Source: Hyphomicrobiales bacterium
GTDB taxonomy: Bacteria > Pseudomonadota > Alphaproteobacteria > Rhizobiales > Rhizobiaceae
Direction: 5' to 3'
NCBI GenBank assembly: GCA_021775415.1
Contig: JAJFHV010000002.1
Location: 1-64,000 of the forward strand
Length of the DNA stretch: 64,000 nucleotides
Part shown: positions 1-64,000 of the stretch, one piece after another
Position numbering within the stretch: the stretch's first letter is position 1
How the letters are laid out: the number at the start of each line of letters is the position of its first letter
Position numbers and translations under genes: made by a program
Notes under the pieces: model-generated
Database searches by the model: none
What the model was told of the DNA's origin: nothing
Seen by the model: only the letters and a program-made list of their open reading frames with translations

Positions 1-1
1 C

Positions 2-826
2 ATTTACCCGGACGGCTTCTACGGCTTTGATGATGCAACCCTTGCTGACTACACTTGGGCAGCTGATGGTCTTGCAATCACAGTAGGTGCTGACGATCCA
101 CGCATTGACTATGGTCGTGATGCATTCGGTAACGCTACCAATGCTGGTGGTACTGATGGTCGTGCCAACTTCTATGCCGGTTTCAATTACTCTGGTGACG
201 GATGGGGCATTGCTGGTACTGCAGTACACGACTCCATTGCACCTGAAGTATCCCGTGTGGGGCCTGGTCCGATTACCCCAATGACAATCACCGATATTGG
301 TGGTTGGGCATACAAGGTTAGTGCAAACATTGATCTCTCCAGCATGGCACCCGGTGCAACGCTTTGGGCCATGTACATGGCTGATGGCGACTACAACACC
401 GCCTATGTGCATTCTAACCTGATGACAGAAAATGCCGAAAGTGTTTGGGGTGTGGCTTACCAGATGGACCTGACGGATGAAGTTCAGTTCTGGGCCAACT
501 ACTACCATGTAGAAGGGGGTAACGCCTGTTCTGGTGGTGCTGCTGGCGGTGCTGCCGGTCCCGGTGGTGTAGTTGGTGCAGTTGGTCTTGGTTGTACGGT
601 TGGGGCCGCTGCTGGTTTTGGTGGTATCACAGAAGGCGACACAGACCAGTGGTCTGTTGGTCTTAACTGGTATCCTGCAGCAGCGCCTGGCTTCCATGTC
701 AAGGCATCCTACACTCAGGGTGAACAAGAGCAATCGGCTTCCTATCTGGTTAATGGTGCAGCTCAGCCATTTGGTACAAGCTTCGATTATGGTAACTGGG
801 AAGTTACGGTTCGCCGCGATTTCTAA
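2..826 (+). CDS. Porin, C-terminal part (partial at window edge)
   Basis: The open frame enters from the left edge and has no start in the window, so the N-terminus and signal peptide are missing. The visible 274 residues are rich in Gly, Asn, Asp and aromatics, with alternating hydrophobic strands typical of an outer-membrane beta barrel. The protein ends in W-E-V-T-V-R-R-D-F; a terminal aromatic residue is the usual outer-membrane insertion signal. Length, composition and ending fit the alphaproteobacterial porin family (Porin_2) that forms general diffusion channels. A Gly/Ala-rich stretch near residues 175-205, with a Cys at each end, is probably an extracellular loop. A strong terminator follows 52 bases later. 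Confidence 0.85.
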   Translation: MYPDGFYGFDDATLADYTWAADGLAITVGADDPRIDYGRDAFGNATNAGGTDGRANFYAGFNYSGDGWGIAGTAVHDSIAPEVSRVGPGPITPMTITDIGGWAYKVSANIDLSSMAPGATLWAMYMADGDYNTAYVHSNLMTENAESVWGVAYQMDLTDEVQFWANYYHVEGGNACSGGAAGGAAGPGGVVGAVGLGCTVGAAAGFGGITEGDTDQWSVGLNWYPAAAPGFHVKASYTQGEQEQSASYLVNGAAQPFGTSFDYGNWEVTVRRDF

Positions 827-878
827 ACCCGAGACTCCAGTGGCGCCGCGAACCAGCGCCAGATTTAGAACATTTACG

Positions 879-910
879 AACCCGCCAGGCTTGCTTGGCG
901 GGTTTTTTTG
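879..910 (+). terminator. Rho-independent terminator after the porin gene
   Basis: The arms CCCGCCA (881-887) and TGGCGGG (896-902) pair perfectly, extended by AA/TT, and are followed by a run of seven T residues. Position and form fit the porin transcript end. Confidence 0.9.
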
Positions 911-965
911 TTGATCGCTGAATGTCCGCTTTGGGTCATTAGCGGACATAACGCGATCCTTATTT

Positions 966-1029
966 GATGTCTGCTTTAGCTTCGTAAGCCGACATTGGCC
1001 TCACAGGGATTTACGGTTGCTTTCGGCCC
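966..1029. repeat. 65-bp intergenic repeat, copy a
   Basis: This copy begins gatgtctgct and ends cggttgctttcggccc. It matches in layout and length the two copies at 11147-11211 and 15837-15901. A similar start, gaatgtccgct, also lies just upstream at 920. Only the ends are well conserved. This copy is outside the tRNA-Gln island, so the family is not confined to it. Confidence 0.45.
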
Positions 1030-1134
1030 ATAATTGCCATTACAGCCCGCCCCAACATTCGTGGATCTTTCCACTCTGGACTTCACAGGCAAAGGAAGCA
1101 TTGCTTGGTCGTGCGATGAACCGGAGACAGCACG

Positions 1135-1374
1135 ATGGCGAAGATCAATAAGACAGAGAAAGCAAAGCTGCTGGAACAGATTGCCAGAGATCTGGAAGCG
1201 GTAACCAAACAGGCTCACTCTGCTGCCAAAAGCGCCTCCAACGACATCAAAGCCGGACGCATGAAGGATTGCCTTCAGGCCATGCTTGAAGTTGAACCCA
1301 AACTCTATGATGCGAAGAAACTGTTTGTGCTGGCGACCTATGTGAATGGACTTGGCCAGTATGGAAAGGAATAG
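1135..1374 (+). CDS. Small basic helical protein of unknown function
   Basis: A 79-residue Lys/Ala-rich protein with no recognised domain. It is predicted largely alpha-helical (residues 5-45 heptad-like) and soluble. ATG follows a weak purine stretch. It lies at the head of a small group continuing with DUF3489 and DUF2924 proteins and a serine recombinase, all on the same strand, and may be an accessory of that cassette. A 122-base gap with short hairpins separates it from the next gene, so co-transcription is possible but not shown. Confidence 0.5.
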   Translation: MAKINKTEKAKLLEQIARDLEAVTKQAHSAAKSASNDIKAGRMKDCLQAMLEVEPKLYDAKKLFVLATYVNGLGQYGKE

Positions 1375-1496
1375 CTGAGAACGCGGCTCTTACCGAGTAC
1401 AGATGGAACACTCCTCCTCGCCCCGCCCAATTGCGGGGTTGTGTCAGTGGCAACGCCGAAACGGCGGAACTGCCGCAACACAATAAGGAGATTGAT

Positions 1497-1790
1497 ATGT
1501 CCCAGCCTAATTCCAAATCCAGGCAGCCCACCAAACAAGATCGCATTATAACGCTTTTGAAGCGCCCAAAGGGTGCAACGCTTGCCGAACTCGGGAAGGC
1601 AAGTGAGTGGCAGGAACATTCGATCCGGGGCTTTATCTCCGGCACGCTGAAGAAGCGACTAAAGCTGCATGTGGAAAGTGGGAAAGACGCCAAGGGTGTT
1701 CGCCGATACCGGATTGTAGAACCGGCATCAAACCCAAAGATCAAGAAGACCACTGGTGCCGCAGTAACGCTCAAGCAGGTGGCAGGCTGA
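1497..1790 (+). CDS. DUF3489-family protein
   Basis: A 97-residue basic protein. The pattern KQDRIITLLKRPKGATLAEL followed by a second helix and a basic RYRIV strand is the DUF3489 winged-helix-like domain, usually found next to DUF2924 and serine recombinase genes in alphaproteobacteria. The start at 1497 is chosen because aaggag lies 6 bases before it; an upstream in-frame codon at 1431 has no such site. It probably binds DNA and may regulate or assist the recombinase (inference). The stop is followed almost at once by the next gene. Confidence 0.8.
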   Translation: MSQPNSKSRQPTKQDRIITLLKRPKGATLAELGKASEWQEHSIRGFISGTLKKRLKLHVESGKDAKGVRRYRIVEPASNPKIKKTTGAAVTLKQVAG

Positions 1791-1792
1791 CC

Positions 1793-2308
1793 GTGACGGA
1801 TATCCAAAAAGCTTCCAAAGATGATCAGCTTTTCGAACTGGAGCAAATGAGCCGCGAGAAACTCTTGCTTGAGTGGGAACGGGTCAATGGATCAAAGCCA
1901 CCCAAATACACGTCCTCAGTGTTCCTTCGACAGGCACTGGCTTTTGAACTTCAAAGTGCAGCCCACGGAGGCTTACCAGCACGGTTCCGGCGGGTTTTGA
2001 AACAATCACTCGCGGGCCGGGATAGGGTTGCTTCTACTGCTGATGTTGTACCGCATCCGGCTGCAGTGCTCAGCCCTGGAATAAAGCTGGTGCGCGAGTG
2101 GAATGGTAAAACCTATCAGGTTGAAGTTCTGGGCGACGGCTTCCGGATGGACGGCAAACCCTATACGTCCCTTTCTGCCATTGCGAAGCGGATTACCGGG
2201 GTCAAATGGTCTGGCCCGCGTTTCTTCGGGCTGGTGTCAAAAGCACAAAGATCCAATTTGAGTGCAGAATTGCCAAATGAGGTTATGTCAAGAGAGGCTA
2301 TGTTGTGA
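1793..2308 (+). CDS. DUF2924-family protein
   Basis: A 171-residue protein. The C-terminal half has the DUF2924 signature: LVREWNGKTYQVEVLGDGF, then a short linker and YTSLSAIAKRITG. The family is of unknown biochemical function but is nearly always adjacent to large serine recombinases. The GTG at 1793 sits two bases after the DUF3489 stop and gives the family-like N-terminus. Starting further upstream would overlap the DUF3489 gene in another frame. The stop overlaps the recombinase start (GTGA), implying translational coupling. Confidence 0.8.
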   Translation: MTDIQKASKDDQLFELEQMSREKLLLEWERVNGSKPPKYTSSVFLRQALAFELQSAAHGGLPARFRRVLKQSLAGRDRVASTADVVPHPAAVLSPGIKLVREWNGKTYQVEVLGDGFRMDGKPYTSLSAIAKRITGVKWSGPRFFGLVSKAQRSNLSAELPNEVMSREAML

Positions 2309-3960
2309 ACAAAATTCGATGTGCAATTTATACCCGCAAATCTTCGGAGGAAGGTCTGGAACAGGACTTCAACTCACTGGATGCCCAGCGGGAAGCCTGT
2401 GAAGCGTATATCATCAGTCAAAAGCACGAGGGTTGGGTGATTTTGCCTGAACACTATGATGATGGTGGTATCTCCGGGGGAACGCTTGAACGTCCAGCAC
2501 TTTTAAAGCTGATGCAGAATGTGGAAGAAGGGCTGGTTGACCAGATTGTGGTGTACAAGATTGATCGCCTTACAAGGTCTTTAGCCGACTTTGCCAAGCT
2601 GGTGGACAAGCTGGAAAAAGCCGAAGCTTCCTTCGTGTCAGTCACGCAATCTTTCAACACAGCAACCAATATGGGAAGGCTTACGCTTAATGTTTTGTTG
2701 TCCTTTGCCCAGTTTGAACGGGAAGTTACAGCAGAACGCATAAGAGACAAGATTGCAGCCTCGAAGCAAAAGGGTATGTGGATGGGAGGCACCATACCAA
2801 TTGGATATTCTTCACAGGGCAGGACACTTGTCATAGAGGAAAGCGAAGCAAAGACCATTCGCAAGATTTATGATCTTTATTTGGATCTGGGCACTGTTAG
2901 GGAGGTAACTGAAAAAGCTAGGGGCTTGGGTTTAAGATCAAAGCCCAAATCAAACTCGCAATGCAAGCTGTTGGGTAGGGGCCATATCCATTACATCCTA
3001 ACCAATCCACTCTATGCAGGCAGTATACGGCATAAGGACAAGGTTCATGAGGGCCTGCATCCGGCAATCATTGAACCCGAGCAATGGGAACTGGTGCAAG
3101 AACGGCTTCTACTCGGCGCTGCACGGAAGCGAGGCGTATCAAAAAACCCTAGCAACACTAGCTCTCTACTGGCAGGCAAGTTGTTCGATGAGGACGGCGA
3201 TCGACTCACACCAAGCCATGCCAACAAACAAGGCAAACACTATCACTATTATGTCTCCAACCGGCTAATCTCAAAGTCCTGTGAGAAAGATGCACCGAAA
3301 AACAAAACAAACAACGTGTCATCCGGTTGGCGATTGCCCGCAAAAAAGCTGGAGATGCAACTCGCAAAGTGTGTGCATCAGTATCTCAAGCAAGCGATAT
3401 CAGATGGGTTGTTGATCGACGTCGGTGTCGAGACGCTCGGTGAAACCATGGCGAGGATGCAGAATTTACAGTCATCCGTTGAAGACAACGAACTCCTGCT
3501 CAATTGCATCCAGCGATTTGATGTCGGTCAGGGCAAAGGTGTCATCACTCTCAATCAGGAAGGTGTTGCGGAACTACTTGGAACAAAAACACAGCAAATC
3601 AATTATGAGATGCTGACCTTCGAAATACCCTTCCAGCTTCGAAAACGGGGTGTGGAAAGCAAAATAATTCTTGGCGAACCGGAGGCATCGATGGATCCAA
3701 TCCTGATCCGCAACATTGCCAAGGCAAATAACTGGTACGGACAGCTCAAAAAGGGAATGTCCATTCCTGAACTCGCAGCACTGGCCAATATCTCCACTCG
3801 CCGCCTGCAACAACTCTTGAAGCTTGCATTCCTCTCACCAGAGATTGTCAAAAGCATCCTTCAAGGCAACCAGCCAATCGGCCTTACAACAGACTGGCTT
3901 ACACGCCGTACGCTTCCTCTATCATGGGATGATCAACGGGAACTCATATCCCGATTGTAA
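2305..3960 (+). CDS. Large serine recombinase
   Basis: 551 residues. The N-terminal resolvase domain (about 1-150) contains YTRKSSE with the nucleophilic serine at residue 13, and the typical IDRLTRS and RIRDKI helix motifs. A recombinase domain follows (about 165-265), ending near the sequence LTNPLYAG. A C-terminal segment has basic and coiled regions and a helix-turn-helix-like stretch near 490-530. Such enzymes integrate or excise DNA at short att sites. GTG start overlaps the DUF2924 stop. It stands just outside the left island repeat, so it belongs either to the host or to a separate, older element. No second att site for it was found. Confidence 0.9.
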   Translation: MNKIRCAIYTRKSSEEGLEQDFNSLDAQREACEAYIISQKHEGWVILPEHYDDGGISGGTLERPALLKLMQNVEEGLVDQIVVYKIDRLTRSLADFAKLVDKLEKAEASFVSVTQSFNTATNMGRLTLNVLLSFAQFEREVTAERIRDKIAASKQKGMWMGGTIPIGYSSQGRTLVIEESEAKTIRKIYDLYLDLGTVREVTEKARGLGLRSKPKSNSQCKLLGRGHIHYILTNPLYAGSIRHKDKVHEGLHPAIIEPEQWELVQERLLLGAARKRGVSKNPSNTSSLLAGKLFDEDGDRLTPSHANKQGKHYHYYVSNRLISKSCEKDAPKNKTNNVSSGWRLPAKKLEMQLAKCVHQYLKQAISDGLLIDVGVETLGETMARMQNLQSSVEDNELLLNCIQRFDVGQGKGVITLNQEGVAELLGTKTQQINYEMLTFEIPFQLRKRGVESKIILGEPEASMDPILIRNIAKANNWYGQLKKGMSIPELAALANISTRRLQQLLKLAFLSPEIVKSILQGNQPIGLTTDWLTRRTLPLSWDDQRELISRL

Positions 3961-4164
3961 CGATAGCATTAGCGTCGCAAGGCTACTCCCACATTCCACC
4001 CTAACCAAACTGTCAGCGCCAAAATCGCCGGTGGAGACTTTTGGCATAGATCGCTGGAGAATCGACCAGATAACAGTCTCCATCTGCACAATCAAAAAAC
4101 ACGCCTTTGAAAAGTCGAGAGAAATCGCAGAAAAATGTCAGCGCAAGAAAATAGGGTGTCTGGC
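3961..4164. other. Gap between the recombinase and the island end
   Basis: About 200 bases with no convincing gene. An apparent reading frame runs through from the recombinase 3' end into the tRNA-derived repeat, but it has no family resemblance and no start signal. Confidence 0.5.
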
Positions 4165-4209
4165 TGGCTGGGGATCCTGGATTCGAACCAGGACCAACGG
4201 AGTCAGAGT
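4165..4209. repeat. Left attachment repeat (tRNA-Gln 3' end fragment)
   Basis: 45 bases identical to 54206-54250. It begins tggctggggatcctgg and ends gtcagagt, which is the CCA end, acceptor strand, T arm and anticodon stem of tRNA-Gln on the minus strand. Identity stops exactly after gagt: here tttcgg follows, in the tRNA ccgtc. It is a displaced fragment, not a functional tRNA. Confidence 0.95.
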
Positions 4210-4330
4210 TTCGGATTGAGGCTTTTCATAGCGACTCATAGATGAACATTTTACTCTTATATTTCAATTGTTTAAGGTGTTAATTGATGCTATAGAGACA
4301 CATAGAAAAACCCTCCTACGCATGCGATTT

Positions 4331-4350
4331 GCGTGCCTAATGCGTGCCTA
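4331..4350. promoter_or_regulatory. Tandem arm-type integrase site, left
   Basis: GCGTGCCTA occurs at 4331-4339 and 4342-4350, spaced 11 bases (one helical turn), 122 bases inside the left repeat. The same tandem pair, with one changed linker base, is at 54151-54170 inside the right end, in the same orientation. This is the layout expected for arm-binding sites of a tyrosine integrase. The second unit ends 2 bases before the integrase ATG, so binding could also affect integrase expression. Confidence 0.65.
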
Positions 4351-4352
4351 AG

Positions 4353-5495
4353 ATGCCCAAAATCTTGATGACAGATATTACGGTTCGCTCCCTTCCTATC
4401 CCGCCAAAAGGGCAGGTTACCTACTGGGATCAAAAAATGCCTGGATTTGGTTGTCGTGTCTCCCAGGGTGGCCAAAAGACATTTGTGGTGATGCATGGTC
4501 CACGCGAAGCACGGGCTCGCAAGATTGTTGGCAAATATCCAATTCAGAGCCTTAAAATTGCCCGTGAAGAAGCAAAGAAAAAATTGGCAGGTGTGGCACT
4601 TGGAATTATTCAGCAGCCCGTTAGAGGAGCAATTCAGTTTGTTGAAGCACGCGACCGCTACCTTGAGCATGCCCGGTTGACCACGCGTCCGCGTACCGCA
4701 GCATGTTATGAGCGGTTGCTCAAAAAGCATTTTCCGTTTGGTAAGAAAAAGATCACTGAAATTACGAAACAGGATTTGCAATATTGTTTAGCCAAGCTCC
4801 ACCATGTGCCCTCTGAACAGGCCCATGCTAAAACCGCAGCTCGCATTTTCTTCAACTGGGTCTATCGGGAAGAATTGATTGATCGCAATCCTGCCGATCG
4901 ATTGCCCAGGATGAAAAAGCGACCACCCCGTGAACGCGTCCTGAGCGAATTGGAAGCAGGCGAAGTCTATAAAAAAGCACAAAAATTCAAGTGGCCGTAT
5001 GGGCCGATTGTTCAACTATGTCTTCTTATGGGGCAACGGCCGGGTGAAGTTGGTGCGCTCGAATGGGAGTGGATCAATTTAGAAGAACTCATAATCACTT
5101 TACCTGGTGAACGCGTAAAAAATGGGCGAACTCATAAATTTCCAATTGGTGATGTCGCGGTCGATCTCTTGAAGAATTTGCCTAGAATTGACGAATACGT
5201 TTTTTCTGGCCGAAACAAAGCCAATGCGACGTTCAATGGTTGGGCGAAATCAAAACGAGAGTTCGATGCTACGCTGCAAAATGTTGCACCCTACACGCTG
5301 CATGACTTGCGACGAACCTTCAGTACGTTTCACGCAAAGCTTGGCACGCCAATTCATGTTACGGAGCGTCTACTCAATCATGTCTCAGGATCGATTTCTG
5401 GTGTGGCGGCCATTTACAACCGGCATACTTATTTGCCGGAAATGCGCGATGCTGTTGAAAAATATGAGGATCATTTAAGTTCAATTCTCCGCTGA
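4353..5495 (+). CDS. Tyrosine integrase of the tRNA-Gln island
   Basis: About 380 residues. An N-terminal arm-binding domain of the DUF4102 type (about 1-85) has YWDQKMPGFGCRVSQGG. A SAM-like core-binding domain follows (about 95-185), then the catalytic domain. Catalytic signatures are visible: Arg in GQRPGEVGALEW, His-x-x-Arg in LHDLRRTF, and the Tyr nucleophile in AAIYNRHTY near residue 360. It would catalyse integration and excision at the 45-bp tRNA-Gln repeat. A GTG at 4344 inside the arm motif and an ATG at 4368 are alternative starts; none has a good ribosome site. It is apparently monocistronic. Confidence 0.93.
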   Translation: MPKILMTDITVRSLPIPPKGQVTYWDQKMPGFGCRVSQGGQKTFVVMHGPREARARKIVGKYPIQSLKIAREEAKKKLAGVALGIIQQPVRGAIQFVEARDRYLEHARLTTRPRTAACYERLLKKHFPFGKKKITEITKQDLQYCLAKLHHVPSEQAHAKTAARIFFNWVYREELIDRNPADRLPRMKKRPPRERVLSELEAGEVYKKAQKFKWPYGPIVQLCLLMGQRPGEVGALEWEWINLEELIITLPGERVKNGRTHKFPIGDVAVDLLKNLPRIDEYVFSGRNKANATFNGWAKSKREFDATLQNVAPYTLHDLRRTFSTFHAKLGTPIHVTERLLNHVSGSISGVAAIYNRHTYLPEMRDAVEKYEDHLSSILR

Positions 5496-5685
5496 GAGTC
5501 AGAGCTCAATTTGCGAAGCGCAGAATGCACGGAGGGCAAGATAGTATCCGTGGAGACCTGCAGCAATCTTTGCAATGGAAGAAGGAACGTCGTTTTGAAC
5601 GACAGAGATGGGGGAAAGCTGCCCTTGTATAGTAGTTTTTCACAGCTCAGAAAAATCCAAAAGCGGACATGGCGGCAATTGGGGG

Positions 5686-5720
5686 TTGACAAATAGGTCA
5701 TTTTGTAAGATTATCTTACA
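5686..5720 (+). promoter_or_regulatory. Promoter and palindromic operator of the ACP/XRE/TS operon
   Basis: TTGACA at 5686-5691 and GATTAT at 5709-5714 are spaced 17 bases, a near-consensus sigma-70 promoter. The perfect palindrome TGTAAGATTATCTTACA (5704-5720, one central base) covers the -10 element, and a further half-site tgtaag follows at 5724. This is well placed for autorepression by the XRE protein encoded second in the operon (inference). Confidence 0.75.
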
Positions 5721-5743
5721 CGCTGTAAGAAAGGAATTGCCAA

Positions 5744-6046
5744 GTGACCCCTGCAGACATCGAAAAAGCGCTAACCGAAGTCATTACAGAAATCCAGACG
5801 AATAGTGGTCTGGATTGCCCCGCACTGGGAGAATCCGTTATTCCAGCAAACGATATTCCCAGTTTTGACAGCAAAGTGTGGTTAGTTGCGACGACAATGT
5901 TGGCAGCAAAAATTGAGGCTGAAATTCCCGACGATGAAAATATATTTGTAGACAAAAAATCAAACGATGCTCTGAACATCTCTCAGGTGTGCGAGCTCGT
6001 TTTACAAATTGTAAATACAGCTAAGAAATCAGAAAAAGCAGCATGA
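5744..6046 (+). CDS. Acyl-carrier-protein-like protein
   Basis: 100 residues, acidic and helical. The stretch FDSKVWLVATTMLAAKIEAE followed by IPDDENIF resembles the ACP pattern DSL...LEE.F...IPDE; Ser43 in FDS is at the phosphopantetheine position. The usual DSL leucine is Lys here, so this is a divergent carrier. GTG start has aaggaa just upstream. It is the first gene of an operon that ends with a dedicated AcpS-type phosphopantetheinyl transferase, which strongly supports the carrier role. What it carries is unknown; an aminoacyl or acyl group for base or nucleotide modification is a guess. Its stop overlaps the XRE start (ATGA). Confidence 0.7.
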   Translation: MTPADIEKALTEVITEIQTNSGLDCPALGESVIPANDIPSFDSKVWLVATTMLAAKIEAEIPDDENIFVDKKSNDALNISQVCELVLQIVNTAKKSEKAA

Positions 6047-6402
6047 CAGACAATAATATTGATCAAAAGTCCCTCATAGGCTCTAGACTAAAAGAAGCAC
6101 GCCGTTTGGCTGGGCTTTCCCAGGACCAAGTAGCTAAAATGATCAACATTCCAAGACCATCAGTTTCGGAATTTGAATCAGGGAACCGTCGAGTATCGGC
6201 AGGTGAATTGACGAGTCTTTGTGAAATTTATGATGTCAGTACCGACTGGGTTGTTGGCAATTCGGCCAGCACAATCAGCAGAGATGACCCGCGTTTGGAG
6301 TTGGCAGCACGTGAACTATCCAAATTGAAAGATGATGATTTGGACAGGTTGCTTCGGGTAATGGCGGCAATGCGTATTGACGATGAGGGAAAAAAATCAT
6401 GA
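6043..6402 (+). CDS. XRE-family transcriptional regulator
   Basis: 119 residues. The Cro/C1-type helix-turn-helix (about 10-65) reads SRLKEARRLAGLSQDQVAKM, then IPRPSVSEFESGNRRVS. The C-terminal tail is short and acidic. It probably represses the operon at the palindrome over the -10 box and is paired with the ImmA-like peptidase encoded next (ATGA overlap). XRE-peptidase pairs of this kind (ImmR/ImmA of ICEBs1, CapH/CapP of CBASS loci) relieve repression when the peptidase cuts the repressor after DNA damage or infection. That mode of control is inferred, not shown. Confidence 0.92.
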   Translation: MTDNNIDQKSLIGSRLKEARRLAGLSQDQVAKMINIPRPSVSEFESGNRRVSAGELTSLCEIYDVSTDWVVGNSASTISRDDPRLELAARELSKLKDDDLDRLLRVMAAMRIDDEGKKS

Positions 6403-7274
6403 TGGCCGCTAGAAAAACCGCCAATACTCATTTCTGTCGGCAAACGTCCGCGAACATGGCAGCAAAGCAGGCTACCAGTGTCCGCGTAAGGCTTGGTATT
6501 GAGCAACATCTGCCAGTGTGCATCTATGACGTATGCGATAAGCTTGGCGTCACCGTTCGGTTTATAGACAACAATATGGAAGGCATGTACGAAAAAAATG
6601 CCCGCCCCAAAATCTATTTGTCATCTAAAAGGCCCCTCGCCAGGCGTGTGTACAATTGTGCGCATGAACTTGGTCATCATGAATTCGGCGACGGCAGTTC
6701 TATTGATGAATTAAAAGAAGACGCGGAACGTCCATCGTGGGAAGATCCTAAGGAGTTTAAAGCTGACTCTTTCGCAGCACATCTATTGATGCCAACAATT
6801 GGGTTGCGTGGGGCCTTCAATTCCCGTGGACTGGAAATCCAAACCGCCACTTCAGAACAGATCTATGTAATCGCATGTGATTTCGGCGTGGGCTACACAA
6901 CTCTTGTCACACATTTGTCGGTCGGTTTGCGGTTGATGAATTCCATTCGAGCTGCCGAGCTTAAAAAAGTTTCCCCTAAACAAATTAGATCGAGGCTGTT
7001 GGGACAAAAAACCGCCTCTCCACTCATTGTGGCCGGTGCCAAACGATTGAATCCAAGAGTTGACGCAGAAGTTGGCACACTGATTATGCTTCCTAAAGAC
7101 GCGTTTGTTGATGCTGACAAACTCAGTCCAGTTGGACAGTTTAAAAACGCCTCTCTTTTTGAAGCGGTGAAACCCGGGATTGCACAAATTAGAACGCCGG
7201 AGTGGGCTGCATTCGCAAGAATTGCGCGTAAAGAATATATGGGCATGGCCCGCTACAGACACTTAGAGGAATAA
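6399..7274 (+). CDS. ImmA/IrrE-family metallopeptidase
   Basis: 291 residues. The zinc motif HELGH is at residues 89-93 within YNCAHELGHHEFGDG, followed by a Glu/Asp-rich stretch and the EFKADSFAAHLLMP segment typical of family M78, which supplies the third ligand. The C-terminal 130 residues have no clear homology and could sense a signal. It is likely to cleave the XRE repressor encoded just upstream. Start ATG overlaps the XRE stop, with a purine-rich gagggaaaaaa before it. It is cytoplasmic, with no signal peptide. Confidence 0.9.
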   Translation: MMAARKTANTHFCRQTSANMAAKQATSVRVRLGIEQHLPVCIYDVCDKLGVTVRFIDNNMEGMYEKNARPKIYLSSKRPLARRVYNCAHELGHHEFGDGSSIDELKEDAERPSWEDPKEFKADSFAAHLLMPTIGLRGAFNSRGLEIQTATSEQIYVIACDFGVGYTTLVTHLSVGLRLMNSIRAAELKKVSPKQIRSRLLGQKTASPLIVAGAKRLNPRVDAEVGTLIMLPKDAFVDADKLSPVGQFKNASLFEAVKPGIAQIRTPEWAAFARIARKEYMGMARYRHLEE

Positions 7275-7277
7275 ACC

Positions 7278-8102
7278 ATGACCAAAGTTAAATCAGGAGT
7301 GGCGACTGCACCGTTAGTTATTGAATCAACAAGTTTATCAGATGCCTGGGCCCGAATTTTTGTACATATTTTGGATCACCCTGGAAAGGAAATAGCTCCT
7401 TTGGTTCTATCCGTCAGCGAGTTTGATGAGCAGAACAATCTTGCAGAAGATCAAGAATTAAGAGCGGCTCTGGATGAACTTCTAATAAGAAAAAACAAAA
7501 CAAGCGTGGAAAATGTCGCGTTCACAATTTTCCCTCAGCGCTATTGGCAGATAGCAGCTGGCAGCAGGGCACGATTGTTCGATCTCTATGGGAATACATT
7601 CGGTCGAATTCAATCCCGAGATCGCAAATTGAATGGCCGCGGTCTCTATTTTCAGCGGATGATGATGTATGGTCGAGGTCCTTGCAACGGCAATCAGTTG
7701 GAGTGGATCATCTCTCAATATTTGCGCCGTGATGGAGTTCGAAGATCCATGTTACAGGCCACAGTTTTTGACGCAGAAAAGGACCACAACGCAACCGCTC
7801 TTCTCGGATTTCCGTGTCTTCAACATGTGAGCTTTGAACCGACGGCAGCTGGTTTGGTCGTCAACGCTTTTTACGCAACGCAGCAAATTTTTGACAAGGC
7901 ATTTGGCAATTACGTAGGCTTGGCTCACTTAGGTAAATTCATGGCGCACGAACTCGGAATGCAGTTAGCCCGCCTAAACGTTGTTGTGGGCGTTGCCAAA
8001 CTGGAACGCATCACAAAATCAGATCCAGATCTTCAAGCTGTAATTAGGTGTTCAAGGTCACTTATTGAACTAAACAAAGATATCAAAGTTAAAGCGGCAT
8101 AG
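7278..8102 (+). CDS. Thymidylate-synthase-like protein
   Basis: 274 residues. The C-terminal half resembles the thymidylate synthase/dCMP hydroxymethylase fold: GFPCLQHVSFEP places Cys180 where ThyA has its catalytic Cys (motif PPCH..FQF). It is followed by NAFYATQQIFDKAFGNYVG, comparable to ThyA YQRSCDVFLG-PFN. Arg-rich positions around 150-157 could bind phosphate. It is too divergent and short to be the housekeeping enzyme. In phages and related loci such homologues make hydroxymethyl pyrimidines for modified DNA. It sits between the ImmA-like gene and an hmdU-kinase-like gene, which supports a pyrimidine-modification role. Substrate is unknown. Confidence 0.65.
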   Translation: MTKVKSGVATAPLVIESTSLSDAWARIFVHILDHPGKEIAPLVLSVSEFDEQNNLAEDQELRAALDELLIRKNKTSVENVAFTIFPQRYWQIAAGSRARLFDLYGNTFGRIQSRDRKLNGRGLYFQRMMMYGRGPCNGNQLEWIISQYLRRDGVRRSMLQATVFDAEKDHNATALLGFPCLQHVSFEPTAAGLVVNAFYATQQIFDKAFGNYVGLAHLGKFMAHELGMQLARLNVVVGVAKLERITKSDPDLQAVIRCSRSLIELNKDIKVKAA

Positions 8103-8126
8103 ACTACACATTTTCAGGGACCAAAG

Positions 8127-9227
8127 TTGACAAAATCGAGATCCAATGTTGCATTCAGCGAAGAACCTCGAATGACGTTCGAACCACATTCTAATGCAAG
8201 CCCAAATTCGCCGGCATCGGTATCGGCACCTTATTGCTTTACGAGATTATCGCCTGCAAAGGTGACCCCCGTGTTTGACACCTATTGGCGTTTTGCAGTT
8301 GAGCGTCAACGTATCTTTTTCAATCGAATTAGCTCAACTCCCGGACCCTGGACCGACGATTTGATACTAAACACCCACAAGTTCACCAACGCGTACAGGG
8401 CGTCTGACCGAACAAGCCAGTACCTGATCAAAAATGTCATTTATCGAGATGACCTGCCCAATACTGCGGTGGAAATTTTCTTCAGGATTCTCTTGTTTAA
8501 GCTTTTCAACAAAATTGAAACCTGGGAATTGTTTGAAAGTGAGTTCGGCGATATTACCTTTGAGAATTATTCGTTTAAGAGTTTCGATAAGGTGCTTTCA
8601 AAAGCTCGATCTAAAGGAGATAGTGTTTATTCTGCCGCATACATAATGCCTCCAGGCAGCAAGTCGTTTGGCAAGTCTGCCAAACATCAAAATCATCTCC
8701 TACTATTGGAAATGATGATTGAACAACGAGTGCCAGACCGGTTAGCTCAAATGCCGTCCATGCAAAATGGCTTCGAATGCCTTAAGTCCTATCCTACACT
8801 AGGAGACTTTCTAGCCTACCAGTTTATCACTGACCTCAACTACAGCCAATTGACCGACTTTAGTGAAATGGACTTTGTTATACCTGGTCCAGGGGCTCGC
8901 GATGGTATCAGAAAGTGTTTCGCCGACTATGGTGGTCTTACGGAACCTGAAATCATTCGACTGATGGCAGATCGTCAAGAAGAAGAATTTGAACGGCTAG
9001 GGCTAACATTTCGCTCATTGTGGGGCCGCTCACTTCAGCTTATCGATTGTCAAAATCTATTTTGCGAAGTCGACAAATATGCACGGGTGGCACACCCCGA
9101 AATTAACGGCATATCTGGCAGAACGCGCATAAAACAAAAGTTCGTACCTATAAATAGGCAGATTGAGTATTTCTACCCGCCAAAATGGGCGATAAATGAC
9201 CAAATTGAGTTAGATTCAGTGCCATGA
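8127..9227 (+). CDS. 5-hmdU DNA kinase helical-domain-like protein
   Basis: 366 residues, mostly helical. After a 40-residue leader the pattern YWRFAVERQRIFFNRI, then PWTDDLILNTHKFTNAYR and SQYLIKNVIY, is what I recognise as the helical domain associated with 5-hydroxymethyl-dU DNA kinases and alpha-glutamyl/putrescinyl-thymine pyrophosphorylase systems. Later conserved-looking stretches are YPTLGDFLAYQFITDLNY and VIPGPGARDGIRKCF. No P-loop kinase domain is attached. TTG start has caggga 6 bases upstream; ATG 8172 is an alternative. With the TS-like, ACP-like and AcpS neighbours it suggests a thymine-base modification pathway. The family call comes from memory of the motifs, not from a search. 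Confidence 0.6.
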   Translation: MTKSRSNVAFSEEPRMTFEPHSNASPNSPASVSAPYCFTRLSPAKVTPVFDTYWRFAVERQRIFFNRISSTPGPWTDDLILNTHKFTNAYRASDRTSQYLIKNVIYRDDLPNTAVEIFFRILLFKLFNKIETWELFESEFGDITFENYSFKSFDKVLSKARSKGDSVYSAAYIMPPGSKSFGKSAKHQNHLLLLEMMIEQRVPDRLAQMPSMQNGFECLKSYPTLGDFLAYQFITDLNYSQLTDFSEMDFVIPGPGARDGIRKCFADYGGLTEPEIIRLMADRQEEEFERLGLTFRSLWGRSLQLIDCQNLFCEVDKYARVAHPEINGISGRTRIKQKFVPINRQIEYFYPPKWAINDQIELDSVP

Positions 9228-9330
9228 GGTCATTTCCGTTGGTCAACACTGGGTATGAATGAGTGCATGAAAGCTATGAGCTAACTGTCGAGACCAGTTT
9301 GATGTTAATATCCCGGGGGAATCACTTGGA

Positions 9331-9888
9331 ATGTTGGATTGGGTAAAATCAAGAATTTCGATCCTAGTCGGAGACCAAAAAATGCAGAATGAAACACACG
9401 ACACCCTTTTGGAGTGGCAAAGCGCGCAGCATAGTCATGATCAGCGCAATCATTCTGATATTGCTTGCCTACACAAAACTGATCGCTTGAAGCACTATGG
9501 CCTACATTTTGCCAAGTATGTAGGTCGGCTTGCAAGGGGTGAAGCGGACCCGATCTCAGTTGAGCGCACAATTGTGGACACTGCATTAGTATGTCTTAGC
9601 GCTGCTAACACTCTCCACCAAAAGCTCGATCTTCCAGGCGACAACCTACTGCATAAAGATTTGAAAAACGACAATTTCAAACCATTGGCTGATGCCGCTG
9701 GGCGCTTTGCCGATGCTTGTGAAAAAATCGACCACATGGAAAAGTTTGTGGAGATGGCGCGCACATCCAATCAAGATATACTTAATTGGGTTTTTTCTGC
9801 CATAGCTGCCAACGAGCTCGATATTGAAGCCGCAATGAAAACTAGACGATCCGAACTCGCTGATCGCCAGTTTTACATTTTGGATTGA
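9331..9888 (+). CDS. Helical protein, possibly MazG-like, of unknown function
   Basis: 185 residues, nearly all helical. A central segment (about 50-100) reads LKHYGLHFAKYVGRLARGE, then ERTIVDTALVCLSAANTLH. This recalls the all-alpha NTP pyrophosphohydrolases (MazG/MazG-like), in which an Asp/Glu-rich helix before a hydrophobic one binds Mg-NTP, but the acidic EExxE motif is not clear. A nucleotide-pool function would suit the neighbours, but this is tentative. ATG at 9382 with cggag before it is an alternative start. It is five bases upstream of the dCTP-deaminase-like gene. Confidence 0.55.
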   Translation: MLDWVKSRISILVGDQKMQNETHDTLLEWQSAQHSHDQRNHSDIACLHKTDRLKHYGLHFAKYVGRLARGEADPISVERTIVDTALVCLSAANTLHQKLDLPGDNLLHKDLKNDNFKPLADAAGRFADACEKIDHMEKFVEMARTSNQDILNWVFSAIAANELDIEAAMKTRRSELADRQFYILD

Positions 9889-9893
9889 TATAG

Positions 9894-10655
9894 GTGAGCT
9901 TCTGGTCCGGCGAGAAACTGCTTGAAAACCCATCCGTTATTGAAGATTTCAATCCGGATCAGGTTGATGCCAATGCCTACAATCTGAAAATGGGAGATTG
10001 CTATTTCACCACCAGTAATGGTGAAGACCAAACCAAGAAATATCTGAAACCTGGTGAGCCATTCATTATTCCAGCTGGACAATTTGCTTACTTGATGTCG
10101 CATGAAGAATTGAACATTCCTTCAAATGCCATGGCATTCATTTCAATGCGTACTGGGATCAAGTTTAAGGGACTGATCAATGTATCAGGTTTCCATGTCG
10201 ATCCAGGCTATAAAGGCAAACTGATCTATGCGGCATACAATGCAAGTCCCTCACCCCTCCATATCAGCGAAGGAGAACAGATCTTTAAAATCTGGTTTGT
10301 CGATCTAGATAGAAAGTCTGAAGAAGGTCATGTATTTAAGGGAGACGGTAAATCCGAGATTGGCAATGATCTGATGCATGGTATGAGCAAGGAGATTTAC
10401 TCACTGCAATCTCTTGCCGAAAAAATCCGACAGTTTGAAGCAAGTCTGAAAGAGCAAAAGTCTACTGCCAAATTGTTGTCAAATATATTGACCACCTTTT
10501 TCATTACCCTGTTCGCTGGGGTGGCACTTTCCTTACTTGCTCTTTTCGGCCCGATCCTGCTGAGCAAGGGTGAGCAGCTGAAAGAGTATTTCAACGAAAA
10601 AAGCATCTCGGTAAAATCTCCAGATCACAATAAACCGGAAAAAGCGGATCAATGA
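9894..10655 (+). CDS. Membrane-anchored dCTP deaminase/dUTPase-fold protein
   Basis: 253 residues. Residues 1-140 resemble the trimeric dCTP deaminase fold: VDANAYNLKMGD near the N-terminus, SMRTGIKFKGLIN, and FHVDPGYKGKLIYAAYN. At the position of the dCTP deaminase catalytic Glu (LEFYN motif) the sequence has Ala (IYAAYN), so deaminase activity is doubtful. A helix of about 30 residues (160-190) is followed by one strong membrane segment (about 198-222) and a basic tail. It could sense or bind deoxynucleotides at the membrane. Dcd-type enzymes are known anti-phage effectors that deplete nucleotides. GTG start; the stop overlaps acpS. Confidence 0.7.
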   Translation: MSFWSGEKLLENPSVIEDFNPDQVDANAYNLKMGDCYFTTSNGEDQTKKYLKPGEPFIIPAGQFAYLMSHEELNIPSNAMAFISMRTGIKFKGLINVSGFHVDPGYKGKLIYAAYNASPSPLHISEGEQIFKIWFVDLDRKSEEGHVFKGDGKSEIGNDLMHGMSKEIYSLQSLAEKIRQFEASLKEQKSTAKLLSNILTTFFITLFAGVALSLLALFGPILLSKGEQLKEYFNEKSISVKSPDHNKPEKADQ

Positions 10656-11044
10656 AAATCGTGGGCCATGGAGTTGATTTGGTCCATCTTCCTGCGTTTC
10701 AAAAACTCTTAGAACACTCGGAAACTGCATTTACGAGCCGATCGTTCACCGACGGTGAAATCACTTCTTTCGGTGAAGGTGTCAACAGAACTCAAACAAT
10801 TGCTGGCCGTTTCGCAGCAAAAGAAGCCGTGTTGAAGGCGATCGGAACTGGTTTTGGTAACGGTATTGCATTCACCGATGTAGAGATTCAACGTGTTTCT
10901 GGCAGCCCGCCCACGGTCTCCCTACATGGTGGAGCTGCAAAGATAGCAGAAGGGCGAGAAATAACTGAATGGTGGATTAGCATCAGTCATTCTGAAGAAA
11001 TGGTGATTGCGAGCGTAATCGCCGTGTCAAATAGTGATGTATAA
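10652..11044 (+). CDS. acpS: Holo-ACP synthase (AcpS-type phosphopantetheinyl transferase)
   Basis: 130 residues, the normal length for AcpS. It has the N-terminal GHGVDLVHL (Mg-binding Asp), the FAAKEAVLKAIGTG motif near 50-63 and the C-terminal ISISHSEEMVIASVIA strand. It transfers 4'-phosphopantetheine from CoA to a Ser of a carrier protein. As the last gene of this operon, separate from any fatty-acid genes, it is probably dedicated to the divergent ACP encoded at 5744. Start overlaps the preceding stop (ATGA). Being on an island, it is unlikely to be the only AcpS of the cell. Confidence 0.9.
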   Translation: MKIVGHGVDLVHLPAFQKLLEHSETAFTSRSFTDGEITSFGEGVNRTQTIAGRFAAKEAVLKAIGTGFGNGIAFTDVEIQRVSGSPPTVSLHGGAAKIAEGREITEWWISISHSEEMVIASVIAVSNSDV

Positions 11045-11146
11045 TCATTGTGATCTGAGCCCCAGCTTTCCTTCAGTTATTTGGAGAATTGGCTGGTTTG
11101 TTGACCCGCTCCTCGAAGTTGTTCCAGGAAATCGAGCCGAGAATTT

Positions 11147-11211
11147 GAATGTCCGCATTGGTGATTGAACCTGTGCAATCATAAATACCAACAAACGGCA
11201 GCTATGGGCCG
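11147..11211. repeat. 65-bp intergenic repeat, copy b
   Basis: It starts gaatgtccgc and ends cggcagctatgggccg. It is exactly the same length as the copy at 15837-15901 and in the same orientation. The ends are conserved and the middle is not. Copies b and c flank the tyrosinase-subtilase operon. Confidence 0.6.
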
Positions 11212-11364
11212 AAATAGACCAGTCAAAGGTTAAACTCTGATATAGCGATTGCCGTATGTCAAAGTATAAACTGTCATTTTTGCTGCATTTCCCAAATTCT
11301 TATGAATAGCCATTGATAATTTTATATAAATGTCAAATAATAAAATTTTGCATCCATAAAGTCT

Positions 11365-11383
11365 TATAATACGCTTGTATTAT
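11365..11383 (+). promoter_or_regulatory. Putative -10 box with inverted repeat upstream of the tyrosinase operon
   Basis: TATAAT at 11365-11370 overlaps a perfect inverted repeat ATAATAC-gctt-GTATTAT (11366-11383). A clear -35 box is not visible. The surrounding 11211-11429 stretch is AT-rich and gene-free. It could be a promoter with a regulator site; no cognate regulator is encoded nearby. Confidence 0.45.
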
Positions 11384-11429
11384 CAATTAAACCGATTTGA
11401 TCAAAAGCAAAGAAATAATGGGAGGAACT

Positions 11430-13028
11430 ATGTTTGTACGCCAGAATATTTACGATATAGGAGATGACTGGGCCGAGTCAGTCTTGTGGTATGCGCGTGG
11501 TGTGAAAGCTATGAAAACTCGCCTGTTGGATAACGTTACAAGTTGGACGTTTTATGGTGCAATTCACGGCTACACGCGATGGCTTTGGGACCTTCATGGG
11601 ATCACGCTGACTACGGATCCCGGACCGGCGGACGATGAATCCAACCCGAAATATATTAATCAGTGCCAACATCAAAGCTGGTATTTCCTGCCCTGGCACA
11701 GAGGATACCTGATAGCCTTTGAACGGCAAATCCGCCATGAAATTGAACAACTCGGCGGGCCCCATGAGACCTGGGCCTTACCATACTGGAATTACTTTGA
11801 AACCGATCGCGGGCTGATCCCACCGGCATTTCGCTCACCAAGCTGGCCCGATGGAGCAGCGGACAACCCACTGTTCGTGGAACAGCGTTGGGGACCAATG
11901 AGCAACGACCCTACCTATGACCTAAGAAACGATGTGAATCTTAATCCACTCTCTGATCGCGAATTTTCTGGCCCAGGCAACGGTGGCAGCACCGGTTTCG
12001 GCGGCCCTAGGACTGGGTTCAATTGGTCTCGAGGTGAAAACGGCGGAGCGGAATGGCAACCTCACAATAATGTGCACGGCCAGATTGGAGGTTCACATCC
12101 TACTGCCTTTCTTCCCTATCCGCCGCCCAATCATCAAATTCCCATCCCTGGTCTGATGTCTACACCAACGACTGCTGCCCTTGATCCGATCTTTTGGCTG
12201 CATCATTGCAACATAGACCGCCTCTGGGAAAGCTGGAACAGTCATCCACCCAGCAAACCTGCGATCAATCCGAATGACTGGAATAATCCAGCCGGGCAGA
12301 GCTGGCGCGATGGTCCTGCGGCTTCAGGAGACAGAGCATTCGCAATGCCAAACGTCGACGGGACGGAGTGGAATTTTACACCAGCCGAAATGGAGAGTAT
12401 CTCGACACTGGACTATTCTTATGCTGACCTGACGCCCGGTATGCCGGTGCAATCAAATGTCTTGGCCTCTCGCATAGCTAATTTGGGTCTCGCACAACCA
12501 GCAGCGCTTTCTGGAGGTGTTATCATGGCTTCGAACAAAACCGTCGAACTGCTTGGTTCAGGCAGCGGCAAGGTTTCACTTTCCGGTACAGCCAGCAAAC
12601 GAAGTGGTGTGCAACTGGATGCTCCCACGCTTTCGCGGTTGGCCGCAAGCCTTTCTGGCGAAGCAGCGCCGGCAGGGTTGCCGGATCGTGTTTTTCTCAA
12701 CCTTGAAAACGTACGCAGCCGAACCGACACAGTGCTGTTTAAAGTCTATATAGGCCTACAAGTCGACGCGAATCCGGGCGATAATCCTGACAATCTTGCC
12801 GGAACAATTTCACTCTTTGGTACGTCAATTGCTAGTGATCCATCGGAACTGCATGCTGGCGATGGTATTACACACGTGCTTGAGATTACGGATATCTTCG
12901 ACCGCCTATTTTTGAATAATGAATTCGGCTCCGCCGAAATTAATGTCGACGTTGTACCAGTAAACGACATTCCTGAAGGTGAGGGTGTCGAGATTGGAAA
13001 CATAAGCATCTATCGACAATCGGAGTAA
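11430..13028 (+). CDS. Tyrosinase-family copper oxidase
   Basis: 532 residues. The type-3 copper centre is visible. CuA: His in AIHGYTRWLW, His in CQHQSW and His in LPWHRGYLIAFE. CuB: HNNVHGQIGG and DPIFWLHHCNIDRLWESW. The catalytic domain spans about 1-350. A C-terminal beta-rich domain (about 370-530) may cap or chaperone the active site. There is no signal peptide. It would oxidise phenols or catechols to quinones. The start is at 11430 because ggagga lies just upstream; a TTG 33 bases earlier has none. It leads a four-gene operon with a DUF2182 membrane protein and a subtilase; proteolytic maturation by the latter is possible. Confidence 0.92.
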   Translation: MFVRQNIYDIGDDWAESVLWYARGVKAMKTRLLDNVTSWTFYGAIHGYTRWLWDLHGITLTTDPGPADDESNPKYINQCQHQSWYFLPWHRGYLIAFERQIRHEIEQLGGPHETWALPYWNYFETDRGLIPPAFRSPSWPDGAADNPLFVEQRWGPMSNDPTYDLRNDVNLNPLSDREFSGPGNGGSTGFGGPRTGFNWSRGENGGAEWQPHNNVHGQIGGSHPTAFLPYPPPNHQIPIPGLMSTPTTAALDPIFWLHHCNIDRLWESWNSHPPSKPAINPNDWNNPAGQSWRDGPAASGDRAFAMPNVDGTEWNFTPAEMESISTLDYSYADLTPGMPVQSNVLASRIANLGLAQPAALSGGVIMASNKTVELLGSGSGKVSLSGTASKRSGVQLDAPTLSRLAASLSGEAAPAGLPDRVFLNLENVRSRTDTVLFKVYIGLQVDANPGDNPDNLAGTISLFGTSIASDPSELHAGDGITHVLEITDIFDRLFLNNEFGSAEINVDVVPVNDIPEGEGVEIGNISIYRQSE

Positions 13029-13030
13029 AC

Positions 13031-13837
13031 ATGGCGATGCAGCAGGGATATAAGCTTTACTGGCCCAACACTACCTTTCAGGTGTTGGTTTTTGCATCAG
13101 CTTTTGGTTGGGTGCTTCTATTTTTTGGTGGAGGACCGTATTTAGCGGTTCCTGCGCTTTGCACGGGGCATATCATCGCGACATTGCCTTCGAAAACCGA
13201 GTTCGAATATGTTCTGACGTGGCTTTCACCTGGTCAATTGGCCTTAAGCTGGACTACGATGTTATTTGCGATGATGCTGCCAGTTGTTTCCGGTCCGCTA
13301 TCCCATGTTTGGGCACAATCATTTCGACATGATCGGGTAGTGGCTTCAGCGAGTTTTGTGCTGGGTTATACTGCGATTTGGGTTATCGCAGCGTTTCCAC
13401 TAATCTATTTAGCGGTGTTCTTGCGTCTGACAACAAGTGTTCCTTATCTACAATTTGTTCTCGCAATTGGCATGATGCTTATTTGGCAAATGATGCCTTG
13501 GAAGCAGTATGCGCAGAACAAATGCCATTCCCAACGGCCATTGTCGGCATTTGGCTCAACCACCTTTCGATCCGGAACCCGCTACGGTGTTACCCATGGA
13601 TTCTGGTGCTTTACCACCTGCAGCCCAATCATGCTGGCCGCTCTCGCCGCCCCATCACACAGTTTGGCCTGGATGATTGCCGCTACTCTGTGGATCTGGG
13701 CAGAGCGTTTGGAATCTCCTAGAAAACCGATGTTCCGATTGAACGTGCCCCTGCGCGCCCTTCGGGCGGGACACTACGGTCTGATGCACGTCATAATGAG
13801 TGTTAAGCTAGGTATGGTGCGACCAAACCCAATGTAG
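13031..13837 (+). CDS. DUF2182 integral membrane protein
   Basis: 268 residues with about six hydrophobic segments. The DUF2182 hallmark is present: MLFAMMLPVVSGPLSHVW near residues 77-95, then a long hydrophobic pair and a second half ending WIWAERLESPRKP. The family is described as predicted metal-binding membrane proteins; the Met/His-containing AMMLP helix could bind copper. ATG is two bases after the tyrosinase stop, so it is co-transcribed. A role in copper delivery to the tyrosinase is a reasonable guess without direct support. Confidence 0.75.
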   Translation: MAMQQGYKLYWPNTTFQVLVFASAFGWVLLFFGGGPYLAVPALCTGHIIATLPSKTEFEYVLTWLSPGQLALSWTTMLFAMMLPVVSGPLSHVWAQSFRHDRVVASASFVLGYTAIWVIAAFPLIYLAVFLRLTTSVPYLQFVLAIGMMLIWQMMPWKQYAQNKCHSQRPLSAFGSTTFRSGTRYGVTHGFWCFTTCSPIMLAALAAPSHSLAWMIAATLWIWAERLESPRKPMFRLNVPLRALRAGHYGLMHVIMSVKLGMVRPNPM

Positions 13838-13848
13838 GAGAGGATCAC

Positions 13849-14184
13849 TTGCTCAAAGTTGCAATCAGTCTAAGCGAAGCGGGACAGGCAGATAAGGGGC
13901 GGCGTCTGATTATCGACTATTTGAGTAAACATGGAGTGCATCAAACGGGAGGTGGACTTGTAAGCCTAACTTTCGTCGCCGAGGCCGATGACTTCGATGA
14001 GGTTTTCAAAAGTAGGACGAAAGATTTTCCGGCTACCCTTTCAAGAACGTCGGATTCCGTTGGCAGTAGTGGTCTTTTTGAAGATCCACCAATTGTCATA
14101 CCGGATTTGCTTTCACCGCTTATCGATTACGTTTCAATCCTCCCACCTGCGCGTCATTTCGACAACGAGGATGGAGTAAAATAG
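13849..14184 (+). CDS. Small protein of unknown function in the tyrosinase operon
   Basis: 111 residues, not recognised. The N-terminal half is helical (ISLSEAGQADKGRRLIIDYL); the C-terminal half is Pro-rich with DPPIVIPDLLSPLIDY. TTG start is supported by gagagg about 8 bases before it and by its tight position 11 bases after the DUF2182 gene. It could be an operon-specific partner or a substrate of the neighbouring subtilase or tyrosinase. No signal peptide or membrane segment is present. Confidence 0.6.
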   Translation: MLKVAISLSEAGQADKGRRLIIDYLSKHGVHQTGGGLVSLTFVAEADDFDEVFKSRTKDFPATLSRTSDSVGSSGLFEDPPIVIPDLLSPLIDYVSILPPARHFDNEDGVK

Positions 14185-14241
14185 CGCCCCAAAGAGGTTG
14201 GAGAATACTTTTAAACCAGCATAAAATTGAGGAGATACCAG

Positions 14242-15744
14242 ATGCCCAGTCCCAAGGAAAAAGCCCATACCCGACGCAAAGCTTCTGATACAGTTCGCGT
14301 GGCTGTTACTCTACCGGGTCACGATATAAATGAAGGGCCTGTGGCCTTCTCCGGCGCAATCACCGAGACGACGATGGAACAGATGCGCCCAGATCAAAAT
14401 CACATTGCCACCACCATGAAGCATCTTGAGAAGCTGGGATTTGAAGTCACCAATAAAGGACTGTTTTCAATTAGTGCCCGGTGTTCAAAAAAGACTTACG
14501 AAAAATTGTTTGGCACGAAGCTGACCCGACATCGCCTGCCGTTTCACAAAGGCGAGCGTTGTCAAGCCAATGCATTCTACTTTCCAGGGGAAGGTGCGCC
14601 CTGGAATCCGGACCAGGGACTGATGTCGATGATCGACGACGCATATATCCAATGGCCGCACATCTACATGAATTCGTTGTTCAGCGGAGCAACTTCCGCG
14701 ATACCGCCGACGGTAAATTATCATCACCTGCGTGTTCCAGGCGATGTTACAATGCTTCTTAACGCCGACTTGTCACATAGAGATGGAATCACCGGTAAGG
14801 GCGTACGTGTGGCAATGGTAGACAGTGGTTTCGCTATGGATCATGCCTACTTTCAAGCCCGTGGCTACCAAACCAGCACCGTGCTGGCACCAGGGGCCAC
14901 TGATGTAAATCTTGATGGAAATGGGCATGGCACTGCGGAATCTGCAAATCTGCTGGCCATGGCACCGGATGTGGAGTTCACCGGTGTGAAGTTAGACAAT
15001 GAAATTTTTCCAGCTAATGGCGCAACGATCCTTGAAGGCCTGCAAACGGCGATGCTGCATAATCCGCAAGTTATATCGGTGAGTCTAGGCTATGACATGT
15101 GCCCTACGAATAGTTTGGGCCAACGTACCAGCAATTCACATCTGACTACATTGCCTAACTCCCTAAAAGCCCTTGAAGCGGAAATCAGAGCAATTGCAGC
15201 AACCGGGGTTATTGTTGTGTTCTCTGCCGGCAACGGACATGTGGCTTTTCCAGGCATGATGCCGGAAGTTATTTCTGCAGGAGGAGTATACGTAGAACAA
15301 GATGGCACAATGCGTGCTTCCGACTACGCCAGCGCATTTTCCTCCAAGATTTATCCCGCGCGCGATGTGCCGGATGTTTGTGGCCTTGTTGGACTAGCTC
15401 AAAACGGTGCACATTATATCATGCTGCCTCTACAGCCGGATTGCGATATCGACCGCCAAAATGGAGACGGTACTGCAACCAATGATGGATGGGCTGTCAT
15501 TAGCGGCACCTCCGCTGCAGCACCGCAATTGGCAGGTGCGATCGCATTGCTACTCGAGAAGAACCCTGGTCTGAGTGCAGCCGACATCAAGACAGTTTTC
15601 GATCAGACTTCAAAGGATGTAGTCAATGGAACTGCTAACGCTGCCAGCAACGAGAACAATGGCGGCATGCCAGCGGGACCGGGACGAGATGGCGCTACTG
15701 GTCCGGGGCTGATCGACATTTCAGCAGCATTGGCATTAGTCTGA
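14242..15744 (+). CDS. S8 family serine peptidase (subtilase)
   Basis: 500 residues. The catalytic triad is clear: Asp194 in VAMVDSGFAMDH, His229 in NGHGTAESANLLAMAP and Ser424 in SGTSAAAPQLAG. Residues 1-170 resemble a propeptide of the kumamolisin/inhibitor I9 type (ISARCSKKTYEKLFGTKL). No Sec signal peptide is seen, so it may act in the cytoplasm or leave by another route. The start at 14242 follows gaggaga; a TTG at 14227 lacks a site. It is the last gene of the tyrosinase operon; it may mature the tyrosinase by removing its C-terminal domain (inference). Confidence 0.92.
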   Translation: MPSPKEKAHTRRKASDTVRVAVTLPGHDINEGPVAFSGAITETTMEQMRPDQNHIATTMKHLEKLGFEVTNKGLFSISARCSKKTYEKLFGTKLTRHRLPFHKGERCQANAFYFPGEGAPWNPDQGLMSMIDDAYIQWPHIYMNSLFSGATSAIPPTVNYHHLRVPGDVTMLLNADLSHRDGITGKGVRVAMVDSGFAMDHAYFQARGYQTSTVLAPGATDVNLDGNGHGTAESANLLAMAPDVEFTGVKLDNEIFPANGATILEGLQTAMLHNPQVISVSLGYDMCPTNSLGQRTSNSHLTTLPNSLKALEAEIRAIAATGVIVVFSAGNGHVAFPGMMPEVISAGGVYVEQDGTMRASDYASAFSSKIYPARDVPDVCGLVGLAQNGAHYIMLPLQPDCDIDRQNGDGTATNDGWAVISGTSAAAPQLAGAIALLLEKNPGLSAADIKTVFDQTSKDVVNGTANAASNENNGGMPAGPGRDGATGPGLIDISAALALV

Positions 15745-15836
15745 CCAACTCGATCTACGTGTGAGAAATGATTTGCCCGATAAATTCTGGGGGGCTGGAA
15801 AGTTCGCATTCAAAGCTTCTGTCGGCCAAGTACAAT

Positions 15837-15901
15837 GAATGTCTGCTTTCGGGAAATCCACCTTGAAAATTTTAAATCACGTGAACGGCAGCTTTGGGCC
15901 G
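15837..15901. repeat. 65-bp intergenic repeat, copy c
   Basis: It begins gaatgtctgctttcggg and ends cggcagctttgggccg. It is a direct repeat of copy b (11147-11211), of equal length, on the other side of the tyrosinase operon. Confidence 0.6.
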
Positions 15902-16005
15902 TGAGTGCCCAGGCATAGTGTCCACCTCGCTGCCGAGCCACAGCATTTCACCAATGAAGCTTTCTCTGCTATCTTCACACCACCCTAGGGCACTTTAACC
16001 CCGGG

Positions 16006-16033
16006 GCATCGCGATGCTCCTCAACATGAGGAG
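16006..16033 (+). promoter_or_regulatory. Palindrome and hairpin covering the AlpA ribosome site
   Basis: GCATCGCGATGC (16006-16017) is a perfect 12-bp palindrome. Immediately after it, CTCCTCA-aca-TGAGGAG (16017-16033) forms a perfect 7-bp stem whose right arm contains the GAGGAG ribosome site of the AlpA-like gene. Folding would hide the site, suggesting control of translation. Confidence 0.5.
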
Positions 16034-16041
16034 TATTCGTG

Positions 16042-16230
16042 ATGAAATTGTTATCTAAGCGTCAGGTGAAGGAGTTGGTTCTGTATTCCCCCCAACACAT
16101 CGCGCGCCTGGAAGCAGCCGGTCAATTCCCCAAGCGGGTAAAGCTAGGCTTCAACCGGGTCGGATGGATCGAACAGGAAGTACTGGATTGGCTTCAAATT
16201 CGCATTGATGCTCGCGATCAACAAGTCTGA
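16042..16230 (+). CDS. AlpA-family transcriptional regulator / excisionase-like
   Basis: 62 residues: a MerR-like winged helix with LLSKRQVKELVLYSPQHIAR, then a basic wing FPKRVKLGFNRVGW and EQEVLDWLQIRI. This matches phage AlpA regulators that activate integrase or excisionase genes. GAGGAG lies 8 bases upstream, in a hairpin. It stands at the left of a module with a membrane protein and a TraG-like ATPase, and may mark the left end of a nested element. Confidence 0.88.
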   Translation: MKLLSKRQVKELVLYSPQHIARLEAAGQFPKRVKLGFNRVGWIEQEVLDWLQIRIDARDQQV

Positions 16231-16249
16231 CTCTCCTTTTGTGAGAGCG

Positions 16250-16281
16250 AAGAGGGCCGGTGGTAACACCGGCTCTCTTTT
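16250..16281 (+). terminator. Rho-independent terminator after AlpA
   Basis: GCCGGTG-gtaa-CACCGGC stem, extended by GAG/CTC and followed by a T5 run. It sits just after the AlpA-like gene, which is thus probably monocistronic. Confidence 0.8.
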
Positions 16282-16458
16282 TGGTTCCCGAACAATCAGT
16301 TCAGGGGGATAGCCATGGGGATACGGTATCCCCAAGCATATGATGGACAGGAAATAACTCATTGTTGCTCATAGAAGCACATAACTATACATTGATCTTG
16401 GGGCAAAGTGGCAGGAATCACAAAGAAGCAAAGTATTCTTTGTGATTGGGAGGGTTCC

Positions 16459-17010
16459 ATGCAGCTATTATTCAATCGTGATCAAATCAGCGCGTCCGTA
16501 TTTTCTCTGGTACCGCTACGGATTGGTAGCGGGGTTAACTTCACGCTTCATGCCAGTTTGGAGTTAGATGCAGAAGAAGAAGCGTTGCTCCAGAAATACA
16601 ATCTCACCAAGGCACCGCTTGTAATCAGCGACCCCATTGACGACTTAAAGCAAAGCTTTCGACCGGCTTTGTTGCTCGGGTTTGTTATCTTCGTAATTAT
16701 TAGCCTCACCGGGGCATTTGGCACCGCCATGACTCTAGGGATAATGGTGACGCTGGCCATGACCATTGTCTATTTCAAAACCCTGCGCGAGCAGATCATT
16801 GTCAGTGAGTTGATGGCCGGTGGTCGAAAATTTCGTTGTGACAGCATTATCGCTCTGATCCAGAAAGAAGCCTATCTGGAATACATCTGCGGATATTTAC
16901 GACAGGTGCTCGAAAGTGCCAAGCACTGGCATGACCGTGAGGCGATCAGTATACCGCCGTTGAAAAAAGAGGAGGCCAAGCAGGCAGTACTCCAGAGACT
17001 CGGTATCTAA
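16459..17010 (+). CDS. Membrane protein of unknown function preceding the TraG-like ATPase
   Basis: 183 residues. Two adjacent membrane segments (about 60-100) around PALLLGFVIFVIISLTGAFG and AMTLGIMVTLAMTIVYF, with soluble ends; the C-terminus is helical and charged. No family is recognised. The start at 16459 follows ggaggg; an upstream in-frame GTG at 16408 is less likely. The stop abuts the next gene's ATG (taaATG), so the pair is co-translated, suggesting a membrane partner for the ATPase, as TraG/VirD4 proteins often need. Confidence 0.65.
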   Translation: MQLLFNRDQISASVFSLVPLRIGSGVNFTLHASLELDAEEEALLQKYNLTKAPLVISDPIDDLKQSFRPALLLGFVIFVIISLTGAFGTAMTLGIMVTLAMTIVYFKTLREQIIVSELMAGGRKFRCDSIIALIQKEAYLEYICGYLRQVLESAKHWHDREAISIPPLKKEEAKQAVLQRLGI

Positions 17011-19128
17011 ATGAGTTTTCGACCGATCTATGAAGGCTGGGATGTTCCGGGCCGCCTATCCCGAAAAGTCAGGCAAACCTTCACCGGCATTGGCCTCAAT
17101 AAGGATTTGCGAGGCGCAGCCACTCTAGCCGAACAGGTACGGCACAAACTTCAACAGCAATCACTGACAGAATCCGACGGTCAATTTGCCTTTGCGGAAT
17201 CGATTGTCGCTCAAGCATTGAAAGATTTGGTCGATGGCGATCCGGCGAATCATCCGCTTCGCGACCATCTGACAACAGTATTTACCGACCTCATTCATTT
17301 TGAAGGATGGTTTGCTGTCCCAAATGATTTTGATACAGATGGTTCACCAACCCGGTCGGAGTTGTGGGAACTTGAAGACCATTTGAAACGGGTTGAAAAG
17401 ATCGTCGACAATCTCGATGAAGTTGCGGGACTTTCTGTTGCTCTGTTAACAGAACTTGCCAGTCCGATCTTGCAAGCGTTTCCCAATCTGTCCAGTGACA
17501 ATGAGACGAATGCGGACAGCATCCGCTTTGAAACTGACCTGATTGATCTTTTGAATGACCCTCCCTCAATTACTGAAAACCTGGTGCAGTTACCGTTTGT
17601 ACCGGATTTGGAAGCCTTTGACCTTACCCCCCGTCTGAAAGAGCGATTGCAATATAATCTGCATATTGCTTCCGGTGGCGCACCCAGTGATTCAAGCAGC
17701 GTTCGCACTCCAAAACTACCGACCAAACAACCCTCCCTTTCACCGCGCAGCCTGATTGATGATTATCTGGGTGGCACACCGTTGGCTGATCTGCTGGGCT
17801 TTTCCATCCCGATTGAACTGCAACCAAACACCAGATTTGAGCATCATCATATCGTTGCCGGATCGGGTCACGGTAAGACTCAGACCCTGCAGCATCTCAT
17901 CTTGCATGATTTGGAAGCAGTCAAACAAGGCCGTGCATCGATCATAGTGATCGATAGTCAGAGTGATCTGATCAACAACATTGCCGGTATGGAAATGTTT
18001 GCGCCAGGGCAATCACTGGCGGATCGACTGGTGCTGATTGATCCAACGGACATTGAATATCCCGTTGCGCTCAATCTGTTCGATGTCGGGATGGACCGGC
18101 TGGACGGATATTCGAAGCTGGATCGGGAACGGCTAACCAACAGCATATTGGAACTCTATGATTTTGTGTTGGGGTCGCTCCTGGACGCCGGAATGACCCA
18201 GAAGCAGACCGTAATCTTCCGGTACATCACACGGCTGCTGCTGCGCATACCAAACGCCACCATTCACACCTTGCGGGAATTGCTCGAGGATGGCGGTTAC
18301 GAACGATACGAAAAACACATCTTGGAACTTGAGGGTTCAGCCCGTGCCTTTTTTGAAAACGAGTTCAACAGTTCAGAATTCAAACGAACCAAGCAACAAG
18401 TACTGCGGCGGCTCTACGGCATTTTGGAAAACCAGACCTTTGAGCGCATGTTCTCACACCCTAAGAGCAAGCTTGATCTCTTTGCAGAATTGAACACTGG
18501 AAAGGTCATCCTGATAAACACTGCCAAGGATCTCCTGAAGGAAAATGGCACGGAAATCTTTGGACGGTTCTTTATCGCGATGATCGCACAAGCCGCCCAG
18601 GAGCGCGCAGTGCTGGCCAAGGAGGGCCGCCTGCCAACCTATGTCTATGTCGACGAGGCCAATGACTATTTTGATCGTAACACCGGCATCATTCTCAGTC
18701 AGGCGCGAAAATACAACGTTGGCATGGTACTGGCGCATCAGTATCTTGGTCAACTGGATGCCAAGCTCCAGGAAGCAATTGCCGCAAACACATCTATCAA
18801 ATTTGCTGGCGGCGTTTCAGCCAAGGATGCACGTAGCATCGCCAGTGATCTGCGTACTGATGCCAGCTTTATTGAGCAACAGGAAAAGCTCACCTTCGCC
18901 GCCTTCATCAAAGGTCAGACCAAGCGAGCAATTTCACTGAAGATTGAGCCAGGGCGGCTGGAAAGCTTACCAAGGATGGGTGAGGTAGATAGAGATCTTC
19001 AGCGAGAAATGATGCGTGAGAAGTACGCAGTGCATTATTCGGAATTGAACGCAGCGGGCGATGCGCCCGAATTGAGTCACGGTGATAGCGAGTTAGAATC
19101 CGATGATGGTAAGCCAGATGTCTGGTGA
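17011..19128 (+). CDS. TraG/VirD4-like conjugative ATPase
   Basis: 705 residues. A helical N-terminal region (1-270) is followed by a P-loop domain: Walker A GSGHGKTQTL near 284, a DUF87-like IIVIDSQSDLINN segment, Walker B YVYVDEANDYF near 547 and LAHQYLGQLD (sensor-like). The C-terminal tail is acidic. Such ATPases couple DNA or protein substrates to secretion or pump DNA. No relaxase or VirB genes are present in the window, so its partner apparatus is unknown. It follows the small membrane protein without a gap. A shorter relative is encoded at 46567. Confidence 0.88.
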   Translation: MSFRPIYEGWDVPGRLSRKVRQTFTGIGLNKDLRGAATLAEQVRHKLQQQSLTESDGQFAFAESIVAQALKDLVDGDPANHPLRDHLTTVFTDLIHFEGWFAVPNDFDTDGSPTRSELWELEDHLKRVEKIVDNLDEVAGLSVALLTELASPILQAFPNLSSDNETNADSIRFETDLIDLLNDPPSITENLVQLPFVPDLEAFDLTPRLKERLQYNLHIASGGAPSDSSSVRTPKLPTKQPSLSPRSLIDDYLGGTPLADLLGFSIPIELQPNTRFEHHHIVAGSGHGKTQTLQHLILHDLEAVKQGRASIIVIDSQSDLINNIAGMEMFAPGQSLADRLVLIDPTDIEYPVALNLFDVGMDRLDGYSKLDRERLTNSILELYDFVLGSLLDAGMTQKQTVIFRYITRLLLRIPNATIHTLRELLEDGGYERYEKHILELEGSARAFFENEFNSSEFKRTKQQVLRRLYGILENQTFERMFSHPKSKLDLFAELNTGKVILINTAKDLLKENGTEIFGRFFIAMIAQAAQERAVLAKEGRLPTYVYVDEANDYFDRNTGIILSQARKYNVGMVLAHQYLGQLDAKLQEAIAANTSIKFAGGVSAKDARSIASDLRTDASFIEQQEKLTFAAFIKGQTKRAISLKIEPGRLESLPRMGEVDRDLQREMMREKYAVHYSELNAAGDAPELSHGDSELESDDGKPDVW

Positions 19129-19333
19129 CGTTGGACCTTGAACAGTTTGCCTAGCATTTAACATATTAAGAAGATGATCCCGACGATCCTGGATTGCGTG
19201 TATGGGATGGCATCTGATCAGTCATAGTCGGATGCTGAGCAACAACTATTATAAGATAGAACATCTATTTCTTTGATAAATTTTTTGCTTACTTAGCCGT
19301 CTATTTTAGTATAGATTAAGCTACAAACAAATA

Positions 19334-21367
19334 TTGGGTAAATGGGTGCGACAATTCATTTGGTTGTTGAGTATATGTTATTTGCTGCTGTTACCGATGT
19401 TGATCGTCAGCTGTGCAAAGAACAATTCTAATGTGAAAATCGCACAGCCGCGAGCTACAACATCGCCAAAGCACGATAGTATAAAAACTACAACCCAAAA
19501 GCCGCATAAACCAATTGTAAATGTGGAAAATAATGATGCCGCCACGGACGGTGCTTTTTTCCCTGAAAAAAGGATTCAGCGAAGACGTCCTTACTGGAAT
19601 GTGTGGTTTGAAGATAAAAACAAAATTGTCCGGCAGAGCGAATTGCAGACAGGCAAAAATTACAAATTTGTGCTCGATCTATCTGCCTACGATTTTTCTG
19701 ATCTGTTTATCAATTACATTTCAGCTGCGGAAGCTCAACGACAATTAGTTGATCAAATTTCAAATGCCAAAGGACGAGTGGCTATTAAATTAAGGCCTTT
19801 TACCAGCGGTGCCTTTGGAAAGTCGACACAATATGGAGATATTGATGTCGTCATTGATCCAAGCAAATTTTCCAAAGTTCGTGAAGACGAGAAAGAGTAT
19901 CATGAGCTTGCCCAACTGGGTATTATGGATCAGCGAAAATTTGCGGAGAAAGTGCGTGCTGCATGGGTGCTTCCGACCAATTTGGAAAAAAATTCACAAC
20001 GTGATCCGGTATCAGTTATTTTAAAGACGTCGTTGGATCCTGGATGTGCAGCAGTAGGTTTTTCGGTTTGGGATGAAACAGGATCAATACCGCTTGATCA
20101 TGTAGTGTATCGAACATTTGTGGGAGAGCGTGGTTCCTCATTGGATGGATGTCTAACGGATAGTTCCACCGCAGTTTTCGAAGCTGGTTTCAGCACACTC
20201 ATAACAGCAAATCTCAATCATTTAGACGGTAACACGAAATTAGTTGATGGTGGATTACACTTCTTTGAATTTGCAGTTACGCCCAAAGAAATTGTGTCGA
20301 TCGTTGTATTTGCTGACGCACGAAACCCAGAATCTGTCGAAACCTATAGCTGGAGAACAGATGTTCCGTTAAGCAAATTCTTTGATGTTGAGATGCCCGA
20401 TCTAATCGCAGAGGCACAGATTGAAGCAGCCAAGGAAAATCAAAATGCTTATGAGTACCTGGCTGGGCGATTACGCGACCGAATTTTTTTCGATGTAGAA
20501 TATTCGGAGAGCCCTGAAGCAGCCAGGGCGTGGGAAATCTTGCAAGAGTTTGCCGTAACTGGTCGTTCAATAAAGACTCGTTTGGTGAATGGGACTGGAG
20601 ACACATTGTATGCGCCGCTTGGTCTACTCCATGCCGGTGGCGATAATAGCCCACTAAAAGGACGCCTTTCGATTGTGCAGGCGCTTCCTCACGAAAATCA
20701 CCTACCAAGCAATAGTTGCATAAGAGAATGGTCTTACATGCTTCCGGTTGCGGAAAGTGCTGAAAGCGAGTGGAGCGTGATGCAAGATGTAAATCGTAAC
20801 AAACCTGAATCTGGGTGGCTCAGAAATGTGTTTGGGTTTGTAGACGATGATCTTCGCCAATACTTGCGGCATCAATTAGGAAAATTCGAAATGGAAGAAA
20901 CTGAACCTGAAGGGCTTCTGGCAGTGACACATCAATCAAAAGGCACCTTTTGGTTTGACAAAATGAGTAGAAAGTTTCTCTCGGAAGACATAAAGCGCCC
21001 TTATCAACATGGTAGCGCAGCAATTTTGGCAACTTGTGAAGCAGCTGGAACAGATTATGAAAATCGGAGGGCGCTAAAACGCTTTAATGCACAGGGGATG
21101 GACCTAATTATCGCAGCTCCATTTCAGGTATTACTTGGCTATGGTGCAAAGTTAGCCAAAAAAATGGATGGAATAATTCGTGAAACTAACGAAGAATTAG
21201 ACCCAAATCTTGATAGACGCATAGTCACGTTGTTTGAAAAAGCCGCCCAACAAGTGGCGATGGAAGATCCCACTCGTCAATTTGATGACATGCGGCACGA
21301 ATTTGTTGTGCTTGGTAATCCAGAGATTAAGCTTTGCCTTCCTGATAAAGTGAGAGAAATTCCATGA
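19334..21367 (+). CDS. CHAT-domain (caspase-like) lipoprotein
   Basis: 677 residues. The N-terminus is a lipoprotein signal with lipobox IVSC near residue 27. A long central region of beta-rich character follows. The C-terminal 260 residues look like a CHAT peptidase: LYAPLGLLHAGG, then catalytic His533 in AVTHQSKGTF, Cys568 in AILATCEAAGT, and the closing FVVLGNPEIKL. It would therefore be a membrane-tethered, extracytoplasmic cysteine protease, unusual for CHAT proteins, which are mostly cytoplasmic. TTG start (or GTG 19346). The stop overlaps the phosphoesterase start. It heads an operon of exported enzymes. Confidence 0.75.
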   Translation: MGKWVRQFIWLLSICYLLLLPMLIVSCAKNNSNVKIAQPRATTSPKHDSIKTTTQKPHKPIVNVENNDAATDGAFFPEKRIQRRRPYWNVWFEDKNKIVRQSELQTGKNYKFVLDLSAYDFSDLFINYISAAEAQRQLVDQISNAKGRVAIKLRPFTSGAFGKSTQYGDIDVVIDPSKFSKVREDEKEYHELAQLGIMDQRKFAEKVRAAWVLPTNLEKNSQRDPVSVILKTSLDPGCAAVGFSVWDETGSIPLDHVVYRTFVGERGSSLDGCLTDSSTAVFEAGFSTLITANLNHLDGNTKLVDGGLHFFEFAVTPKEIVSIVVFADARNPESVETYSWRTDVPLSKFFDVEMPDLIAEAQIEAAKENQNAYEYLAGRLRDRIFFDVEYSESPEAARAWEILQEFAVTGRSIKTRLVNGTGDTLYAPLGLLHAGGDNSPLKGRLSIVQALPHENHLPSNSCIREWSYMLPVAESAESEWSVMQDVNRNKPESGWLRNVFGFVDDDLRQYLRHQLGKFEMEETEPEGLLAVTHQSKGTFWFDKMSRKFLSEDIKRPYQHGSAAILATCEAAGTDYENRRALKRFNAQGMDLIIAAPFQVLLGYGAKLAKKMDGIIRETNEELDPNLDRRIVTLFEKAAQQVAMEDPTRQFDDMRHEFVVLGNPEIKLCLPDKVREIP

Positions 21368-22968
21368 TAAATTTTATACATTGCTACCACCGGTATTTCT
21401 TGGTTTTTTGCAGCTGGATCTTTTTGCTCGGTACGGAGGTTATGGCGGATTCACGTTTTAAGGCACCAACCAGCCTCGAGACTCGCTATCTCGTTGTCAT
21501 AAGTGACTTACACATGGGTCTCGGAAAAATTAATGGCGAATGGCACCCTTATGAAGATTTTCGATGGCCAGGCGCATTGAATGCGTTTTTGCACAAAATA
21601 TCAGAACTCGGTAACGAGCATGTGGATTTGGTTATAGCAGGCGATTTTCTTGAGTTGTGGCAATATCCCGCGGATGTTGCCTGTCAGGGAGATGGCCCCA
21701 ATTTAGGCTGCACTATCAATGAAGTTGAGCGCATTGCGCAGCGCGTGGTGAAGGCACACTCTGGAACCAGTGATGGAATTCCAAAAGCCTTTGATTCACT
21801 CGCAGCGTTTAGTCAACGAGGTGAAAATCGATTGCACATAGTGCCTGGAAATCACGATGCAGCAATTCTAGTTCCCCAAGTTTGGGCAATTGTCGCCAAT
21901 GCACTCCAAGCCGATCGTGGTCGAATTCGACTTGTTGGAAAAGACAGTTTGGGCGTATGGAACTCGATTGATGGCCGTGTGGTGATAGAGCATGGACAAC
22001 AGATGGGTGCAGATTTAAATCGCTATGACAATTGGCCGGAAGTTGTACCGAAAAGTGGAGAACGAATGGTGCGTGTCGAAGGAGAGCTTAACGTGCAGAA
22101 GCTCTTCAATAGCGTGGAAAGGGAATATCCGATTATCGATAACTTGAGTCCCGAAGTGGCCGGGGCATGGTATCGCGCGCAAGATAGGGGAATTTCAGGC
22201 AGTATCGCAGATATAGCCAAACTCGCGTACTTCATGCTTTTTGAAACTTCGTTTGAGCACAAAGTTGACGTTTTGGGGGGCGGGCCTACGCTCCAAAACG
22301 GCAGTATCCAATGGGATCTGCAATACGCTCGCAACGAACTTGGTTACAAGCTTTTTGTATTTTCTCTACCAAGCGATGACAAGCTTAGAAAGTTATTGAC
22401 AGAGGAGTCGAACAGCGACCTAGCCAAAAAGATTGTGGCAGAATTTAATGCATTAATACAGCAGTTAAGCGATGATGAATTAAAACATTTGTGCGACCAA
22501 CTAGCGTTGCAAGCCGACAAAGCGAGGTGTTGGGCCCCGAAAGGGGGGGCGGTTTTAGAGGCCCTTGTCAAGTCCCGTCATCGGATAAAACGCAATCACC
22601 TTAAACTGCGAAAGAAGACTTATCCTAAAATGAACACGTTCATTTATGGTCACACACACCAACTTGAACAGGGTCACGATATTAAGCTCAGTGACTTCGA
22701 AGTCGTTACAGTTTTTAATTCTGGAGCGTTTCAACGGGTAATGGATGATGAAAATTATCGACGTCGTCTAAAACTGGCATATCCTCAGGTCTCTACGTCT
22801 GAAGGGTTGAAAGAGCTGGATCTCAACAAAGACTTCAGACCTTGCTACACAGCAGTTTTAGGAAAGCTCGAAGGCAACAAATACAATCTTAGAACGAAAC
22901 GTTGGTATATGGCTGAACATGAAAAAGGAAAATTCATCGATGTGGGGAGCCCTTTGTGCAATTGGTAA
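21364..22968 (+). CDS. Exported metallophosphoesterase
   Basis: 534 residues. The N-terminal signal peptide (about 1-28) precedes the calcineurin-type metal motifs: VISDLHMGLG, AGDFLELW, VPGNHDAA and IYGHTHQLEQG. A helical insert lies between the third and last motif (about 240-410). Substrate is unknown; related enzymes hydrolyse phosphomonoesters, phosphodiesters or UDP-diacylglucosamine. ATGA overlap with the CHAT gene argues for a stoichiometric partner. A 525-base gap follows before the next gene. Confidence 0.88.
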   Translation: MINFIHCYHRYFLVFCSWIFLLGTEVMADSRFKAPTSLETRYLVVISDLHMGLGKINGEWHPYEDFRWPGALNAFLHKISELGNEHVDLVIAGDFLELWQYPADVACQGDGPNLGCTINEVERIAQRVVKAHSGTSDGIPKAFDSLAAFSQRGENRLHIVPGNHDAAILVPQVWAIVANALQADRGRIRLVGKDSLGVWNSIDGRVVIEHGQQMGADLNRYDNWPEVVPKSGERMVRVEGELNVQKLFNSVEREYPIIDNLSPEVAGAWYRAQDRGISGSIADIAKLAYFMLFETSFEHKVDVLGGGPTLQNGSIQWDLQYARNELGYKLFVFSLPSDDKLRKLLTEESNSDLAKKIVAEFNALIQQLSDDELKHLCDQLALQADKARCWAPKGGAVLEALVKSRHRIKRNHLKLRKKTYPKMNTFIYGHTHQLEQGHDIKLSDFEVVTVFNSGAFQRVMDDENYRRRLKLAYPQVSTSEGLKELDLNKDFRPCYTAVLGKLEGNKYNLRTKRWYMAEHEKGKFIDVGSPLCNW

Positions 22969-23493
22969 CAGGCAAGCTTTGGGATGCTTGGGATTTGCGA
23001 TAATTGTCTGGTGTGTGTGGAATTCAGACTTTTAGACCTAAGTATTTTCGCGCCAATTTACTCGCAGGGGTCGTTTGGGCTCATTCGCGTAAAAACAGAC
23101 TTGGCTTAGACAAAAATCTTGGGGTGGGAACATGCGTATTTGATTAATTCAATTTGGGTGAACTTTCCCTCACGCGTTTTGAACTAAACGCCTTCCAACA
23201 ATTGCGCAAAGTCGGTTTGTCCACACGACGTTTTTCAATATTGTCCATGGAAATCAAAGTTCACTGGGAAATACAATTGACAATTTCGAACAATCGTAGG
23301 TTAATGAAAATTCTGCAGATAGAGCAACTGCATTTATTGTTTGTTTCTGGCGACGTTAGACTGGAAATTCCCAATAATATCCGCTGCTTCGCTAGAAAAA
23401 GTAGTTAAGCGCTTGTTGGACGACGATGAATTCATTCAAGCCTGAGTACTGAAGCTATCCCGCGGCCTGCACTCTAGATAACTATCAGCGTAA
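22969..23493. other. Gene-poor gap in the protease cluster
   Basis: 525 bases without a convincing gene. Short open frames near 23154-23408 have no ribosome site or family pattern. A stretch ending about 23443 could read as a degraded C-terminus in another frame. The promoter of the next gene probably lies here. Confidence 0.5.
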
Positions 23494-24273
23494 ATGACAA
23501 AAATGTTGAAATACAAACCTGCAACAAACTTCCAACTTGTATTTTTCGTTTTTTTGACTGGTGTTTTTTTTCTGATAAATCCACGTGTTCAAGCGCAATT
23601 TATGGGTCCAGAAGCTTATATCGATAGAGAAGGAGTATGGAAAAGCAAATTTATTGCTGTTTGTTGGGAACAAAAGCCCGATAAATACATCGACCAAAGG
23701 AGATTTGTAAGAGAGGCTGTTGCTACGTACATTGGGAGTGAGGGTGGAAACTCGAAGTATATTTTTTTGGAAACTGAGGAAGGAGTGTGGCCAGAATGCA
23801 ACAAAGACAACCATGTCCCCGGAATTTGGATTAAGATTCGGGACATTACCCCGCGAAGTCAAGTCGGTCGACAATATGTGCGCGACGCTGCCGGGAACAA
23901 GTTGAAACTAAAAGGCGAGCCTCAGTCATTACCCACCAGAATGATATTGAACTTTGAGTTTGAGCAAACAGTTAGTGTAAAAAACCTGTGTTTTAGGAGC
24001 GGTTTGAATCTAAAGGAATGTATTGAAGTTGTGGCGGTACACGAGTTTCTTCATGCTTTGTCATTCTTGCACGAACAATTGCGAAGCGATGCTGATCCTG
24101 AATGTAAAGAGCTATGGGAAAGAAAGAGGGATGTAATTGGTTATGATCCAGATTTTGCTGAAACAGATTATGATCCTGATTCGATTATGAACTATTGTGG
24201 AGATATATATAAATCTCCAATACAGTTGAGTAATACAGATAAACATATGCTGATCAAGATAATGGAATTCTGA
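23494..24273 (+). CDS. Secreted astacin-like zinc metalloprotease
   Basis: 259 residues with a signal peptide (about 1-36). HEFLHALSFLHE (His183, Glu184, His187, His193) is the metzincin zinc motif in the M12A/astacin form HExxHxxxFxHE. The following SIMNYCGD is a Met-turn-like element, and several Cys could form disulfides. No prodomain is obvious. It probably degrades or matures proteins outside the cytoplasm, perhaps neighbouring cluster members. It is followed after 16 bases by a serine protease gene. Confidence 0.85.
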   Translation: MTKMLKYKPATNFQLVFFVFLTGVFFLINPRVQAQFMGPEAYIDREGVWKSKFIAVCWEQKPDKYIDQRRFVREAVATYIGSEGGNSKYIFLETEEGVWPECNKDNHVPGIWIKIRDITPRSQVGRQYVRDAAGNKLKLKGEPQSLPTRMILNFEFEQTVSVKNLCFRSGLNLKECIEVVAVHEFLHALSFLHEQLRSDADPECKELWERKRDVIGYDPDFAETDYDPDSIMNYCGDIYKSPIQLSNTDKHMLIKIMEF

Positions 24274-24289
24274 TTGGGGGGACTTTATC

Positions 24290-25792
24290 ATGCGAAATGG
24301 CGAATTTTCATTGATTGGTTTTAAGAATAGTTTCCTATCAAATTTTTTTCTATACCTATCTAGCCTCAGCTTGTGGTTTGCTGCTTTTTCCACAAATGTC
24401 TTTGCGAAAGACCCTCAACATGTTTGGACAGATGATCGACTAAAGTCGGTTGTTCGAATTGAACTTAAAGTTAACAAACAAACCCTAACCGGAACTGGGG
24501 TTATTGTTACCAGCAGCAAAAAAGACGGAAAGGGCCACAATTTTCAGTACATAATTACAAGCCGCCATGTGGTGCAAATAATTAAAGATGCAGGGAATAA
24601 TCTCCGTGACCCTCATCCAACAAATTGCGAAAAGGATCTTGATGAGGAAGCTTTAAAAATTTATGAGGGGCAAAGTGGCGACGGTGAGATTACGATTGAG
24701 TGTGTGATTTTTCCGACAAAAGATATCGCCCTTATAAGAGTGGATAAGAGGGACAAAGAGCCTTATCCAGCACTCGACATAATCGCATGTGCTCCTCGTG
24801 AAGGGGTGCGTCTCTACATTGCCGGATTCGCTCTTTCCGGCTACAGAGATATTTATCGTCATGGGATTGTCACCAGTTATACCCCAGAAAACGTTATTGT
24901 TGATGTGCCAACCGCTGGCGGTATGAGTGGTGGTGCGTATTTAACTCATGAAGGACATTTAGTAGGCATTCATCAAGGAGCTGAAACAGGGAAACAGAAT
25001 TTTGCCTATATGAAACCTTTGGGTGAAAACATGTTGGATGACCTATCGAAAACGTTTGATATTAACGGTGACAAAAATGCGACGTGTAGCACACCTCCCA
25101 GTGCATTCAAAAAAATAACGGACATGGATGAAGATGTAAGTGGAAAATTCACAAACGTTGCTAGAATTTTCAAGAAAAACTTGGATGATTTGAAAGACGA
25201 AAAGCAAATTGAGGAATTGGCCAAGTTAGTTTCTGCAATCGGTGAGATACAAAATTACATTGAAAAAATCCGACTGTTACCACCTCAAATTGAAGTTTCA
25301 GATCAGCTAATAATTAGAAGAAATGGCGAGGGGATAAAGAAAATTGGCCAATGGAATTTTTTAGTTAATGCCTACTACCGAGGTCCCCAAGAAAACAAAG
25401 ACGCGGACGACTTGGCTTTGTTTGCGTGTTTTAACGTGATTTTTAAAGATGCTCTCACAGAAGACGGGGCCAAGTTGCAAGATATTCACTTTTGTAAGTG
25501 GGACAATGAAAGCAAGCGAGAAATATCACCAGCTGATGCTGCAACTACACATGTGTTTGATGTTCCATCAAAAACAACACGAAAGTACCTGAGCAAATAT
25601 GGGGCAGACTTTACAGGGTATAAGTTTGTAATTGGTAAGAAGGAACCTGATGGCAATCCGGACAAGAAATTTGACAAAATGGACCTCGGGACAGAGGGTT
25701 ACGAAGCACTTTCACGCGGAGAACTGCGTTTTAAAACCGACGCAGAGACAAAAAAAATCTTAAGTGAGATTGTGAAAGGAACGCAGGGTTGA
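24290..25792 (+). CDS. Secreted trypsin-like serine protease
   Basis: 500 residues. Signal peptide about 1-40. Trypsin_2 domain about 50-260 with a visible triad: His93 in TSRHVVQ, Asp145 in KDIALIRVD and Ser213 in GGMSGGAYL. The C-terminal 240 residues have a helical part followed by a beta-rich part with no known family. A ggggga ribosome site precedes ATG. The stop overlaps the next gene (TTGA). It is likely part of an extracytoplasmic proteolytic system with the metalloprotease and CHAT protein. Confidence 0.88.
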   Translation: MRNGEFSLIGFKNSFLSNFFLYLSSLSLWFAAFSTNVFAKDPQHVWTDDRLKSVVRIELKVNKQTLTGTGVIVTSSKKDGKGHNFQYIITSRHVVQIIKDAGNNLRDPHPTNCEKDLDEEALKIYEGQSGDGEITIECVIFPTKDIALIRVDKRDKEPYPALDIIACAPREGVRLYIAGFALSGYRDIYRHGIVTSYTPENVIVDVPTAGGMSGGAYLTHEGHLVGIHQGAETGKQNFAYMKPLGENMLDDLSKTFDINGDKNATCSTPPSAFKKITDMDEDVSGKFTNVARIFKKNLDDLKDEKQIEELAKLVSAIGEIQNYIEKIRLLPPQIEVSDQLIIRRNGEGIKKIGQWNFLVNAYYRGPQENKDADDLALFACFNVIFKDALTEDGAKLQDIHFCKWDNESKREISPADAATTHVFDVPSKTTRKYLSKYGADFTGYKFVIGKKEPDGNPDKKFDKMDLGTEGYEALSRGELRFKTDAETKKILSEIVKGTQG

Positions 25793-27231
25793 GAAAGGTT
25801 GTAAATTTTCTAAGCACCTTTGTATTGTTGTCCAATATTTTGGCGGCAGGTACAGCGTATGCTGAGTCGGGTGGGGTATCTGAAAATTTGCAAAAGCAGG
25901 TTGGGTGGGAGTTTATTCAAACGAAAACCACACCAACAGCGATTGCATTTGAAGGAACGTCTGGCCAATTAGTTGTTGCAAGCAATGGATTAATTGAATT
26001 TTATCGTGTCTTTCCAATCCCCGTCAGGGAATCTTTTATTGAAGTTTTAAATTTTCACCCCACGAACATATTTGTAGACTCGGAAAACAATGTTTTTGTC
26101 GTCGGAACGAGCGAGGAAGACGAAGGTCGGCTCTTAGTTTTTAGTAGGGAAAATGGAGATTCCGATTGGCAGGTAAGCGCCGATGTAGTTATTGGCGATG
26201 ACTTTTATGAGCCTTCTATTTTTGTCAGCCAGACGTTGGATGTATTCATATCCACCCTTTCCGAAAGTTACGTGTACACAACGTCCAAAAATGAAATCAC
26301 GACAGGAGCGGATGGCAAATCCCGCAATTGGGATTTCGTACGCTTGAAATGTGGGAGACCGATGGGAGTTGGTGTAATTGCGAAAAATCTTGTGGTTACA
26401 ACCCCACTGGGTGGTGGAGTAGTGGAAGTAAGCAATATCTCGATTGATGAGCAATCTGAGTCTAGTTTCGATCCTGAATGCAAATCCACAATTGGTGTCC
26501 AAAATGTTTTTAGTATTAATTCAGATAAAAAAGTTAAAAGCACCTTGGGACAAACAATAGCTACATTGGAAACAGCTGACTCAACATCTCAAAAACTGTT
26601 TATTGCAATTCTGGAATCGGATTCCCTGCTTGCAACTGAATTTATCATTACCTCAACTGGCGAAATTGCTCAGGTTGCAACAGACGCTTTAAGACTAATG
26701 CTGAATGACAATTTTTTGGATTTCTTTGCAAATGCGAAGCAACATTGGAATGTGGGAGATGATAGCGGTGATATTGATGTTGCTGCGAACAAAACTGGCG
26801 AGTTAATTGCAGTTGGTAGCAGATGGATAAATGCACTCAGTGTATTTTCCTATGATGAGAGAAAACTTAAGTTTTCTTCGAAGCATAGCCTGCCCTTTGG
26901 GGTTTCTAAGGTGGCTTTGAACGCAAAGGGCGATATGGCTGCAGTCATTCAAACTCAGCAGCCACAAAGTACAGGATCGAAAATTCTGTTGATCAAAAAC
27001 CCTTCAATTAGCCCCGGTGATTTCGGCGGTAGGGTTAAATCCGTAGCAACGGATTACGTACAAAAGTTTCTAAATAGATTGGGATTTGATTCCGGCATTG
27101 AAGATGGCGTGTTTGGGAGTAACACATCCGAAGCAATCAAAAGATTTCAGGAAAGTAAAAATTTGGTGGCTACCGGAGAGTTGGACGAGGATACTAAAAA
27201 CCTAATCAACAAACTATCTGATGAATTTTGA
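25789..27231 (+). CDS. Exported propeller-like protein with C-terminal peptidoglycan-binding domain
   Basis: 480 residues. Signal peptide about 1-25 (ends AAGTAYA). Residues 40-410 contain repeated strand patterns resembling a beta-propeller, such as TAIAFEGTSGQLVVASNG. The last 60 residues form a peptidoglycan-binding domain of the PG_binding_1 type: VQKFLNRLGFDSGIEDGVFG, then EAIKRFQESKNLVATGELDE. It could anchor the protease complex to the cell wall and offer a protein-binding surface. TTG start overlaps the preceding stop. A weak terminator hairpin lies at its end. Confidence 0.75.
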   Translation: MRKVVNFLSTFVLLSNILAAGTAYAESGGVSENLQKQVGWEFIQTKTTPTAIAFEGTSGQLVVASNGLIEFYRVFPIPVRESFIEVLNFHPTNIFVDSENNVFVVGTSEEDEGRLLVFSRENGDSDWQVSADVVIGDDFYEPSIFVSQTLDVFISTLSESYVYTTSKNEITTGADGKSRNWDFVRLKCGRPMGVGVIAKNLVVTTPLGGGVVEVSNISIDEQSESSFDPECKSTIGVQNVFSINSDKKVKSTLGQTIATLETADSTSQKLFIAILESDSLLATEFIITSTGEIAQVATDALRLMLNDNFLDFFANAKQHWNVGDDSGDIDVAANKTGELIAVGSRWINALSVFSYDERKLKFSSKHSLPFGVSKVALNAKGDMAAVIQTQQPQSTGSKILLIKNPSISPGDFGGRVKSVATDYVQKFLNRLGFDSGIEDGVFGSNTSEAIKRFQESKNLVATGELDEDTKNLINKLSDEF

Positions 27232-27242
27232 TAGGTTTTTTT
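27196..27242 (+). terminator. Putative terminator of the plus-strand protease operon
   Basis: AAAAACCTAATC near 27196 can pair imperfectly with GATAGGTTTTT at 27229-27240, ending in a T7 run. It overlaps the 3' end of the propeller gene and lies between the two convergent operons. Confidence 0.45.
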
Positions 27243-27322
27243 GTTGTATTTATTGACAGAAAACATTGTTTGGCATTGCATTGAGTGTATCACGCAGCGC
27301 CAGTAAATTCTGATGGTATTGC

Positions 27323-28552
27323 CTACGGGAACTGAGCGGGCTCGAAAGAAAACTGAAAACCAACATTCATAGTTTCCAACCAATCAAGCACTGGTTTGGT
27401 ACCTACTGCGGTGTAAAGCCCTCCTCCACCACATTTCCCATTGAACTGATGCTTCACACCGGCTAGTCCCCTGGATGTTATACCAATCAGACTTTTTGAT
27501 GGGATTTGTTCAAAGGAGCTCTCAGAGTTTACAATAATTTTGCCTTCAACAAGATACACCGGGCCTCCACTGTCCCCGCCACAGGTATCAGTAGATTTTC
27601 CCGTACCCGTTACCGGTGCACTCATCAAAACAAATTCTCGGAACATCGCGCAAACTGATCGAAATGCATAGCCCAGCCTGCAGTATCTAGACACTACAAA
27701 TACAGAACCAATCAATACTGAATCGGGAAGTTGATTGTTCTCGTCAAAACCAAATCCTGCGATTACCAGTGTGTTTATTCGTTTGTCCGATAAGATTTCC
27801 ATTGAAGATTTTATTTGTGGAGTCCAAATCACATCCGTGACATGTGCCGGGGATATAGAATTTGCGCTCTCTAAATCACTTTGAATCGCAGGCATTTGAA
27901 ACCGAAACAAAGCTAAATCTTTACCGGCTTGTGTATGCAGTGCTTTACCGCATTCAAATCCTGGAAAAAGATGCGGCTTAGATAAGTTTTGCACCAAAAT
28001 GAATTCTGAAGTTTTTGCGTTTGATGTTTTTAGTTCAACTGTGTACCCAAATCCACAACCGCAATGTGCCGCTGTTAATACGGCATCTGGTGATATTGCG
28101 ACACCAGTGCACAGGTCCTTTTTGCCAAACTGATTTGTAAACTTTATACGTACAACGTCATTAAAAAAACTTCCAAGAGCCGGACTTCCGTCAACTATCG
28201 TTGCAAAACCACCTTCACTGTTCAGTGAGCCGAGCCGTTGTTTGATGATTTCTGTTGGGTCATCCGTTCCATCGACTATTTCCGCAGATCCACCTCTTGT
28301 ATTTCTGCTATTTTTTTGTTGTTCGATGAATTCCGCACAAATTGTGCTTTCTTTAAGAACATTATTGGCTTGCAGATAATCCTGTAAATTCAACTCATTG
28401 AAATCTATGGTAAGTTTTCTTTGCTCCTGATCGCATTCGACAGCGTCCTCACTGTACGCAATCTCTGGAGTAACAAACAATGCGGCCAATGCCAAAATGA
28501 AACAACATAAACAGTTTTTAGCCATCATCAGCTTTTCACAACATCGAACCAT
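27323..28552 (-). CDS. Secreted trypsin-like (S1) serine protease
   Basis: About 409 residues. A hydrophobic signal ends near TPEIAYSED. A prodomain-like region (about 25-115) precedes the S1 domain with VLTAAHCGCG (His), KDLALFRF (Asp) and CGGDSGGPVYLV (Ser). Several Cys pairs fit chymotrypsin-fold disulfides. An ATG at 28552 directly follows the upstream gene's stop (one base between), and 28528 is a second candidate. The frame continues upstream inside the preceding lipoprotein gene but that part is not protein-like. It is the last gene of the minus-strand operon and is the second trypsin in the cluster. Confidence 0.88.
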   Translation of the reverse strand: MVRCCEKLMMAKNCLCCFILALAALFVTPEIAYSEDAVECDQEQRKLTIDFNELNLQDYLQANNVLKESTICAEFIEQQKNSRNTRGGSAEIVDGTDDPTEIIKQRLGSLNSEGGFATIVDGSPALGSFFNDVVRIKFTNQFGKKDLCTGVAISPDAVLTAAHCGCGFGYTVELKTSNAKTSEFILVQNLSKPHLFPGFECGKALHTQAGKDLALFRFQMPAIQSDLESANSISPAHVTDVIWTPQIKSSMEILSDKRINTLVIAGFGFDENNQLPDSVLIGSVFVVSRYCRLGYAFRSVCAMFREFVLMSAPVTGTGKSTDTCGGDSGGPVYLVEGKIIVNSESSFEQIPSKSLIGITSRGLAGVKHQFNGKCGGGGLYTAVGTKPVLDWLETMNVGFQFSFEPAQFP

Positions 28553-28553
28553 G

Positions 28554-30026
28554 TCAATTCGCCAATACCTCATTGCAACGGTCCTCCGCAGTGGCGGGAT
28601 TCTGCAATACTGCATTTTGCAAGCACGCCTCAAAAGAAAGTTCAGAAGTCGAACGACCTGTTGAATTTCGTAAACCCGGCACTCCACCTCGGTTGGCAAT
28701 GTTGAGTTGATCAGCGGGTGATAAACCTGCCAAAAGGTCGCTTTGGGTAGTTTGCTGCTCTTCAAACCCCTCGAGCGTTTCAATCATTTGCTGGTTGACG
28801 TTGACGAGTGCCTGTTGATTTTCGGCTTGAGTTTGAGCAAGCGTCAGGGCGCGTACAGGAATTTCAACCAACACTTGAATTGCACGCACTGGAATTCTGA
28901 CAAAAGCTTCCCATTCGCTTTTTTTGTCCACAAAAACCTCTTGCAACATACCGTTTTTGAATTTTATATCGGTCTTTCGGTCGGTAAAAATTGCGCGTTT
29001 TACTTCGAGCATAAACGGCGGGGCAGCGTTGGGCATTTTTACGCGTTGAGCCGAGTGAATTTTCCAAGGCAAACTCGATTCTGGATCCCGTTTACGCATT
29101 ACTATCAATGTGTGAGTCAAGAGCGGCTTGTATAGGATGCCATTTTGCAATCGTTTTGTTACTTCTTTTGAATCGTTGACGATGGACATTCCGCTGTAAG
29201 ATTTTCCTGTTTTACTCGGGTGTTCCGGCTGGCCTTTACACTGCTCATCCATCCACGTTGGCACAAACTTGTCCCGGTTACGCTTTAGATAAACACAGTA
29301 ACCAAATGGTCTCAATGCATTGTTGACTTCGGTAATCTCGCCGTACTCAAAAGGATCAAACTCAAACTCGGCTACCCTAACGGTTTGATTTTCCGGAGTC
29401 GCATTATCAAAAGTACTGCGCCCACCGGCCCCTGGTCCCAGTGATGCCGCCAGTAATCCACCAGCTTCAATCAATTTTTCAGCAATTGTAACCGATTGAT
29501 CTCTAACGTTGCTGAACACCCGTTCCAGCAACTGATGATTATTGCGCCGTATATTAATATGATCGGCTGCAAATATGTTTGAGAGATAATCAAGGCAATA
29601 CTGGTGACGTCTGTCAGCCACCGTTCGAACGAGATTTTCGGCAAGTTTTTTATTGGGATCAGTACCTGTCGTTTCTTCTTCACCATCGGATTTTCTGTAT
29701 CCGTGTGAAATATCATAGGTGTAAGTGTCAGCGGCAAATTTCTTGTCGACCCGGACCGTGATCAAACTTTTTGGTAGATAATATGCACCGGTGCTACTCT
29801 TGCAGGTTTCAGGTTTGCGTTTACGTGCAAGTTTGTGTTTATCGTTGTTTTTGCCGCCTTTGTTCATTTTGGGCGATTCTTTGTGATAATCTGGTAGGGC
29901 AACAGTTTTGAAAACAGAATTGCACCCTGCTAATGCGATGGCCATTAGGACATTCACTACCAACAAACTTCCAAGTTTGAATGATGCTCGATCAGGTTTT
30001 GAGTATCGAAGGGTTTCAGAGATCAT
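28554..30026 (-). CDS. Lipoprotein of unknown function, paralogue A
   Basis: 490 residues. The lipoprotein signal ends with the lipobox IALAGC near residue 34. It shares layout with the adjacent protein encoded at 30031-31548: an early Cys, the pattern YCLDYLS versus YCLNFLE, a VAEFEFDPFEYGEI versus VAKIEFDPFDPDDI segment, and a helical Gln-rich stretch after about 395. No known family is recognised. It is four bases from the upstream gene and one base from the downstream protease, so part of one operon. It is probably a periplasm-facing scaffold or receptor. Confidence 0.75.
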   Translation of the reverse strand: MISETLRYSKPDRASFKLGSLLVVNVLMAIALAGCNSVFKTVALPDYHKESPKMNKGGKNNDKHKLARKRKPETCKSSTGAYYLPKSLITVRVDKKFAADTYTYDISHGYRKSDGEEETTGTDPNKKLAENLVRTVADRRHQYCLDYLSNIFAADHINIRRNNHQLLERVFSNVRDQSVTIAEKLIEAGGLLAASLGPGAGGRSTFDNATPENQTVRVAEFEFDPFEYGEITEVNNALRPFGYCVYLKRNRDKFVPTWMDEQCKGQPEHPSKTGKSYSGMSIVNDSKEVTKRLQNGILYKPLLTHTLIVMRKRDPESSLPWKIHSAQRVKMPNAAPPFMLEVKRAIFTDRKTDIKFKNGMLQEVFVDKKSEWEAFVRIPVRAIQVLVEIPVRALTLAQTQAENQQALVNVNQQMIETLEGFEEQQTTQSDLLAGLSPADQLNIANRGGVPGLRNSTGRSTSELSFEACLQNAVLQNPATAEDRCNEVLAN

Positions 30027-30030
30027 CGAC

Positions 30031-31548
30031 CTAGCTACCCAAATTGGATTTTTGCAGTCGGTTGCAAAAATTATCTAGATTTTTTTCGGCTGTATCATTA
30101 GCTGCATTTGCCGTGAGCAGATCTAAATCGGGTGACGAAATTACTGAAAGATCATTGCCGTCTTTGTCCTTGGTTTGTGGCCTCCCAAATGACGCTCCGC
30201 CAGTTGTTTGACTGATGGTTTTGGCAGTAAGATTTGCGCCGCTATCAGGCACTTTGTGATCGGCTTTATTTTCCTCTGTCAAATATTTGATGTATCGGTT
30301 CTGGACTCCGAGCAAATCGGATTGGGCTTTTAGCAACTTCTGCTTGCCTGATGCCAGATCAACTTGCGCCTTAATTGTGTTTCCCGGCAGCGCCACAATC
30401 CCGTATATAATTTCCAGTGGTACCTCTAGTGCACCAGCGACTTCGCTACCCTTTAGCATGCAGTAGTCAATTAGATTCCCATTATCGAACGCGAGAATGA
30501 GCCGTTTTTCGGCAAACGCAGCGCGATTTACGCCGAGTGAAAGTACTGGCGATAAATTTTCTGATGAAATATAGGCAGTTTTGCGCAACTGCCAGGCGCC
30601 AGGGTAACCTGGATCGTCCTTCACATATACGTTGAGAGGATAGTCCTGCCGCGGTCTGTAATAGATGCCCTTTGGTAACTGCTTAACCAGAAATCCCTGC
30701 TTTTTGGCATTTCTCAAGTAGCGAGAATAATACTGTTCCCCATCGGCCAAACTAGGGTTGTTACAATAGCGTTGTGCAGAAAGCTCGGTGGAGTGGTACG
30801 TGTATTCCCGCAATGTAATACAAACCCCATATTCCTCCAAACGTCGATTTACCATCAGAATGTCATCAGGATCGAACGGATCAAATTCGATTTTTGCTAC
30901 TGTAAGTGGGACTGCCCCTGCCTCACCCAATTGTGCAGATCGTCCCGGGTCAAGATTCGAGTTTCCAGAAAGCAACGTAAACAACGCTCGGACTATTTTG
31001 CGTAATATCACCCCTGTTTGATCAATGTTTCGAGATATCACTGATGCCAGCAAGCCATTTGGTTCTGCGTTTTTTCTAGCAGCTAGAAATTCGGCGCCGG
31101 TTCCCGTCGTGCCATCAGATTTCGTAAAATTTGCCAATTGCGCGTCTGTTCCAAACTGCACATTCACCACATCTCTCGCCGCTCCTGACTCAAGGAAATT
31201 CAAGCAATAGATATGGTCGTTGTCGGGATAATGATTGGAACTTGTCAGGTTAACAGTTGGGCTGCCAGTAGGTACATTCTTAATTTTGGTTTCGCCGCCA
31301 CCCGTCGTAAAAAACTGCTTCACCTCGATAGTAACTGTAGAGTAAGCAAGCGAATATGATCCTAGTCCAGAGGTGCATTTCTGTGAAAATTTGCCGCTTT
31401 TGAGTTTTTCGAACTCCTGGGTTGAACTAACCACATTACAGCCGGAAAGCGTGCAGATGGTAAAAATGGTCATGAGCAAAGACCGCAGCAGGTTGTGCCT
31501 CGACTTAAGGTACTCCACCCACAAAACAATTGGGCCTTCCACCGACAT
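30031..31548 (-). CDS. Lipoprotein of unknown function, paralogue B
   Basis: About 505 residues. Lipobox CTLSGC follows a hydrophobic signal. It shares the core pattern with the neighbouring paralogue A, including IEFDPFDPDDILMVNRRLEE and FGYCV/YGVCI-like strands, followed by a helical C-terminus. The start at 31548 sits right after the upstream stop (31551-31553); an earlier in-frame TTG would overlap it. The function is unknown. The pair probably arose by duplication within the cluster. Confidence 0.75.
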   Translation of the reverse strand: MSVEGPIVLWVEYLKSRHNLLRSLLMTIFTICTLSGCNVVSSTQEFEKLKSGKFSQKCTSGLGSYSLAYSTVTIEVKQFFTTGGGETKIKNVPTGSPTVNLTSSNHYPDNDHIYCLNFLESGAARDVVNVQFGTDAQLANFTKSDGTTGTGAEFLAARKNAEPNGLLASVISRNIDQTGVILRKIVRALFTLLSGNSNLDPGRSAQLGEAGAVPLTVAKIEFDPFDPDDILMVNRRLEEYGVCITLREYTYHSTELSAQRYCNNPSLADGEQYYSRYLRNAKKQGFLVKQLPKGIYYRPRQDYPLNVYVKDDPGYPGAWQLRKTAYISSENLSPVLSLGVNRAAFAEKRLILAFDNGNLIDYCMLKGSEVAGALEVPLEIIYGIVALPGNTIKAQVDLASGKQKLLKAQSDLLGVQNRYIKYLTEENKADHKVPDSGANLTAKTISQTTGGASFGRPQTKDKDGNDLSVISSPDLDLLTANAANDTAEKNLDNFCNRLQKSNLGS

Positions 31549-31550
31549 AA

Positions 31551-33269
31551 TCAATTTCCTGGACAAACAATTTGCCCGCCTTGACGTAAGAGAGCGTACT
31601 GCACGTCACCGAATTCTTCGGTCATCGATTTGGCTTCAATTGAGCCAACGACGATTGGGTCATTTTCAAAGTTTTTGGTATGATCTCGTAGGCATTGATA
31701 GAATACATGAACACCGCGATGTCTTGGATCTGCGGTTGGTGCTGGGTTAAACCCACAAAGGCGCGATTGATACCCTGCGGGAAGTACTTGATTACCGACG
31801 GTGGCGTCAGAAAAGTCACATTCGCCCTTTCGATCGCAAGCAACACGCGTGGCCATGGTTGCATCACACCAGCGTTTTGAATTTCGGTGTTTATGGTAGG
31901 TGTCAACAACCTTATGGACGCACTCCTCACGGTAGAGCAGTCCATTGATATCGAGGCAGTCGGAGTAGGATTTACCGTAGGTATCCCCAACTGTCGCTTC
32001 AAGAATACGAATCTTGAGGGCTTCTTTAGCTTGAAGCGTTTGGATATCGGTGACCAATTCCTCCAACGCGTTGGGTAACTTGCTCTGCACTTTCCCAAAC
32101 TGCATACCCAGATGCGCAAGATCACCCGTATTCATCTTTTCCAATGCTTCTTCAAGCGCGCTGGCGTACTGGGCAATACCGTCAAGACTCCCGGTTTCGA
32201 CAATGGGATTTTTAATAGGAGTTTTGTCCTTTTTCTTGCCCTCCTTGCTGGCCAGAGTCAGATTCAAGAGTACGGTTTGCATGACACGCAAGAATTTGAT
32301 GCCTGCTTGGCGGGGTGTTTCGTCGAGTGAAACCGGCGTGCTAAGCGAGGTGGGGACGTCGTCATCCGGCAAGAACGTCGATTCCTCATTAGCAACAAAT
32401 TTTCTCAATGATTCAGTCGCGGCATTGGTTTCTTGTTCAAGAAGTTTCGTGGCATTTGCCTTTCGAAGTTCAGTGGAAACTTCCTCCAGAAGTCCTGTTG
32501 TCGCCAACCAAAGTAACCCGCCATGGTCCGGAGATTGTTCGAATTCCTCTTTAATCAGCGGTACAAAGTCATCCGCAGACAAAGTGGCTTTTACCAACGT
32601 GATTTGTTGAAGAAGTGTGTCGGCACTATCCGATGCATCGCCGACCAAATTACTGCGAAATTTGGTAATCGCATTCTCAAGTGACGCGAGATCATCTATG
32701 GTGACTTTATCTGCATTATTTTTGATTGCCGCGTTGATTTTCGATAGCTCATCATCCTCAAGCATCAATTGAATGTTTGCGAGCATTTTGTCTTTTAAAA
32801 ATTTTGCTGGTTTGTCTTCTAATTTGAGAGTGCCTTTTGGTGTCTTTTTTCTGTATCTGATATCTAATATCGCATTATGAATTTTGTCTATTTTGCCAAT
32901 AATATCAGCTCTTTTACTCTTCGCGCTTTTATCTATTTCTTGTAAATTTACCAATTCATTAGAAAAATAATCAATGGTACTTTTTTCACCTTTTGTTATT
33001 TTCGCAGTATCCCCAGAATTACCTAAATCAAATATTTCTTTATCGATTCTTTTAATTTCCTTAGTTAGGCTTTCTATTTCTACGCCAATGGTTTTAAAAG
33101 CTTTGGAAACGTTATCTATACTAGACTTTATATTTTCTAAATTCTCCGCATTCAGGTTGCTATTTACCTCTTGGGCCATTGCCACATTGGCTAACATCAT
33201 AAACGTGAAAGGCAGAGAAATGAGAACCTGAGCCAAGCAGCGGTAATTAATTCGAAAATTCCAATCCAT
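31551..33269 (-). CDS. Exported coiled-coil protein with Cys-rich C-terminus
   Basis: 572 residues. Signal peptide about 1-32 (ends NVAMAQ). Residues 35-130 form a strong coiled coil (Lys/Glu/Ile heptads). The middle is helical. The last 130 residues contain about nine Cys (SDCLD, REECVH, RWCDA, ACDRKGECDFS, LCGF, YQCLRDH, IVCPG), likely a disulfide-stabilised domain. No family is recognised. It is the first gene of the minus-strand operon, so the promoter lies in the 33270-33900 gap. The role may be assembly or surface recognition. Confidence 0.75.
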   Translation of the reverse strand: MDWNFRINYRCLAQVLISLPFTFMMLANVAMAQEVNSNLNAENLENIKSSIDNVSKAFKTIGVEIESLTKEIKRIDKEIFDLGNSGDTAKITKGEKSTIDYFSNELVNLQEIDKSAKSKRADIIGKIDKIHNAILDIRYRKKTPKGTLKLEDKPAKFLKDKMLANIQLMLEDDELSKINAAIKNNADKVTIDDLASLENAITKFRSNLVGDASDSADTLLQQITLVKATLSADDFVPLIKEEFEQSPDHGGLLWLATTGLLEEVSTELRKANATKLLEQETNAATESLRKFVANEESTFLPDDDVPTSLSTPVSLDETPRQAGIKFLRVMQTVLLNLTLASKEGKKKDKTPIKNPIVETGSLDGIAQYASALEEALEKMNTGDLAHLGMQFGKVQSKLPNALEELVTDIQTLQAKEALKIRILEATVGDTYGKSYSDCLDINGLLYREECVHKVVDTYHKHRNSKRWCDATMATRVACDRKGECDFSDATVGNQVLPAGYQSRLCGFNPAPTADPRHRGVHVFYQCLRDHTKNFENDPIVVGSIEAKSMTEEFGDVQYALLRQGGQIVCPGN

Positions 33270-33900
33270 GATCTACTTCGCAAGTTTGTTAAAACTCATC
33301 GATAATGAGTGTTTTTTTGCGAAATTCATAAATTAAAATTGATAATTACAATTTTGTATGTGAATTACTGTGAATTAGTGTGGACAAACCGATGTAAAAG
33401 AGATTGGCCGCGAATATTAATCGCTGGGTTTATATGCAAGAGAATAGATACCAGACGCTTTTTTCTAAAGCTGTTGCATTTAGTGGGTAAATTAGGGCGC
33501 GCCTACTGTATTTGGTTCCGTAGCAACTTAATGCAAATTGACTGATTGAACGGCCATACGTGCCAATAAGAGAATACCGACTATATAGACTGGTTGTACG
33601 TTAAATTGGGGGAACTTTTGACCTCGGCCAATCTGCTAAATTGTATCCTGCCTTGGTTCCGCAGGCATCAAATTCAATAAGTTGGCCATGGTCAACGTTA
33701 AGGTAGACTAGAACACGTTGCTGCAGTTGAAACTGTGTAGCCTGTCGGAGTCAGCATTTACTCACAATCTGTGATTTTTTGATCTTAACAAATCTGCTCA
33801 TTGCAGCTGACCTACTTCCATAGAACATCATTGCGAACGGTGACGTGCCTGTTTCCTCCCCGTATGCTTGCGTTGTTTCAACTTAACTACGGAACCGGAA
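33270..33900. other. Intergenic region between protease cluster and mobile backbone
   Basis: About 630 bases with no convincing gene. It separates divergent genes and should hold the promoter of the minus-strand exported-protein operon and that of the replication-relaxation gene. No clear repeats were found. Confidence 0.5.
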
Positions 33901-34716
33901 ATGCTAGACCGTATTGGGCGCCGAACACGCTTTCAACGAGCTCCAACCGGTAAACGGTTGGTACTGGTGGATCGTGATCTTGTAATTTTGCAACGACTTT
34001 ACCGCTATCGGTACCTTCGGCGTCCCCAACTGGTGGAACTTCTTAAACCTAAATCTACCAAGCGATTGGTCGAACGTCTTGGCGACCTGTTTCATGAAAC
34101 TGGCCTAATCAATCGGCCAATAGTTCAGCATCGGCATTTCGACAGCCGTTGTACTCCAATGATTTATGAAATCAGCAATGCCGGTATTCGCTACTTGGAA
34201 TCGCTTAATGTGCTACCGCACCGGGCGGGTACGTTTTCCAGGCGTGCTTCACGTGGAAATAATCCACAGCTCCTGCATACCATGATGATCATTGATGCAT
34301 TGGTGAAGATTGAATTATTGACCCTGCAATCTCCTGACCTGCGTTTTGTGCCGGTTGATGAAATCCTGTCCCGTGCGCCAGGGGAGACCCAGGTAGCCAG
34401 TAATCCACTCTCAGTTCCGGTCACCATCAGACCTTGTCGTGAATTCCCTGACATTAAATCAAGGTTTGATACCCATATCATTCCAGATGGCCTGTATGGC
34501 ATCGAATATCTGATTCATGGTAACAAGCGCTATCGGTTTTGGGCATTGGAGTGTGAACGCACCAGTCCCGCGCACCGGTCAACTCCAAGGGTATCCAGTA
34601 AAAGCTTGAAACAAGCGGCCTACAAGGCATTGATACAATCGAAGCAATTCAAGAAACATTGGGGCATCCCCAATCTGAAACTGCATCTGATCACCCAGAA
34701 CGATCCTGTTGGTTGA
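33901..34716 (+). CDS. Replication-relaxation family protein
   Basis: 271 residues. The N-terminal winged helix reads LVDRDLVILQRLYRYRYLRR, followed by L-V-E-L-L and YEISNAGIRYLE. This is typical of replication-relaxation proteins (MobC-like helix-turn-helix family) found with TraG-like ATPases on plasmids and integrative elements. The C-terminal part, after about 140, has beta strands (IIPDGLYGIEY, FWALECERT) like a nuclease-fold remnant. It probably binds the element's DNA at replication or transfer start. ATG 33901 is preferred over the upstream TTG. It belongs to the mobile backbone rather than the protease cargo. Confidence 0.8.
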   Translation: MLDRIGRRTRFQRAPTGKRLVLVDRDLVILQRLYRYRYLRRPQLVELLKPKSTKRLVERLGDLFHETGLINRPIVQHRHFDSRCTPMIYEISNAGIRYLESLNVLPHRAGTFSRRASRGNNPQLLHTMMIIDALVKIELLTLQSPDLRFVPVDEILSRAPGETQVASNPLSVPVTIRPCREFPDIKSRFDTHIIPDGLYGIEYLIHGNKRYRFWALECERTSPAHRSTPRVSSKSLKQAAYKALIQSKQFKKHWGIPNLKLHLITQNDPVG

Positions 34717-34723
34717 ACTATCA

Positions 34724-34969
34724 ATGCAAACGCATCCGCTAATGCAAGCCAGACTCGCTCTTATCAAGCCCCTCACTGCTGTGCGGCTTAACCGTCGACA
34801 ACTGGGATTAATCCCTGGAGCACGCTGGCTACTGGACGAGGGGCTCCGTGCTGCTCTGCAGGGAAACATTGATCCTTGTAAATCGTATGCAAATTCCCAA
34901 CGAGCTAACGCTGAACATCGTAAATCGGTTCCTCATCATCGAGTGTCAAATCATTTAATTGGCGGTTGA
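34724..34969 (+). CDS. Possible small basic protein
   Basis: 81 residues, Arg/Leu/Ala-rich (ARLALIKPLTAVRLNRRQL). It begins 7 bases after the replication-relaxation gene and its last 65 bases overlap the 3' end of the opposite-strand cytochrome gene. No family is recognised and no clear ribosome site is present. It may be real because of position, or chance. Confidence 0.3.
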   Translation: MQTHPLMQARLALIKPLTAVRLNRRQLGLIPGARWLLDEGLRAALQGNIDPCKSYANSQRANAEHRKSVPHHRVSNHLIGG

Positions 34970-36230
34970 CGTCAATAAATGGAGCATCCAATTTGTTGGG
35001 AATGGCGTTGAGCTCGGCCAAGAAGGGTTGTGCGGCGCTGTAGTTGATGAGCGCCCTAGAAAGTTGAAGTGAATAGTCAAGCGACCGAAGACCGCCGGTA
35101 CTTTGTCCGCATGCGCGCGTGTTGCTGGGGGGGCGCCCGAAAGGTTCGGTTGGATTCAAATTTCTAAACCAGCATGAGGCTCGGTCCCAACCGTCATTTC
35201 TTCTTGGTGTCATCCCCGCGCGTTGCGGGAACATGGCGGTTGAATGACAGCTTAGACAACTGGATACAGGATTATCTACAGGCCCATTCATACGACCTCC
35301 GCGGCCAAAGTCGCGTAATAAATCTGCCTTATACAAAATGATACTCTCCTCTGGCATTTGTCCGTTTTGGGCATCTGCATCAGACAGATCATTATCGTTT
35401 CCCCACATTAGCCCAACGGCACGCAATTTTCTCCAAGGATTCGTCTGAGTGCTTGCAGGGTCATAGATAAAAGTTCCAAAAACCCATCCGGTGAATTCAT
35501 CCGCATCTGTGTCGCGAACCCCAACATCAAGTTGAAACAATCTTAACTTTGCCCGCGTGCGGGGATTTGAAGCTCTCGGGCAGCTACGTGCATTAACCGG
35601 TTGTCTGGCGTTGATGTTGACTTCCCATTCAGGCGCACCAGTGACGATGTCTGTCTCCTGAGCGATTGCTTCAGTGAAGAGAATCTTAGCAACAACGGTT
35701 CCCGGAAGGAATGTTGCCTCGCTCACGTCGGGCGGTGATGTTCCGTCGCCAAATACTTTACCGAGCGTATAGCCGCCGATTGGGTTATAAAAACCAACAC
35801 CCCAAGCTTGCGTACATCTGCGGTGATTGCTTCCCAAATCACCAGCCGGAGTTGAACGTTCGCGGGTTAGTCCATGAATGAACTCTCGCCCATTGCCGTG
35901 AGAAACCATCCAAGGGACGTGATACCATTTTCGAACAGAGTTATCCTGCACCCGCCAGCTATCTGGATCCTGCCCCTCGAAGACGTAATCCAGAACAGCT
36001 TCCATGTATTCATTGGGTTCGGTCTTAAAATCAAACGCTTTCCAGGGCTGCGTGTCTTCTGCCGGTATGCTGGTTGGAAATTTGAAGCTAGGTTCAAATA
36101 CCGGGCCGGGCCAATTCGCTGGTGGGGTGTTCTTAGCCGGTTCCCATCCAGCAGGTGTTTGAGCCTCCGCTGTACTTCCCAGCAACACCAGTGCAAATAA
36201 AGCCAGGGATACCTGATGGATCAAACGCAT
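34905..36230 (-). CDS. Exported monohaem cytochrome c-like protein
   Basis: 441 residues. Signal peptide about 1-23 (ends STAEAQ). A single c-type haem motif CLSCH lies at about residue 325 in SSCLSCHSTAMFPQ. The rest is Trp-, Pro- and Asn-rich, with no transmembrane helix. A beta-rich domain (residues 150-290) contains GWVFGTFIYDP. Probably a periplasmic electron carrier or oxidase component; the electron partner is unknown. It stands alone, with a regulatory gap of over 300 bases upstream, and appears to be cargo between backbone genes. The tyrosinase is 19 kb away, so a joint function is speculative. Confidence 0.75.
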   Translation of the reverse strand: MRLIHQVSLALFALVLLGSTAEAQTPAGWEPAKNTPPANWPGPVFEPSFKFPTSIPAEDTQPWKAFDFKTEPNEYMEAVLDYVFEGQDPDSWRVQDNSVRKWYHVPWMVSHGNGREFIHGLTRERSTPAGDLGSNHRRCTQAWGVGFYNPIGGYTLGKVFGDGTSPPDVSEATFLPGTVVAKILFTEAIAQETDIVTGAPEWEVNINARQPVNARSCPRASNPRTRAKLRLFQLDVGVRDTDADEFTGWVFGTFIYDPASTQTNPWRKLRAVGLMWGNDNDLSDADAQNGQMPEESIILYKADLLRDFGRGGRMNGPVDNPVSSCLSCHSTAMFPQRAGMTPRRNDGWDRASCWFRNLNPTEPFGRPPSNTRACGQSTGGLRSLDYSLQLSRALINYSAAQPFLAELNAIPNKLDAPFIDVNRQLNDLTLDDEEPIYDVQR

Positions 36231-36551
36231 ATTGTCCTCCTGTTAATCTCCGAATACTAGGCAATATTCTGTCGGGGTATTCTAACGGCGAACACCGATT
36301 CGAGTAGGTTCAGGTGCTGCTCGCGAGCAATTCTACATCAGAACAGAGATTAATTTGTACTTGCAGCAGTATTATCAACCTGCTTTCATGGTTTAGGCTA
36401 AAATTTTACTGACGCATATTTGACTGAATTCAATAACATGTCAAATTTCGCAACCAGAATATTTTAAACATTGAAATGGTTGATTGGTGTCTCTGCGGGA
36501 TATGAGTTTGTTATAGTTCCGCATTGAAAGTTATGGGGAGAGGAACGTGTT
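36231..36551. other. Divergent intergenic region
   Basis: About 320 AT-rich bases between the cytochrome gene and the MBL-fold gene. It should hold both promoters; no clear consensus boxes were picked out. Confidence 0.5.
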
Positions 36552-38174
36552 GTGATTAATATTGATATGTTTGAAGTTCAGTTGGGTGCGGCAGTTCTGC
36601 TTCGATTTGAGCTAGATGACGGTAATACTGTCACAATATTGGCTGACGCCGGAACCCATGGCGGTGGCTACGGTGACAACCACGTCAAAGACAAGTTACG
36701 AAAGGCCTTGGGTGTTGGTCATGATGCACCGGTTCACATAAATTTACTGATCGGAACCCACTATGACGAGGATCACCTCAATCGGATGAATGCCATCATC
36801 ACAGATGAGAACATCACAATCGACGAAGCCTGGATGCCACCGGTTGCTGATGAAACTGAAGATGCGACACGCGATCAAGCGTTTAGTGATGAGAGTTTGC
36901 TTGCAGTAAAATTCGCCCGCGATTTTGAAAGTGGAAATGTCTACAGGCGGTACATCGCCGCAAAGCGAGATGACTGCCAGCAACTGCAAGACATGGAAGT
37001 TACCGTTGAAGCCAATTTGAGCGAATGGAACGCTGAAAGACTGGACGAAGCTCGAACCGCAGAACCAGTACAGCAGCAGCGTGATGAAGGCGAAGGCATG
37101 GAATTTTTCCACAGACTGATTGCTGAATCGGCAGAAATTCTTGGGATTGAAGAGCATTCCCATGTGGAACTTGAATCAAGTGATCTTGATGAAGACAACA
37201 TCGCTGATGTGGCATTGCTGGGGGAAGCAGACGTATGGGTTGCTCGACAGGTTGAAGCTCTCGTCACTGACGAAGGATTTGTACCACTTTGGAACGACCT
37301 CGGTGCGGAGTTAACTCGAAGCAGAACGAAGGAAACAAAGCAACGCCTGGCATGGCTTAAGAAATCGACAGCATCACGTGCCGTAAATGCGGAGGCGCTG
37401 AATGATGTCGTGGTCTCTCTCAAGAAACGGGGCGTCCCCGTATACAGTCGGCAGATCCAGGATGGCGAGCCAAGACGTTTCGTTTGGAACAAAAGGAGGC
37501 GCCAGTTTGTCGAAGTAGGCAAAAGAGCAAACGGAGAAGTCGAATTCTCGTTGCTGGGCCCATCTCAAAGCCTGGTCGCTAAGCATTGGAAAAGACTACC
37601 GATCGCACGCATGTTCAGCCTGGCTTCGGCAACTGACATTCCAATTGTCGGTATTAGTCCAAGCAATCAGCTGAGTTATGTCATGCACTTCAAATCAGAA
37701 GGTCAAGGCATCTTGATTTCGGGAGATACGGGCTGCGTCGATTTCAAACCTAAGGGCAGGACCGAGTCTTACTACAAAAAATTGCTCAAAGCACTCAATC
37801 CGCTTCATGTCGTGCAAATTTCGCATCATGGTGGTGCCAACGCCCACTTCTACCGGGTATTGCTCAAGTCTGGTGGCAGAAAACAGCTAAGCTCATCACT
37901 CCTGCTCCTATCCCATGAAACCAAATCAAAATCGCGCCCATCTAACACCCTGCGAACATTTGTAGGCAAGATCCGAACGCTTAAGGATGGACCGACGCTC
38001 GTGCTGACAAGTGTGCCTAAACCAGAAAATATCAGTGATTATGCTGATCTGATCCACGATGTGGTCGGTGCGGCAAGTGACGAGGGGGATGCTAGCATCA
38101 AATACGATGGAACATCATGGACCGTGATCAAACACGCAATCGATAAAGCTCCACTTTTGCCTGTAAAAAAATAA
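36552..38174 (+). CDS. MBL-fold metallo-hydrolase with a large insert
   Basis: 540 residues. The N-terminal strand-rich start MFEVQLGAAVLLRFE and GTHYDEDHLNRM give a metallo-beta-lactamase metal motif of the form HxDxDH instead of HxHxDH. Later motifs are ILISGDTGCVDF and VQISHHGGANAHF, as in the ComEC/Rec2-type MBL branch. Residues about 100-330 are a charged helical insertion with Glu/Asp-rich runs. There is no membrane channel domain. It may be a nuclease or phosphodiesterase; such standalone MBL proteins occur in conflict systems. GTG start follows ggggagagg. It is monocistronic. Confidence 0.82.
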   Translation: MINIDMFEVQLGAAVLLRFELDDGNTVTILADAGTHGGGYGDNHVKDKLRKALGVGHDAPVHINLLIGTHYDEDHLNRMNAIITDENITIDEAWMPPVADETEDATRDQAFSDESLLAVKFARDFESGNVYRRYIAAKRDDCQQLQDMEVTVEANLSEWNAERLDEARTAEPVQQQRDEGEGMEFFHRLIAESAEILGIEEHSHVELESSDLDEDNIADVALLGEADVWVARQVEALVTDEGFVPLWNDLGAELTRSRTKETKQRLAWLKKSTASRAVNAEALNDVVVSLKKRGVPVYSRQIQDGEPRRFVWNKRRRQFVEVGKRANGEVEFSLLGPSQSLVAKHWKRLPIARMFSLASATDIPIVGISPSNQLSYVMHFKSEGQGILISGDTGCVDFKPKGRTESYYKKLLKALNPLHVVQISHHGGANAHFYRVLLKSGGRKQLSSSLLLLSHETKSKSRPSNTLRTFVGKIRTLKDGPTLVLTSVPKPENISDYADLIHDVVGAASDEGDASIKYDGTSWTVIKHAIDKAPLLPVKK

Positions 38175-38605
38175 TTGGAGGTTCTAACGATTGCTGATGG
38201 GCATCCTTCCACAGCTTCTTCTTAAGCCAAACCGATGCTAGTGGGGTGAGCCGGTACAGTGATCGGTACCCCTAATCACGGATCCAGAATTTTTGATGCT
38301 CTTGTTATGGGATTGTCCGGTTGAATTGCTTGCTATCTGAGACAATAATATCGAGCGTGTGAATGGAAAACTTGCTCTGGCGCCTGCCGTGCTTCGCTTG
38401 GCTAAGGAAAATTATGCTCCTATAAAGCAGAGCCATCCGGCTTGTCCCGTCAATGGCTTCGCCATCCTGCGTTCTGCTCCAGCCCTTCTTAAATTACGGG
38501 TGACCGGCCGCGCCGGATGACTGAAGGCTTGGGAGAGCAGATTCAAGAAAAGGCGAGTTAGTATCTAACCCGCCTTTAATACAAGAACGAACGCTACCGA
38601 CTGAG
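38175..38605. other. Intergenic region with terminator hairpin
   Basis: 430 bases between the convergent MBL and RuvC-like genes. Apart from the 13-bp hairpin at 38549-38577 no gene or repeat is evident. Confidence 0.5.
38549..38577. terminator. Bidirectional terminator-like hairpin
   Basis: AAAGGCGAGTTAG-tat-CTAACCCGCCTTT: a 13-bp stem with one mismatch and a 3-base loop, with A and T runs at both feet. Well placed to end both the MBL (plus) and RuvC-like (minus) transcripts. Confidence 0.75.
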
Positions 38606-39067
38606 TTACGAAATCCTTGGCTGATCAATCACCACAAGCGCCATTGCCAGAGCCTCAAAGTAGCTGATGCTATAGGGTTCCGATTGCCAGATACGCGGCT
38701 CCTTGGGGAGCTGTGGTTTGAGGTCAGAGAAGCGATTGGCTAAGGCCTGCGCTTCTGCGTACTTGTTTTTGTACTTTTGCAACCGGGTTACCGCTACATC
38801 CAACAAGTTTGCCTGTTCTGCCACCTTGGCGATGGCGGCAATCAGACCCTTGGCATGTTCACCCTTGTGCGATTCATCGGTGATCTTTTCCGTCACCAGT
38901 ACATCGGGTTTGAAGAACTTGATCCACGCTGTCACCTGTTGCCGGGCTGCCTTTGGTGAGCGACTGGCCTTTTTGGAGAACTCCCAATATTTGAGATGTC
39001 CATCCATCAAAAAGACATAACCAACCCGGCCCGTGGCCGCAGCAATCGACAGTACCCTAAGACGAGC
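38606..39067 (-). CDS. RuvC-like RNase H-fold nuclease
   Basis: 153 residues. The order of strands and acidic residues resembles RuvC: RVLSIAAATGRVGYVFL (first strand, but the usual Asp of the first motif is not evident), DVLVTEKI (Glu) and SYFEALAMALVVID (C-terminal acidic helix). It is related to Holliday-junction resolvases encoded on mobile elements. Start at 39067 overlaps the XRE gene's end by 11 bases, showing coupling. Possibly a structure-specific nuclease for the element's recombination. Loss of the first Asp would make activity uncertain. Confidence 0.6.
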   Translation of the reverse strand, partial: ARLRVLSIAAATGRVGYVFLMDGHLKYWEFSKKASRSPKAARQQVTAWIKFFKPDVLVTEKITDESHKGEHAKGLIAAIAKVAEQANLLDVAVTRLQKYKNKYAEAQALANRFSDLKPQLPKEPRIWQSEPYSISYFEALAMALVVIDQPRIS

Positions 39068-39410
39068 CATGTTCCGTTGGATCAAATTCATCCAATCGGG
39101 CAGCCAAGCGGTTCAGGGTATCGTGGCGGTTAAAACGACCAATCCACCGGTTTGATACCACCGGCAAAGTGGCCAGCCGTTCCTTGAGTACCTGGTGCGC
39201 ATCCTCAAGGGCGCTGCCAAATAGGCGTTCAAAAGATCGGCCATAGATGAGTGACAAGGTGCAGATTTCCAGCACACTCGGCAATCGCTTGCCTTGTTCC
39301 ATGAGTGAAACCTTGTCCTTGTACACGTCTAATAAATGAGCGCAGTCTCCCTGGGTCAGACCGGCTTTTTTCCGGGCTACCTTCAGGTCCAGCGCAAATG
39401 ATTGCGACAT
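39057..39410 (-). CDS. XRE-family regulator
   Basis: 117 residues. The N-terminal Cro/C1 helix-turn-helix reads VARKKAGLTQGDCAHLLDVY, then KDKVSLMEQGKRLPS. The C-terminal 50 residues are helical and basic. It is transcribed away from the recombinase module and followed by the RuvC-like gene in overlap. It probably regulates the divergent recombinase genes across the 350-base gap that holds a long hairpin. Confidence 0.9.
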   Translation of the reverse strand: MSQSFALDLKVARKKAGLTQGDCAHLLDVYKDKVSLMEQGKRLPSVLEICTLSLIYGRSFERLFGSALEDAHQVLKERLATLPVVSNRWIGRFNRHDTLNRLAARLDEFDPTEHGSS

Positions 39411-39551
39411 ATGTTTTGGGTTTAAACTGATAATCCCTGCATTGAGTCTATAGAGCTTGATGTGGTGGCGGTAGACCTACTAAGTTGCGATATTCGCAAC
39501 CCAACACCAGCAACACTGCTCCTACTTTGAGATTTACTCAAAGAACACAAA

Positions 39552-39632
39552 ACCACCAATTCGCTATTGGGTAATCGTTCTGCGGAGGGGTGAAACCCCT
39601 CCGTTAACAACCCATAGCAAATTGGTGGTGGT
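39552..39632. other. Long nested hairpin (possible cruciform or structured RNA)
   Basis: Outer arms ACCACCAATTCGCTATTGGG (39552-39571) and the sequence at 39611-39632 are near-complementary. Inside them is a perfect inner hairpin CGGAGGGG-tgaaa-CCCCTCCG (39583-39603). It lies between the divergent XRE and recombinase genes. It could be an operator, a recombination or transfer-origin structure, or a small RNA. No such function can be assigned from sequence alone. Confidence 0.6.
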
Positions 39633-39759
39633 ATCAGTGATCTAGTGTTTTGGTGTATTCAGCCTACCGGAATCCGGACTCAATGCAACTAGGCCCCAAT
39701 TGCGCTAGAACAGAATGGGGCCGTCTTTTATTAAGACGTACAGGCGCTAAGATTCTTTC

Positions 39760-39921
39760 ATGAAACCAGAAATTCCACCAGAACTGGAGCGCTATCTGGC
39801 GCTTTGCCAACGCATCTATGAACGCATGGAACGTGACGGTACCTGGCCATGGCCGGATGAGCCGGACTCGCCAGATTCTCCAGATGTGATAGATTCAGAG
39901 GATAACCCCAATGATTTATGA
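39760..39921 (+). CDS. Small acidic protein coupled to the serine recombinase
   Basis: 53 residues: a helix KPEIPPELERYLALCQRIYE followed by a Trp/Pro motif and an Asp/Ser/Pro-rich acidic tail. It is too short for most gene callers, but its stop overlaps the recombinase start (ATGA at 39918), a strong sign of a real, co-translated gene. The acidic tail suggests a DNA-mimic or recombination directionality factor (inference). No clear ribosome site is seen. Confidence 0.6.
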   Translation: MKPEIPPELERYLALCQRIYERMERDGTWPWPDEPDSPDSPDVIDSEDNPNDL

Positions 39922-41480
39922 AACAGTGTTTTGGCTATGTCCGTGTCTCTACCGTCAAGCAAGGCGAGGGGGTTTCGCTGGAGGCCCAACGCGAAGCAAT
40001 TGAACGCTTTGCCGCGCAAAACAATATCACTATAAAACACTGGTTTGAGGAAAAAGAAACAGCTGCCAAATCCGGTCGTCCTGGTTTCAATTCCATGCTG
40101 AAACAATTGCGGCAGGGTAGGGCTGATGGTCTGGTCATTCACAAAATTGACCGTTCCGCCCGCAATTTCCGTGACTGGGCTAATATCGGTGAGTTGTCTG
40201 ATGCTGGTATTGATGTTCATTTCGCCAATGAAAGCTTGGATTTTCGCTCCCGGGGTGGACGGCTGTCTGCTGATATTCAAGCGGTCATTGCTGCTGATTA
40301 TGTCCGCAATCTGCGCGAAGAATGTATCAAGGGCATTCGCGGACGATTGAAACAGGGGCTTTATCCCTTTGCTGCCCCAATTGGTTATCTCGACAATGGC
40401 AGCGGGAAACCAAAGACACTTGATCCAGTTCGAGCGCCTTTAGTGAAGCGCGCGTTTGAATTATACGCCAGCGGGCAATTCTCCATTAAATCGCTGGAGC
40501 GCGAAATGGACGTGCGTGGATTGCAGACCCGCAACGGTCGTGCGGCCAGCAAACGTTGCATTGAAAACATGCTGTCTAACCCGTTCTATTGCAGCCTAAT
40601 CCGCCTGAAACGCACCGGTGAAATTTTCGAAGGTACACACAAAAAGCTTATATCCGCCAAACTCTTTGAAACGGTGCAGGCTGTCAAAAGTGGCAAGGCA
40701 ATCAAAAGAGTTACCCGGCACGACTTCTCATATAGAAGCCTGTTTCAGTGCAACTTGTGCACTGCCACCATGCATCCAGAGCGGCAAAAGGGTCATGTAT
40801 ATTACCGGTGTCACAACCCCGATTGCCCAACCAAATGCGTCCGTGAAGAACGGATTGAGCAGAAAATCATCGCAGTTCTTCAAAAGGTGAGGTTCAGCGA
40901 ACCGCATTTGGAATACATATCCAACGCGGTTCAGCAATGGTGCCAGAAAAGTGCCAGCCCGGAACTAGCCAAAACCCATGCGATGCAATTGCAACAGGTT
41001 GACAATCAACTGGAGAAGCTTGATGACGCGGCTATTGAGAAAATTATTGACCAGCAAAACCATGGCAGACGCAAAAAGGAACTGTTGCTAAAACGCACCA
41101 GGCTTGAAGAAGCAAAGTCGAATGCCGGGAAAATGCGAACCCATCCAGCGACGGTGCGCAAATTCTTCGAACGCCTGAAAAACCTTGCAGAACACTACAT
41201 TTTCGCCGCGCCAAACGAAAAACGCCAGATCGTTGAAATAGCGACTTCGAACCGGCGACTATCGATGAAAAATGTATATTTGGAGCCAGCAAATTGGCTG
41301 CTTGCAACCCAAAATGCGTTGTGCGTCCCATATGGCGGACCACAACGTACCACTTTTCGAACCAATCAAGAGCTAAACGACCAACAGATCGAGCAATTGA
41401 TCGAACTTTCTCTATCGGATGAGGCAGGAGAGATTCAGGTAATCCTGGATTCAGAGAGTAATCGTACTACTCACCTGTGA
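39918..41480 (+). CDS. Large serine recombinase (array-associated)
   Basis: 520 residues. Resolvase domain about 1-150 with YVRVSTVKQ (nucleophile Ser11) and IHKIDRSARN. Recombinase domain about 160-260. A zinc ribbon (CNLC...CHNPDC...C) lies near 275-310, followed by a coiled coil (about 345-400) and a C-terminal tail. The last 49 codons, from 41334, are the master copy of a repeat found three more times downstream. It probably acts on a site inside its own 3' end. The stop overlaps the 3' end of the opposite-strand OLD-like gene by 14 bases. Confidence 0.92.
   Translation: MKQCFGYVRVSTVKQGEGVSLEAQREAIERFAAQNNITIKHWFEEKETAAKSGRPGFNSMLKQLRQGRADGLVIHKIDRSARNFRDWANIGELSDAGIDVHFANESLDFRSRGGRLSADIQAVIAADYVRNLREECIKGIRGRLKQGLYPFAAPIGYLDNGSGKPKTLDPVRAPLVKRAFELYASGQFSIKSLEREMDVRGLQTRNGRAASKRCIENMLSNPFYCSLIRLKRTGEIFEGTHKKLISAKLFETVQAVKSGKAIKRVTRHDFSYRSLFQCNLCTATMHPERQKGHVYYRCHNPDCPTKCVREERIEQKIIAVLQKVRFSEPHLEYISNAVQQWCQKSASPELAKTHAMQLQQVDNQLEKLDDAAIEKIIDQQNHGRRKKELLLKRTRLEEAKSNAGKMRTHPATVRKFFERLKNLAEHYIFAAPNEKRQIVEIATSNRRLSMKNVYLEPANWLLATQNALCVPYGGPQRTTFRTNQELNDQQIEQLIELSLSDEAGEIQVILDSESNRTTHL
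41334..41480 (+). repeat. Recombinase tail repeat, copy 1 (in the intact gene)
   Basis: The last 49 codons of the recombinase, beginning GGPQRTTFRT. Its first 30 bases are almost identical to copies at 43087, 44540 and 46421. Similarity also extends about 15 bases upstream (gcgtcccatatggc versus accgtcccattatgc in copy 2). Confidence 0.85.
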
Positions 41481-43005
41481 TCTCTGCTTTCCAAGGTATC
41501 AACACTTCTTCAATTATCTTTTTAAGCTCCTCCGGGACATCTTCTTTGGTTCGCACATGATCATGCAGAAGCTGCCTCATGTATTTGCCCCTTGGAACTG
41601 TAAAGCTATCCTTAGCAACATCGCGGAACTTGACACCTTGGTCGCCATTTAGGGCATTAACTGCCAATCTGGCTTTATCTTCATCGCCTTGTTGAGCGGC
41701 AGCCATCAAAGGCTCTGGATAGTAATATTCAATTTCGCGTCTTTCCAAGATTCGTGCGGGCATACCTTGCCTCTCCAGAGCATTGATGAATTTAGTTGCA
41801 TTTTGAGACGGATTATCAGCTGGTGCAGAATCCCGATCTCTCAACCAAAAGACATGTCCTTGAGCTGGCACGATGTTTGAGACATCAATGACGCCGCTGA
41901 TAATTCCCTCAGCGGCACCACCTGCATATTGCAACACTCCGACTGAGACATCTGAGAAATCTTCTGCATAAATCTCCTCAAATATGTGACGGAAGTAGAC
42001 TACGTCGTCAGCACCTTCCACCATGAAGCAAATATCCTGATTAAACATGTCGCTTGGACGCACACCAAGATCACCCATGACCGTTCTAATCGCGTCATCA
42101 TCAATCCTGGCGACAGTGCGCTCGCCGCCAATGTTCTGGATGCGGTAACAGTTCAGCGGTTCGAGGCCGTTTAGGAAGATTGGTGAGTGAGTTGAAACAA
42201 ATATTTGTAATCCTTTCTCAGCAACCAATTGATTTAGATAACCAACGAAACGTCTCTGCATATCAGGATGAAGGCCCATTTCGGGCTCATCAAGCAGCAC
42301 TACGTTTGCACCCGATATCTCAAGTTTCACAAGAATATCCACAAAGTGCCTTAAACCGGAACCTGAATATATAATGTCGAGTTGCCTGCCGTACTCTTCG
42401 TAAAACAGCGTGTCTATGTCGTCCTCGGTTCGCCCACTATCGATACGCGTCAGGTCCGGAAAAAATGCTCTCACTTCATCTATCAGATTTTGATACGACT
42501 CTGGCGTGAGTCCTCTTTCGTTTCTCTGCCCATAGAACTTGATAGCATTCAGAATTTGCAGGCCACTGATTCCCTGGAAATTCCTAGCTTCAATCCGCTC
42601 AACAATCGTCTTTGGTGTGAAGTGGCTGCGATTTGTCACGAGAGAATTAACGTCTGGCCAAATCAAAATCGACCGAATTTTCTGATCGTCGTTCGCTGCC
42701 GGTTCTATGACCGGACGAAATCGCTCTTGAGATCCAACTTGTATTTGCGAACCATCCTCGTAAGTTAGCCCGAGTCCAAATTGACCAATGTCCTCAAATA
42801 GATCTTTAATTTCGAGCTTGAGTTGAAAGCGCGAAAAATCACCGTACTGTAGAGCTAATCCAGCGATGTCGATCGCATGAAGTATGCTGCTTTTGCCACT
42901 GTTATTCTTGCCAACTAAGACGTTGATAGATGATACGTCCTGTAGTTCTACCTGACGTAATCCTTTAAAGTGCTCTATACTGAAGTTCGTTAATTTGTGT
43001 GCCAT
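41467..43005 (-). CDS. OLD-family ATPase/nuclease-like protein
   Basis: About 512 residues. ABC-type ATPase domain with Walker A VGKNNSGKSSIL near 32-43, signature-like YSGSGLRHFVDI and Walker B VVLLDEPEMGLHPD, then a His switch STHSPIFLN. The C-terminal region has a TOPRIM-like VEGADDVVYF and LRDRDS. This layout matches OLD nucleases, such as GajA of Gabija, that act in phage defence. No GajB helicase neighbours it. Start is taken at ATG 43005, though an in-frame TTG at 43023 exists. Orientation is opposite to the surrounding array, and it appears to be cargo. Confidence 0.85.
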   Translation of the reverse strand: MAHKLTNFSIEHFKGLRQVELQDVSSINVLVGKNNSGKSSILHAIDIAGLALQYGDFSRFQLKLEIKDLFEDIGQFGLGLTYEDGSQIQVGSQERFRPVIEPAANDDQKIRSILIWPDVNSLVTNRSHFTPKTIVERIEARNFQGISGLQILNAIKFYGQRNERGLTPESYQNLIDEVRAFFPDLTRIDSGRTEDDIDTLFYEEYGRQLDIIYSGSGLRHFVDILVKLEISGANVVLLDEPEMGLHPDMQRRFVGYLNQLVAEKGLQIFVSTHSPIFLNGLEPLNCYRIQNIGGERTVARIDDDAIRTVMGDLGVRPSDMFNQDICFMVEGADDVVYFRHIFEEIYAEDFSDVSVGVLQYAGGAAEGIISGVIDVSNIVPAQGHVFWLRDRDSAPADNPSQNATKFINALERQGMPARILERREIEYYYPEPLMAAAQQGDEDKARLAVNALNGDQGVKFRDVAKDSFTVPRGKYMRQLLHDHVRTKEDVPEELKKIIEEVLIPWKAEITGE

Positions 43006-43086
43006 CCTCACATCATACTCCAAATAATGGCCCTGACTATCTTCAGGTATGCCATAAAACTTTGATGTGAAAAGACCGTCCCATTA

Positions 43087-43221
43087 TGCGGACCACAACG
43101 TACCACTTTTCGAACCAAGTCTAAGCTAAGCGACCAAGATATCGAACGATTGATCGCACTTTCTCTTTCAGACGAGGCAGAGAAAATGCGGATGGTGTCT
43201 TTACCGCAAAAAGGAAAATAA
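43087..43221 (+). pseudogene. Recombinase tail repeat, copy 2
   Basis: A 45-codon in-frame fragment beginning CGPQRTTFRT and ending in a stop at 43219. It reads as a recombinase C-terminus (SDQDIERLIALSLSDEAEKM) without the rest of the gene. The first 29 bases (cggaccacaacgtaccactt onward) are the same as copy 1. Confidence 0.85.
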
Positions 43222-43257
43222 CGTTACATTGTGCTATGGTTTTTATGAGCGTATTTT

Positions 43258-44454
43258 ATGTTTGATTCAGTAATATTTAGAAGACAGCGAAGATTTGATG
43301 CCAAAAATCCTTTGGATTTAGGTAGTCTGATGGAATCCCTCATTTTCTATCAATCAGTAACGTTGTTGGCTGACAAAAGCGTTCTTGAACAACTCGTGTT
43401 GCAATGTGGCTATAATTTTGTTTTGGAGTTGGTGGAAAATGGATTCTTGAAAATAGAGTATCTGGGTAACGGAGAAGGAATTCAAACCGAAAACACTGGC
43501 ACCCTGCATGAAAAACACAATCCAATATTGTACAGCCTGCCTGTTTGGGATTTTGACAATGCCGCCCGGGACATATTTGTAAAAGCCACTGGAAAACAAG
43601 GCAAAGGTCGGCGCCTGGCCAATCGTTTCGAACGAAGTGTGAATGTTCTAGAAACAAATGCGGATGTTATAAACGATATCCGGGATGATTTTGACAATCC
43701 TCAATATGTTGAAGAATCAGTTAGGGAAATACTCCGGGTTTATACACCTGAGTTTAGCGACATCGAAAAGGTCAAATTCAATATTTATAAAAATGTAGGA
43801 GGTTTAGTGGTTGATACAAATATCAATTACACGACACTTAATAACGTTTATAACGCACGGATTCCAAAAACTCATTCCACGATGTCAAATGCTTACTTAC
43901 TGAGCCACTTGTTCCACGTGAGAAGTGATATGCATTTTGCCTCTATGTTCGGTTCAGAAATTGCAACAGACAACGTCAGTTCTAAGTTGCTGAGTTTAAA
44001 AATTGAAGAATTGATCGAAAAGCGAACTACAAGCACCGAAAAAATGGAGAATTTCCGGAATTTTGTTCTCGATGACGCAAGAGACATCGGAGAAGTCTTG
44101 GCGAACGGGGATCGTTCATATGAAGAATTTTTGGAAATCCTAGAAAAAGCCAAGCGCTTTCAAGGCTGGCTAAAAGAAAAGGATCCTGATGTAGATTTAC
44201 TTCGTGAATATCATCATGCGGTTGTAAAGGATACATGGGCTGACAAGTTACCCTTCAAATCTTCACGTTGGGCAATTTTTACTGGTGTTGGCATGGGAGT
44301 TGATCTGCTGGGTGCAGGTGGATTGGGAACGGCTGCGGGAGCTACCATCAGTGCTGCCGATACTTTTTTGTTGGATAAATTTGTTGGCGGCTGGAAACCA
44401 AATCATTTTGTCAAAGAGCTAGGAGATTTCGTCAAAATTGACAGCGATCAATAA
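43258..44454 (+). CDS. Cargo protein of unknown function with C-terminal membrane-active segment
   Basis: 398 residues, not recognised. The N-terminal 330 residues are soluble and mixed alpha/beta. Near 345-375 is a Gly/Ala-rich hydrophobic stretch (FTGVGMGVDLLGAGGLGTAA) that could insert into membranes. ATG start; no operon partner. It lies between recombinase tail copies 2 and 3, the position of an inserted cassette. By analogy with the OLD-like neighbour it may be a single-gene defence protein with a membrane effector, but nothing in the sequence proves that. Confidence 0.65.
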   Translation: MFDSVIFRRQRRFDAKNPLDLGSLMESLIFYQSVTLLADKSVLEQLVLQCGYNFVLELVENGFLKIEYLGNGEGIQTENTGTLHEKHNPILYSLPVWDFDNAARDIFVKATGKQGKGRRLANRFERSVNVLETNADVINDIRDDFDNPQYVEESVREILRVYTPEFSDIEKVKFNIYKNVGGLVVDTNINYTTLNNVYNARIPKTHSTMSNAYLLSHLFHVRSDMHFASMFGSEIATDNVSSKLLSLKIEELIEKRTTSTEKMENFRNFVLDDARDIGEVLANGDRSYEEFLEILEKAKRFQGWLKEKDPDVDLLREYHHAVVKDTWADKLPFKSSRWAIFTGVGMGVDLLGAGGLGTAAGATISAADTFLLDKFVGGWKPNHFVKELGDFVKIDSDQ

Positions 44455-44539
44455 AATGCAACCAGCTCCGGCGAGTGCCTGCTCCTTGGTTTGTTAGTTT
44501 TTACACGACACATTTTCTTTGTGTGTAAAGACGTACCAT

Positions 44540-44689
44540 TGCGGACCAGAGCGTACCACTTTTCGAACCAAATCAACCCTAAACAACCAGCAGATTGAGG
44601 AATTGATCGAACTGTCTCTTTCGGAAGACGCGAGAAAGATTGAGACCGTCTTTAAGAAAGAGTTGGTCCCATCCACAATGGGTAAATGA
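44540..44689 (+). pseudogene. Recombinase tail repeat, copy 3
   Basis: A 50-codon fragment beginning CGPERTTFRT and ending VPSTMGK-stop at 44687. It is preceded by gtaaagacgtaccat, which also precedes copy 4. It is immediately followed, in overlap, by a remnant of the TraG-like ATPase gene. Confidence 0.85.
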
Positions 44690-44869
44690 AATCCTGTGAA
44701 TCCGTGATCATTGGCCAAACCCTCGGCAGGTTACCCACTAAAGAAATTCGGCATCCTCCCTGCTGATATTCCCAAAGTACGTGATCTAGTATACCTCGGT
44801 AACTATCAGATTCTCGTAAAGTTGATGATAGACGGCGCCTTGAATAATTCGGTTCTCATCTCAATGTGA
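44686..44869 (+). pseudogene. Deleted copy of the 46567 ATPase gene
   Basis: The 5' part reads MKSCESVIIGQTLGRLPTK, matching the start of the ATPase at 46567 (MKYEKHQPVIIGQTRGRHPR). The 3' part, from 44762, reads ADIPKVRDLVYLGNYQ, then KLMIDG, matching its end (ADIPELRDLVNLGNYE...RLMIDG). About 1 kb between them is missing and the two parts are out of frame. The remnant stop overlaps the next gene's GTG. Confidence 0.8.
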
Positions 44870-46365
44870 AATTTACACAAGGAATTATTGCTGTGGTGAA
44901 AAACAAAGAATATTGTAAATGCGATGTTCCTGATCCAGACATTGGCGGAACTTACTGTAATAAATGCCAAAATAATTTGGTTTACGAGGAGGAAGTAGAA
45001 AATTTAATTTCTGAAGAAGAAAACGGGAACGTAGTTTATGATCAAACTACTATCTCTGAGGGGTTGAAAAAAAAGCTTGGAAATAGTGAAACCCCAGACA
45101 GAAGAGTATTTGTAAAGTCAGTAGGTGCTTTAATAACGATTGCCGGTGCCGTCGGCGGTCCAATTGCAGCCGTAGAATTATATAAGAATTCTGCGGAGTA
45201 TGAAACTGCTTTGGCATATTATTTGGGTGAGTTGGAAAACGCTCTAGTTTCTAGAAATCAAGTTTCAAACCTAGTTGCATTGAAACAAAATGTACCGGCG
45301 AATTTTGCGGAAATCCTGTATCTAATTGATGCCGCATTACTCCATGGCACGGGCAACCTGTTGGCGGCAGAAATAGCGTACGAAGATATGTACAAAAACA
45401 TTGCCAATCTGAGTCCAGATAGTCAGATTCTAATCTATCGCCGATTTGCGAAAGTTTTAAACAATATTGGCAACCATGATAGAGCCGTTGATATGCTCGA
45501 TCAACCATTACAGCAAAAGGAAAATCTATCGGATATTCAGTTTTTGGATCTGTGCCGCAATAAGTTGAACGGTATTTATATGTCTGACCAAGGAAGCACT
45601 CGTTCAAATCGGTCGGGAAATCAGATTACATTAGAAACAAAAATAAATTCAGTTTTGCATGATGTATATGACTATTTTGGTGTCGGAACTATTGAGGAAA
45701 TCGACTCACGCCACGATGTTTTGAAATCAGGAATATCATTATTTAAAGATGTTGTAGAATTCACCAAAAATGGCAAAGATGCACATCTAAAAAATCATCT
45801 AGATAGAATTTTTACAATGATACACCATCCTGTTGGTGCTGATCCAGTTACGGGCTGGAATCGATATTCCCAATTTATCGCTCTCGCGTTGTCAAAAAAC
45901 AATTTCGATTTTGCTGAACAAGGCCTACTAGCAGCCTTTTCATACATGGATGGAAGCAGTTTGAAATTCGATGCGGCCACAAAAAACATAACCTCAATCG
46001 CTAAAGATAACAGAGAGCATAAATTCAAACATGGAACTGGAAGCATTGATGAAGTTTTGCATTGGGCCATGTGGGCACAGTATGGGTATGCTCGAATAAT
46101 TGACGGCTCATCAATTTTTGATACTGAGACTGTCGGTCATTTATTTAACAAATCACGCGCAATGTTAGACAGAAGAATGCACAAGAGATTTATACGCAGC
46201 ATTGATCGTTTGATGGACGCAAACGGATTTGATCCATTGGAAAACAACGGTTCGCTGAAGGGAAGACTAAGATCAGTAGGTCCTGAATATTATTCGGATC
46301 ATACATTCTTTCCATTAACGCCAAAAATATTTGAATCTGAAAGAAAACCCACCCAACCGCATTGA
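44866..46365 (+). CDS. Cargo protein: zinc-ribbon, membrane segment and helical repeats
   Basis: 499 residues, not recognised as a family. CKC...YCNKC near residues 18-39 looks like a zinc ribbon. A single hydrophobic segment SVGALITIAGAVGGPIAAVE lies at about 85-104. The C-terminal 390 residues are helical and TPR-like (RFAKVLNNIGNHDRAVDMLD). GTG start overlaps the stop of the deleted ATPase copy (GTGA), so it may have been co-translated with an ATPase before the deletion. It lies between tail copies 3 and 4. Function unknown. Confidence 0.65.
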   Translation: MKFTQGIIAVVKNKEYCKCDVPDPDIGGTYCNKCQNNLVYEEEVENLISEEENGNVVYDQTTISEGLKKKLGNSETPDRRVFVKSVGALITIAGAVGGPIAAVELYKNSAEYETALAYYLGELENALVSRNQVSNLVALKQNVPANFAEILYLIDAALLHGTGNLLAAEIAYEDMYKNIANLSPDSQILIYRRFAKVLNNIGNHDRAVDMLDQPLQQKENLSDIQFLDLCRNKLNGIYMSDQGSTRSNRSGNQITLETKINSVLHDVYDYFGVGTIEEIDSRHDVLKSGISLFKDVVEFTKNGKDAHLKNHLDRIFTMIHHPVGADPVTGWNRYSQFIALALSKNNFDFAEQGLLAAFSYMDGSSLKFDAATKNITSIAKDNREHKFKHGTGSIDEVLHWAMWAQYGYARIIDGSSIFDTETVGHLFNKSRAMLDRRMHKRFIRSIDRLMDANGFDPLENNGSLKGRLRSVGPEYYSDHTFFPLTPKIFESERKPTQPH

Positions 46366-46420
46366 AGTTGAGTGGGATACCAACCACACCATGCGATTGT
46401 GATCTGTAAAGACGTACCAA

Positions 46421-46549
46421 TGCGGACCAGAACGTACCACTTTACGAACCAAACCTACTTACAATGAACAACAAATCGAGCAATTGATCGAATTTTCTCT
46501 TTCAGAAGAGGCAGGAAAGATTGTGGCAGTGTTTGCAGAAAAGCTATAG
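46421..46549 (+). pseudogene. Recombinase tail repeat, copy 4
   Basis: A 43-codon fragment beginning CGPERTTLRT and ending in a stop at 46547. The upstream sequence ctgtaaagacgtaccaa matches copy 3. The intact TraG-like ATPase starts 17 bases later, the likely ancestral gene order. Confidence 0.85.
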
Positions 46550-46566
46550 TCACACACAATGGCTGA

Positions 46567-47724
46567 GTGAAATACGAGAAACATCAACCTGTGATAATTG
46601 GTCAAACGCGCGGTAGACATCCGCGCAAGACTTTTAGCATTTGGCCAAGCGATCGGCTGTTTCACCAATACATAATTGGTCAAACGGGTACGGGTAAATC
46701 GACGCTGCTTTTTCAGTTAATGAAACAAGACTCAGCCCATCGCCAAGGATTCTGCCTCATTGACCCCCACGGTGATTTGGCCGAAACGGTTAGAACGGTT
46801 GTGAATTGTGAAACGGTCTATTGGAACCCTGCTGATCCATTCTGCCCGCATGGATACAATCCACTCACCCATGTTTCAGAAAAATTTCGACCACTCATTG
46901 CCTCCGGCCTCATTGATACACTCAAAAAACAATGGCCCGATGCCTGGGGTGCCCGGATGGAGCATTTGTTGCGCTATGCGCTCCTAGCCTTGCTAGAGCG
47001 ACCAGGTTCAGATCTTCGAGACATTACACCGTTGTTCACAATCAGGAAGTTTCAACAAGAAATACTAGGGTATGTGACCGACCCACAAGTTCGTAGTTTC
47101 TGGTGCGACGAATTTCCAAAAATGAACTACAAAACCGCTATTGATGGTGTTGCACCCATAGCGAACAAATTGGGTGCCTTCCTGGCCAATCCGCTGGTCC
47201 GCAAGGCGGTCTGTGAGCCGGATGAACCACTACGGTTTCGAAAAATGATGGATGAGGGAACTAACTTGGTCGTTAATCTCGCCAAGGGAAAACTGGGTGC
47301 TGATATTTCCAATATCCTGGGCGGGATGATTGTTTCAAACTTCGCGTTGGCCGCTTACAGCCGCGCGGGTCAACCGGAAGCAGAGCGCAAACCCTATTTT
47401 CTGTACGTTGATGAATTCCATTCATTCACCACTTCAGCCTTTGCAGACATGCTCTCGGAACTGCGTAAATACCGACTAGCACTGGTACTCTCCCAGCAAT
47501 ACACCGGGCAGATCAGCAATGACATTTTCCAGGCCATTTTGGGAAACATTGGAACCTTAATAGCGTTCCGAGTAGGTGCCACAGACGCAGCAATTTTGAC
47601 CAAGCAATTTGCAGCGGATATTCCAGAACTGCGCGATTTGGTGAACCTTGGTAACTACGAAATGTTTGTGAGATTGATGATTGATGGCAGGCAGAGCAAA
47701 CCATTCTCTGCAAGATCACTATGA
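46567..47724 (+). CDS. TraG/VirD4-like ATPase, short form
   Basis: 385 residues. Walker A IIGQTGTGKSTL at about 36-47, a DUF87-like LIDPHGDLAETV, and Walker B YFLYVDEFHSF at about 277-287, followed by LSQQYTGQI and a C-terminal RVGATDAAILTKQF. It lacks the long N-terminal region of the 705-residue relative at 17011. No membrane segment is present. It may handle DNA of the serine-recombinase element. GTG start. It directly follows tail copy 4; a deleted copy follows tail copy 3. Confidence 0.85.
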   Translation: MKYEKHQPVIIGQTRGRHPRKTFSIWPSDRLFHQYIIGQTGTGKSTLLFQLMKQDSAHRQGFCLIDPHGDLAETVRTVVNCETVYWNPADPFCPHGYNPLTHVSEKFRPLIASGLIDTLKKQWPDAWGARMEHLLRYALLALLERPGSDLRDITPLFTIRKFQQEILGYVTDPQVRSFWCDEFPKMNYKTAIDGVAPIANKLGAFLANPLVRKAVCEPDEPLRFRKMMDEGTNLVVNLAKGKLGADISNILGGMIVSNFALAAYSRAGQPEAERKPYFLYVDEFHSFTTSAFADMLSELRKYRLALVLSQQYTGQISNDIFQAILGNIGTLIAFRVGATDAAILTKQFAADIPELRDLVNLGNYEMFVRLMIDGRQSKPFSARSL

Positions 47725-48054
47725 AATCTGCTATCCATCCACACGTAACGTTATCACCGCATTTGAGATAAATCTGGCAGGTTGCAAGTTCGGATCATTT
47801 TCAAATTAAATTTCCTGTAACTGACCTTGCGGTAGGTAGGAAGCGAACGTCATGAAAAAATTAAGGTTTTATGAGACGGAAAAAACGTTTGGCTGCAGCG
47901 GCAAATGAATAGTTGCGATGTTTGGGCAAAGGTCCATGTCACTAGGCAAATTTCGATCAGGCTAGTAGATACTCATGAATTGCGTGAATGAGCTTTCAGA
48001 CAGGAATGATTTTGATGTACGTTAGCTGATGCCGTATTAGTAAGAAGAGGCTGT
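47725..48054. other. Intergenic region
   Basis: 330 bases without a gene or clear repeat. It probably contains the promoter of the following plus-strand cluster. Confidence 0.5.
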
Positions 48055-49707
48055 ATGGAAGAGCACAATGCGAAAATTGAACTCCTTCGTCTGAACAATT
48101 ATCTTGATGAGCCGATATTACTTATCGGCGGTCTTGCTGTTCAACGATATTTCAAAGGTCGTGTGTCAAAGGACTTGGACCTGGTGTGTTCGCTCGCCCA
48201 GCAGAAAAGAATACTTGGTTCCGCTTATCCCCCCGAGGATTACGAGATCGAAGAACTACAAAACGACCTTAGGCCCTCTTTCATCTGTCACAATCGTGCA
48301 AATGGGGTAAGGGTTTTTCTGGGTCCGAAAATCCTAGAGCGGGAGCCTTACCCGCTTATTGATTATGAATATTTCTTTGAAGACGCTATCGCATTTGTCT
48401 ACGATGGTACCGCTGCGGACAACATACTCGTACCCGCCGCGCACGTCCTAGCTTACTCAAAACTGCTTTCGTTTATTGCGCGACGTGATGGTCCGAAAGG
48501 GAGACGAGATCTTGTCGATTTTGCGAACTTAACCAACTCGCAACACTTCGTTTTGAACCGATTTCTATCTTTTATCGAACGAACTGGTGCCAGGGAACAT
48601 ATTGTTTCACATTTTAACAGCAAAGGAGTTAGCACTGACGAAAAAGGCATCCTGGCAAAATCAAGCCCGGTGCGCTTTCAAAAAATCTTCCCACCACAAA
48701 GTGAGGACCGACTCCAAAGTAACAAATCGACCCATCTTCCCAAATTCCAGGGCCGATCCCTAGTCGCTGATCAGGCTCGAAAAACTCACGCGACAGATCA
48801 AATTATTGGGATTATCGCTCCGATTTCTTCGTGGTCAACGGACTATTACATTCAAATAATTAGGTCGATACGAAACGCGTCAATGCGCGAGATACCCAAG
48901 CTTCAACGAAAGTTGTTGGTTTTTGATATGTTTCGAGAGGATTATGATCATGCACAATCTATTATCAGTGACGCGATAGCAAGTAAGATGGCGGGTCTAA
49001 TCACAATTAATTGCTCAATTCCCTCAATAGATTCTACTGAAGGTAATCCCTTCGCTATGCCAATTGTTTCCATTACACACGCCGACACTAATCTTTTGTT
49101 TTCTTGTGCTATCATGCCAGATCATGCCCCTTTCGTTGCGTTTTGTAGAGAACTTGTTGCTGGAAAAAAGGCACCTACAGCAATTCTCATTTCAAAGTCT
49201 CTTGAAAATCCCTTCAAGGGAGTGGCAATTGACAGGACGAGGTTAGAAAAAAAACAAGCATTTCTGGATGCTGCAAAAGCCGGAAGCCTGCAATTGTATG
49301 AAGGAAATTTAGAAGAACTTTCGAAAGTTTCTGATTTAAAAGGGTGCGCATTTGTCATTGAAGTCGAAAGATATGACTACGACACTGGTGCTCAAGTTGC
49401 GTATGCTTTTGCATCTAATCTCAAAAGGGACTCAGCAGTAATATGCATGGCTGACAACGTTGCGATCGGATTCATTGATGCGATGGCAGAAAGCATACCA
49501 GATTGGCGGGAAAAAGGGATTCGAATATCTGGATTTGACAACACGCGCGAAGCTCGAATAAGGGAAGTAACCAGTGTAGACTATCGTCTCGAGACGGTAG
49601 GGCTTATTGCTTACCAAAAAATACAGGCACTTATCGACAATCCATCGATTGGATACAGTGAAGAAGACGTTTTGGTAAAAGTTATAGAACGGACCTCCAC
49701 CAAGTGA
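48055..49707 (+). CDS. Nucleotidyltransferase fused to a LacI-type ligand-binding domain
   Basis: 550 residues. Residues 1-190 have the nucleotidyltransferase pattern LLIGGLAVQRYFKGR...DLDLV (GG and DxD metal residues) like AbiEii-type enzymes. Residues about 245-550 resemble the periplasmic-binding fold of LacI regulators: IIGIIAPISSWSTDYYIQII, MADNVAIGFIDAM, ISGFDNTREARIREVTSVDY. No helix-turn-helix or signal peptide is visible. The enzyme may be controlled by a small ligand. ATG follows agaagagg. The stop overlaps the next gene (GTGA). I do not know this architecture. Confidence 0.75.
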   Translation: MEEHNAKIELLRLNNYLDEPILLIGGLAVQRYFKGRVSKDLDLVCSLAQQKRILGSAYPPEDYEIEELQNDLRPSFICHNRANGVRVFLGPKILEREPYPLIDYEYFFEDAIAFVYDGTAADNILVPAAHVLAYSKLLSFIARRDGPKGRRDLVDFANLTNSQHFVLNRFLSFIERTGAREHIVSHFNSKGVSTDEKGILAKSSPVRFQKIFPPQSEDRLQSNKSTHLPKFQGRSLVADQARKTHATDQIIGIIAPISSWSTDYYIQIIRSIRNASMREIPKLQRKLLVFDMFREDYDHAQSIISDAIASKMAGLITINCSIPSIDSTEGNPFAMPIVSITHADTNLLFSCAIMPDHAPFVAFCRELVAGKKAPTAILISKSLENPFKGVAIDRTRLEKKQAFLDAAKAGSLQLYEGNLEELSKVSDLKGCAFVIEVERYDYDTGAQVAYAFASNLKRDSAVICMADNVAIGFIDAMAESIPDWREKGIRISGFDNTREARIREVTSVDYRLETVGLIAYQKIQALIDNPSIGYSEEDVLVKVIERTSTK

Positions 49708-50936
49708 CTAAAATGGACCTACTGAAAAGTTGGTTGCTTGCACGTGAAAAACACGAGCACGTTACCATTTCGGAAGTTTTGATTTTGAATGAAAGGTATC
49801 CTGTAATAGTTCCACTCCGGTCGTTATTGGCGGATGCCATTCCCAGTCACGTGCATGCATTTTCCACCTTCATCGCTCTGGAAGGATCAAAAAAATCCTT
49901 TTTGAAGATTGGATCTCGGTCGCAAGTTAAAAAAGAAGTTTCCAACACAAATCAGATTCGTGAATTGATTAGTGATTGTAAGAATATTTCCGCTAATGTG
50001 GCGTCAAGTTATCCACTGCCAAAACAAAGAGCTGCTTTCGTCTCAGATGCGATCTCTGGATTGACACTCGACTTTTTTCGTACGCCCGAGCAAAAGCAAT
50101 ATGTATGCGATACGCAAAAGGTAGTTCTTCAGGAGCTGTTTGCCTTAGGAATTATCTGGCCTGGTTTTGCGAACAGAAACATCTTGGTCAACACGCGTCA
50201 TGCACAGCATCACGGCGATGATCCTTTGTTTACTCTAGTAGATTGGGAACGAGGCCACCATGATTTAAAATGGATTGCCACGATCGACGGACTCCAACGA
50301 GCCATTGAGCTTTTCGAAGAAGCCTCTATCTCAGTCGGCCTTTCGCTTCCCTATTGGCACTCGGATTTGCCACCTTTCCATATAGCACACAACGATCCAA
50401 TGCCATTTAAAGACGATTTTTCGCTGAAAATCACAATGGCTTCATGCCCGCGTGTTTTTTCGCTATCTCAATTGATTGGGGAGCCAAGTGTTTGCAGTTG
50501 GACCGAATACATTCGATATTCTCAGATTTTATCAACCAATAATGACACCGACTGCGGACATCTGGGAGTTCTTTATGCAGCTGACGCAGTGGAAGGTGCG
50601 GGCTTCTTGAATCTTCGGGTGTTTCTGGATGCTATGTTGTGGCACAGTGAAAACTTTGCGCCTAGGTCCGTGAGTGAAATCCGTCGTTCGATACTTAGCG
50701 CTTCTGCGATATGCACGTGCCTACTCTCGACTGAATTTCTTGAAGAAAACACTGAATACCTACATAGTTCGATTTACAATTTCATAAATCAGCTTCTCAT
50801 TGATGATTGTACATCTCAGGGAGATTTCTATGTGACAGCAATCCTTGATGAAATGAAAAACTATATTGTTGACGAAGTCCCAATAAAGGGCTGCTTAGCG
50901 TTAGATCCCATCAAACCAATTGTGGCGATAAATTAA
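49704..50936 (+). CDS. Kinase-fold protein with altered catalytic motif
   Basis: 410 residues. The segment GIIWPGFANRNILVN resembles the aminoglycoside-phosphotransferase/choline-kinase loop HGDLxxxNIL, but His-Gly-Asp is not conserved. TLVDWERG resembles the metal-binding DWE/DFE. A Lys in LKIGSRSQVKKE may be the ATP-binding residue. The C-terminal 180 residues are helical and unrecognised. It may be an unusual kinase or a pseudokinase. GTG start overlaps the NTase-fusion stop (ATG 49713 is an alternative). Confidence 0.6.
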   Translation: MTKMDLLKSWLLAREKHEHVTISEVLILNERYPVIVPLRSLLADAIPSHVHAFSTFIALEGSKKSFLKIGSRSQVKKEVSNTNQIRELISDCKNISANVASSYPLPKQRAAFVSDAISGLTLDFFRTPEQKQYVCDTQKVVLQELFALGIIWPGFANRNILVNTRHAQHHGDDPLFTLVDWERGHHDLKWIATIDGLQRAIELFEEASISVGLSLPYWHSDLPPFHIAHNDPMPFKDDFSLKITMASCPRVFSLSQLIGEPSVCSWTEYIRYSQILSTNNDTDCGHLGVLYAADAVEGAGFLNLRVFLDAMLWHSENFAPRSVSEIRRSILSASAICTCLLSTEFLEENTEYLHSSIYNFINQLLIDDCTSQGDFYVTAILDEMKNYIVDEVPIKGCLALDPIKPIVAIN

Positions 50937-50945
50937 TACAGAAAC

Positions 50946-51923
50946 ATGCGGTACCAAAGCAAATATCCAGACGATATCGGTCGCGCGGTCGAGGGGAGGC
51001 AGCCATTACCAAAGGTATTGGAAATCCATCTCAGCGACTTTTGTCAATTCGCTTGCTCATATTGCCATTCGATTGGACATCCAAACTCAATCTATGGATC
51101 AAACTTTCGCAAACCACAAACACATGACTATCGACGGGTACTTAAGGATTTCCAAAGTCAGGGAGGTCTTGACGTAGTATTCTCTGGCGGCGGAGAGCCT
51201 TTGCTTCATCCCAAGTTCCTTGAGATCGCCGAAACGAGTTCTTCGATCGGTTTAAGAAACCACCTATACACGAATGGCGTTTCCTCGAATCTAAAGAAAT
51301 TTTCACAACGGTTTTTGGAATCCTTCATCAGTATTAGGATTAGCATTCACACTGAGTATGTCCAAAAGTTCTCACCGATCATTTCGCGAAATGTTTCAGC
51401 ATTATTGGAATGCCAACTTGCTGTGCCTGGGCGTATTTTTCTTTCATACTTGATAGATACCCTTCCTCAGGATGCTCGTTCGCTTTACCAGTTGGTATCG
51501 CTGATAAAAAATGGGCTTGCTGGAGTAGAAATCCGCTCTTCGGTTTTATTGGATCAGGAAATTGCCATGCGGACCGATCACCGGCTTATCGCGATACTGA
51601 AAGCTTGCGAAGTAAAAAATGTAAACTGTGATATTCGAACTGATGGAATAAACTCGGCTCCCGAAATTTGTTATGCATCCTACACTACAGCAGTCATCGA
51701 CCCTTTTTTCAATCTACGGATTTGTTGTATGCGAGCTCACCTTAGTGCGAACGATGAGGCATGTGTTTGTAATCTGTTTGAAACATCGTTGAAATCCGCG
51801 CTAGCAAAATCCGTTTCCGTGCAGAGGGCATTAGGAGGAATCAAGTGTCCTACCTGTTCAAGCCGAATGCGGAACTTTTCCAACTTAGTGTTACGCGAGA
51901 AGCATAATCAAGACATCAATTAA
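50946..51923 (+). CDS. Radical SAM protein
   Basis: 325 residues. Cluster motif CQFACSYC (CxxxCxxC) near residues 33-40 and the GGE motif in VFSGGGEPLLHP. The C-terminus carries additional Cys (RICCMRAH, ACVCNLF, CPTCSSR), suggesting a second iron-sulfur cluster of the SPASM/twitch kind. Substrate is unknown; in this context it could modify a nucleotide, sugar or peptide. It starts 9 bases after the kinase-like gene. The 3' end overlaps the open frame of the methyltransferase. Confidence 0.85.
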   Translation: MRYQSKYPDDIGRAVEGRQPLPKVLEIHLSDFCQFACSYCHSIGHPNSIYGSNFRKPQTHDYRRVLKDFQSQGGLDVVFSGGGEPLLHPKFLEIAETSSSIGLRNHLYTNGVSSNLKKFSQRFLESFISIRISIHTEYVQKFSPIISRNVSALLECQLAVPGRIFLSYLIDTLPQDARSLYQLVSLIKNGLAGVEIRSSVLLDQEIAMRTDHRLIAILKACEVKNVNCDIRTDGINSAPEICYASYTTAVIDPFFNLRICCMRAHLSANDEACVCNLFETSLKSALAKSVSVQRALGGIKCPTCSSRMRNFSNLVLREKHNQDIN

Positions 51924-52575
51924 TAATCTACAGTTAACAAAAACTCGAAGCGCGATTGAGGATGAGAAAGCCTTTTTTGAATGTGTTCGAAGCTATCTTG
52001 CGGGAAAACATGTATTGGAAGTTGGTAGTGGTTTCGGCACCATGGCCAATTTTATTCTCGCATCAAATGCCTGCAAAAGCTACTTTGGTGTAGAATTGAA
52101 CGAGCTCCGTTTTGAAATGGCGAAGAACACATTGCCGGAAATGCAAGCCCAAAATTTTCTTAATGATGATGCCTTTAATATCCTATGGGATCGCTTTGAT
52201 GTGGTGATAGCAAATCCACCCATGCTTCCTGGTGAAACAGGCTTCATCGTATCTGGTGATCTGTTTTGGGAACGACTGATAAAGAAAATCAAAGATGAGA
52301 AGTTTTCTGGCGTTGTCTACCTGCATCTGTTCAACTTCTATTTAGATTGTTTCCTAAATGAGAGAGCTCTTGTTCTCGCAGACGAATGTAGGAATCAAGA
52401 GCTGGACTTTCGAATACTCGCAGGTTGGAAGCGGGAGTTATCTTCAACCAGTGCAATTTCAAAATGGTTGAAAAGACAAAAAAGTAAGCTCCAAGGATCC
52501 CAAAGACATACAACTCCTTCAAGCTCGTGTTACAATGTCCGGGCATTGGTCGCTCGAATTCAAAAAATAGACTGA
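51919..52575 (+). CDS. SAM-dependent methyltransferase, start uncertain
   Basis: Motif I VLEVGSGFGT and motif IV VVIANPPMLP mark a class I methyltransferase of the HemK/N6-amino type, with about 200 residues. The first normal start codon in frame is TTG at 52015, which lies inside motif I, so the protein must begin earlier. The frame is open from 51889 but contains no ATG, GTG or TTG. An ATT at 51919 overlapping the radical SAM stop, or a frameshift from that gene, would supply the missing N-terminus (SAIEDEKAFFECVRSYLAGK). The coordinates use the ATT. Confidence 0.6.
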   Translation: MNNLQLTKTRSAIEDEKAFFECVRSYLAGKHVLEVGSGFGTMANFILASNACKSYFGVELNELRFEMAKNTLPEMQAQNFLNDDAFNILWDRFDVVIANPPMLPGETGFIVSGDLFWERLIKKIKDEKFSGVVYLHLFNFYLDCFLNERALVLADECRNQELDFRILAGWKRELSSTSAISKWLKRQKSKLQGSQRHTTPSSSCYNVRALVARIQKID

Positions 52576-52581
52576 CAAATT

Positions 52582-53103
52582 ATGGGTATAATAAAAAAGA
52601 AAGACAAAGTTTACTCTGGAAAAACGTTTTCGGTGTTCACTTATGAAATCGACTTGGATGGGCACCTCATTCAAAGAGATATTGTTCACAGGAAACACGG
52701 CGTTGTTATTGTCCCCATAATCGGTCAAGATATTCTATTGTTGAGCGAGTATTGCGCTGGATCGAATTCTTTCATCCTTTCTTTGCCTGGTGGTAAGGCT
52801 GATCCTGATGAATCTGTAGAAGATGCCGCGCGACGAGAACTGGCTGAAGAAACCGGTTACAAGTGTGATGAGTTGATAAAACTTCGATTTGCCTACGAAC
52901 ACCCTTCGACAAGTATACGGAAATCACATGTGTTTGCGGCCAGAAAATTGTCAAAGGTGGATGTAGCGGTTTCCGATGAAATAATTCATGTTTTACGGCT
53001 ACCGTTCAAATCAGCCATTGATATGTGCATGGAGGATTTCCGGTCCGATGTTAGCACCATCGGGAATCTAAAAATGGCTGAACCGTTTTTGGAAGAAAAG
53101 TAA
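52582..53103 (+). CDS. Nudix hydrolase
   Basis: 173 residues. The Nudix box is complete: GGKADPDESVEDAARREL, then AEETGY. The N-terminal domain resembles ADP-ribose pyrophosphatases, with VVIVPIIGQDILLLSEYCAG before the box. It cleaves nucleoside diphosphates linked to another group. It lies 6 bases after the methyltransferase and is probably in the same operon, consistent with a nucleotide-sugar or nucleotide-derived substrate. Confidence 0.9.
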   Translation: MGIIKKKDKVYSGKTFSVFTYEIDLDGHLIQRDIVHRKHGVVIVPIIGQDILLLSEYCAGSNSFILSLPGGKADPDESVEDAARRELAEETGYKCDELIKLRFAYEHPSTSIRKSHVFAARKLSKVDVAVSDEIIHVLRLPFKSAIDMCMEDFRSDVSTIGNLKMAEPFLEEK

Positions 53104-53257
53104 ATCCCAACAGGGCCTCGTTTCTGGGCACCCGCCATTTCGAATACCTTGCCAGCTTGGTTGTTTGGCAGTGAATATTGTAGTTATCTGGTACATTTGG
53201 ATCAGGGCGGCTTTTCGGTCAGGTTGCTAGGGCAGTGTTCAAATTTGTTATGCCTAA

Positions 53258-53898
53258 TTATCCGACTAGGCCAGCACGTCGCGCGCCAACGATAAGATCG
53301 GGGGCTAAAAAGTGTGCGAAACGTCCATCAGAAGGCATCAAATCTGGCACCTGCACTACCGTCATACCAGCTTCGAGTGCAGATCTTGCACCCACGTCGG
53401 TATCTTCAAACGCAAGACAATAGTTGGCATTAATCCCTAACCCTTTCGCAGCTACTAGATACGGCTCCGGTGCTGGTTTTGGATCCGTTACAGATTCAAA
53501 ACTCACTATTAAATCGAACGCGCTAGATAGATCGCAGCACGCCAATTTGTACTCTACGTTTTCGAGTCGGGAGGTTGTTGCGAGTGCTGTGGGAAGGCCT
53601 AATTTTTTTTCATTCTTAGCAATTCATTTGCACCTGCTTTCAAAGGGATACCGTACCTTGACAGTTGACGAGCCGCCGAGGTCCATCTTTCGTCAATCGA
53701 AACAACATCGATCGACCCAAACTGATCACGAATAATGGAACTGGCGCTGTTTACATCTTTTCCAATCAATTTGTGAAAGAGCTTGCGGTCAAGAACAAGT
53801 CCATGTTCCGCGAAAGCAATTCTGCCCGCTTCTTGGTTTATGGCCTCGCTGTCGAGCAATGTTCCATCAAGATCAAAAACTACTGCGTGATACGTCAA
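53258..53898 (-). pseudogene. HAD-family phosphatase (beta-phosphoglucomutase-like), frameshifted
   Basis: The 5' half (53898 down to 53599) encodes VVFDLDGTLLDSE with the nucleophile Asp and the cap domain, then hits a stop after LRMKKN. The 3' half (to 53258) in another frame encodes LGLPTALATTSR and later PKPAPEPYL, CLAFEDTDVGA (motifs III and IV). They would join if the A8 run at about 53603-53610 had one more A. Either a real frameshift, slippage or a sequencing error. It is opposite in strand to the preceding operon. TTG start. Confidence 0.8.
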
Positions 53899-54150
53899 TT
53901 CATCTCATAAATTTTGTTGAATCCAAATTTCTATTTTTCTTTGCGTAACTCCATAGATAATTTGTTTTAGTTTCTTACACCCGTTGGCCGGTTCCGTTTG
54001 ATCGGTCCGGTTTGAATGTTAGTTCATGATTGGCTGAACTGCTACCTTTGATTGGCGCACTCGGGAAGAATCGAACTATCGACCTCCATGTTTGTAGCCT
54101 GAAAACAAACACCCTGGCTTTTCGAAAACCAACCAAAGATCGGTAAGATT

Positions 54151-54170
54151 GCGTGCCTAGTGCGTGCCTA
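54151..54170. promoter_or_regulatory. Tandem arm-type integrase site, right
   Basis: GCGTGCCTA at 54151-54159 and 54162-54170, followed by AG, with the same 11-base spacing and orientation as at 4331-4350. It lies 36-55 bases inside the right repeat. Confidence 0.65.
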
Positions 54171-54205
54171 AGAAAAATCAATCGTCCTTAAGATGTTGAT
54201 TTTAT

Positions 54206-54250
54206 TGGCTGGGGATCCTGGATTCGAACCAGGACCAACGGAGTCAGAGT
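54206..54250. repeat. Right attachment repeat within tRNA-Gln
   Basis: 45 bases identical to 4165-4209. It covers the 3' end of the intact tRNA up to the anticodon loop, the usual crossover region for tRNA-targeting integrases. The tRNA stays whole because the repeat restores its 3' end. Confidence 0.95.
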
Positions 54251-54279
54251 CCGTCGTTCTACCGTTAAACTAATCCCCA
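54206..54279 (-). tRNA. tRNA-Gln (anticodon CTG)
   Basis: On the minus strand the acceptor arms TGGGGAT and ATCCCCA pair, with G discriminator and encoded CCA (54206-54208). The anticodon loop CTCTGAC in an ACGGA/TCCGT stem gives anticodon CTG (Gln, CAG codons). The T arm holds the GGTTCGAATCC pattern. It is complete at 74 bases and is the island integration target. Confidence 0.95.
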
Positions 54280-54515
54280 AGGTTGAGATGCAGGATACCG
54301 GGCACATAGTTATGTGTCACCATCATCGTAGCGTGGGCGGTATATCGCTGTGTCGGGGTTTTTGCAACTTCTATCCGCTGTTGAAATTACCCTATGGAGC
54401 GAGTTCAGCAGAATTGTGCTTGGCGCGTAGGCGGAGGGGTGTTACGTTTTCTCCAACCACAAATATTTGCTGCTTGCATCTGATTGTCAGGTGCGCAGTT
54501 AAAAGGATATTCGGT

Positions 54516-56066
54516 GTGAGCAAACTTTCCAACGGTCAAGGACCGCAAGGGAAGGAGCCAACCCGGAACCGGCGCAGAAAGAAGTGGCGCGGGGGCAGGA
54601 ATCCAGCAACAGATGGTGCTGGACAATCCCATGCCCGCATGAACGCCAATGCGTCTTCCAGCCCCAATCAACCGCGCGATAGCGGGATTGAGGCGATAAA
54701 GGATGGCTCCAGCAACCTGGCTGGAAACCTGGCCCCTGACGCCGGGATCGGCGAAGCAAATGCGAATTTTTCATCTTCGGTTCCAAAAATCCAGAATAAA
54801 CGCGCGCGTGCCAATGACCGGGCAAATCAATCTACGGGAAAAAAACAGTCACAGTTGCGTAATATGCGGGCCGTGCCGCAGCCGATTGCGGATGTAACAT
54901 TTGATCCGGGCGCCCGAACCGGCGAGGCAAACGCAAATTCACAGTTTAAAAACAAGCCAGCCACTGAACGGTCTTCAAAGCCAAGGCCGGCAAACAAAAA
55001 TCAGGGACCACGCGAAAAGCGACTTTATGCAGCGCTTGACCTTGGAACAAACAATTGCCGTTTGCTGGTCGCCTTGCCGCAGGAACCTGGAAGGTTCCGC
55101 GTTGTCGATGGATTTTCGCGGATTGTCCGGCTCGGCGAGGGTATGACCCAGTCCGGCAGGTTAAGTGAAGCGGCGATGGAGCGGGCTATTGAAGCGTTGA
55201 AAATCTGCGCCGGGAAGTTGGCAAACAGAAACATCAAACGGCACCGGTTGATCGCAACCGAGGCGTGTCGCCAGGCGGAAAATGGCGAAGAATTTCTTGC
55301 GCGTGTGAAGGAAGAGACCGGTCTTCAACTCGAAGTGGTGAACCGGGAAACCGAGGCAAAACTGGCGGCGGAGGGTTGTGGGGCGTTGATGGATCGAAAA
55401 TCTGATGGTGCGGTGCTGTTTGACATCGGTGGTGGCTCTTCAGAACTTATTCTCGTTGATGGAACACACCCGGGCAAAAAACGCATCGCAGACAAGATTG
55501 TTGCCTGGACATCCCTCCCACTTGGGGTGGTTACACTTGCAGAACGCTTTGGTGGCCGGCATATCACGGCTGACATATTTGCCGACATGATTAGCGCTGT
55601 AGAAGAACACATTGATGCGTTTGAGGGGCGCGCGGCGTTGGAAAAAATCTGGCGCAAAGGCAGGGTTCATTTGTTGGGCACATCGGGAACTGTTACAACT
55701 TTGGCTGGTGTTCATTTAGACCTTCCAAAATATGACCGTCGCAGGGTGGATGGTGTTTGGCTCGCCAACGAGCAAATCGATGCTGTTATTTCACGCTTAC
55801 TTTCAATGGCTTATGAAGAGAGAGCGCTTAATCCATGCATTGGCCGGGAACGGGCTGATCTGGTGCTTGCCGGATGCGCAATTCTTGAGGCAATCCGTAA
55901 TACCTGGCCAAGCCCGCGATTGCGGGTTGCTGATCGTGGATTACGTGAAGGATTGCTGGCAGAAATGATTAACCGGGATGGCGCCTGGATCAAACATCGT
56001 AAAAACCGGTGGCGCAATTCACGCCGCTCAAAAAAACGGTCTGCGAGACAAGGTGCAACAGGATGA
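54516..56066 (+). CDS. Ppx/GppA-family phosphatase with basic N-terminal extension
   Basis: 516 residues. Residues 1-165 are a low-complexity basic/Asn/Ser extension. The phosphatase core begins [15 protein letters not shown] and continues with [35 protein letters not shown] and [14 protein letters not shown], the actin-like ASKHA motifs of exopolyphosphatase/pppGpp phosphatase. GTG 54516 follows aaaagga; the frame is open further upstream, but that part would overlap the tRNA-Gln promoter. The stop overlaps rlmE (ATGA), the gene order usual in alphaproteobacteria. Confidence 0.9.
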
Positions 56067-56776
56067 GCAAAAATACATCAGGTAAGGCACCTGGTTCGGC
56101 CGGCAAATCGAATCTGCGCAACCTTCACACGAAGGTGCGTACTGCAAAGGGTCGTAAAATTTCTTCAACTTTATGGCTGGAGCGTCAGTTGAATGATCCG
56201 TATGTGCTACGAGCAAAGGCCGAGGGGTATGTTTCCCGGTCAGCTTACAAGCTGATCGAGATCAACGAAAAACACAAGATTATCAAGCCGGGAGATCGGG
56301 TAATTGATCTTGGAGCGGCACCCGGTGGCTGGTGCCAGGTGAGTGTCGGGATTACCAAGTCAACCGTAGACAAACCCAGAGTTGTGGGAATTGACTATCT
56401 TGATATGAATCCGGTTCCAGGTGGTGTGATCCTCAAGAAGGATTTTTTGGATGACGATGCTCCAGAACTCTTGATGAAAGCACTCGACAATGAAAAGCCC
56501 GACGCAATCCTGTCCGATATGGCAGCTCCCACAACCGGGCATCGAAAAACGGACCACTTGAGAACCATGTATCTCGTAGAAGTTGCGCTTGATTTTGCAC
56601 TTCAAGTCTTGAAACCAGGCGGATACTTCTTGTCCAAGACATTTCAGGGTGGCACGGAGTCAGAACTGCTTTCATTGATGAAAAAGAACTTTAAGTCCGT
56701 CCATCATGTGAAGCCGCCATCTTCTCGCGATGGGTCCGTCGAACTTTACATGCTTGCGAAGGGTTTTAAGGGTTGA
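56063..56776 (+). CDS. rlmE: 23S rRNA (uridine-2'-O)-methyltransferase RlmE (FtsJ/RrmJ)
   Basis: 237 residues. After a basic 35-residue leader: [28 protein letters not shown] (SAM motif I), [12 protein letters not shown] and a C-terminal [11 protein letters not shown]. It has the K-D-K-E catalytic set of the FtsJ family (Lys in YKL, Asp in SDMA, Lys in SKTF, Glu in VELYML). It methylates U2552 of 23S rRNA. The start at 56063 overlaps the upstream stop. Confidence 0.95.
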
Positions 56777-56904
56777 AATCCGCGAATTTCCTGTCTGAGA
56801 TTGCCTGCATGAACAAAAAATTCAAAATTTCAGGTAATTGCAAATATTTTTGTTTTTAAAAGGGGATTTTTACCATTTCCACCTAATGTCCAACTATATT
56901 TATA

Positions 56905-58566
56905 ATGCTGGGCAATGAAATGACGATTGAAACACCAAACACAGAAACAAATTCCGCCAAATCCATGAAAAACAGCTCAATTCCCAAATTGGTGTTGATC
57001 GCTGTATTTATTGCCCTGTTAGCCGGATTTCTTGTCTTTGTGCCGGACTCACTTCTCGCAATTCCGTTCAAGGAGTGGATTGCTGCGGTTTTGGCAATGA
57101 TAGCTTCCGGTCTTGTCGGCCTTTCATTTGCAGGCAATACCCGTAGCAGTTCTGCCGCAATCGCGGAAACAAGTGATCGCAAAACAGATGAAATAGCAGC
57201 TGGAGAGGCTGCTGCACTTGAAGCCAGCACACCAAAGCCTGAAGTTGTAGCACTGGCCTATACGGACCGACTAACCCGTCTGGGTAATGAACAGCGCATG
57301 ATGGAAAAATTCAAGACGCTGGCTAATACCCAATCCGGTTCAGACAAAAGATTCTTGATTGGTATTGCCGACCTGGATGGCATGAAGCCGGTCAATGAGC
57401 TTTATGGCTTCAACGGCGGCGATGAAATCCTGAAGCAATGTGCACAAAGGCTTTCCGCAGCAGTTGAAAAAGAAGGGTATGTGTTTCGCACCAGAGGCGA
57501 TGAGTTCGGTTTTTTGTTTCCTGAAATCAAGGATCATGAAGGTGCTGAACACATGGGACGCATTCTTCAGGAAGTCCTGCTAGCACCGTTCGATCTGGAC
57601 GGTGGGACAGTGCGATTGAGCGGTTCCTTTGGATTTGCACTCTATCCGGATGCCGGTAACACAATTGAAATCATCATGCGCAACATCGAAAGCGCACTCT
57701 ATCACTCCAAACGGGGTGGGCGTGGGCGCATTACGGTGTATTCCAACGAAATTGAGCAGCTGATTCTTGAAAAGGCCCGGATGGAACAGGCTTTGAGAAG
57801 GGCGGTGGCCAATGATGATGTACAACCGCATTTTCAACCCATCATTTCATTGCAGGACGGAAAACTGCTTGGATTTGAAGCCCTGGCCCGCTGGATAGAC
57901 CCGGAACTGGGTATGGTATCACCGGCCAAGTTTATTCCATTGGCTGAAGAGCGCGGTATTATTTCCTCTTTGACGGACAAACTTTTGCATCATGCCGCAC
58001 GCGTGGCTGCAGCCTGGCCCGGCGATTTCTTTCTATCCTTCAATCTTTCCAGTGTTCAATTGGTTGATCCGACAACGGCAAAATCGATCATCAAGACAAT
58101 TGCAAAAGCCGGACTTGAGCCAAACCGACTGGAAATCGAGGTAACTGAAACTGCCATGATGACCGATCCCGAAACTGCGGCGCAAATTATTGATGAACTA
58201 CATGACGCCGGTATCCGGGTATCGATGGACGATTTTGGAACCGGCCAGTCAAGCCTTGGTCGATTGCGTGAACTGAAACTCGACAAAGTAAAAATCGACC
58301 GTGCATTCATTATGGCAATTGGTGATGACAAACCGGCCGAGCACATCGTGCGGGCAATTCTTGAGATGTGCGCCGGACTTGAACTTACAGTTGTTGCGGA
58401 AGGTATTGAAGAAATGGCGCAGGCAGAGAGCCTGAAACGTTATGGTTGTCATGCAGGGCAGGGCTATTTGTTCGGCAAGGCGCAGGATGAGCACCAGACG
58501 ATGGGATATATTCGCGAGTTTATTGAAGCGGATGATCAGGTCGAGCAGCAACTGCAAGCCGGTTGA
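56905..58566 (+). CDS. Membrane GGDEF-EAL protein
   Basis: 553 residues. Two membrane helices (about 30-50 and 57-78). GGDEF domain about 110-280 with the signature site as RGDEF in RTRGDEFGF. EAL domain about 295-545 with GFEALARW, LEIEVTETAM, SMDDFGTGQSSLG and VVAEGIE, so phosphodiesterase residues look complete. It would make or break cyclic di-GMP at the inner membrane. ATG at 56905 (or 56920). It is followed 45 bases later by a receiver-domain gene, likely a functional partner. Confidence 0.92.
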   Translation: MLGNEMTIETPNTETNSAKSMKNSSIPKLVLIAVFIALLAGFLVFVPDSLLAIPFKEWIAAVLAMIASGLVGLSFAGNTRSSSAAIAETSDRKTDEIAAGEAAALEASTPKPEVVALAYTDRLTRLGNEQRMMEKFKTLANTQSGSDKRFLIGIADLDGMKPVNELYGFNGGDEILKQCAQRLSAAVEKEGYVFRTRGDEFGFLFPEIKDHEGAEHMGRILQEVLLAPFDLDGGTVRLSGSFGFALYPDAGNTIEIIMRNIESALYHSKRGGRGRITVYSNEIEQLILEKARMEQALRRAVANDDVQPHFQPIISLQDGKLLGFEALARWIDPELGMVSPAKFIPLAEERGIISSLTDKLLHHAARVAAAWPGDFFLSFNLSSVQLVDPTTAKSIIKTIAKAGLEPNRLEIEVTETAMMTDPETAAQIIDELHDAGIRVSMDDFGTGQSSLGRLRELKLDKVKIDRAFIMAIGDDKPAEHIVRAILEMCAGLELTVVAEGIEEMAQAESLKRYGCHAGQGYLFGKAQDEHQTMGYIREFIEADDQVEQQLQAG

Positions 58567-58611
58567 TAACAGGTTCGATGAAATTGTTAGCAGTCATTGG
58601 GGAGCTTTGAG

Positions 58612-59037
58612 ATGAACTATGATCCGGAACTGGTAGGCAGGTGCATACTTTCTGCCGAAGACAATGAAGTTAACCAGATTGTTCTTGAACACACGCTGGG
58701 GGAACAGGATTTACCGTTTGTTATTGTCAGTGACGGGGCAGCAGCAGTTGCGGCCTGGCGGGAATTGAAACCGTTGATGATTTTAATGGATATTTCCATG
58801 CCAGTACAAAATGGTTTGGATGCAACGCGAGAAATACGCGCTGAAGAACTTGGCACGGGACGGCATGTACCGATTGTGGCACTAACGGCTCATGCGCTGA
58901 AGGGTGATGAAGAAAAATGCATGCAGGCGGGTGCAGACTACTACCTGACAAAACCGATCAATCCGGACGTTCTGTTAAGCAAGGTGTCTGAAATCATTGA
59001 ACAGACAAATTCGCCGCGTATCGCTGCAATTGTTTGA
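58612..59037 (+). CDS. Single-domain response regulator
   Basis: 141 residues, a receiver domain alone. Acidic pair AEDNEVNQ, phospho-acceptor in ILMDISMPVQNG, Thr in ALTAHAL and Lys in YLTKPIN. It is close to the receivers of hybrid kinases and DivK-like proteins. The start at 58612 follows ggggag. It follows the GGDEF-EAL gene and may modulate cyclic di-GMP signalling. Confidence 0.92.
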   Translation: MNYDPELVGRCILSAEDNEVNQIVLEHTLGEQDLPFVIVSDGAAAVAAWRELKPLMILMDISMPVQNGLDATREIRAEELGTGRHVPIVALTAHALKGDEEKCMQAGADYYLTKPINPDVLLSKVSEIIEQTNSPRIAAIV

Positions 59038-59172
59038 GCGAGTCCCTTAAACAAGGGAACGCCATTGAATTGGCAGTCCTGTAGTTTGTTAAATTTAACC
59101 CGTTTCCTCATAGTTTGCTTGACCCGATGCCTTGATTTTCACACAGTGTGAAATCAATCGGGAGCATCGCAA

Positions 59173-59805
59173 TTGAGCACATCCAAATCCTCTGAACATT
59201 CCCACAGCCATAGCCACTGGTCGGATATGGAACTGCGCGTAAAGACGCTTGAATCTCTGCTGGTCGAGAAGGGCTATGTAGACCCAAAGGCGCTCGATGT
59301 CATCGTCGAAACCTACGAAACCAAAGTTGGCCCTCGCAATGGCGCGATGGTTGTTGCGAAAGCCTGGAGCGATCCGGATTATCTCGAGCGGCTTCGACAA
59401 GATACGACTGCAGCAATCGCAGAACTGGGATTTATCGGTCGTCAAGGCGAACACATGCGAATTGTTGAGAACCAACCAGGTGTGCACAACATGGTCGTAT
59501 GTACACTGTGTTCTTGTTATCCCTGGAGCGTGCTTGGTCTGCCTCCGGTTTGGTACAAATCAGCGCCGTATCGCTCCAGAGCGGTTAGTGAGCCGCGCGC
59601 GGTATTATCTGAATTTGGCCTGGAGCTTGGCGAAGACACAAAAATTGCAGTTTGGGACTCGACGGCAGAGATGCGATATCTGGTTATTCCGCAACGCCCG
59701 GTGGACACGGATAACTGGGATGAAACCCGCCTCGCAGAACTCGTAACGCGCGACAGCATGATTGGTACTGGTCTGCCACTTTCAGCGTCGGAGATTTCAG
59801 CATGA
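59173..59805 (+). CDS. nthA: Nitrile hydratase alpha subunit (cobalt type)
   Basis: 210 residues. The metal-binding motif [10 protein letters not shown] (Thr variant, typical of Co(III) enzymes) is at about 112-121, followed by [13 protein letters not shown]. The N-terminus is His-rich ([12 protein letters not shown]), perhaps metal-handling. It hydrates nitriles to amides with the beta subunit. TTG start; the stop overlaps the beta gene (ATGA). Confidence 0.95.
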
Positions 59806-60461
59806 ACGGTCCGCATGACATGGGTGGCATGCAGTGTTACGGACCGGTCATACCTGAACCGAACGAACCCGTATTTCATGCGAATTGGGAAAAGAAGGCG
59901 CTCGCGTTAACAGTGGCGATGGGGTTCACGGGGTCATGGAATATTGACATCTCACGGCACTCCCGCGAAAGCCTGCCACCTTCAACCTATCTCAGTCTTT
60001 CCTACTATCAAATTTGGCTGGCCGGTCTTGAAAAGCTGATGTTGCAGCGTGGCATGGTTACCAACGATGAGCTGGAGAATGGGAAAATGACCCAAGATCC
60101 TGTTGTGCCACGGAATGTACTCAAGGCTGATGAAACTCCTGCTGCCCTAGCGGCTGGTGGACCGGTTTCGCGTGATACAACAACAACGCCTGCGTATGAG
60201 GTTGGTGGCACGGTTCGGGCCCGCAATATCAATCCGATGGGGCACACCCGCCTGCCGCGTTATGTGCGTGGGGCACAGGGTACAATTATCCAGGTACAGG
60301 GGTGTCATGTGTTCCCGGATACGAATTCAAAGGGTGAAGATGAAAACCCGCAATGGCTTTACAGTGTCGGATTTGAGGCCGAGGTATTATTTGGTGAAAG
60401 TGCAGAACCAAATGCGGTGGTAATGGTCGATTGTTGGGAACCCTATCTTGAGCGCGCCTAA
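59802..60461 (+). CDS. nthB: Nitrile hydratase beta subunit
   Basis: 219 residues with the usual start [16 protein letters not shown] and the C-terminal SH3-like barrel ([15 protein letters not shown]). It forms the heterodimer with the alpha subunit. The 3' end overlaps the accessory gene by 14 bases. Confidence 0.95.
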
Positions 60462-60798
60462 TTTGAAGGAACTTCCTGGATTTCCTGGAAATGAAGAAGG
60501 CCCGGTGTTCAGTGAACCGTGGGAGGCGCAGGCCTTTGCGCTTACTGTTGCCATGCATGAAAAGGGATTGTTTGAGTGGGCAGACTGGGCCCAAACGCTC
60601 GGCGCGGTGATTGCTGCGGATAAAAGTGGGCGATCATATTATGAGCTGTGGCTTGAGGCGCTTGAGACCCTGATTACGGAAAATTCGGTGCTTGGAACGG
60701 AAGAAGTTTCAGCGAGAAAAACTGCCTGGCGAGAAGCTGTGCAGAGGACGCCGCATGGTCAGCCAATTGTTTTGGCTGGGAGTTCCGGGCAACAATAG
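60448..60798 (+). CDS. Nitrile hydratase accessory protein (cobalt insertion)
   Basis: 116 residues, related to the N-terminal half of the beta subunit: EGPVFSEPWEAQAFALTVAM and YYELWLEALETL. It matches the P14K/NhlE-type activators that swap the alpha subunit to insert cobalt. TTG start, overlapping nthB. Confidence 0.88.
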   Translation: MSAPNLKELPGFPGNEEGPVFSEPWEAQAFALTVAMHEKGLFEWADWAQTLGAVIAADKSGRSYYELWLEALETLITENSVLGTEEVSARKTAWREAVQRTPHGQPIVLAGSSGQQ

Positions 60799-60903
60799 TG
60801 CTGTAGAAGCCGAAAATTCCCGCACATTCGCTTCAAATACATGTCAGCATTACCTATATTACGCTAAGTTATTTGCGGATCATTGCCTCGGGAGGAATAT
60901 TTA

Positions 60904-61986
60904 GTGGCCACTTTACAGGAATTTGACTCAGAGATTGAAAAGGCTCGGCAGACCGTCGAGGACATGCAGGGCAAACTCGACCAGAGTGCGGTAGTTCTTG
61001 ATGAATATGCCAAGACAGAATCCATTGGTGAAGCCGACTTCGACATTGAAAATGCCCGCATTCAGGACATTTTGCGCCAACAAAAGGTGATGGAAGGCAA
61101 TATCGCCGACCTCATCATCGGGCTTGAAGATGCAACCAATGTGTTCGGTGCTGAATTTGAAAGTATGAAATCCTACTCCGGTTGGGAGAAATTCATTGGC
61201 GTATTCTCCAAGCAAAAAATGCAGCGCATGCGCTCCGACCGGGTGAGAAACATGTCGCTTGCTGGCAATCTTCAGGAGCTGCTTTCAAAGTCTGACAAGA
61301 TTGTGGGGATTTTGAAGTCCCAGAAGGATGCGCTGGATTTGCGTTATAAATCCTCTGAAACCAGCCTGAAAAAGGTAATTGGTCGACGTAAATCCACAAT
61401 GGATACACTGGAGGCGACGCAGAATCGGATTGAGGAACTCAACCCCTTACTGCTTGATATAGAAAACCAGATTGCTGCCTCAACGGACCAAAAGCAGCGG
61501 GCGGATTTGGAAGGCAAGCGTTCGGAGCTTGCAACGGAATACAATCTGCAACAAGCAAAAGAACAGGAATTGCTTGCCGAAAGTCAGACCCTGGAACGCT
61601 ACACTTCAATGTTCCAGACTTTCGTGGATTCTCTCAACAACCAGCTTGCGGCACAACAAACGCTCATCAACAAACTTACCATCGATACCGAGCAGCGGGT
61701 CGTGCTTTACAAGGCGCTGGAAGATTCACTTAAAACTGCCGCGCAGCAGGATGTGGCCCACAAGATCAACACGCTCGGTAATCAGGTGGATACGGCAGCT
61801 GAACAAACCATGGCGGGTATTGGTGCCGCCGCGCAGTCGCATATTGGGGACCTTCTGGAAATGCATGAAAAGAACATGCTCTCCACCAAGGATATACAGC
61901 GGCGCAAGAAACTTGCTGATGAGGCTTTTGGTCGGCGGTTTGAAGAGGTGATGAAGAAGCACAACACTGCGAACTACGTCCAGTGA
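60904..61986 (+). CDS. Coiled-coil protein of unknown function
   Basis: 360 residues, almost entirely helical, with long coiled coils (about 1-45 and 130-270). There is no signal peptide or membrane segment. No firm family; it recalls helical proteins encoded next to AAA ATPases. The start GTG 60904 follows ggagg; an earlier TTG at 60883 overlaps the ribosome site. It is the first of three same-strand genes with a start-to-stop spacing of about 10-30 bases, which run off the window. Confidence 0.75.
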   Translation: MATLQEFDSEIEKARQTVEDMQGKLDQSAVVLDEYAKTESIGEADFDIENARIQDILRQQKVMEGNIADLIIGLEDATNVFGAEFESMKSYSGWEKFIGVFSKQKMQRMRSDRVRNMSLAGNLQELLSKSDKIVGILKSQKDALDLRYKSSETSLKKVIGRRKSTMDTLEATQNRIEELNPLLLDIENQIAASTDQKQRADLEGKRSELATEYNLQQAKEQELLAESQTLERYTSMFQTFVDSLNNQLAAQQTLINKLTIDTEQRVVLYKALEDSLKTAAQQDVAHKINTLGNQVDTAAEQTMAGIGAAAQSHIGDLLEMHEKNMLSTKDIQRRKKLADEAFGRRFEEVMKKHNTANYVQ

Positions 61987-62017
61987 GATTGAAATTGCTG
62001 TTGCCGGAGTATGCTGA

Positions 62018-63163
62018 ATGAGTTCGGAAGCCCAGCAAGTATCCAGATATTTTAACGCAGTGGGTAATGCACTGGATGGGTTGGACACATTCCTGCGCGA
62101 GGATGATTCCCCACTCTACAAGCATGATGTGATTGGTGCGGTGGTGACCAATTATTTGAAACGGCTTCGCTCTTCACTTGCAAGTTGGGAGGACCGGACA
62201 TCATTTGCGAACAAGTTCCGCGTGTCGCGCTCGGAAAGCGGATTTCCGGCATTTCAAAATGTGCTTGACCTCGACAATGACCGAAAGGATGCAAAGAAGC
62301 GGCTTGCGGCTCTTTCGACCGAAAATCAAATCCGCGAGGAAATGGTCGACTTCATTTTGCGTAAGAAGCAATTTCCTACAGCGCTTCAAAAAACAATGGC
62401 CGAGCGGCGCTATCTGGAATCGGTTCAAAGTGGTTTGCACTTCTCGCCGTTTGTTTTGCCGAAGACCATTCGAGTGTCAGTTAATCCAAAAACCAATCGA
62501 CCCTATTATGTGGTCCATTGGGGCTATTATGACGGCAGCGCCAACCTGCCGATGATCTACATGTTGACGGTGGAGGATTCATCGGAAGAGATTATCGATC
62601 TGCTGGTCGCCAAAGATGGCAAGCTGAACTCAAGGGAGGAAATCCCGCTGCCGGTTGAGGGGTTGTTGAACCCGAAACTGGCACACCAGTTTGATGATTT
62701 TTGCGAGAAGAACTCGAGTTACGGCCTGACGCTTTCGACAATTGCAACCAATCTCGACACGGATTTTGAATATTTGCATCCCAAACAATTGCGCCGCTTT
62801 GTGCTGGGGCCGTTCTATCATTCAACCATCACAAGACACGGTGAGAAGGTGGATCAAATCCTGCAGAAGGTTAAGCGGCCTGAAAATGGCTGGTTGATGA
62901 CATGGACGATGCAGGAGATTTATTCTGCCAATGAAAAGCCCGCCAAATGGGGACTTTGGGGAAGCGAACCGGCACGGGAAGAATTTTACATCAACACCGA
63001 TGATCTGGATTGTGCACGGCAGGGCGTCAGCGCCTTTAAGCGCCATGCGCTGGTGCCGCATGAGGCGTATCAGGCGATTTACGCTTCAGATCAGGCAGAT
63101 GCGATTTTTGAAGGATATCAAAGCCATGTGATCTCGGACGGTCAGGTTTTGAGGAATATGTAA
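62018..63163 (+). CDS. Conserved-looking protein of unknown function
   Basis: 381 residues, soluble, mixed alpha/beta. Helical N-terminal 125 residues, then a beta-rich central region (PYYVVHWGYYDGSANLPMIY) and a Trp-rich C-terminal part (GWLMTWTMQEIYSA). No domain is recognised. It sits between the coiled-coil gene and an ATPase-like gene and is probably part of the same complex. Confidence 0.7.
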   Translation: MSSEAQQVSRYFNAVGNALDGLDTFLREDDSPLYKHDVIGAVVTNYLKRLRSSLASWEDRTSFANKFRVSRSESGFPAFQNVLDLDNDRKDAKKRLAALSTENQIREEMVDFILRKKQFPTALQKTMAERRYLESVQSGLHFSPFVLPKTIRVSVNPKTNRPYYVVHWGYYDGSANLPMIYMLTVEDSSEEIIDLLVAKDGKLNSREEIPLPVEGLLNPKLAHQFDDFCEKNSSYGLTLSTIATNLDTDFEYLHPKQLRRFVLGPFYHSTITRHGEKVDQILQKVKRPENGWLMTWTMQEIYSANEKPAKWGLWGSEPAREEFYINTDDLDCARQGVSAFKRHALVPHEAYQAIYASDQADAIFEGYQSHVISDGQVLRNM

Positions 63164-63173
63164 GGAACTGCGG

Positions 63174-64000
63174 ATGGATACCGGCCTCACTACGCTGAGC
63201 GAGAAAGACATCGCGAAGCACATCACTACGGCGCAAAGTCTGGTGACACGACTGGTGCTGCTCGAAGCCTCGACCGGCAAAAGCAAAACCGAACTGGCTG
63301 GAACCAAACGGCGATTTGTATCGACGGTTTCCACCAGCGGTACGCGTTCTTCACGCGAGGTGGAATTTACCAAATCACTTTCGAGCATCAAGGCGGATGA
63401 CAGCATGTTATCGCCGGTGCAGCACGGCATTTTGTTCAAGACCCGTCGTGCCATCGCGATAGCACTTGCCGTGTCAGATGAGTTTGCAAAGCAGACCGGC
63501 CTGGATACGTTGCGCGACAAAAATGCCTCGTCTTCGCTGAGCGGAGATGAGGCGGACCGTTATCGGGGGTTGCTGGAGGCAAGTGCCTATGTGGCAGCTT
63601 TCACGGCTTCCGCCTATTTGCACCAGATGGTCGAGGCGGCGGGTGAACCGGCCAATGACATCGCGGAACCAGTCTTCAACTTTGATACGCCACAGGACGC
63701 ATTGAAAACCCTTGTCGGTGGGCTGGATGGCGAGGCGCAGCAGTCTTCGGATGATACGGTTCTGCAATCACGTATCCGCGCCTTTGCCGATGATGCGATG
63801 GAAGAATTGCTGGCGCGCAAATCACGCTTTACCGGATTGGGTTCGTTCGAGGAAACGCATCTCAGGCTTGAGAGCGACGGGTTTGAACTCAATGGTTTTG
63901 ATGTAGCACCCGGGGCAAAATCCAAACCGCTGGTGATGACGTTCAAGAAACCGGATGAAATCATCGGCAACCACATTGCAAAATATCAGGCGATGAAACT
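63174..64000 (+). CDS. N-terminal part of a probable AAA-type ATPase (partial)
   Basis: 275 residues visible before the window ends; no stop. ATG 63174 has aaggaac upstream. The N-terminal 250 residues are helical. The last residues, GNHIAKYQAMKL, look like the linker preceding a P-loop ATPase module in proteins I associate with this gene neighbourhood, but no Walker motif is yet visible. It follows the 62018 gene after 10 bases. Confidence 0.6.
   Translation, partial: MDTGLTTLSEKDIAKHITTAQSLVTRLVLLEASTGKSKTELAGTKRRFVSTVSTSGTRSSREVEFTKSLSSIKADDSMLSPVQHGILFKTRRAIAIALAVSDEFAKQTGLDTLRDKNASSSLSGDEADRYRGLLEASAYVAAFTASAYLHQMVEAAGEPANDIAEPVFNFDTPQDALKTLVGGLDGEAQQSSDDTVLQSRIRAFADDAMEELLARKSRFTGLGSFEETHLRLESDGFELNGFDVAPGAKSKPLVMTFKKPDEIIGNHIAKYQAMK

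Follow-up and report, generated by a model that had tools for sequence, protein, structure and literature searches.

A four-gene core, CC-LPA-LPB-S1, is collinear in six loci (the window, three Rhizobium loci and two further genomes, G967 and G1038), with genes that overlap or nearly touch in all six, and in the window it lies beside a further set of exported proteases. The window is the whole stretch analysed here, 64,000 nucleotides from a Hyphomicrobiales bacterium (contig JAJFHV010000002.1). That core order is kept beside proteases that are exchanged suggests that proteins are cut in a cascade at the surface of the bacterium. We tentatively posit, as plausible though somewhat short of probable, a mobile envelope protease module in which a constant core and exchangeable partners would act as a zymogen cascade in defence or conflict. 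The sequence itself shows that the core is conserved while its partners differ, that export signals, motifs of active sites and sites of zymogen type are present, and that the block lies in an integrative island; the initial annotation of this DNA had described neither the constancy of the core amid changing partners nor the zymogen sites or the island. CC, LPA and LPB now constitute three defined orphan protein families. If the reading is correct, a proteolytic cascade would be placed at the envelope, the site at which phages adsorb, DNA enters and rivals are first contacted.

The nine long open reading frames of the block form two convergent strand groups separated by 91 bases, five on the plus strand (19334-27231) and four on the minus strand (33269-27323; Table 1). 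Two convergent operons had been proposed; the convergence stands, but the plus-strand genes are not clearly one operon because 525 bases separate the phosphoesterase and astacin genes. An export signal (signal peptide or lipobox) was identified in eight of the nine proteins at the listed start and in all nine with later starts (the likely start of S1, whose signal comes from a later start, is the ATG at 28528 or 28525), compared with 3 and 6, respectively, of 34 other window genes hand-picked from ORF lists, all scored by a home-made rule rather than SignalP. By this rule, later starts allowed, all nine proteins are predicted to be extracytoplasmic, in keeping with their original description as exported or lipid-anchored. 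Lipoboxes occur in the CHAT-like protein (C27), LPA and LPB. The phosphoesterase, astacin-like, peptidoglycan-binding and both trypsin calls are all backed by Pfam; in the propeller-like protein the peptidoglycan-binding domain is secure, but the propeller repeat is weak. Astacins (M12A) are recognised by an HExxHxxGxxHE zinc site and a Met-turn, and the window protein carries HEFLHALSFLHE, with Gly replaced by Ser, as well as SIMNY, scoring 26.2 bits against a cut-off of 22.5.

Table 1. Features of the nine-gene block and its surrounding island (positions in the window)
Feature	Position	Strand	Evidence
Left att-like copy of tRNA-Gln end	4165..4209		45-bp perfect direct repeat
Tyrosine integrase adjoining left att-like copy	4344..5495	+	Pfam Phage_integrase 1.7e-13
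CHAT-like lipoprotein, candidate caspase-fold protease, assignment unconfirmed	19334..21367	+	lipobox IVSC; motif order, post hoc
Exported calcineurin-like phosphoesterase	21364..22968	+	Pfam Metallophos 4e-7; SDLH, GNHD, GHTH motifs
Exported astacin-like metalloprotease	23494..24273	+	Pfam Astacin 7.5e-6; zinc site HEFLHALSFLHE
Exported Trypsin_2-type protease	24290..25792	+	Pfam Trypsin_2 1e-13; PADLOC LmuA 5e-10; His, Asp, Ser motifs
Exported propeller-like protein, C-terminal peptidoglycan-binding domain	25789..27231	+	PG_binding_1 5.8e-15; SBBP 0.0069, below cut-off
S1 trypsin-like protease, core gene 4	27323..28783	-	Pfam Trypsin 4.4e-12; site AT|IVDG
LPB lipoprotein, LPA paralogue, core gene 3	28554..30026	-	lipobox LAGC
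LPA lipoprotein, orphan family, core gene 2	30031..31566	-	lipobox LSGC
CC, exported, core gene 1	31551..33269	-	signal peptide by rule; coiled-coil-like N-part, six-Cys C-terminal domain
Right att-like copy inside tRNA-Gln(CTG) 54206-54279	54206..54250		45-bp perfect direct repeat

CC had been described as a coiled-coil Cys-rich protein, which is borne out by heptad periodicity in residues 41-135 (equally strong in 5/2000 shuffles) and by six cysteines with like spacings in 6/6 homologues, but not by residues 161-300, where periodicity does not exceed chance (470/2000 shuffles as strong). Its C-terminal domain shares 38-40% identity with three Rhizobium proteins, and no Pfam family scored over its cut-off. 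LPA and LPB share 38-52% and 34-52% identity with their respective five homologues and 24.6% with each other (3e-26), confirming, together with their lipoboxes, that they are paralogous lipoproteins. LPA had no match in Pfam, PADLOC, NCBIfam or PHROG and, as a four-row profile, none in PDB; an AlphaFold2 model from four rows reached pLDDT 41. All Pfam matches of LPB fell below cut-off. Neither lipoprotein matches any PADLOC 2.0.0 model of a known anti-phage system, and CC does so only weakly (in the window LmuB 0.0057 and DruC 0.1; in G1038 LmuB 0.001).

The catalytic triad and a pocket Asp six residues before the Ser are aligned in all six core S1 proteins, which share 34-39% identity between the window protein and its five homologues, and each has a zymogen-type activation site preceding I/V-x-[ND]-G. 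By these sequence criteria core S1 is predicted to be an S1 trypsin zymogen.

What accompanies the core differs between loci. An exported caspase (C14) and a second trypsin follow S1 on the same strand in four of the six; three of the caspases match Pfam C14 (1.9e-14, 3.2e-11, 1.5e-15) and the fourth was assigned by 62-63% identity. One of these four loci, that of G1038, also encodes an exported CHAT protein (L020:4812-8069, Pfam 7.9e-51), and further M6, S8 and S53 peptidases lie close to the Rhizobium loci. The G967 core is followed by a tail of subtilase, metalloprotease-like and MBL proteins, the MBL gene last; no signal peptide was detected in any of the three, which may thus have no part in the action of the core, and we rejected this tail as proof of a nuclease output on the same ground. 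LP proteins occur without CC in the examined stretches of G123, G124 and G225, and an LP+S1 pair was found in G1114; in G123 the neighbours of an LP include a WD40-C14 and a Trypsin_2 protein. A search of genome contigs with two strict peptide patterns confirmed 1 locus from 88 stretches and, given that strictness, undercounts core loci. The core was not found in viral contigs, nor CC in phages. Other plasmid C14 proteins (136 records) were rejected as members of the system, as the core profiles matched none of four neighbourhoods examined (one without annotation). The exported proteins with CxxCH motifs that lie close to the core (at 34905 in the window, and in L002 and L004) were likewise rejected as homologous parts (hhalign 1.3%). 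Relatives of the window 34905 protein are present in 28 plasmid records, with no core protein in the one neighbourhood examined.

The residue preceding the activation site (P1) varies with the partners. It is Arg in the core S1 of all four loci with C14 (R|VANG in a Rhizobium locus), and the three sites without C14 (the window, G967 and G1114's LP+S1 pair) have Thr, Leu and Glu; the association of Arg with C14 gives a one-sided Fisher value of 0.029, with three of the four C14 loci being close Rhizobium relatives. P1 of the second trypsin is Lys in 4/4 (K|IING in a Rhizobium locus), and the second trypsin of G1038 has VISS in place of the IxNG-type site. Prokaryotic caspase homologues cleave after positively charged residues, according to the part of the literature considered (PMC6426788). 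Auto-activation by S1 explains the Arg equally well.

The initial annotation named the first plus-strand protein a CHAT protease, and this assignment (PF12770) is not confirmed. H533 and C568 are positioned as stated there and the motif order fits CHAT; a pattern of that order, written post hoc, matches 0/5000 shuffles, 0/50 other proteins and 4/11 known CHAT domains. Profiles and fold prediction lend no support: Pfam gave no CHAT match at E<1 with the full-length sequence or at E<5 with the C-terminal part, no significant CHAT match emerged from PADLOC, NCBIfam or PHROG, and the protein was not significant with the Pfam CHAT model run on its own genome, a home-made 11-domain CHAT profile in unfiltered hmmsearch, or a C14 profile. 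When hhalign compared it with a profile built from 11 CHAT domains it scored 18.4, with higher scores in 3/100 shuffles, and an AlphaFold2 model of the C-terminal part from the single sequence reached pLDDT 36. No relatives were found in 189 other genomes of the class and 296 other genomes of the family, nor in plasmids or viral contigs. The phosphoesterase and the Trypsin_2 protein likewise lack relatives in plasmids, and for the plus-strand set none were found beyond the peptidoglycan-binding end of the propeller, so that what ties it to the core is its adjacent position in a single genome. As regards the co-occurrence of the two operons elsewhere, the minus-strand operon recurs but relatives of the plus-strand CHAT-like protein do not; the recurring feature is a class of partner, not the partner gene.

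A 50-kb integrative island, bounded by att-like copies of a tRNA-Gln end, carries the nine genes as cargo, and core DNA was not found in 11 other genomes of the genus. The island encodes two coupling-protein-like ATPases (17011, 46567), and two other loci (L002, L003) reside on plasmids typed conjugative, with no mating-pair genes annotated in the stretches concerned. Defence-signature neighbours, scanned in three of the six loci, comprise Hma with an OLD-like protein, Cas1 with Cas9, and, in the window island, OLD/AriA-like and capP-like proteins, AAA ATPase matches to OLD-type models being unspecific; two of four proteins scanned in the window island had no match. The window 36552-38174 protein and the G967 MBL protein match PADLOC LmuA and RTasMBL models, the former being an LmuA-like MBL protein 3.3 kb from the nine-gene block and not adjacent to it.

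From these features we infer complex formation, a cascade order, a trigger and a role in defence or conflict. LPA, LPB and Cys-rich CC are probably a lipid-anchored sensor or scaffold that keeps S1 as an inactive zymogen, beside which stands an exchangeable set: C14 with a second trypsin, a CHAT protein, or the window's CHAT-like lipoprotein, astacin, Trypsin_2 protease, phosphoesterase and peptidoglycan-binding propeller. An envelope trigger would lead the partner protease to cut S1 at its activation site. Active S1, which should prefer Arg/Lys given its pocket Asp, would then cut further substrates, including the second trypsin in loci that have one; the proteolytic burst would damage either the cell itself or an invader. 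In caspase loci the Arg of the S1 site could be cleaved by the caspase or by S1 itself; as the window S1 site has Thr, the cascade there would need a non-tryptic partner to start it. The earlier proposal of an outward-facing protease set acting as a cascade thus gains from recurrence of the core, exported C14 and trypsin partners in 4/6 loci, an exported CHAT in one of these and zymogen-like trypsins, but not from the window CHAT call. A stronger version, a mobile and wholly extracytoplasmic counterpart of complement or Toll cascades in which lipid-anchored LPA/LPB/CC release the S1 zymogen and each lineage exchanges the protease along with a matching cleavage-site residue, we regard as rather doubtful.

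It is somewhat unlikely that two unrelated operons are adjacent by chance, with CC-LPA-LPB-S1 the only unit and the plus-strand set separate cargo. The lack of plus-strand relatives beyond the propeller end and a convergent arrangement without co-transcription fit such an origin, but the exported C14 and trypsin following S1 in 4/6 loci, the likewise exported proteases of the window set and the WD40-C14 and Trypsin_2 proteins next to an LP in G123 all argue against it.

A nutritional or saprophytic exoenzyme set, degrading external protein and phosphate esters and moved as accessory genes, would also account for universal export, several protease classes with a phosphoesterase, carriage on accessory DNA and the additional Rhizobium peptidases. 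We judge this unlikely: three core proteins that belong to no known enzyme family keep their order with S1 in six loci, the anchors are to lipid or peptidoglycan where release would be expected, P1 of the zymogen-type sites varies with partner, and the core operons contain no genes for transporters. Maturation or quality control of one surface structure or of conjugation, with the lipoproteins holding a substrate such as mating-pair or exclusion proteins for S1 and its partners, is a further reading that we consider improbable. Conjugative-typed plasmids and the coupling-protein-like ATPases are consistent with it; against it stand the missing mating-pair annotation, a non-systematic look that noticed no further gene common to the six loci as a possible substrate, and the partner proteases, which differ between loci and so fit poorly with one fixed substrate.

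The envelope module resembles several published systems. In the portions of PMC12799240 considered, protease-gated nuclease pairs and canu (caspase-nuclease) systems likewise have a trypsin-like or caspase protease activating a proenzyme, exchanged modules and a location in defence islands; their target is a nuclease and neither 'periplasm' nor 'secreted' is mentioned, whereas the nine-gene block is exported and without a nuclease. No MBL nuclease lies next to a protease among the nine genes, and no NucA-type or other endonuclease family was found among the nine proteins (Pfam, E<1). System 3, as far as described in the passages compared (PMC7159879), shares a mostly alphaproteobacterial distribution, a multi-protease operon, a proposed cascade and variable coupled effectors; it pairs NucA with trypsin peptidases, and the window instead has a conserved lipoprotein/coiled-coil-like core. 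Craspase TPR-CHAT is a CHAT protease in a CRISPR system, but it belongs to an RNA-guided complex with Cas7-11, and a CHAT match could not be verified in the sequence of the window protein. Bacterial immune systems switched by proteases are intracellular in the parts of the publications considered; the module carries export signals throughout in four of the six loci and in the window. Insect Toll and melanisation cascades, in the sources as sampled, run extracellular serine proteases in series, as proposed here, an analogy in which the S1 fold is the sole shared component. Prokaryotic metacaspases that probably carry signal peptides are abundant in rhizobia, including WSM1325, and have been suggested to act at the surface, and a metacaspase operon is common to four Rhizobium strains, although the portions considered (PMC3501461) do not describe a lipoprotein core, differing partners or zymogen sites. 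Nor is export exceptional for caspase and CHAT proteins, since exported ones already appear in 2012 and 2020 papers.

The nine-gene cluster, read from its sequence, is best seen as a mobile envelope protease module in which a constant core and zymogen-type trypsins would be combined with differing partners. The exported, convergent gene set proposed in the initial annotation is borne out by coordinates (the two gene groups end 91 bases apart), an export rule and Pfam, but its CHAT name lacks profile support. Under a home-made rule covering signal peptides and lipoboxes, eight of the nine proteins carry export signals at the listed start and all nine with later starts, including the minus-strand trypsin-type protease S1 from ATG 28528 or 28525; the same rule is passed by 3 and 6, respectively, of 34 control genes hand-picked from the window's ORF lists. 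Five proteins match Pfam families over cut-off (Metallophos, Astacin, Trypsin_2, PG_binding_1, Trypsin), and no family over its cut-off is found in the other four, namely the CHAT-like lipoprotein, the paralogous lipoproteins LPA and LPB, and the coiled-coil-like Cys-rich protein CC.

The entire cluster lies in a 50-kb integrative island, recognised by the perfect 45-bp repeats, tRNA-Gln(CTG) and tyrosine integrase at its ends. LPA-CC DNA is missing from the 11 further genomes that were searched within the genus (3 of them at least 90% complete); 10 of these do have matches to the genes on the right flank, and genome G850 keeps the tRNA near those genes; left-flank DNA, a repeated family, gave no clean empty site. 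A 104-nt repeat alternating with single genes looks like an array of gene cassettes added successively at the recombinase end, since its first copy sits inside the 3' end of a serine recombinase gene.

Features of the window and of loci compared with it
Feature	Position or accession	Remark
Large serine recombinase	2305-3960	just outside left repeat
Island	4165-54250	
Left 45-bp repeat	4165-4209	
Tyrosine integrase	4344-5495	near left 45-bp repeat
Tyrosinase-like protein	11397-13028	in island; named by eye
Subtilase	14227-15744	in island; S8, weak pro-kumamolisin match
Five plus-strand cluster genes	19334-27231	
Four minus-strand cluster genes	33269-27323	
Exported CxxCH protein	34905-36230	
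MBL-fold-like protein	36552-38174	THYDEDH motif
Serine recombinase	39918-41480	
104-nt repeats, four copies	41324, 43077, 44530, 46411	within 41324-46514; 73-84% to first
OLD/AriA-like gene	41467-43023	between repeats
Single gene	43258-44454	between repeats
Single gene	44866-46365	between repeats
Coupling-protein-like gene	46567-47724	after last repeat
Right 45-bp repeat	54206-54250	inside tRNA-Gln(CTG)
L002, Rhizobium johnstonii pRlX4	CP140805.1	LPA plasmid match
L003, R. leguminosarum bv. trifolii WSM1325 pR132503	NC_012853.1	LPA plasmid match
L004, Rhizobium sp. R634	NZ_LOKW01000029.1	third named core locus
L004 divergent row	1-6061	
L020 cas genes	G1038:C338, 407-4515	Cas1, Cas9 (HNH_4, RuvC_III, Cas9_a)
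L025	G123:C12, 4853-11987	

Searched with LPA, 72,556 plasmid records yielded two matches (L002 and L003), each at 39% identity, in which CC, LPA, LPB, an S1 peptidase, a caspase family protein and a serine protease follow one another on a single strand, the first four pairing with window genes by BLAST. Genome searches also recovered full cores in G1038 (L020) and G967 (L022/L023). Lipoprotein matches occur in 4 of 394 family genomes including the window's own (full core in three, a lipoprotein-S1 pair in G1114) and in 4 of 385 class genomes, comprising the window's own and three with the lipoproteins but without CC in the stretches examined; the CC Cys domain was found in 1 of 398 phylum genomes, the window's own alone. 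Identities to the window proteins are 29-36% for CC, 38-52% for LPA, 34-52% for LPB and 34-39% for S1. If the longest ORFs are used, neighbouring core genes overlap or are separated by no more than 11 bases in all six loci; from its likely start, S1 of the window lies 25-28 bases past LPB. The CC-LPA-LPB-S1 core is thus real, and rare and patchy within the genomes searched.

What accompanies the core differs. In L002, L003, L004 and G1038, S1 is followed by genes for a C14 caspase with an export signal and for a second trypsin (one of the supporting profile sets was built from these very proteins), and G1038 adds an exported 1085-aa protein with a CHAT domain (7.9e-51). G967 differs in having a subtilase, a protein whose only metallopeptidase match is weak (M36, 0.076) and a third protein of the metallo-beta-lactamase fold; judged by eye from a hydrophobicity list, all three lack a signal peptide. 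For the window, the convergent plus-strand set would fill this role. The minus-strand core does recur in other genomes, but no relative was found of the CHAT-like protein in 189 other class genomes, 296 other family genomes, plasmids and viral contigs, nor of the phosphoesterase and the Trypsin_2 protein in plasmids, and the propeller matched one plasmid record through its peptidoglycan-binding end only. Similar partner classes appear in L002-L004, G1038 and G123; thus kinds of partner recur across loci, although the plus-strand genes searched for were not themselves found elsewhere. In L004, a row divergent from the core encodes caspase-like (by eye), alpha/beta-hydrolase-like, phosphatase-fold, astacin-like and M6 peptidase proteins, the astacin-like one upstream of the core scoring below the Pfam cut-off (3.3e-4). 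In L025, a lipoprotein gene adjoins genes for a trypsin, a 1090-aa WD40-caspase C14 and a Trypsin_2 protein, each of which probably carries a signal peptide; this G123 group may be a related module that lacks CC.

In an alignment of 12 trypsin sequences, all six core S1 proteins keep the catalytic triad and an Asp six residues before Ser, which we take to be Asp189 (chymotrypsin numbering) of a trypsin-type pocket, and in all six a stretch separates the signal peptide from the I/V-x-[ND]-G site. At the preceding position (P1), S1 of L002, L003, L004 and G1038 carries Arg, the window's S1 Thr, that of G967 Leu and that of the G1114 pair Glu; P1 of the second trypsins is Lys in four of four, the site in G1038 being VISS. 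Arg at P1 matches the presence of C14 (4/4 loci with, 0/3 without; one-sided Fisher 0.029); three of the four Arg loci are close relatives, which leaves about two versus three as independent evidence. Cleavage of the Arg site by the caspase would agree with the preference of prokaryotic caspase homologues for positively charged residues, as reported in PMC6426788; auto-activation is an equal reading, since S1 itself could cut after Arg. The Thr site of the window's S1 would require a non-tryptic starter, which may be one of the plus-strand proteases.

The CHAT protease posited at 19334 (19334..21367, H533/C568) could not be verified. Neither the whole protein (E<1) nor its C-terminal part (E<5) matched Pfam, and its best alignment to a CHAT profile of 11 domains (one from G1038 and ten, including a partial one, from six same-family genomes) fell on the Cys568 box with a score of 18.4, exceeded by 3 of 100 shuffles of that stretch. 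Single-sequence AlphaFold2 gave no usable fold. A CHAT motif pattern, written post hoc, fits the protein and none of 5000 shuffles or 50 other proteins, and fits 4 of 11 known CHAT domains. Lacking profile, Pfam and fold support, the protein is named CHAT-like only.

The module probably serves defence or conflict. Defence-type neighbours occur at each of the three loci, out of six, that were scanned for them: Hma and OLD-like proteins in L002, Cas1 and Cas9 in L020, where they are encoded immediately downstream of the gene for the exported CHAT protein, and proteins resembling OLD/AriA and capP inside the window's island. Matches of AAA ATPases to OLD-type models are unspecific, and the island proteins at 43258 and 44866 had no match in the defence scan. 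Protease-switched immune systems, including caspase-activated nucleases (PMC12799240), and a NucA-trypsin cascade of alphaproteobacteria (PMC7159879) have been published. The module is similar in working to known protease-switched systems, but a defining feature of each tested system is missing here. PMC3501461 describes metacaspases with likely signal peptides, names WSM1325 among rich genomes and mentions a protease operon conserved among four Rhizobium strains, and PMC7522525 mentions secreted CHAT proteins for marine cyanobacteria; neither the lipoprotein core nor an exported cascade was found described in open-licence literature under the terms used.

Encoded 3.3 kb from the cluster, the MBL-fold-like protein matches the PADLOC models LmuA (1.6e-9) and PDC-M48B (7.2e-9) and no Pfam family; it is possibly a protease-gated nuclease sharing the island with the exported proteases. 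The exported CxxCH protein beside it has relatives in 28 plasmid records, mostly from rhizobia, one of them annotated as cytochrome P460 family.
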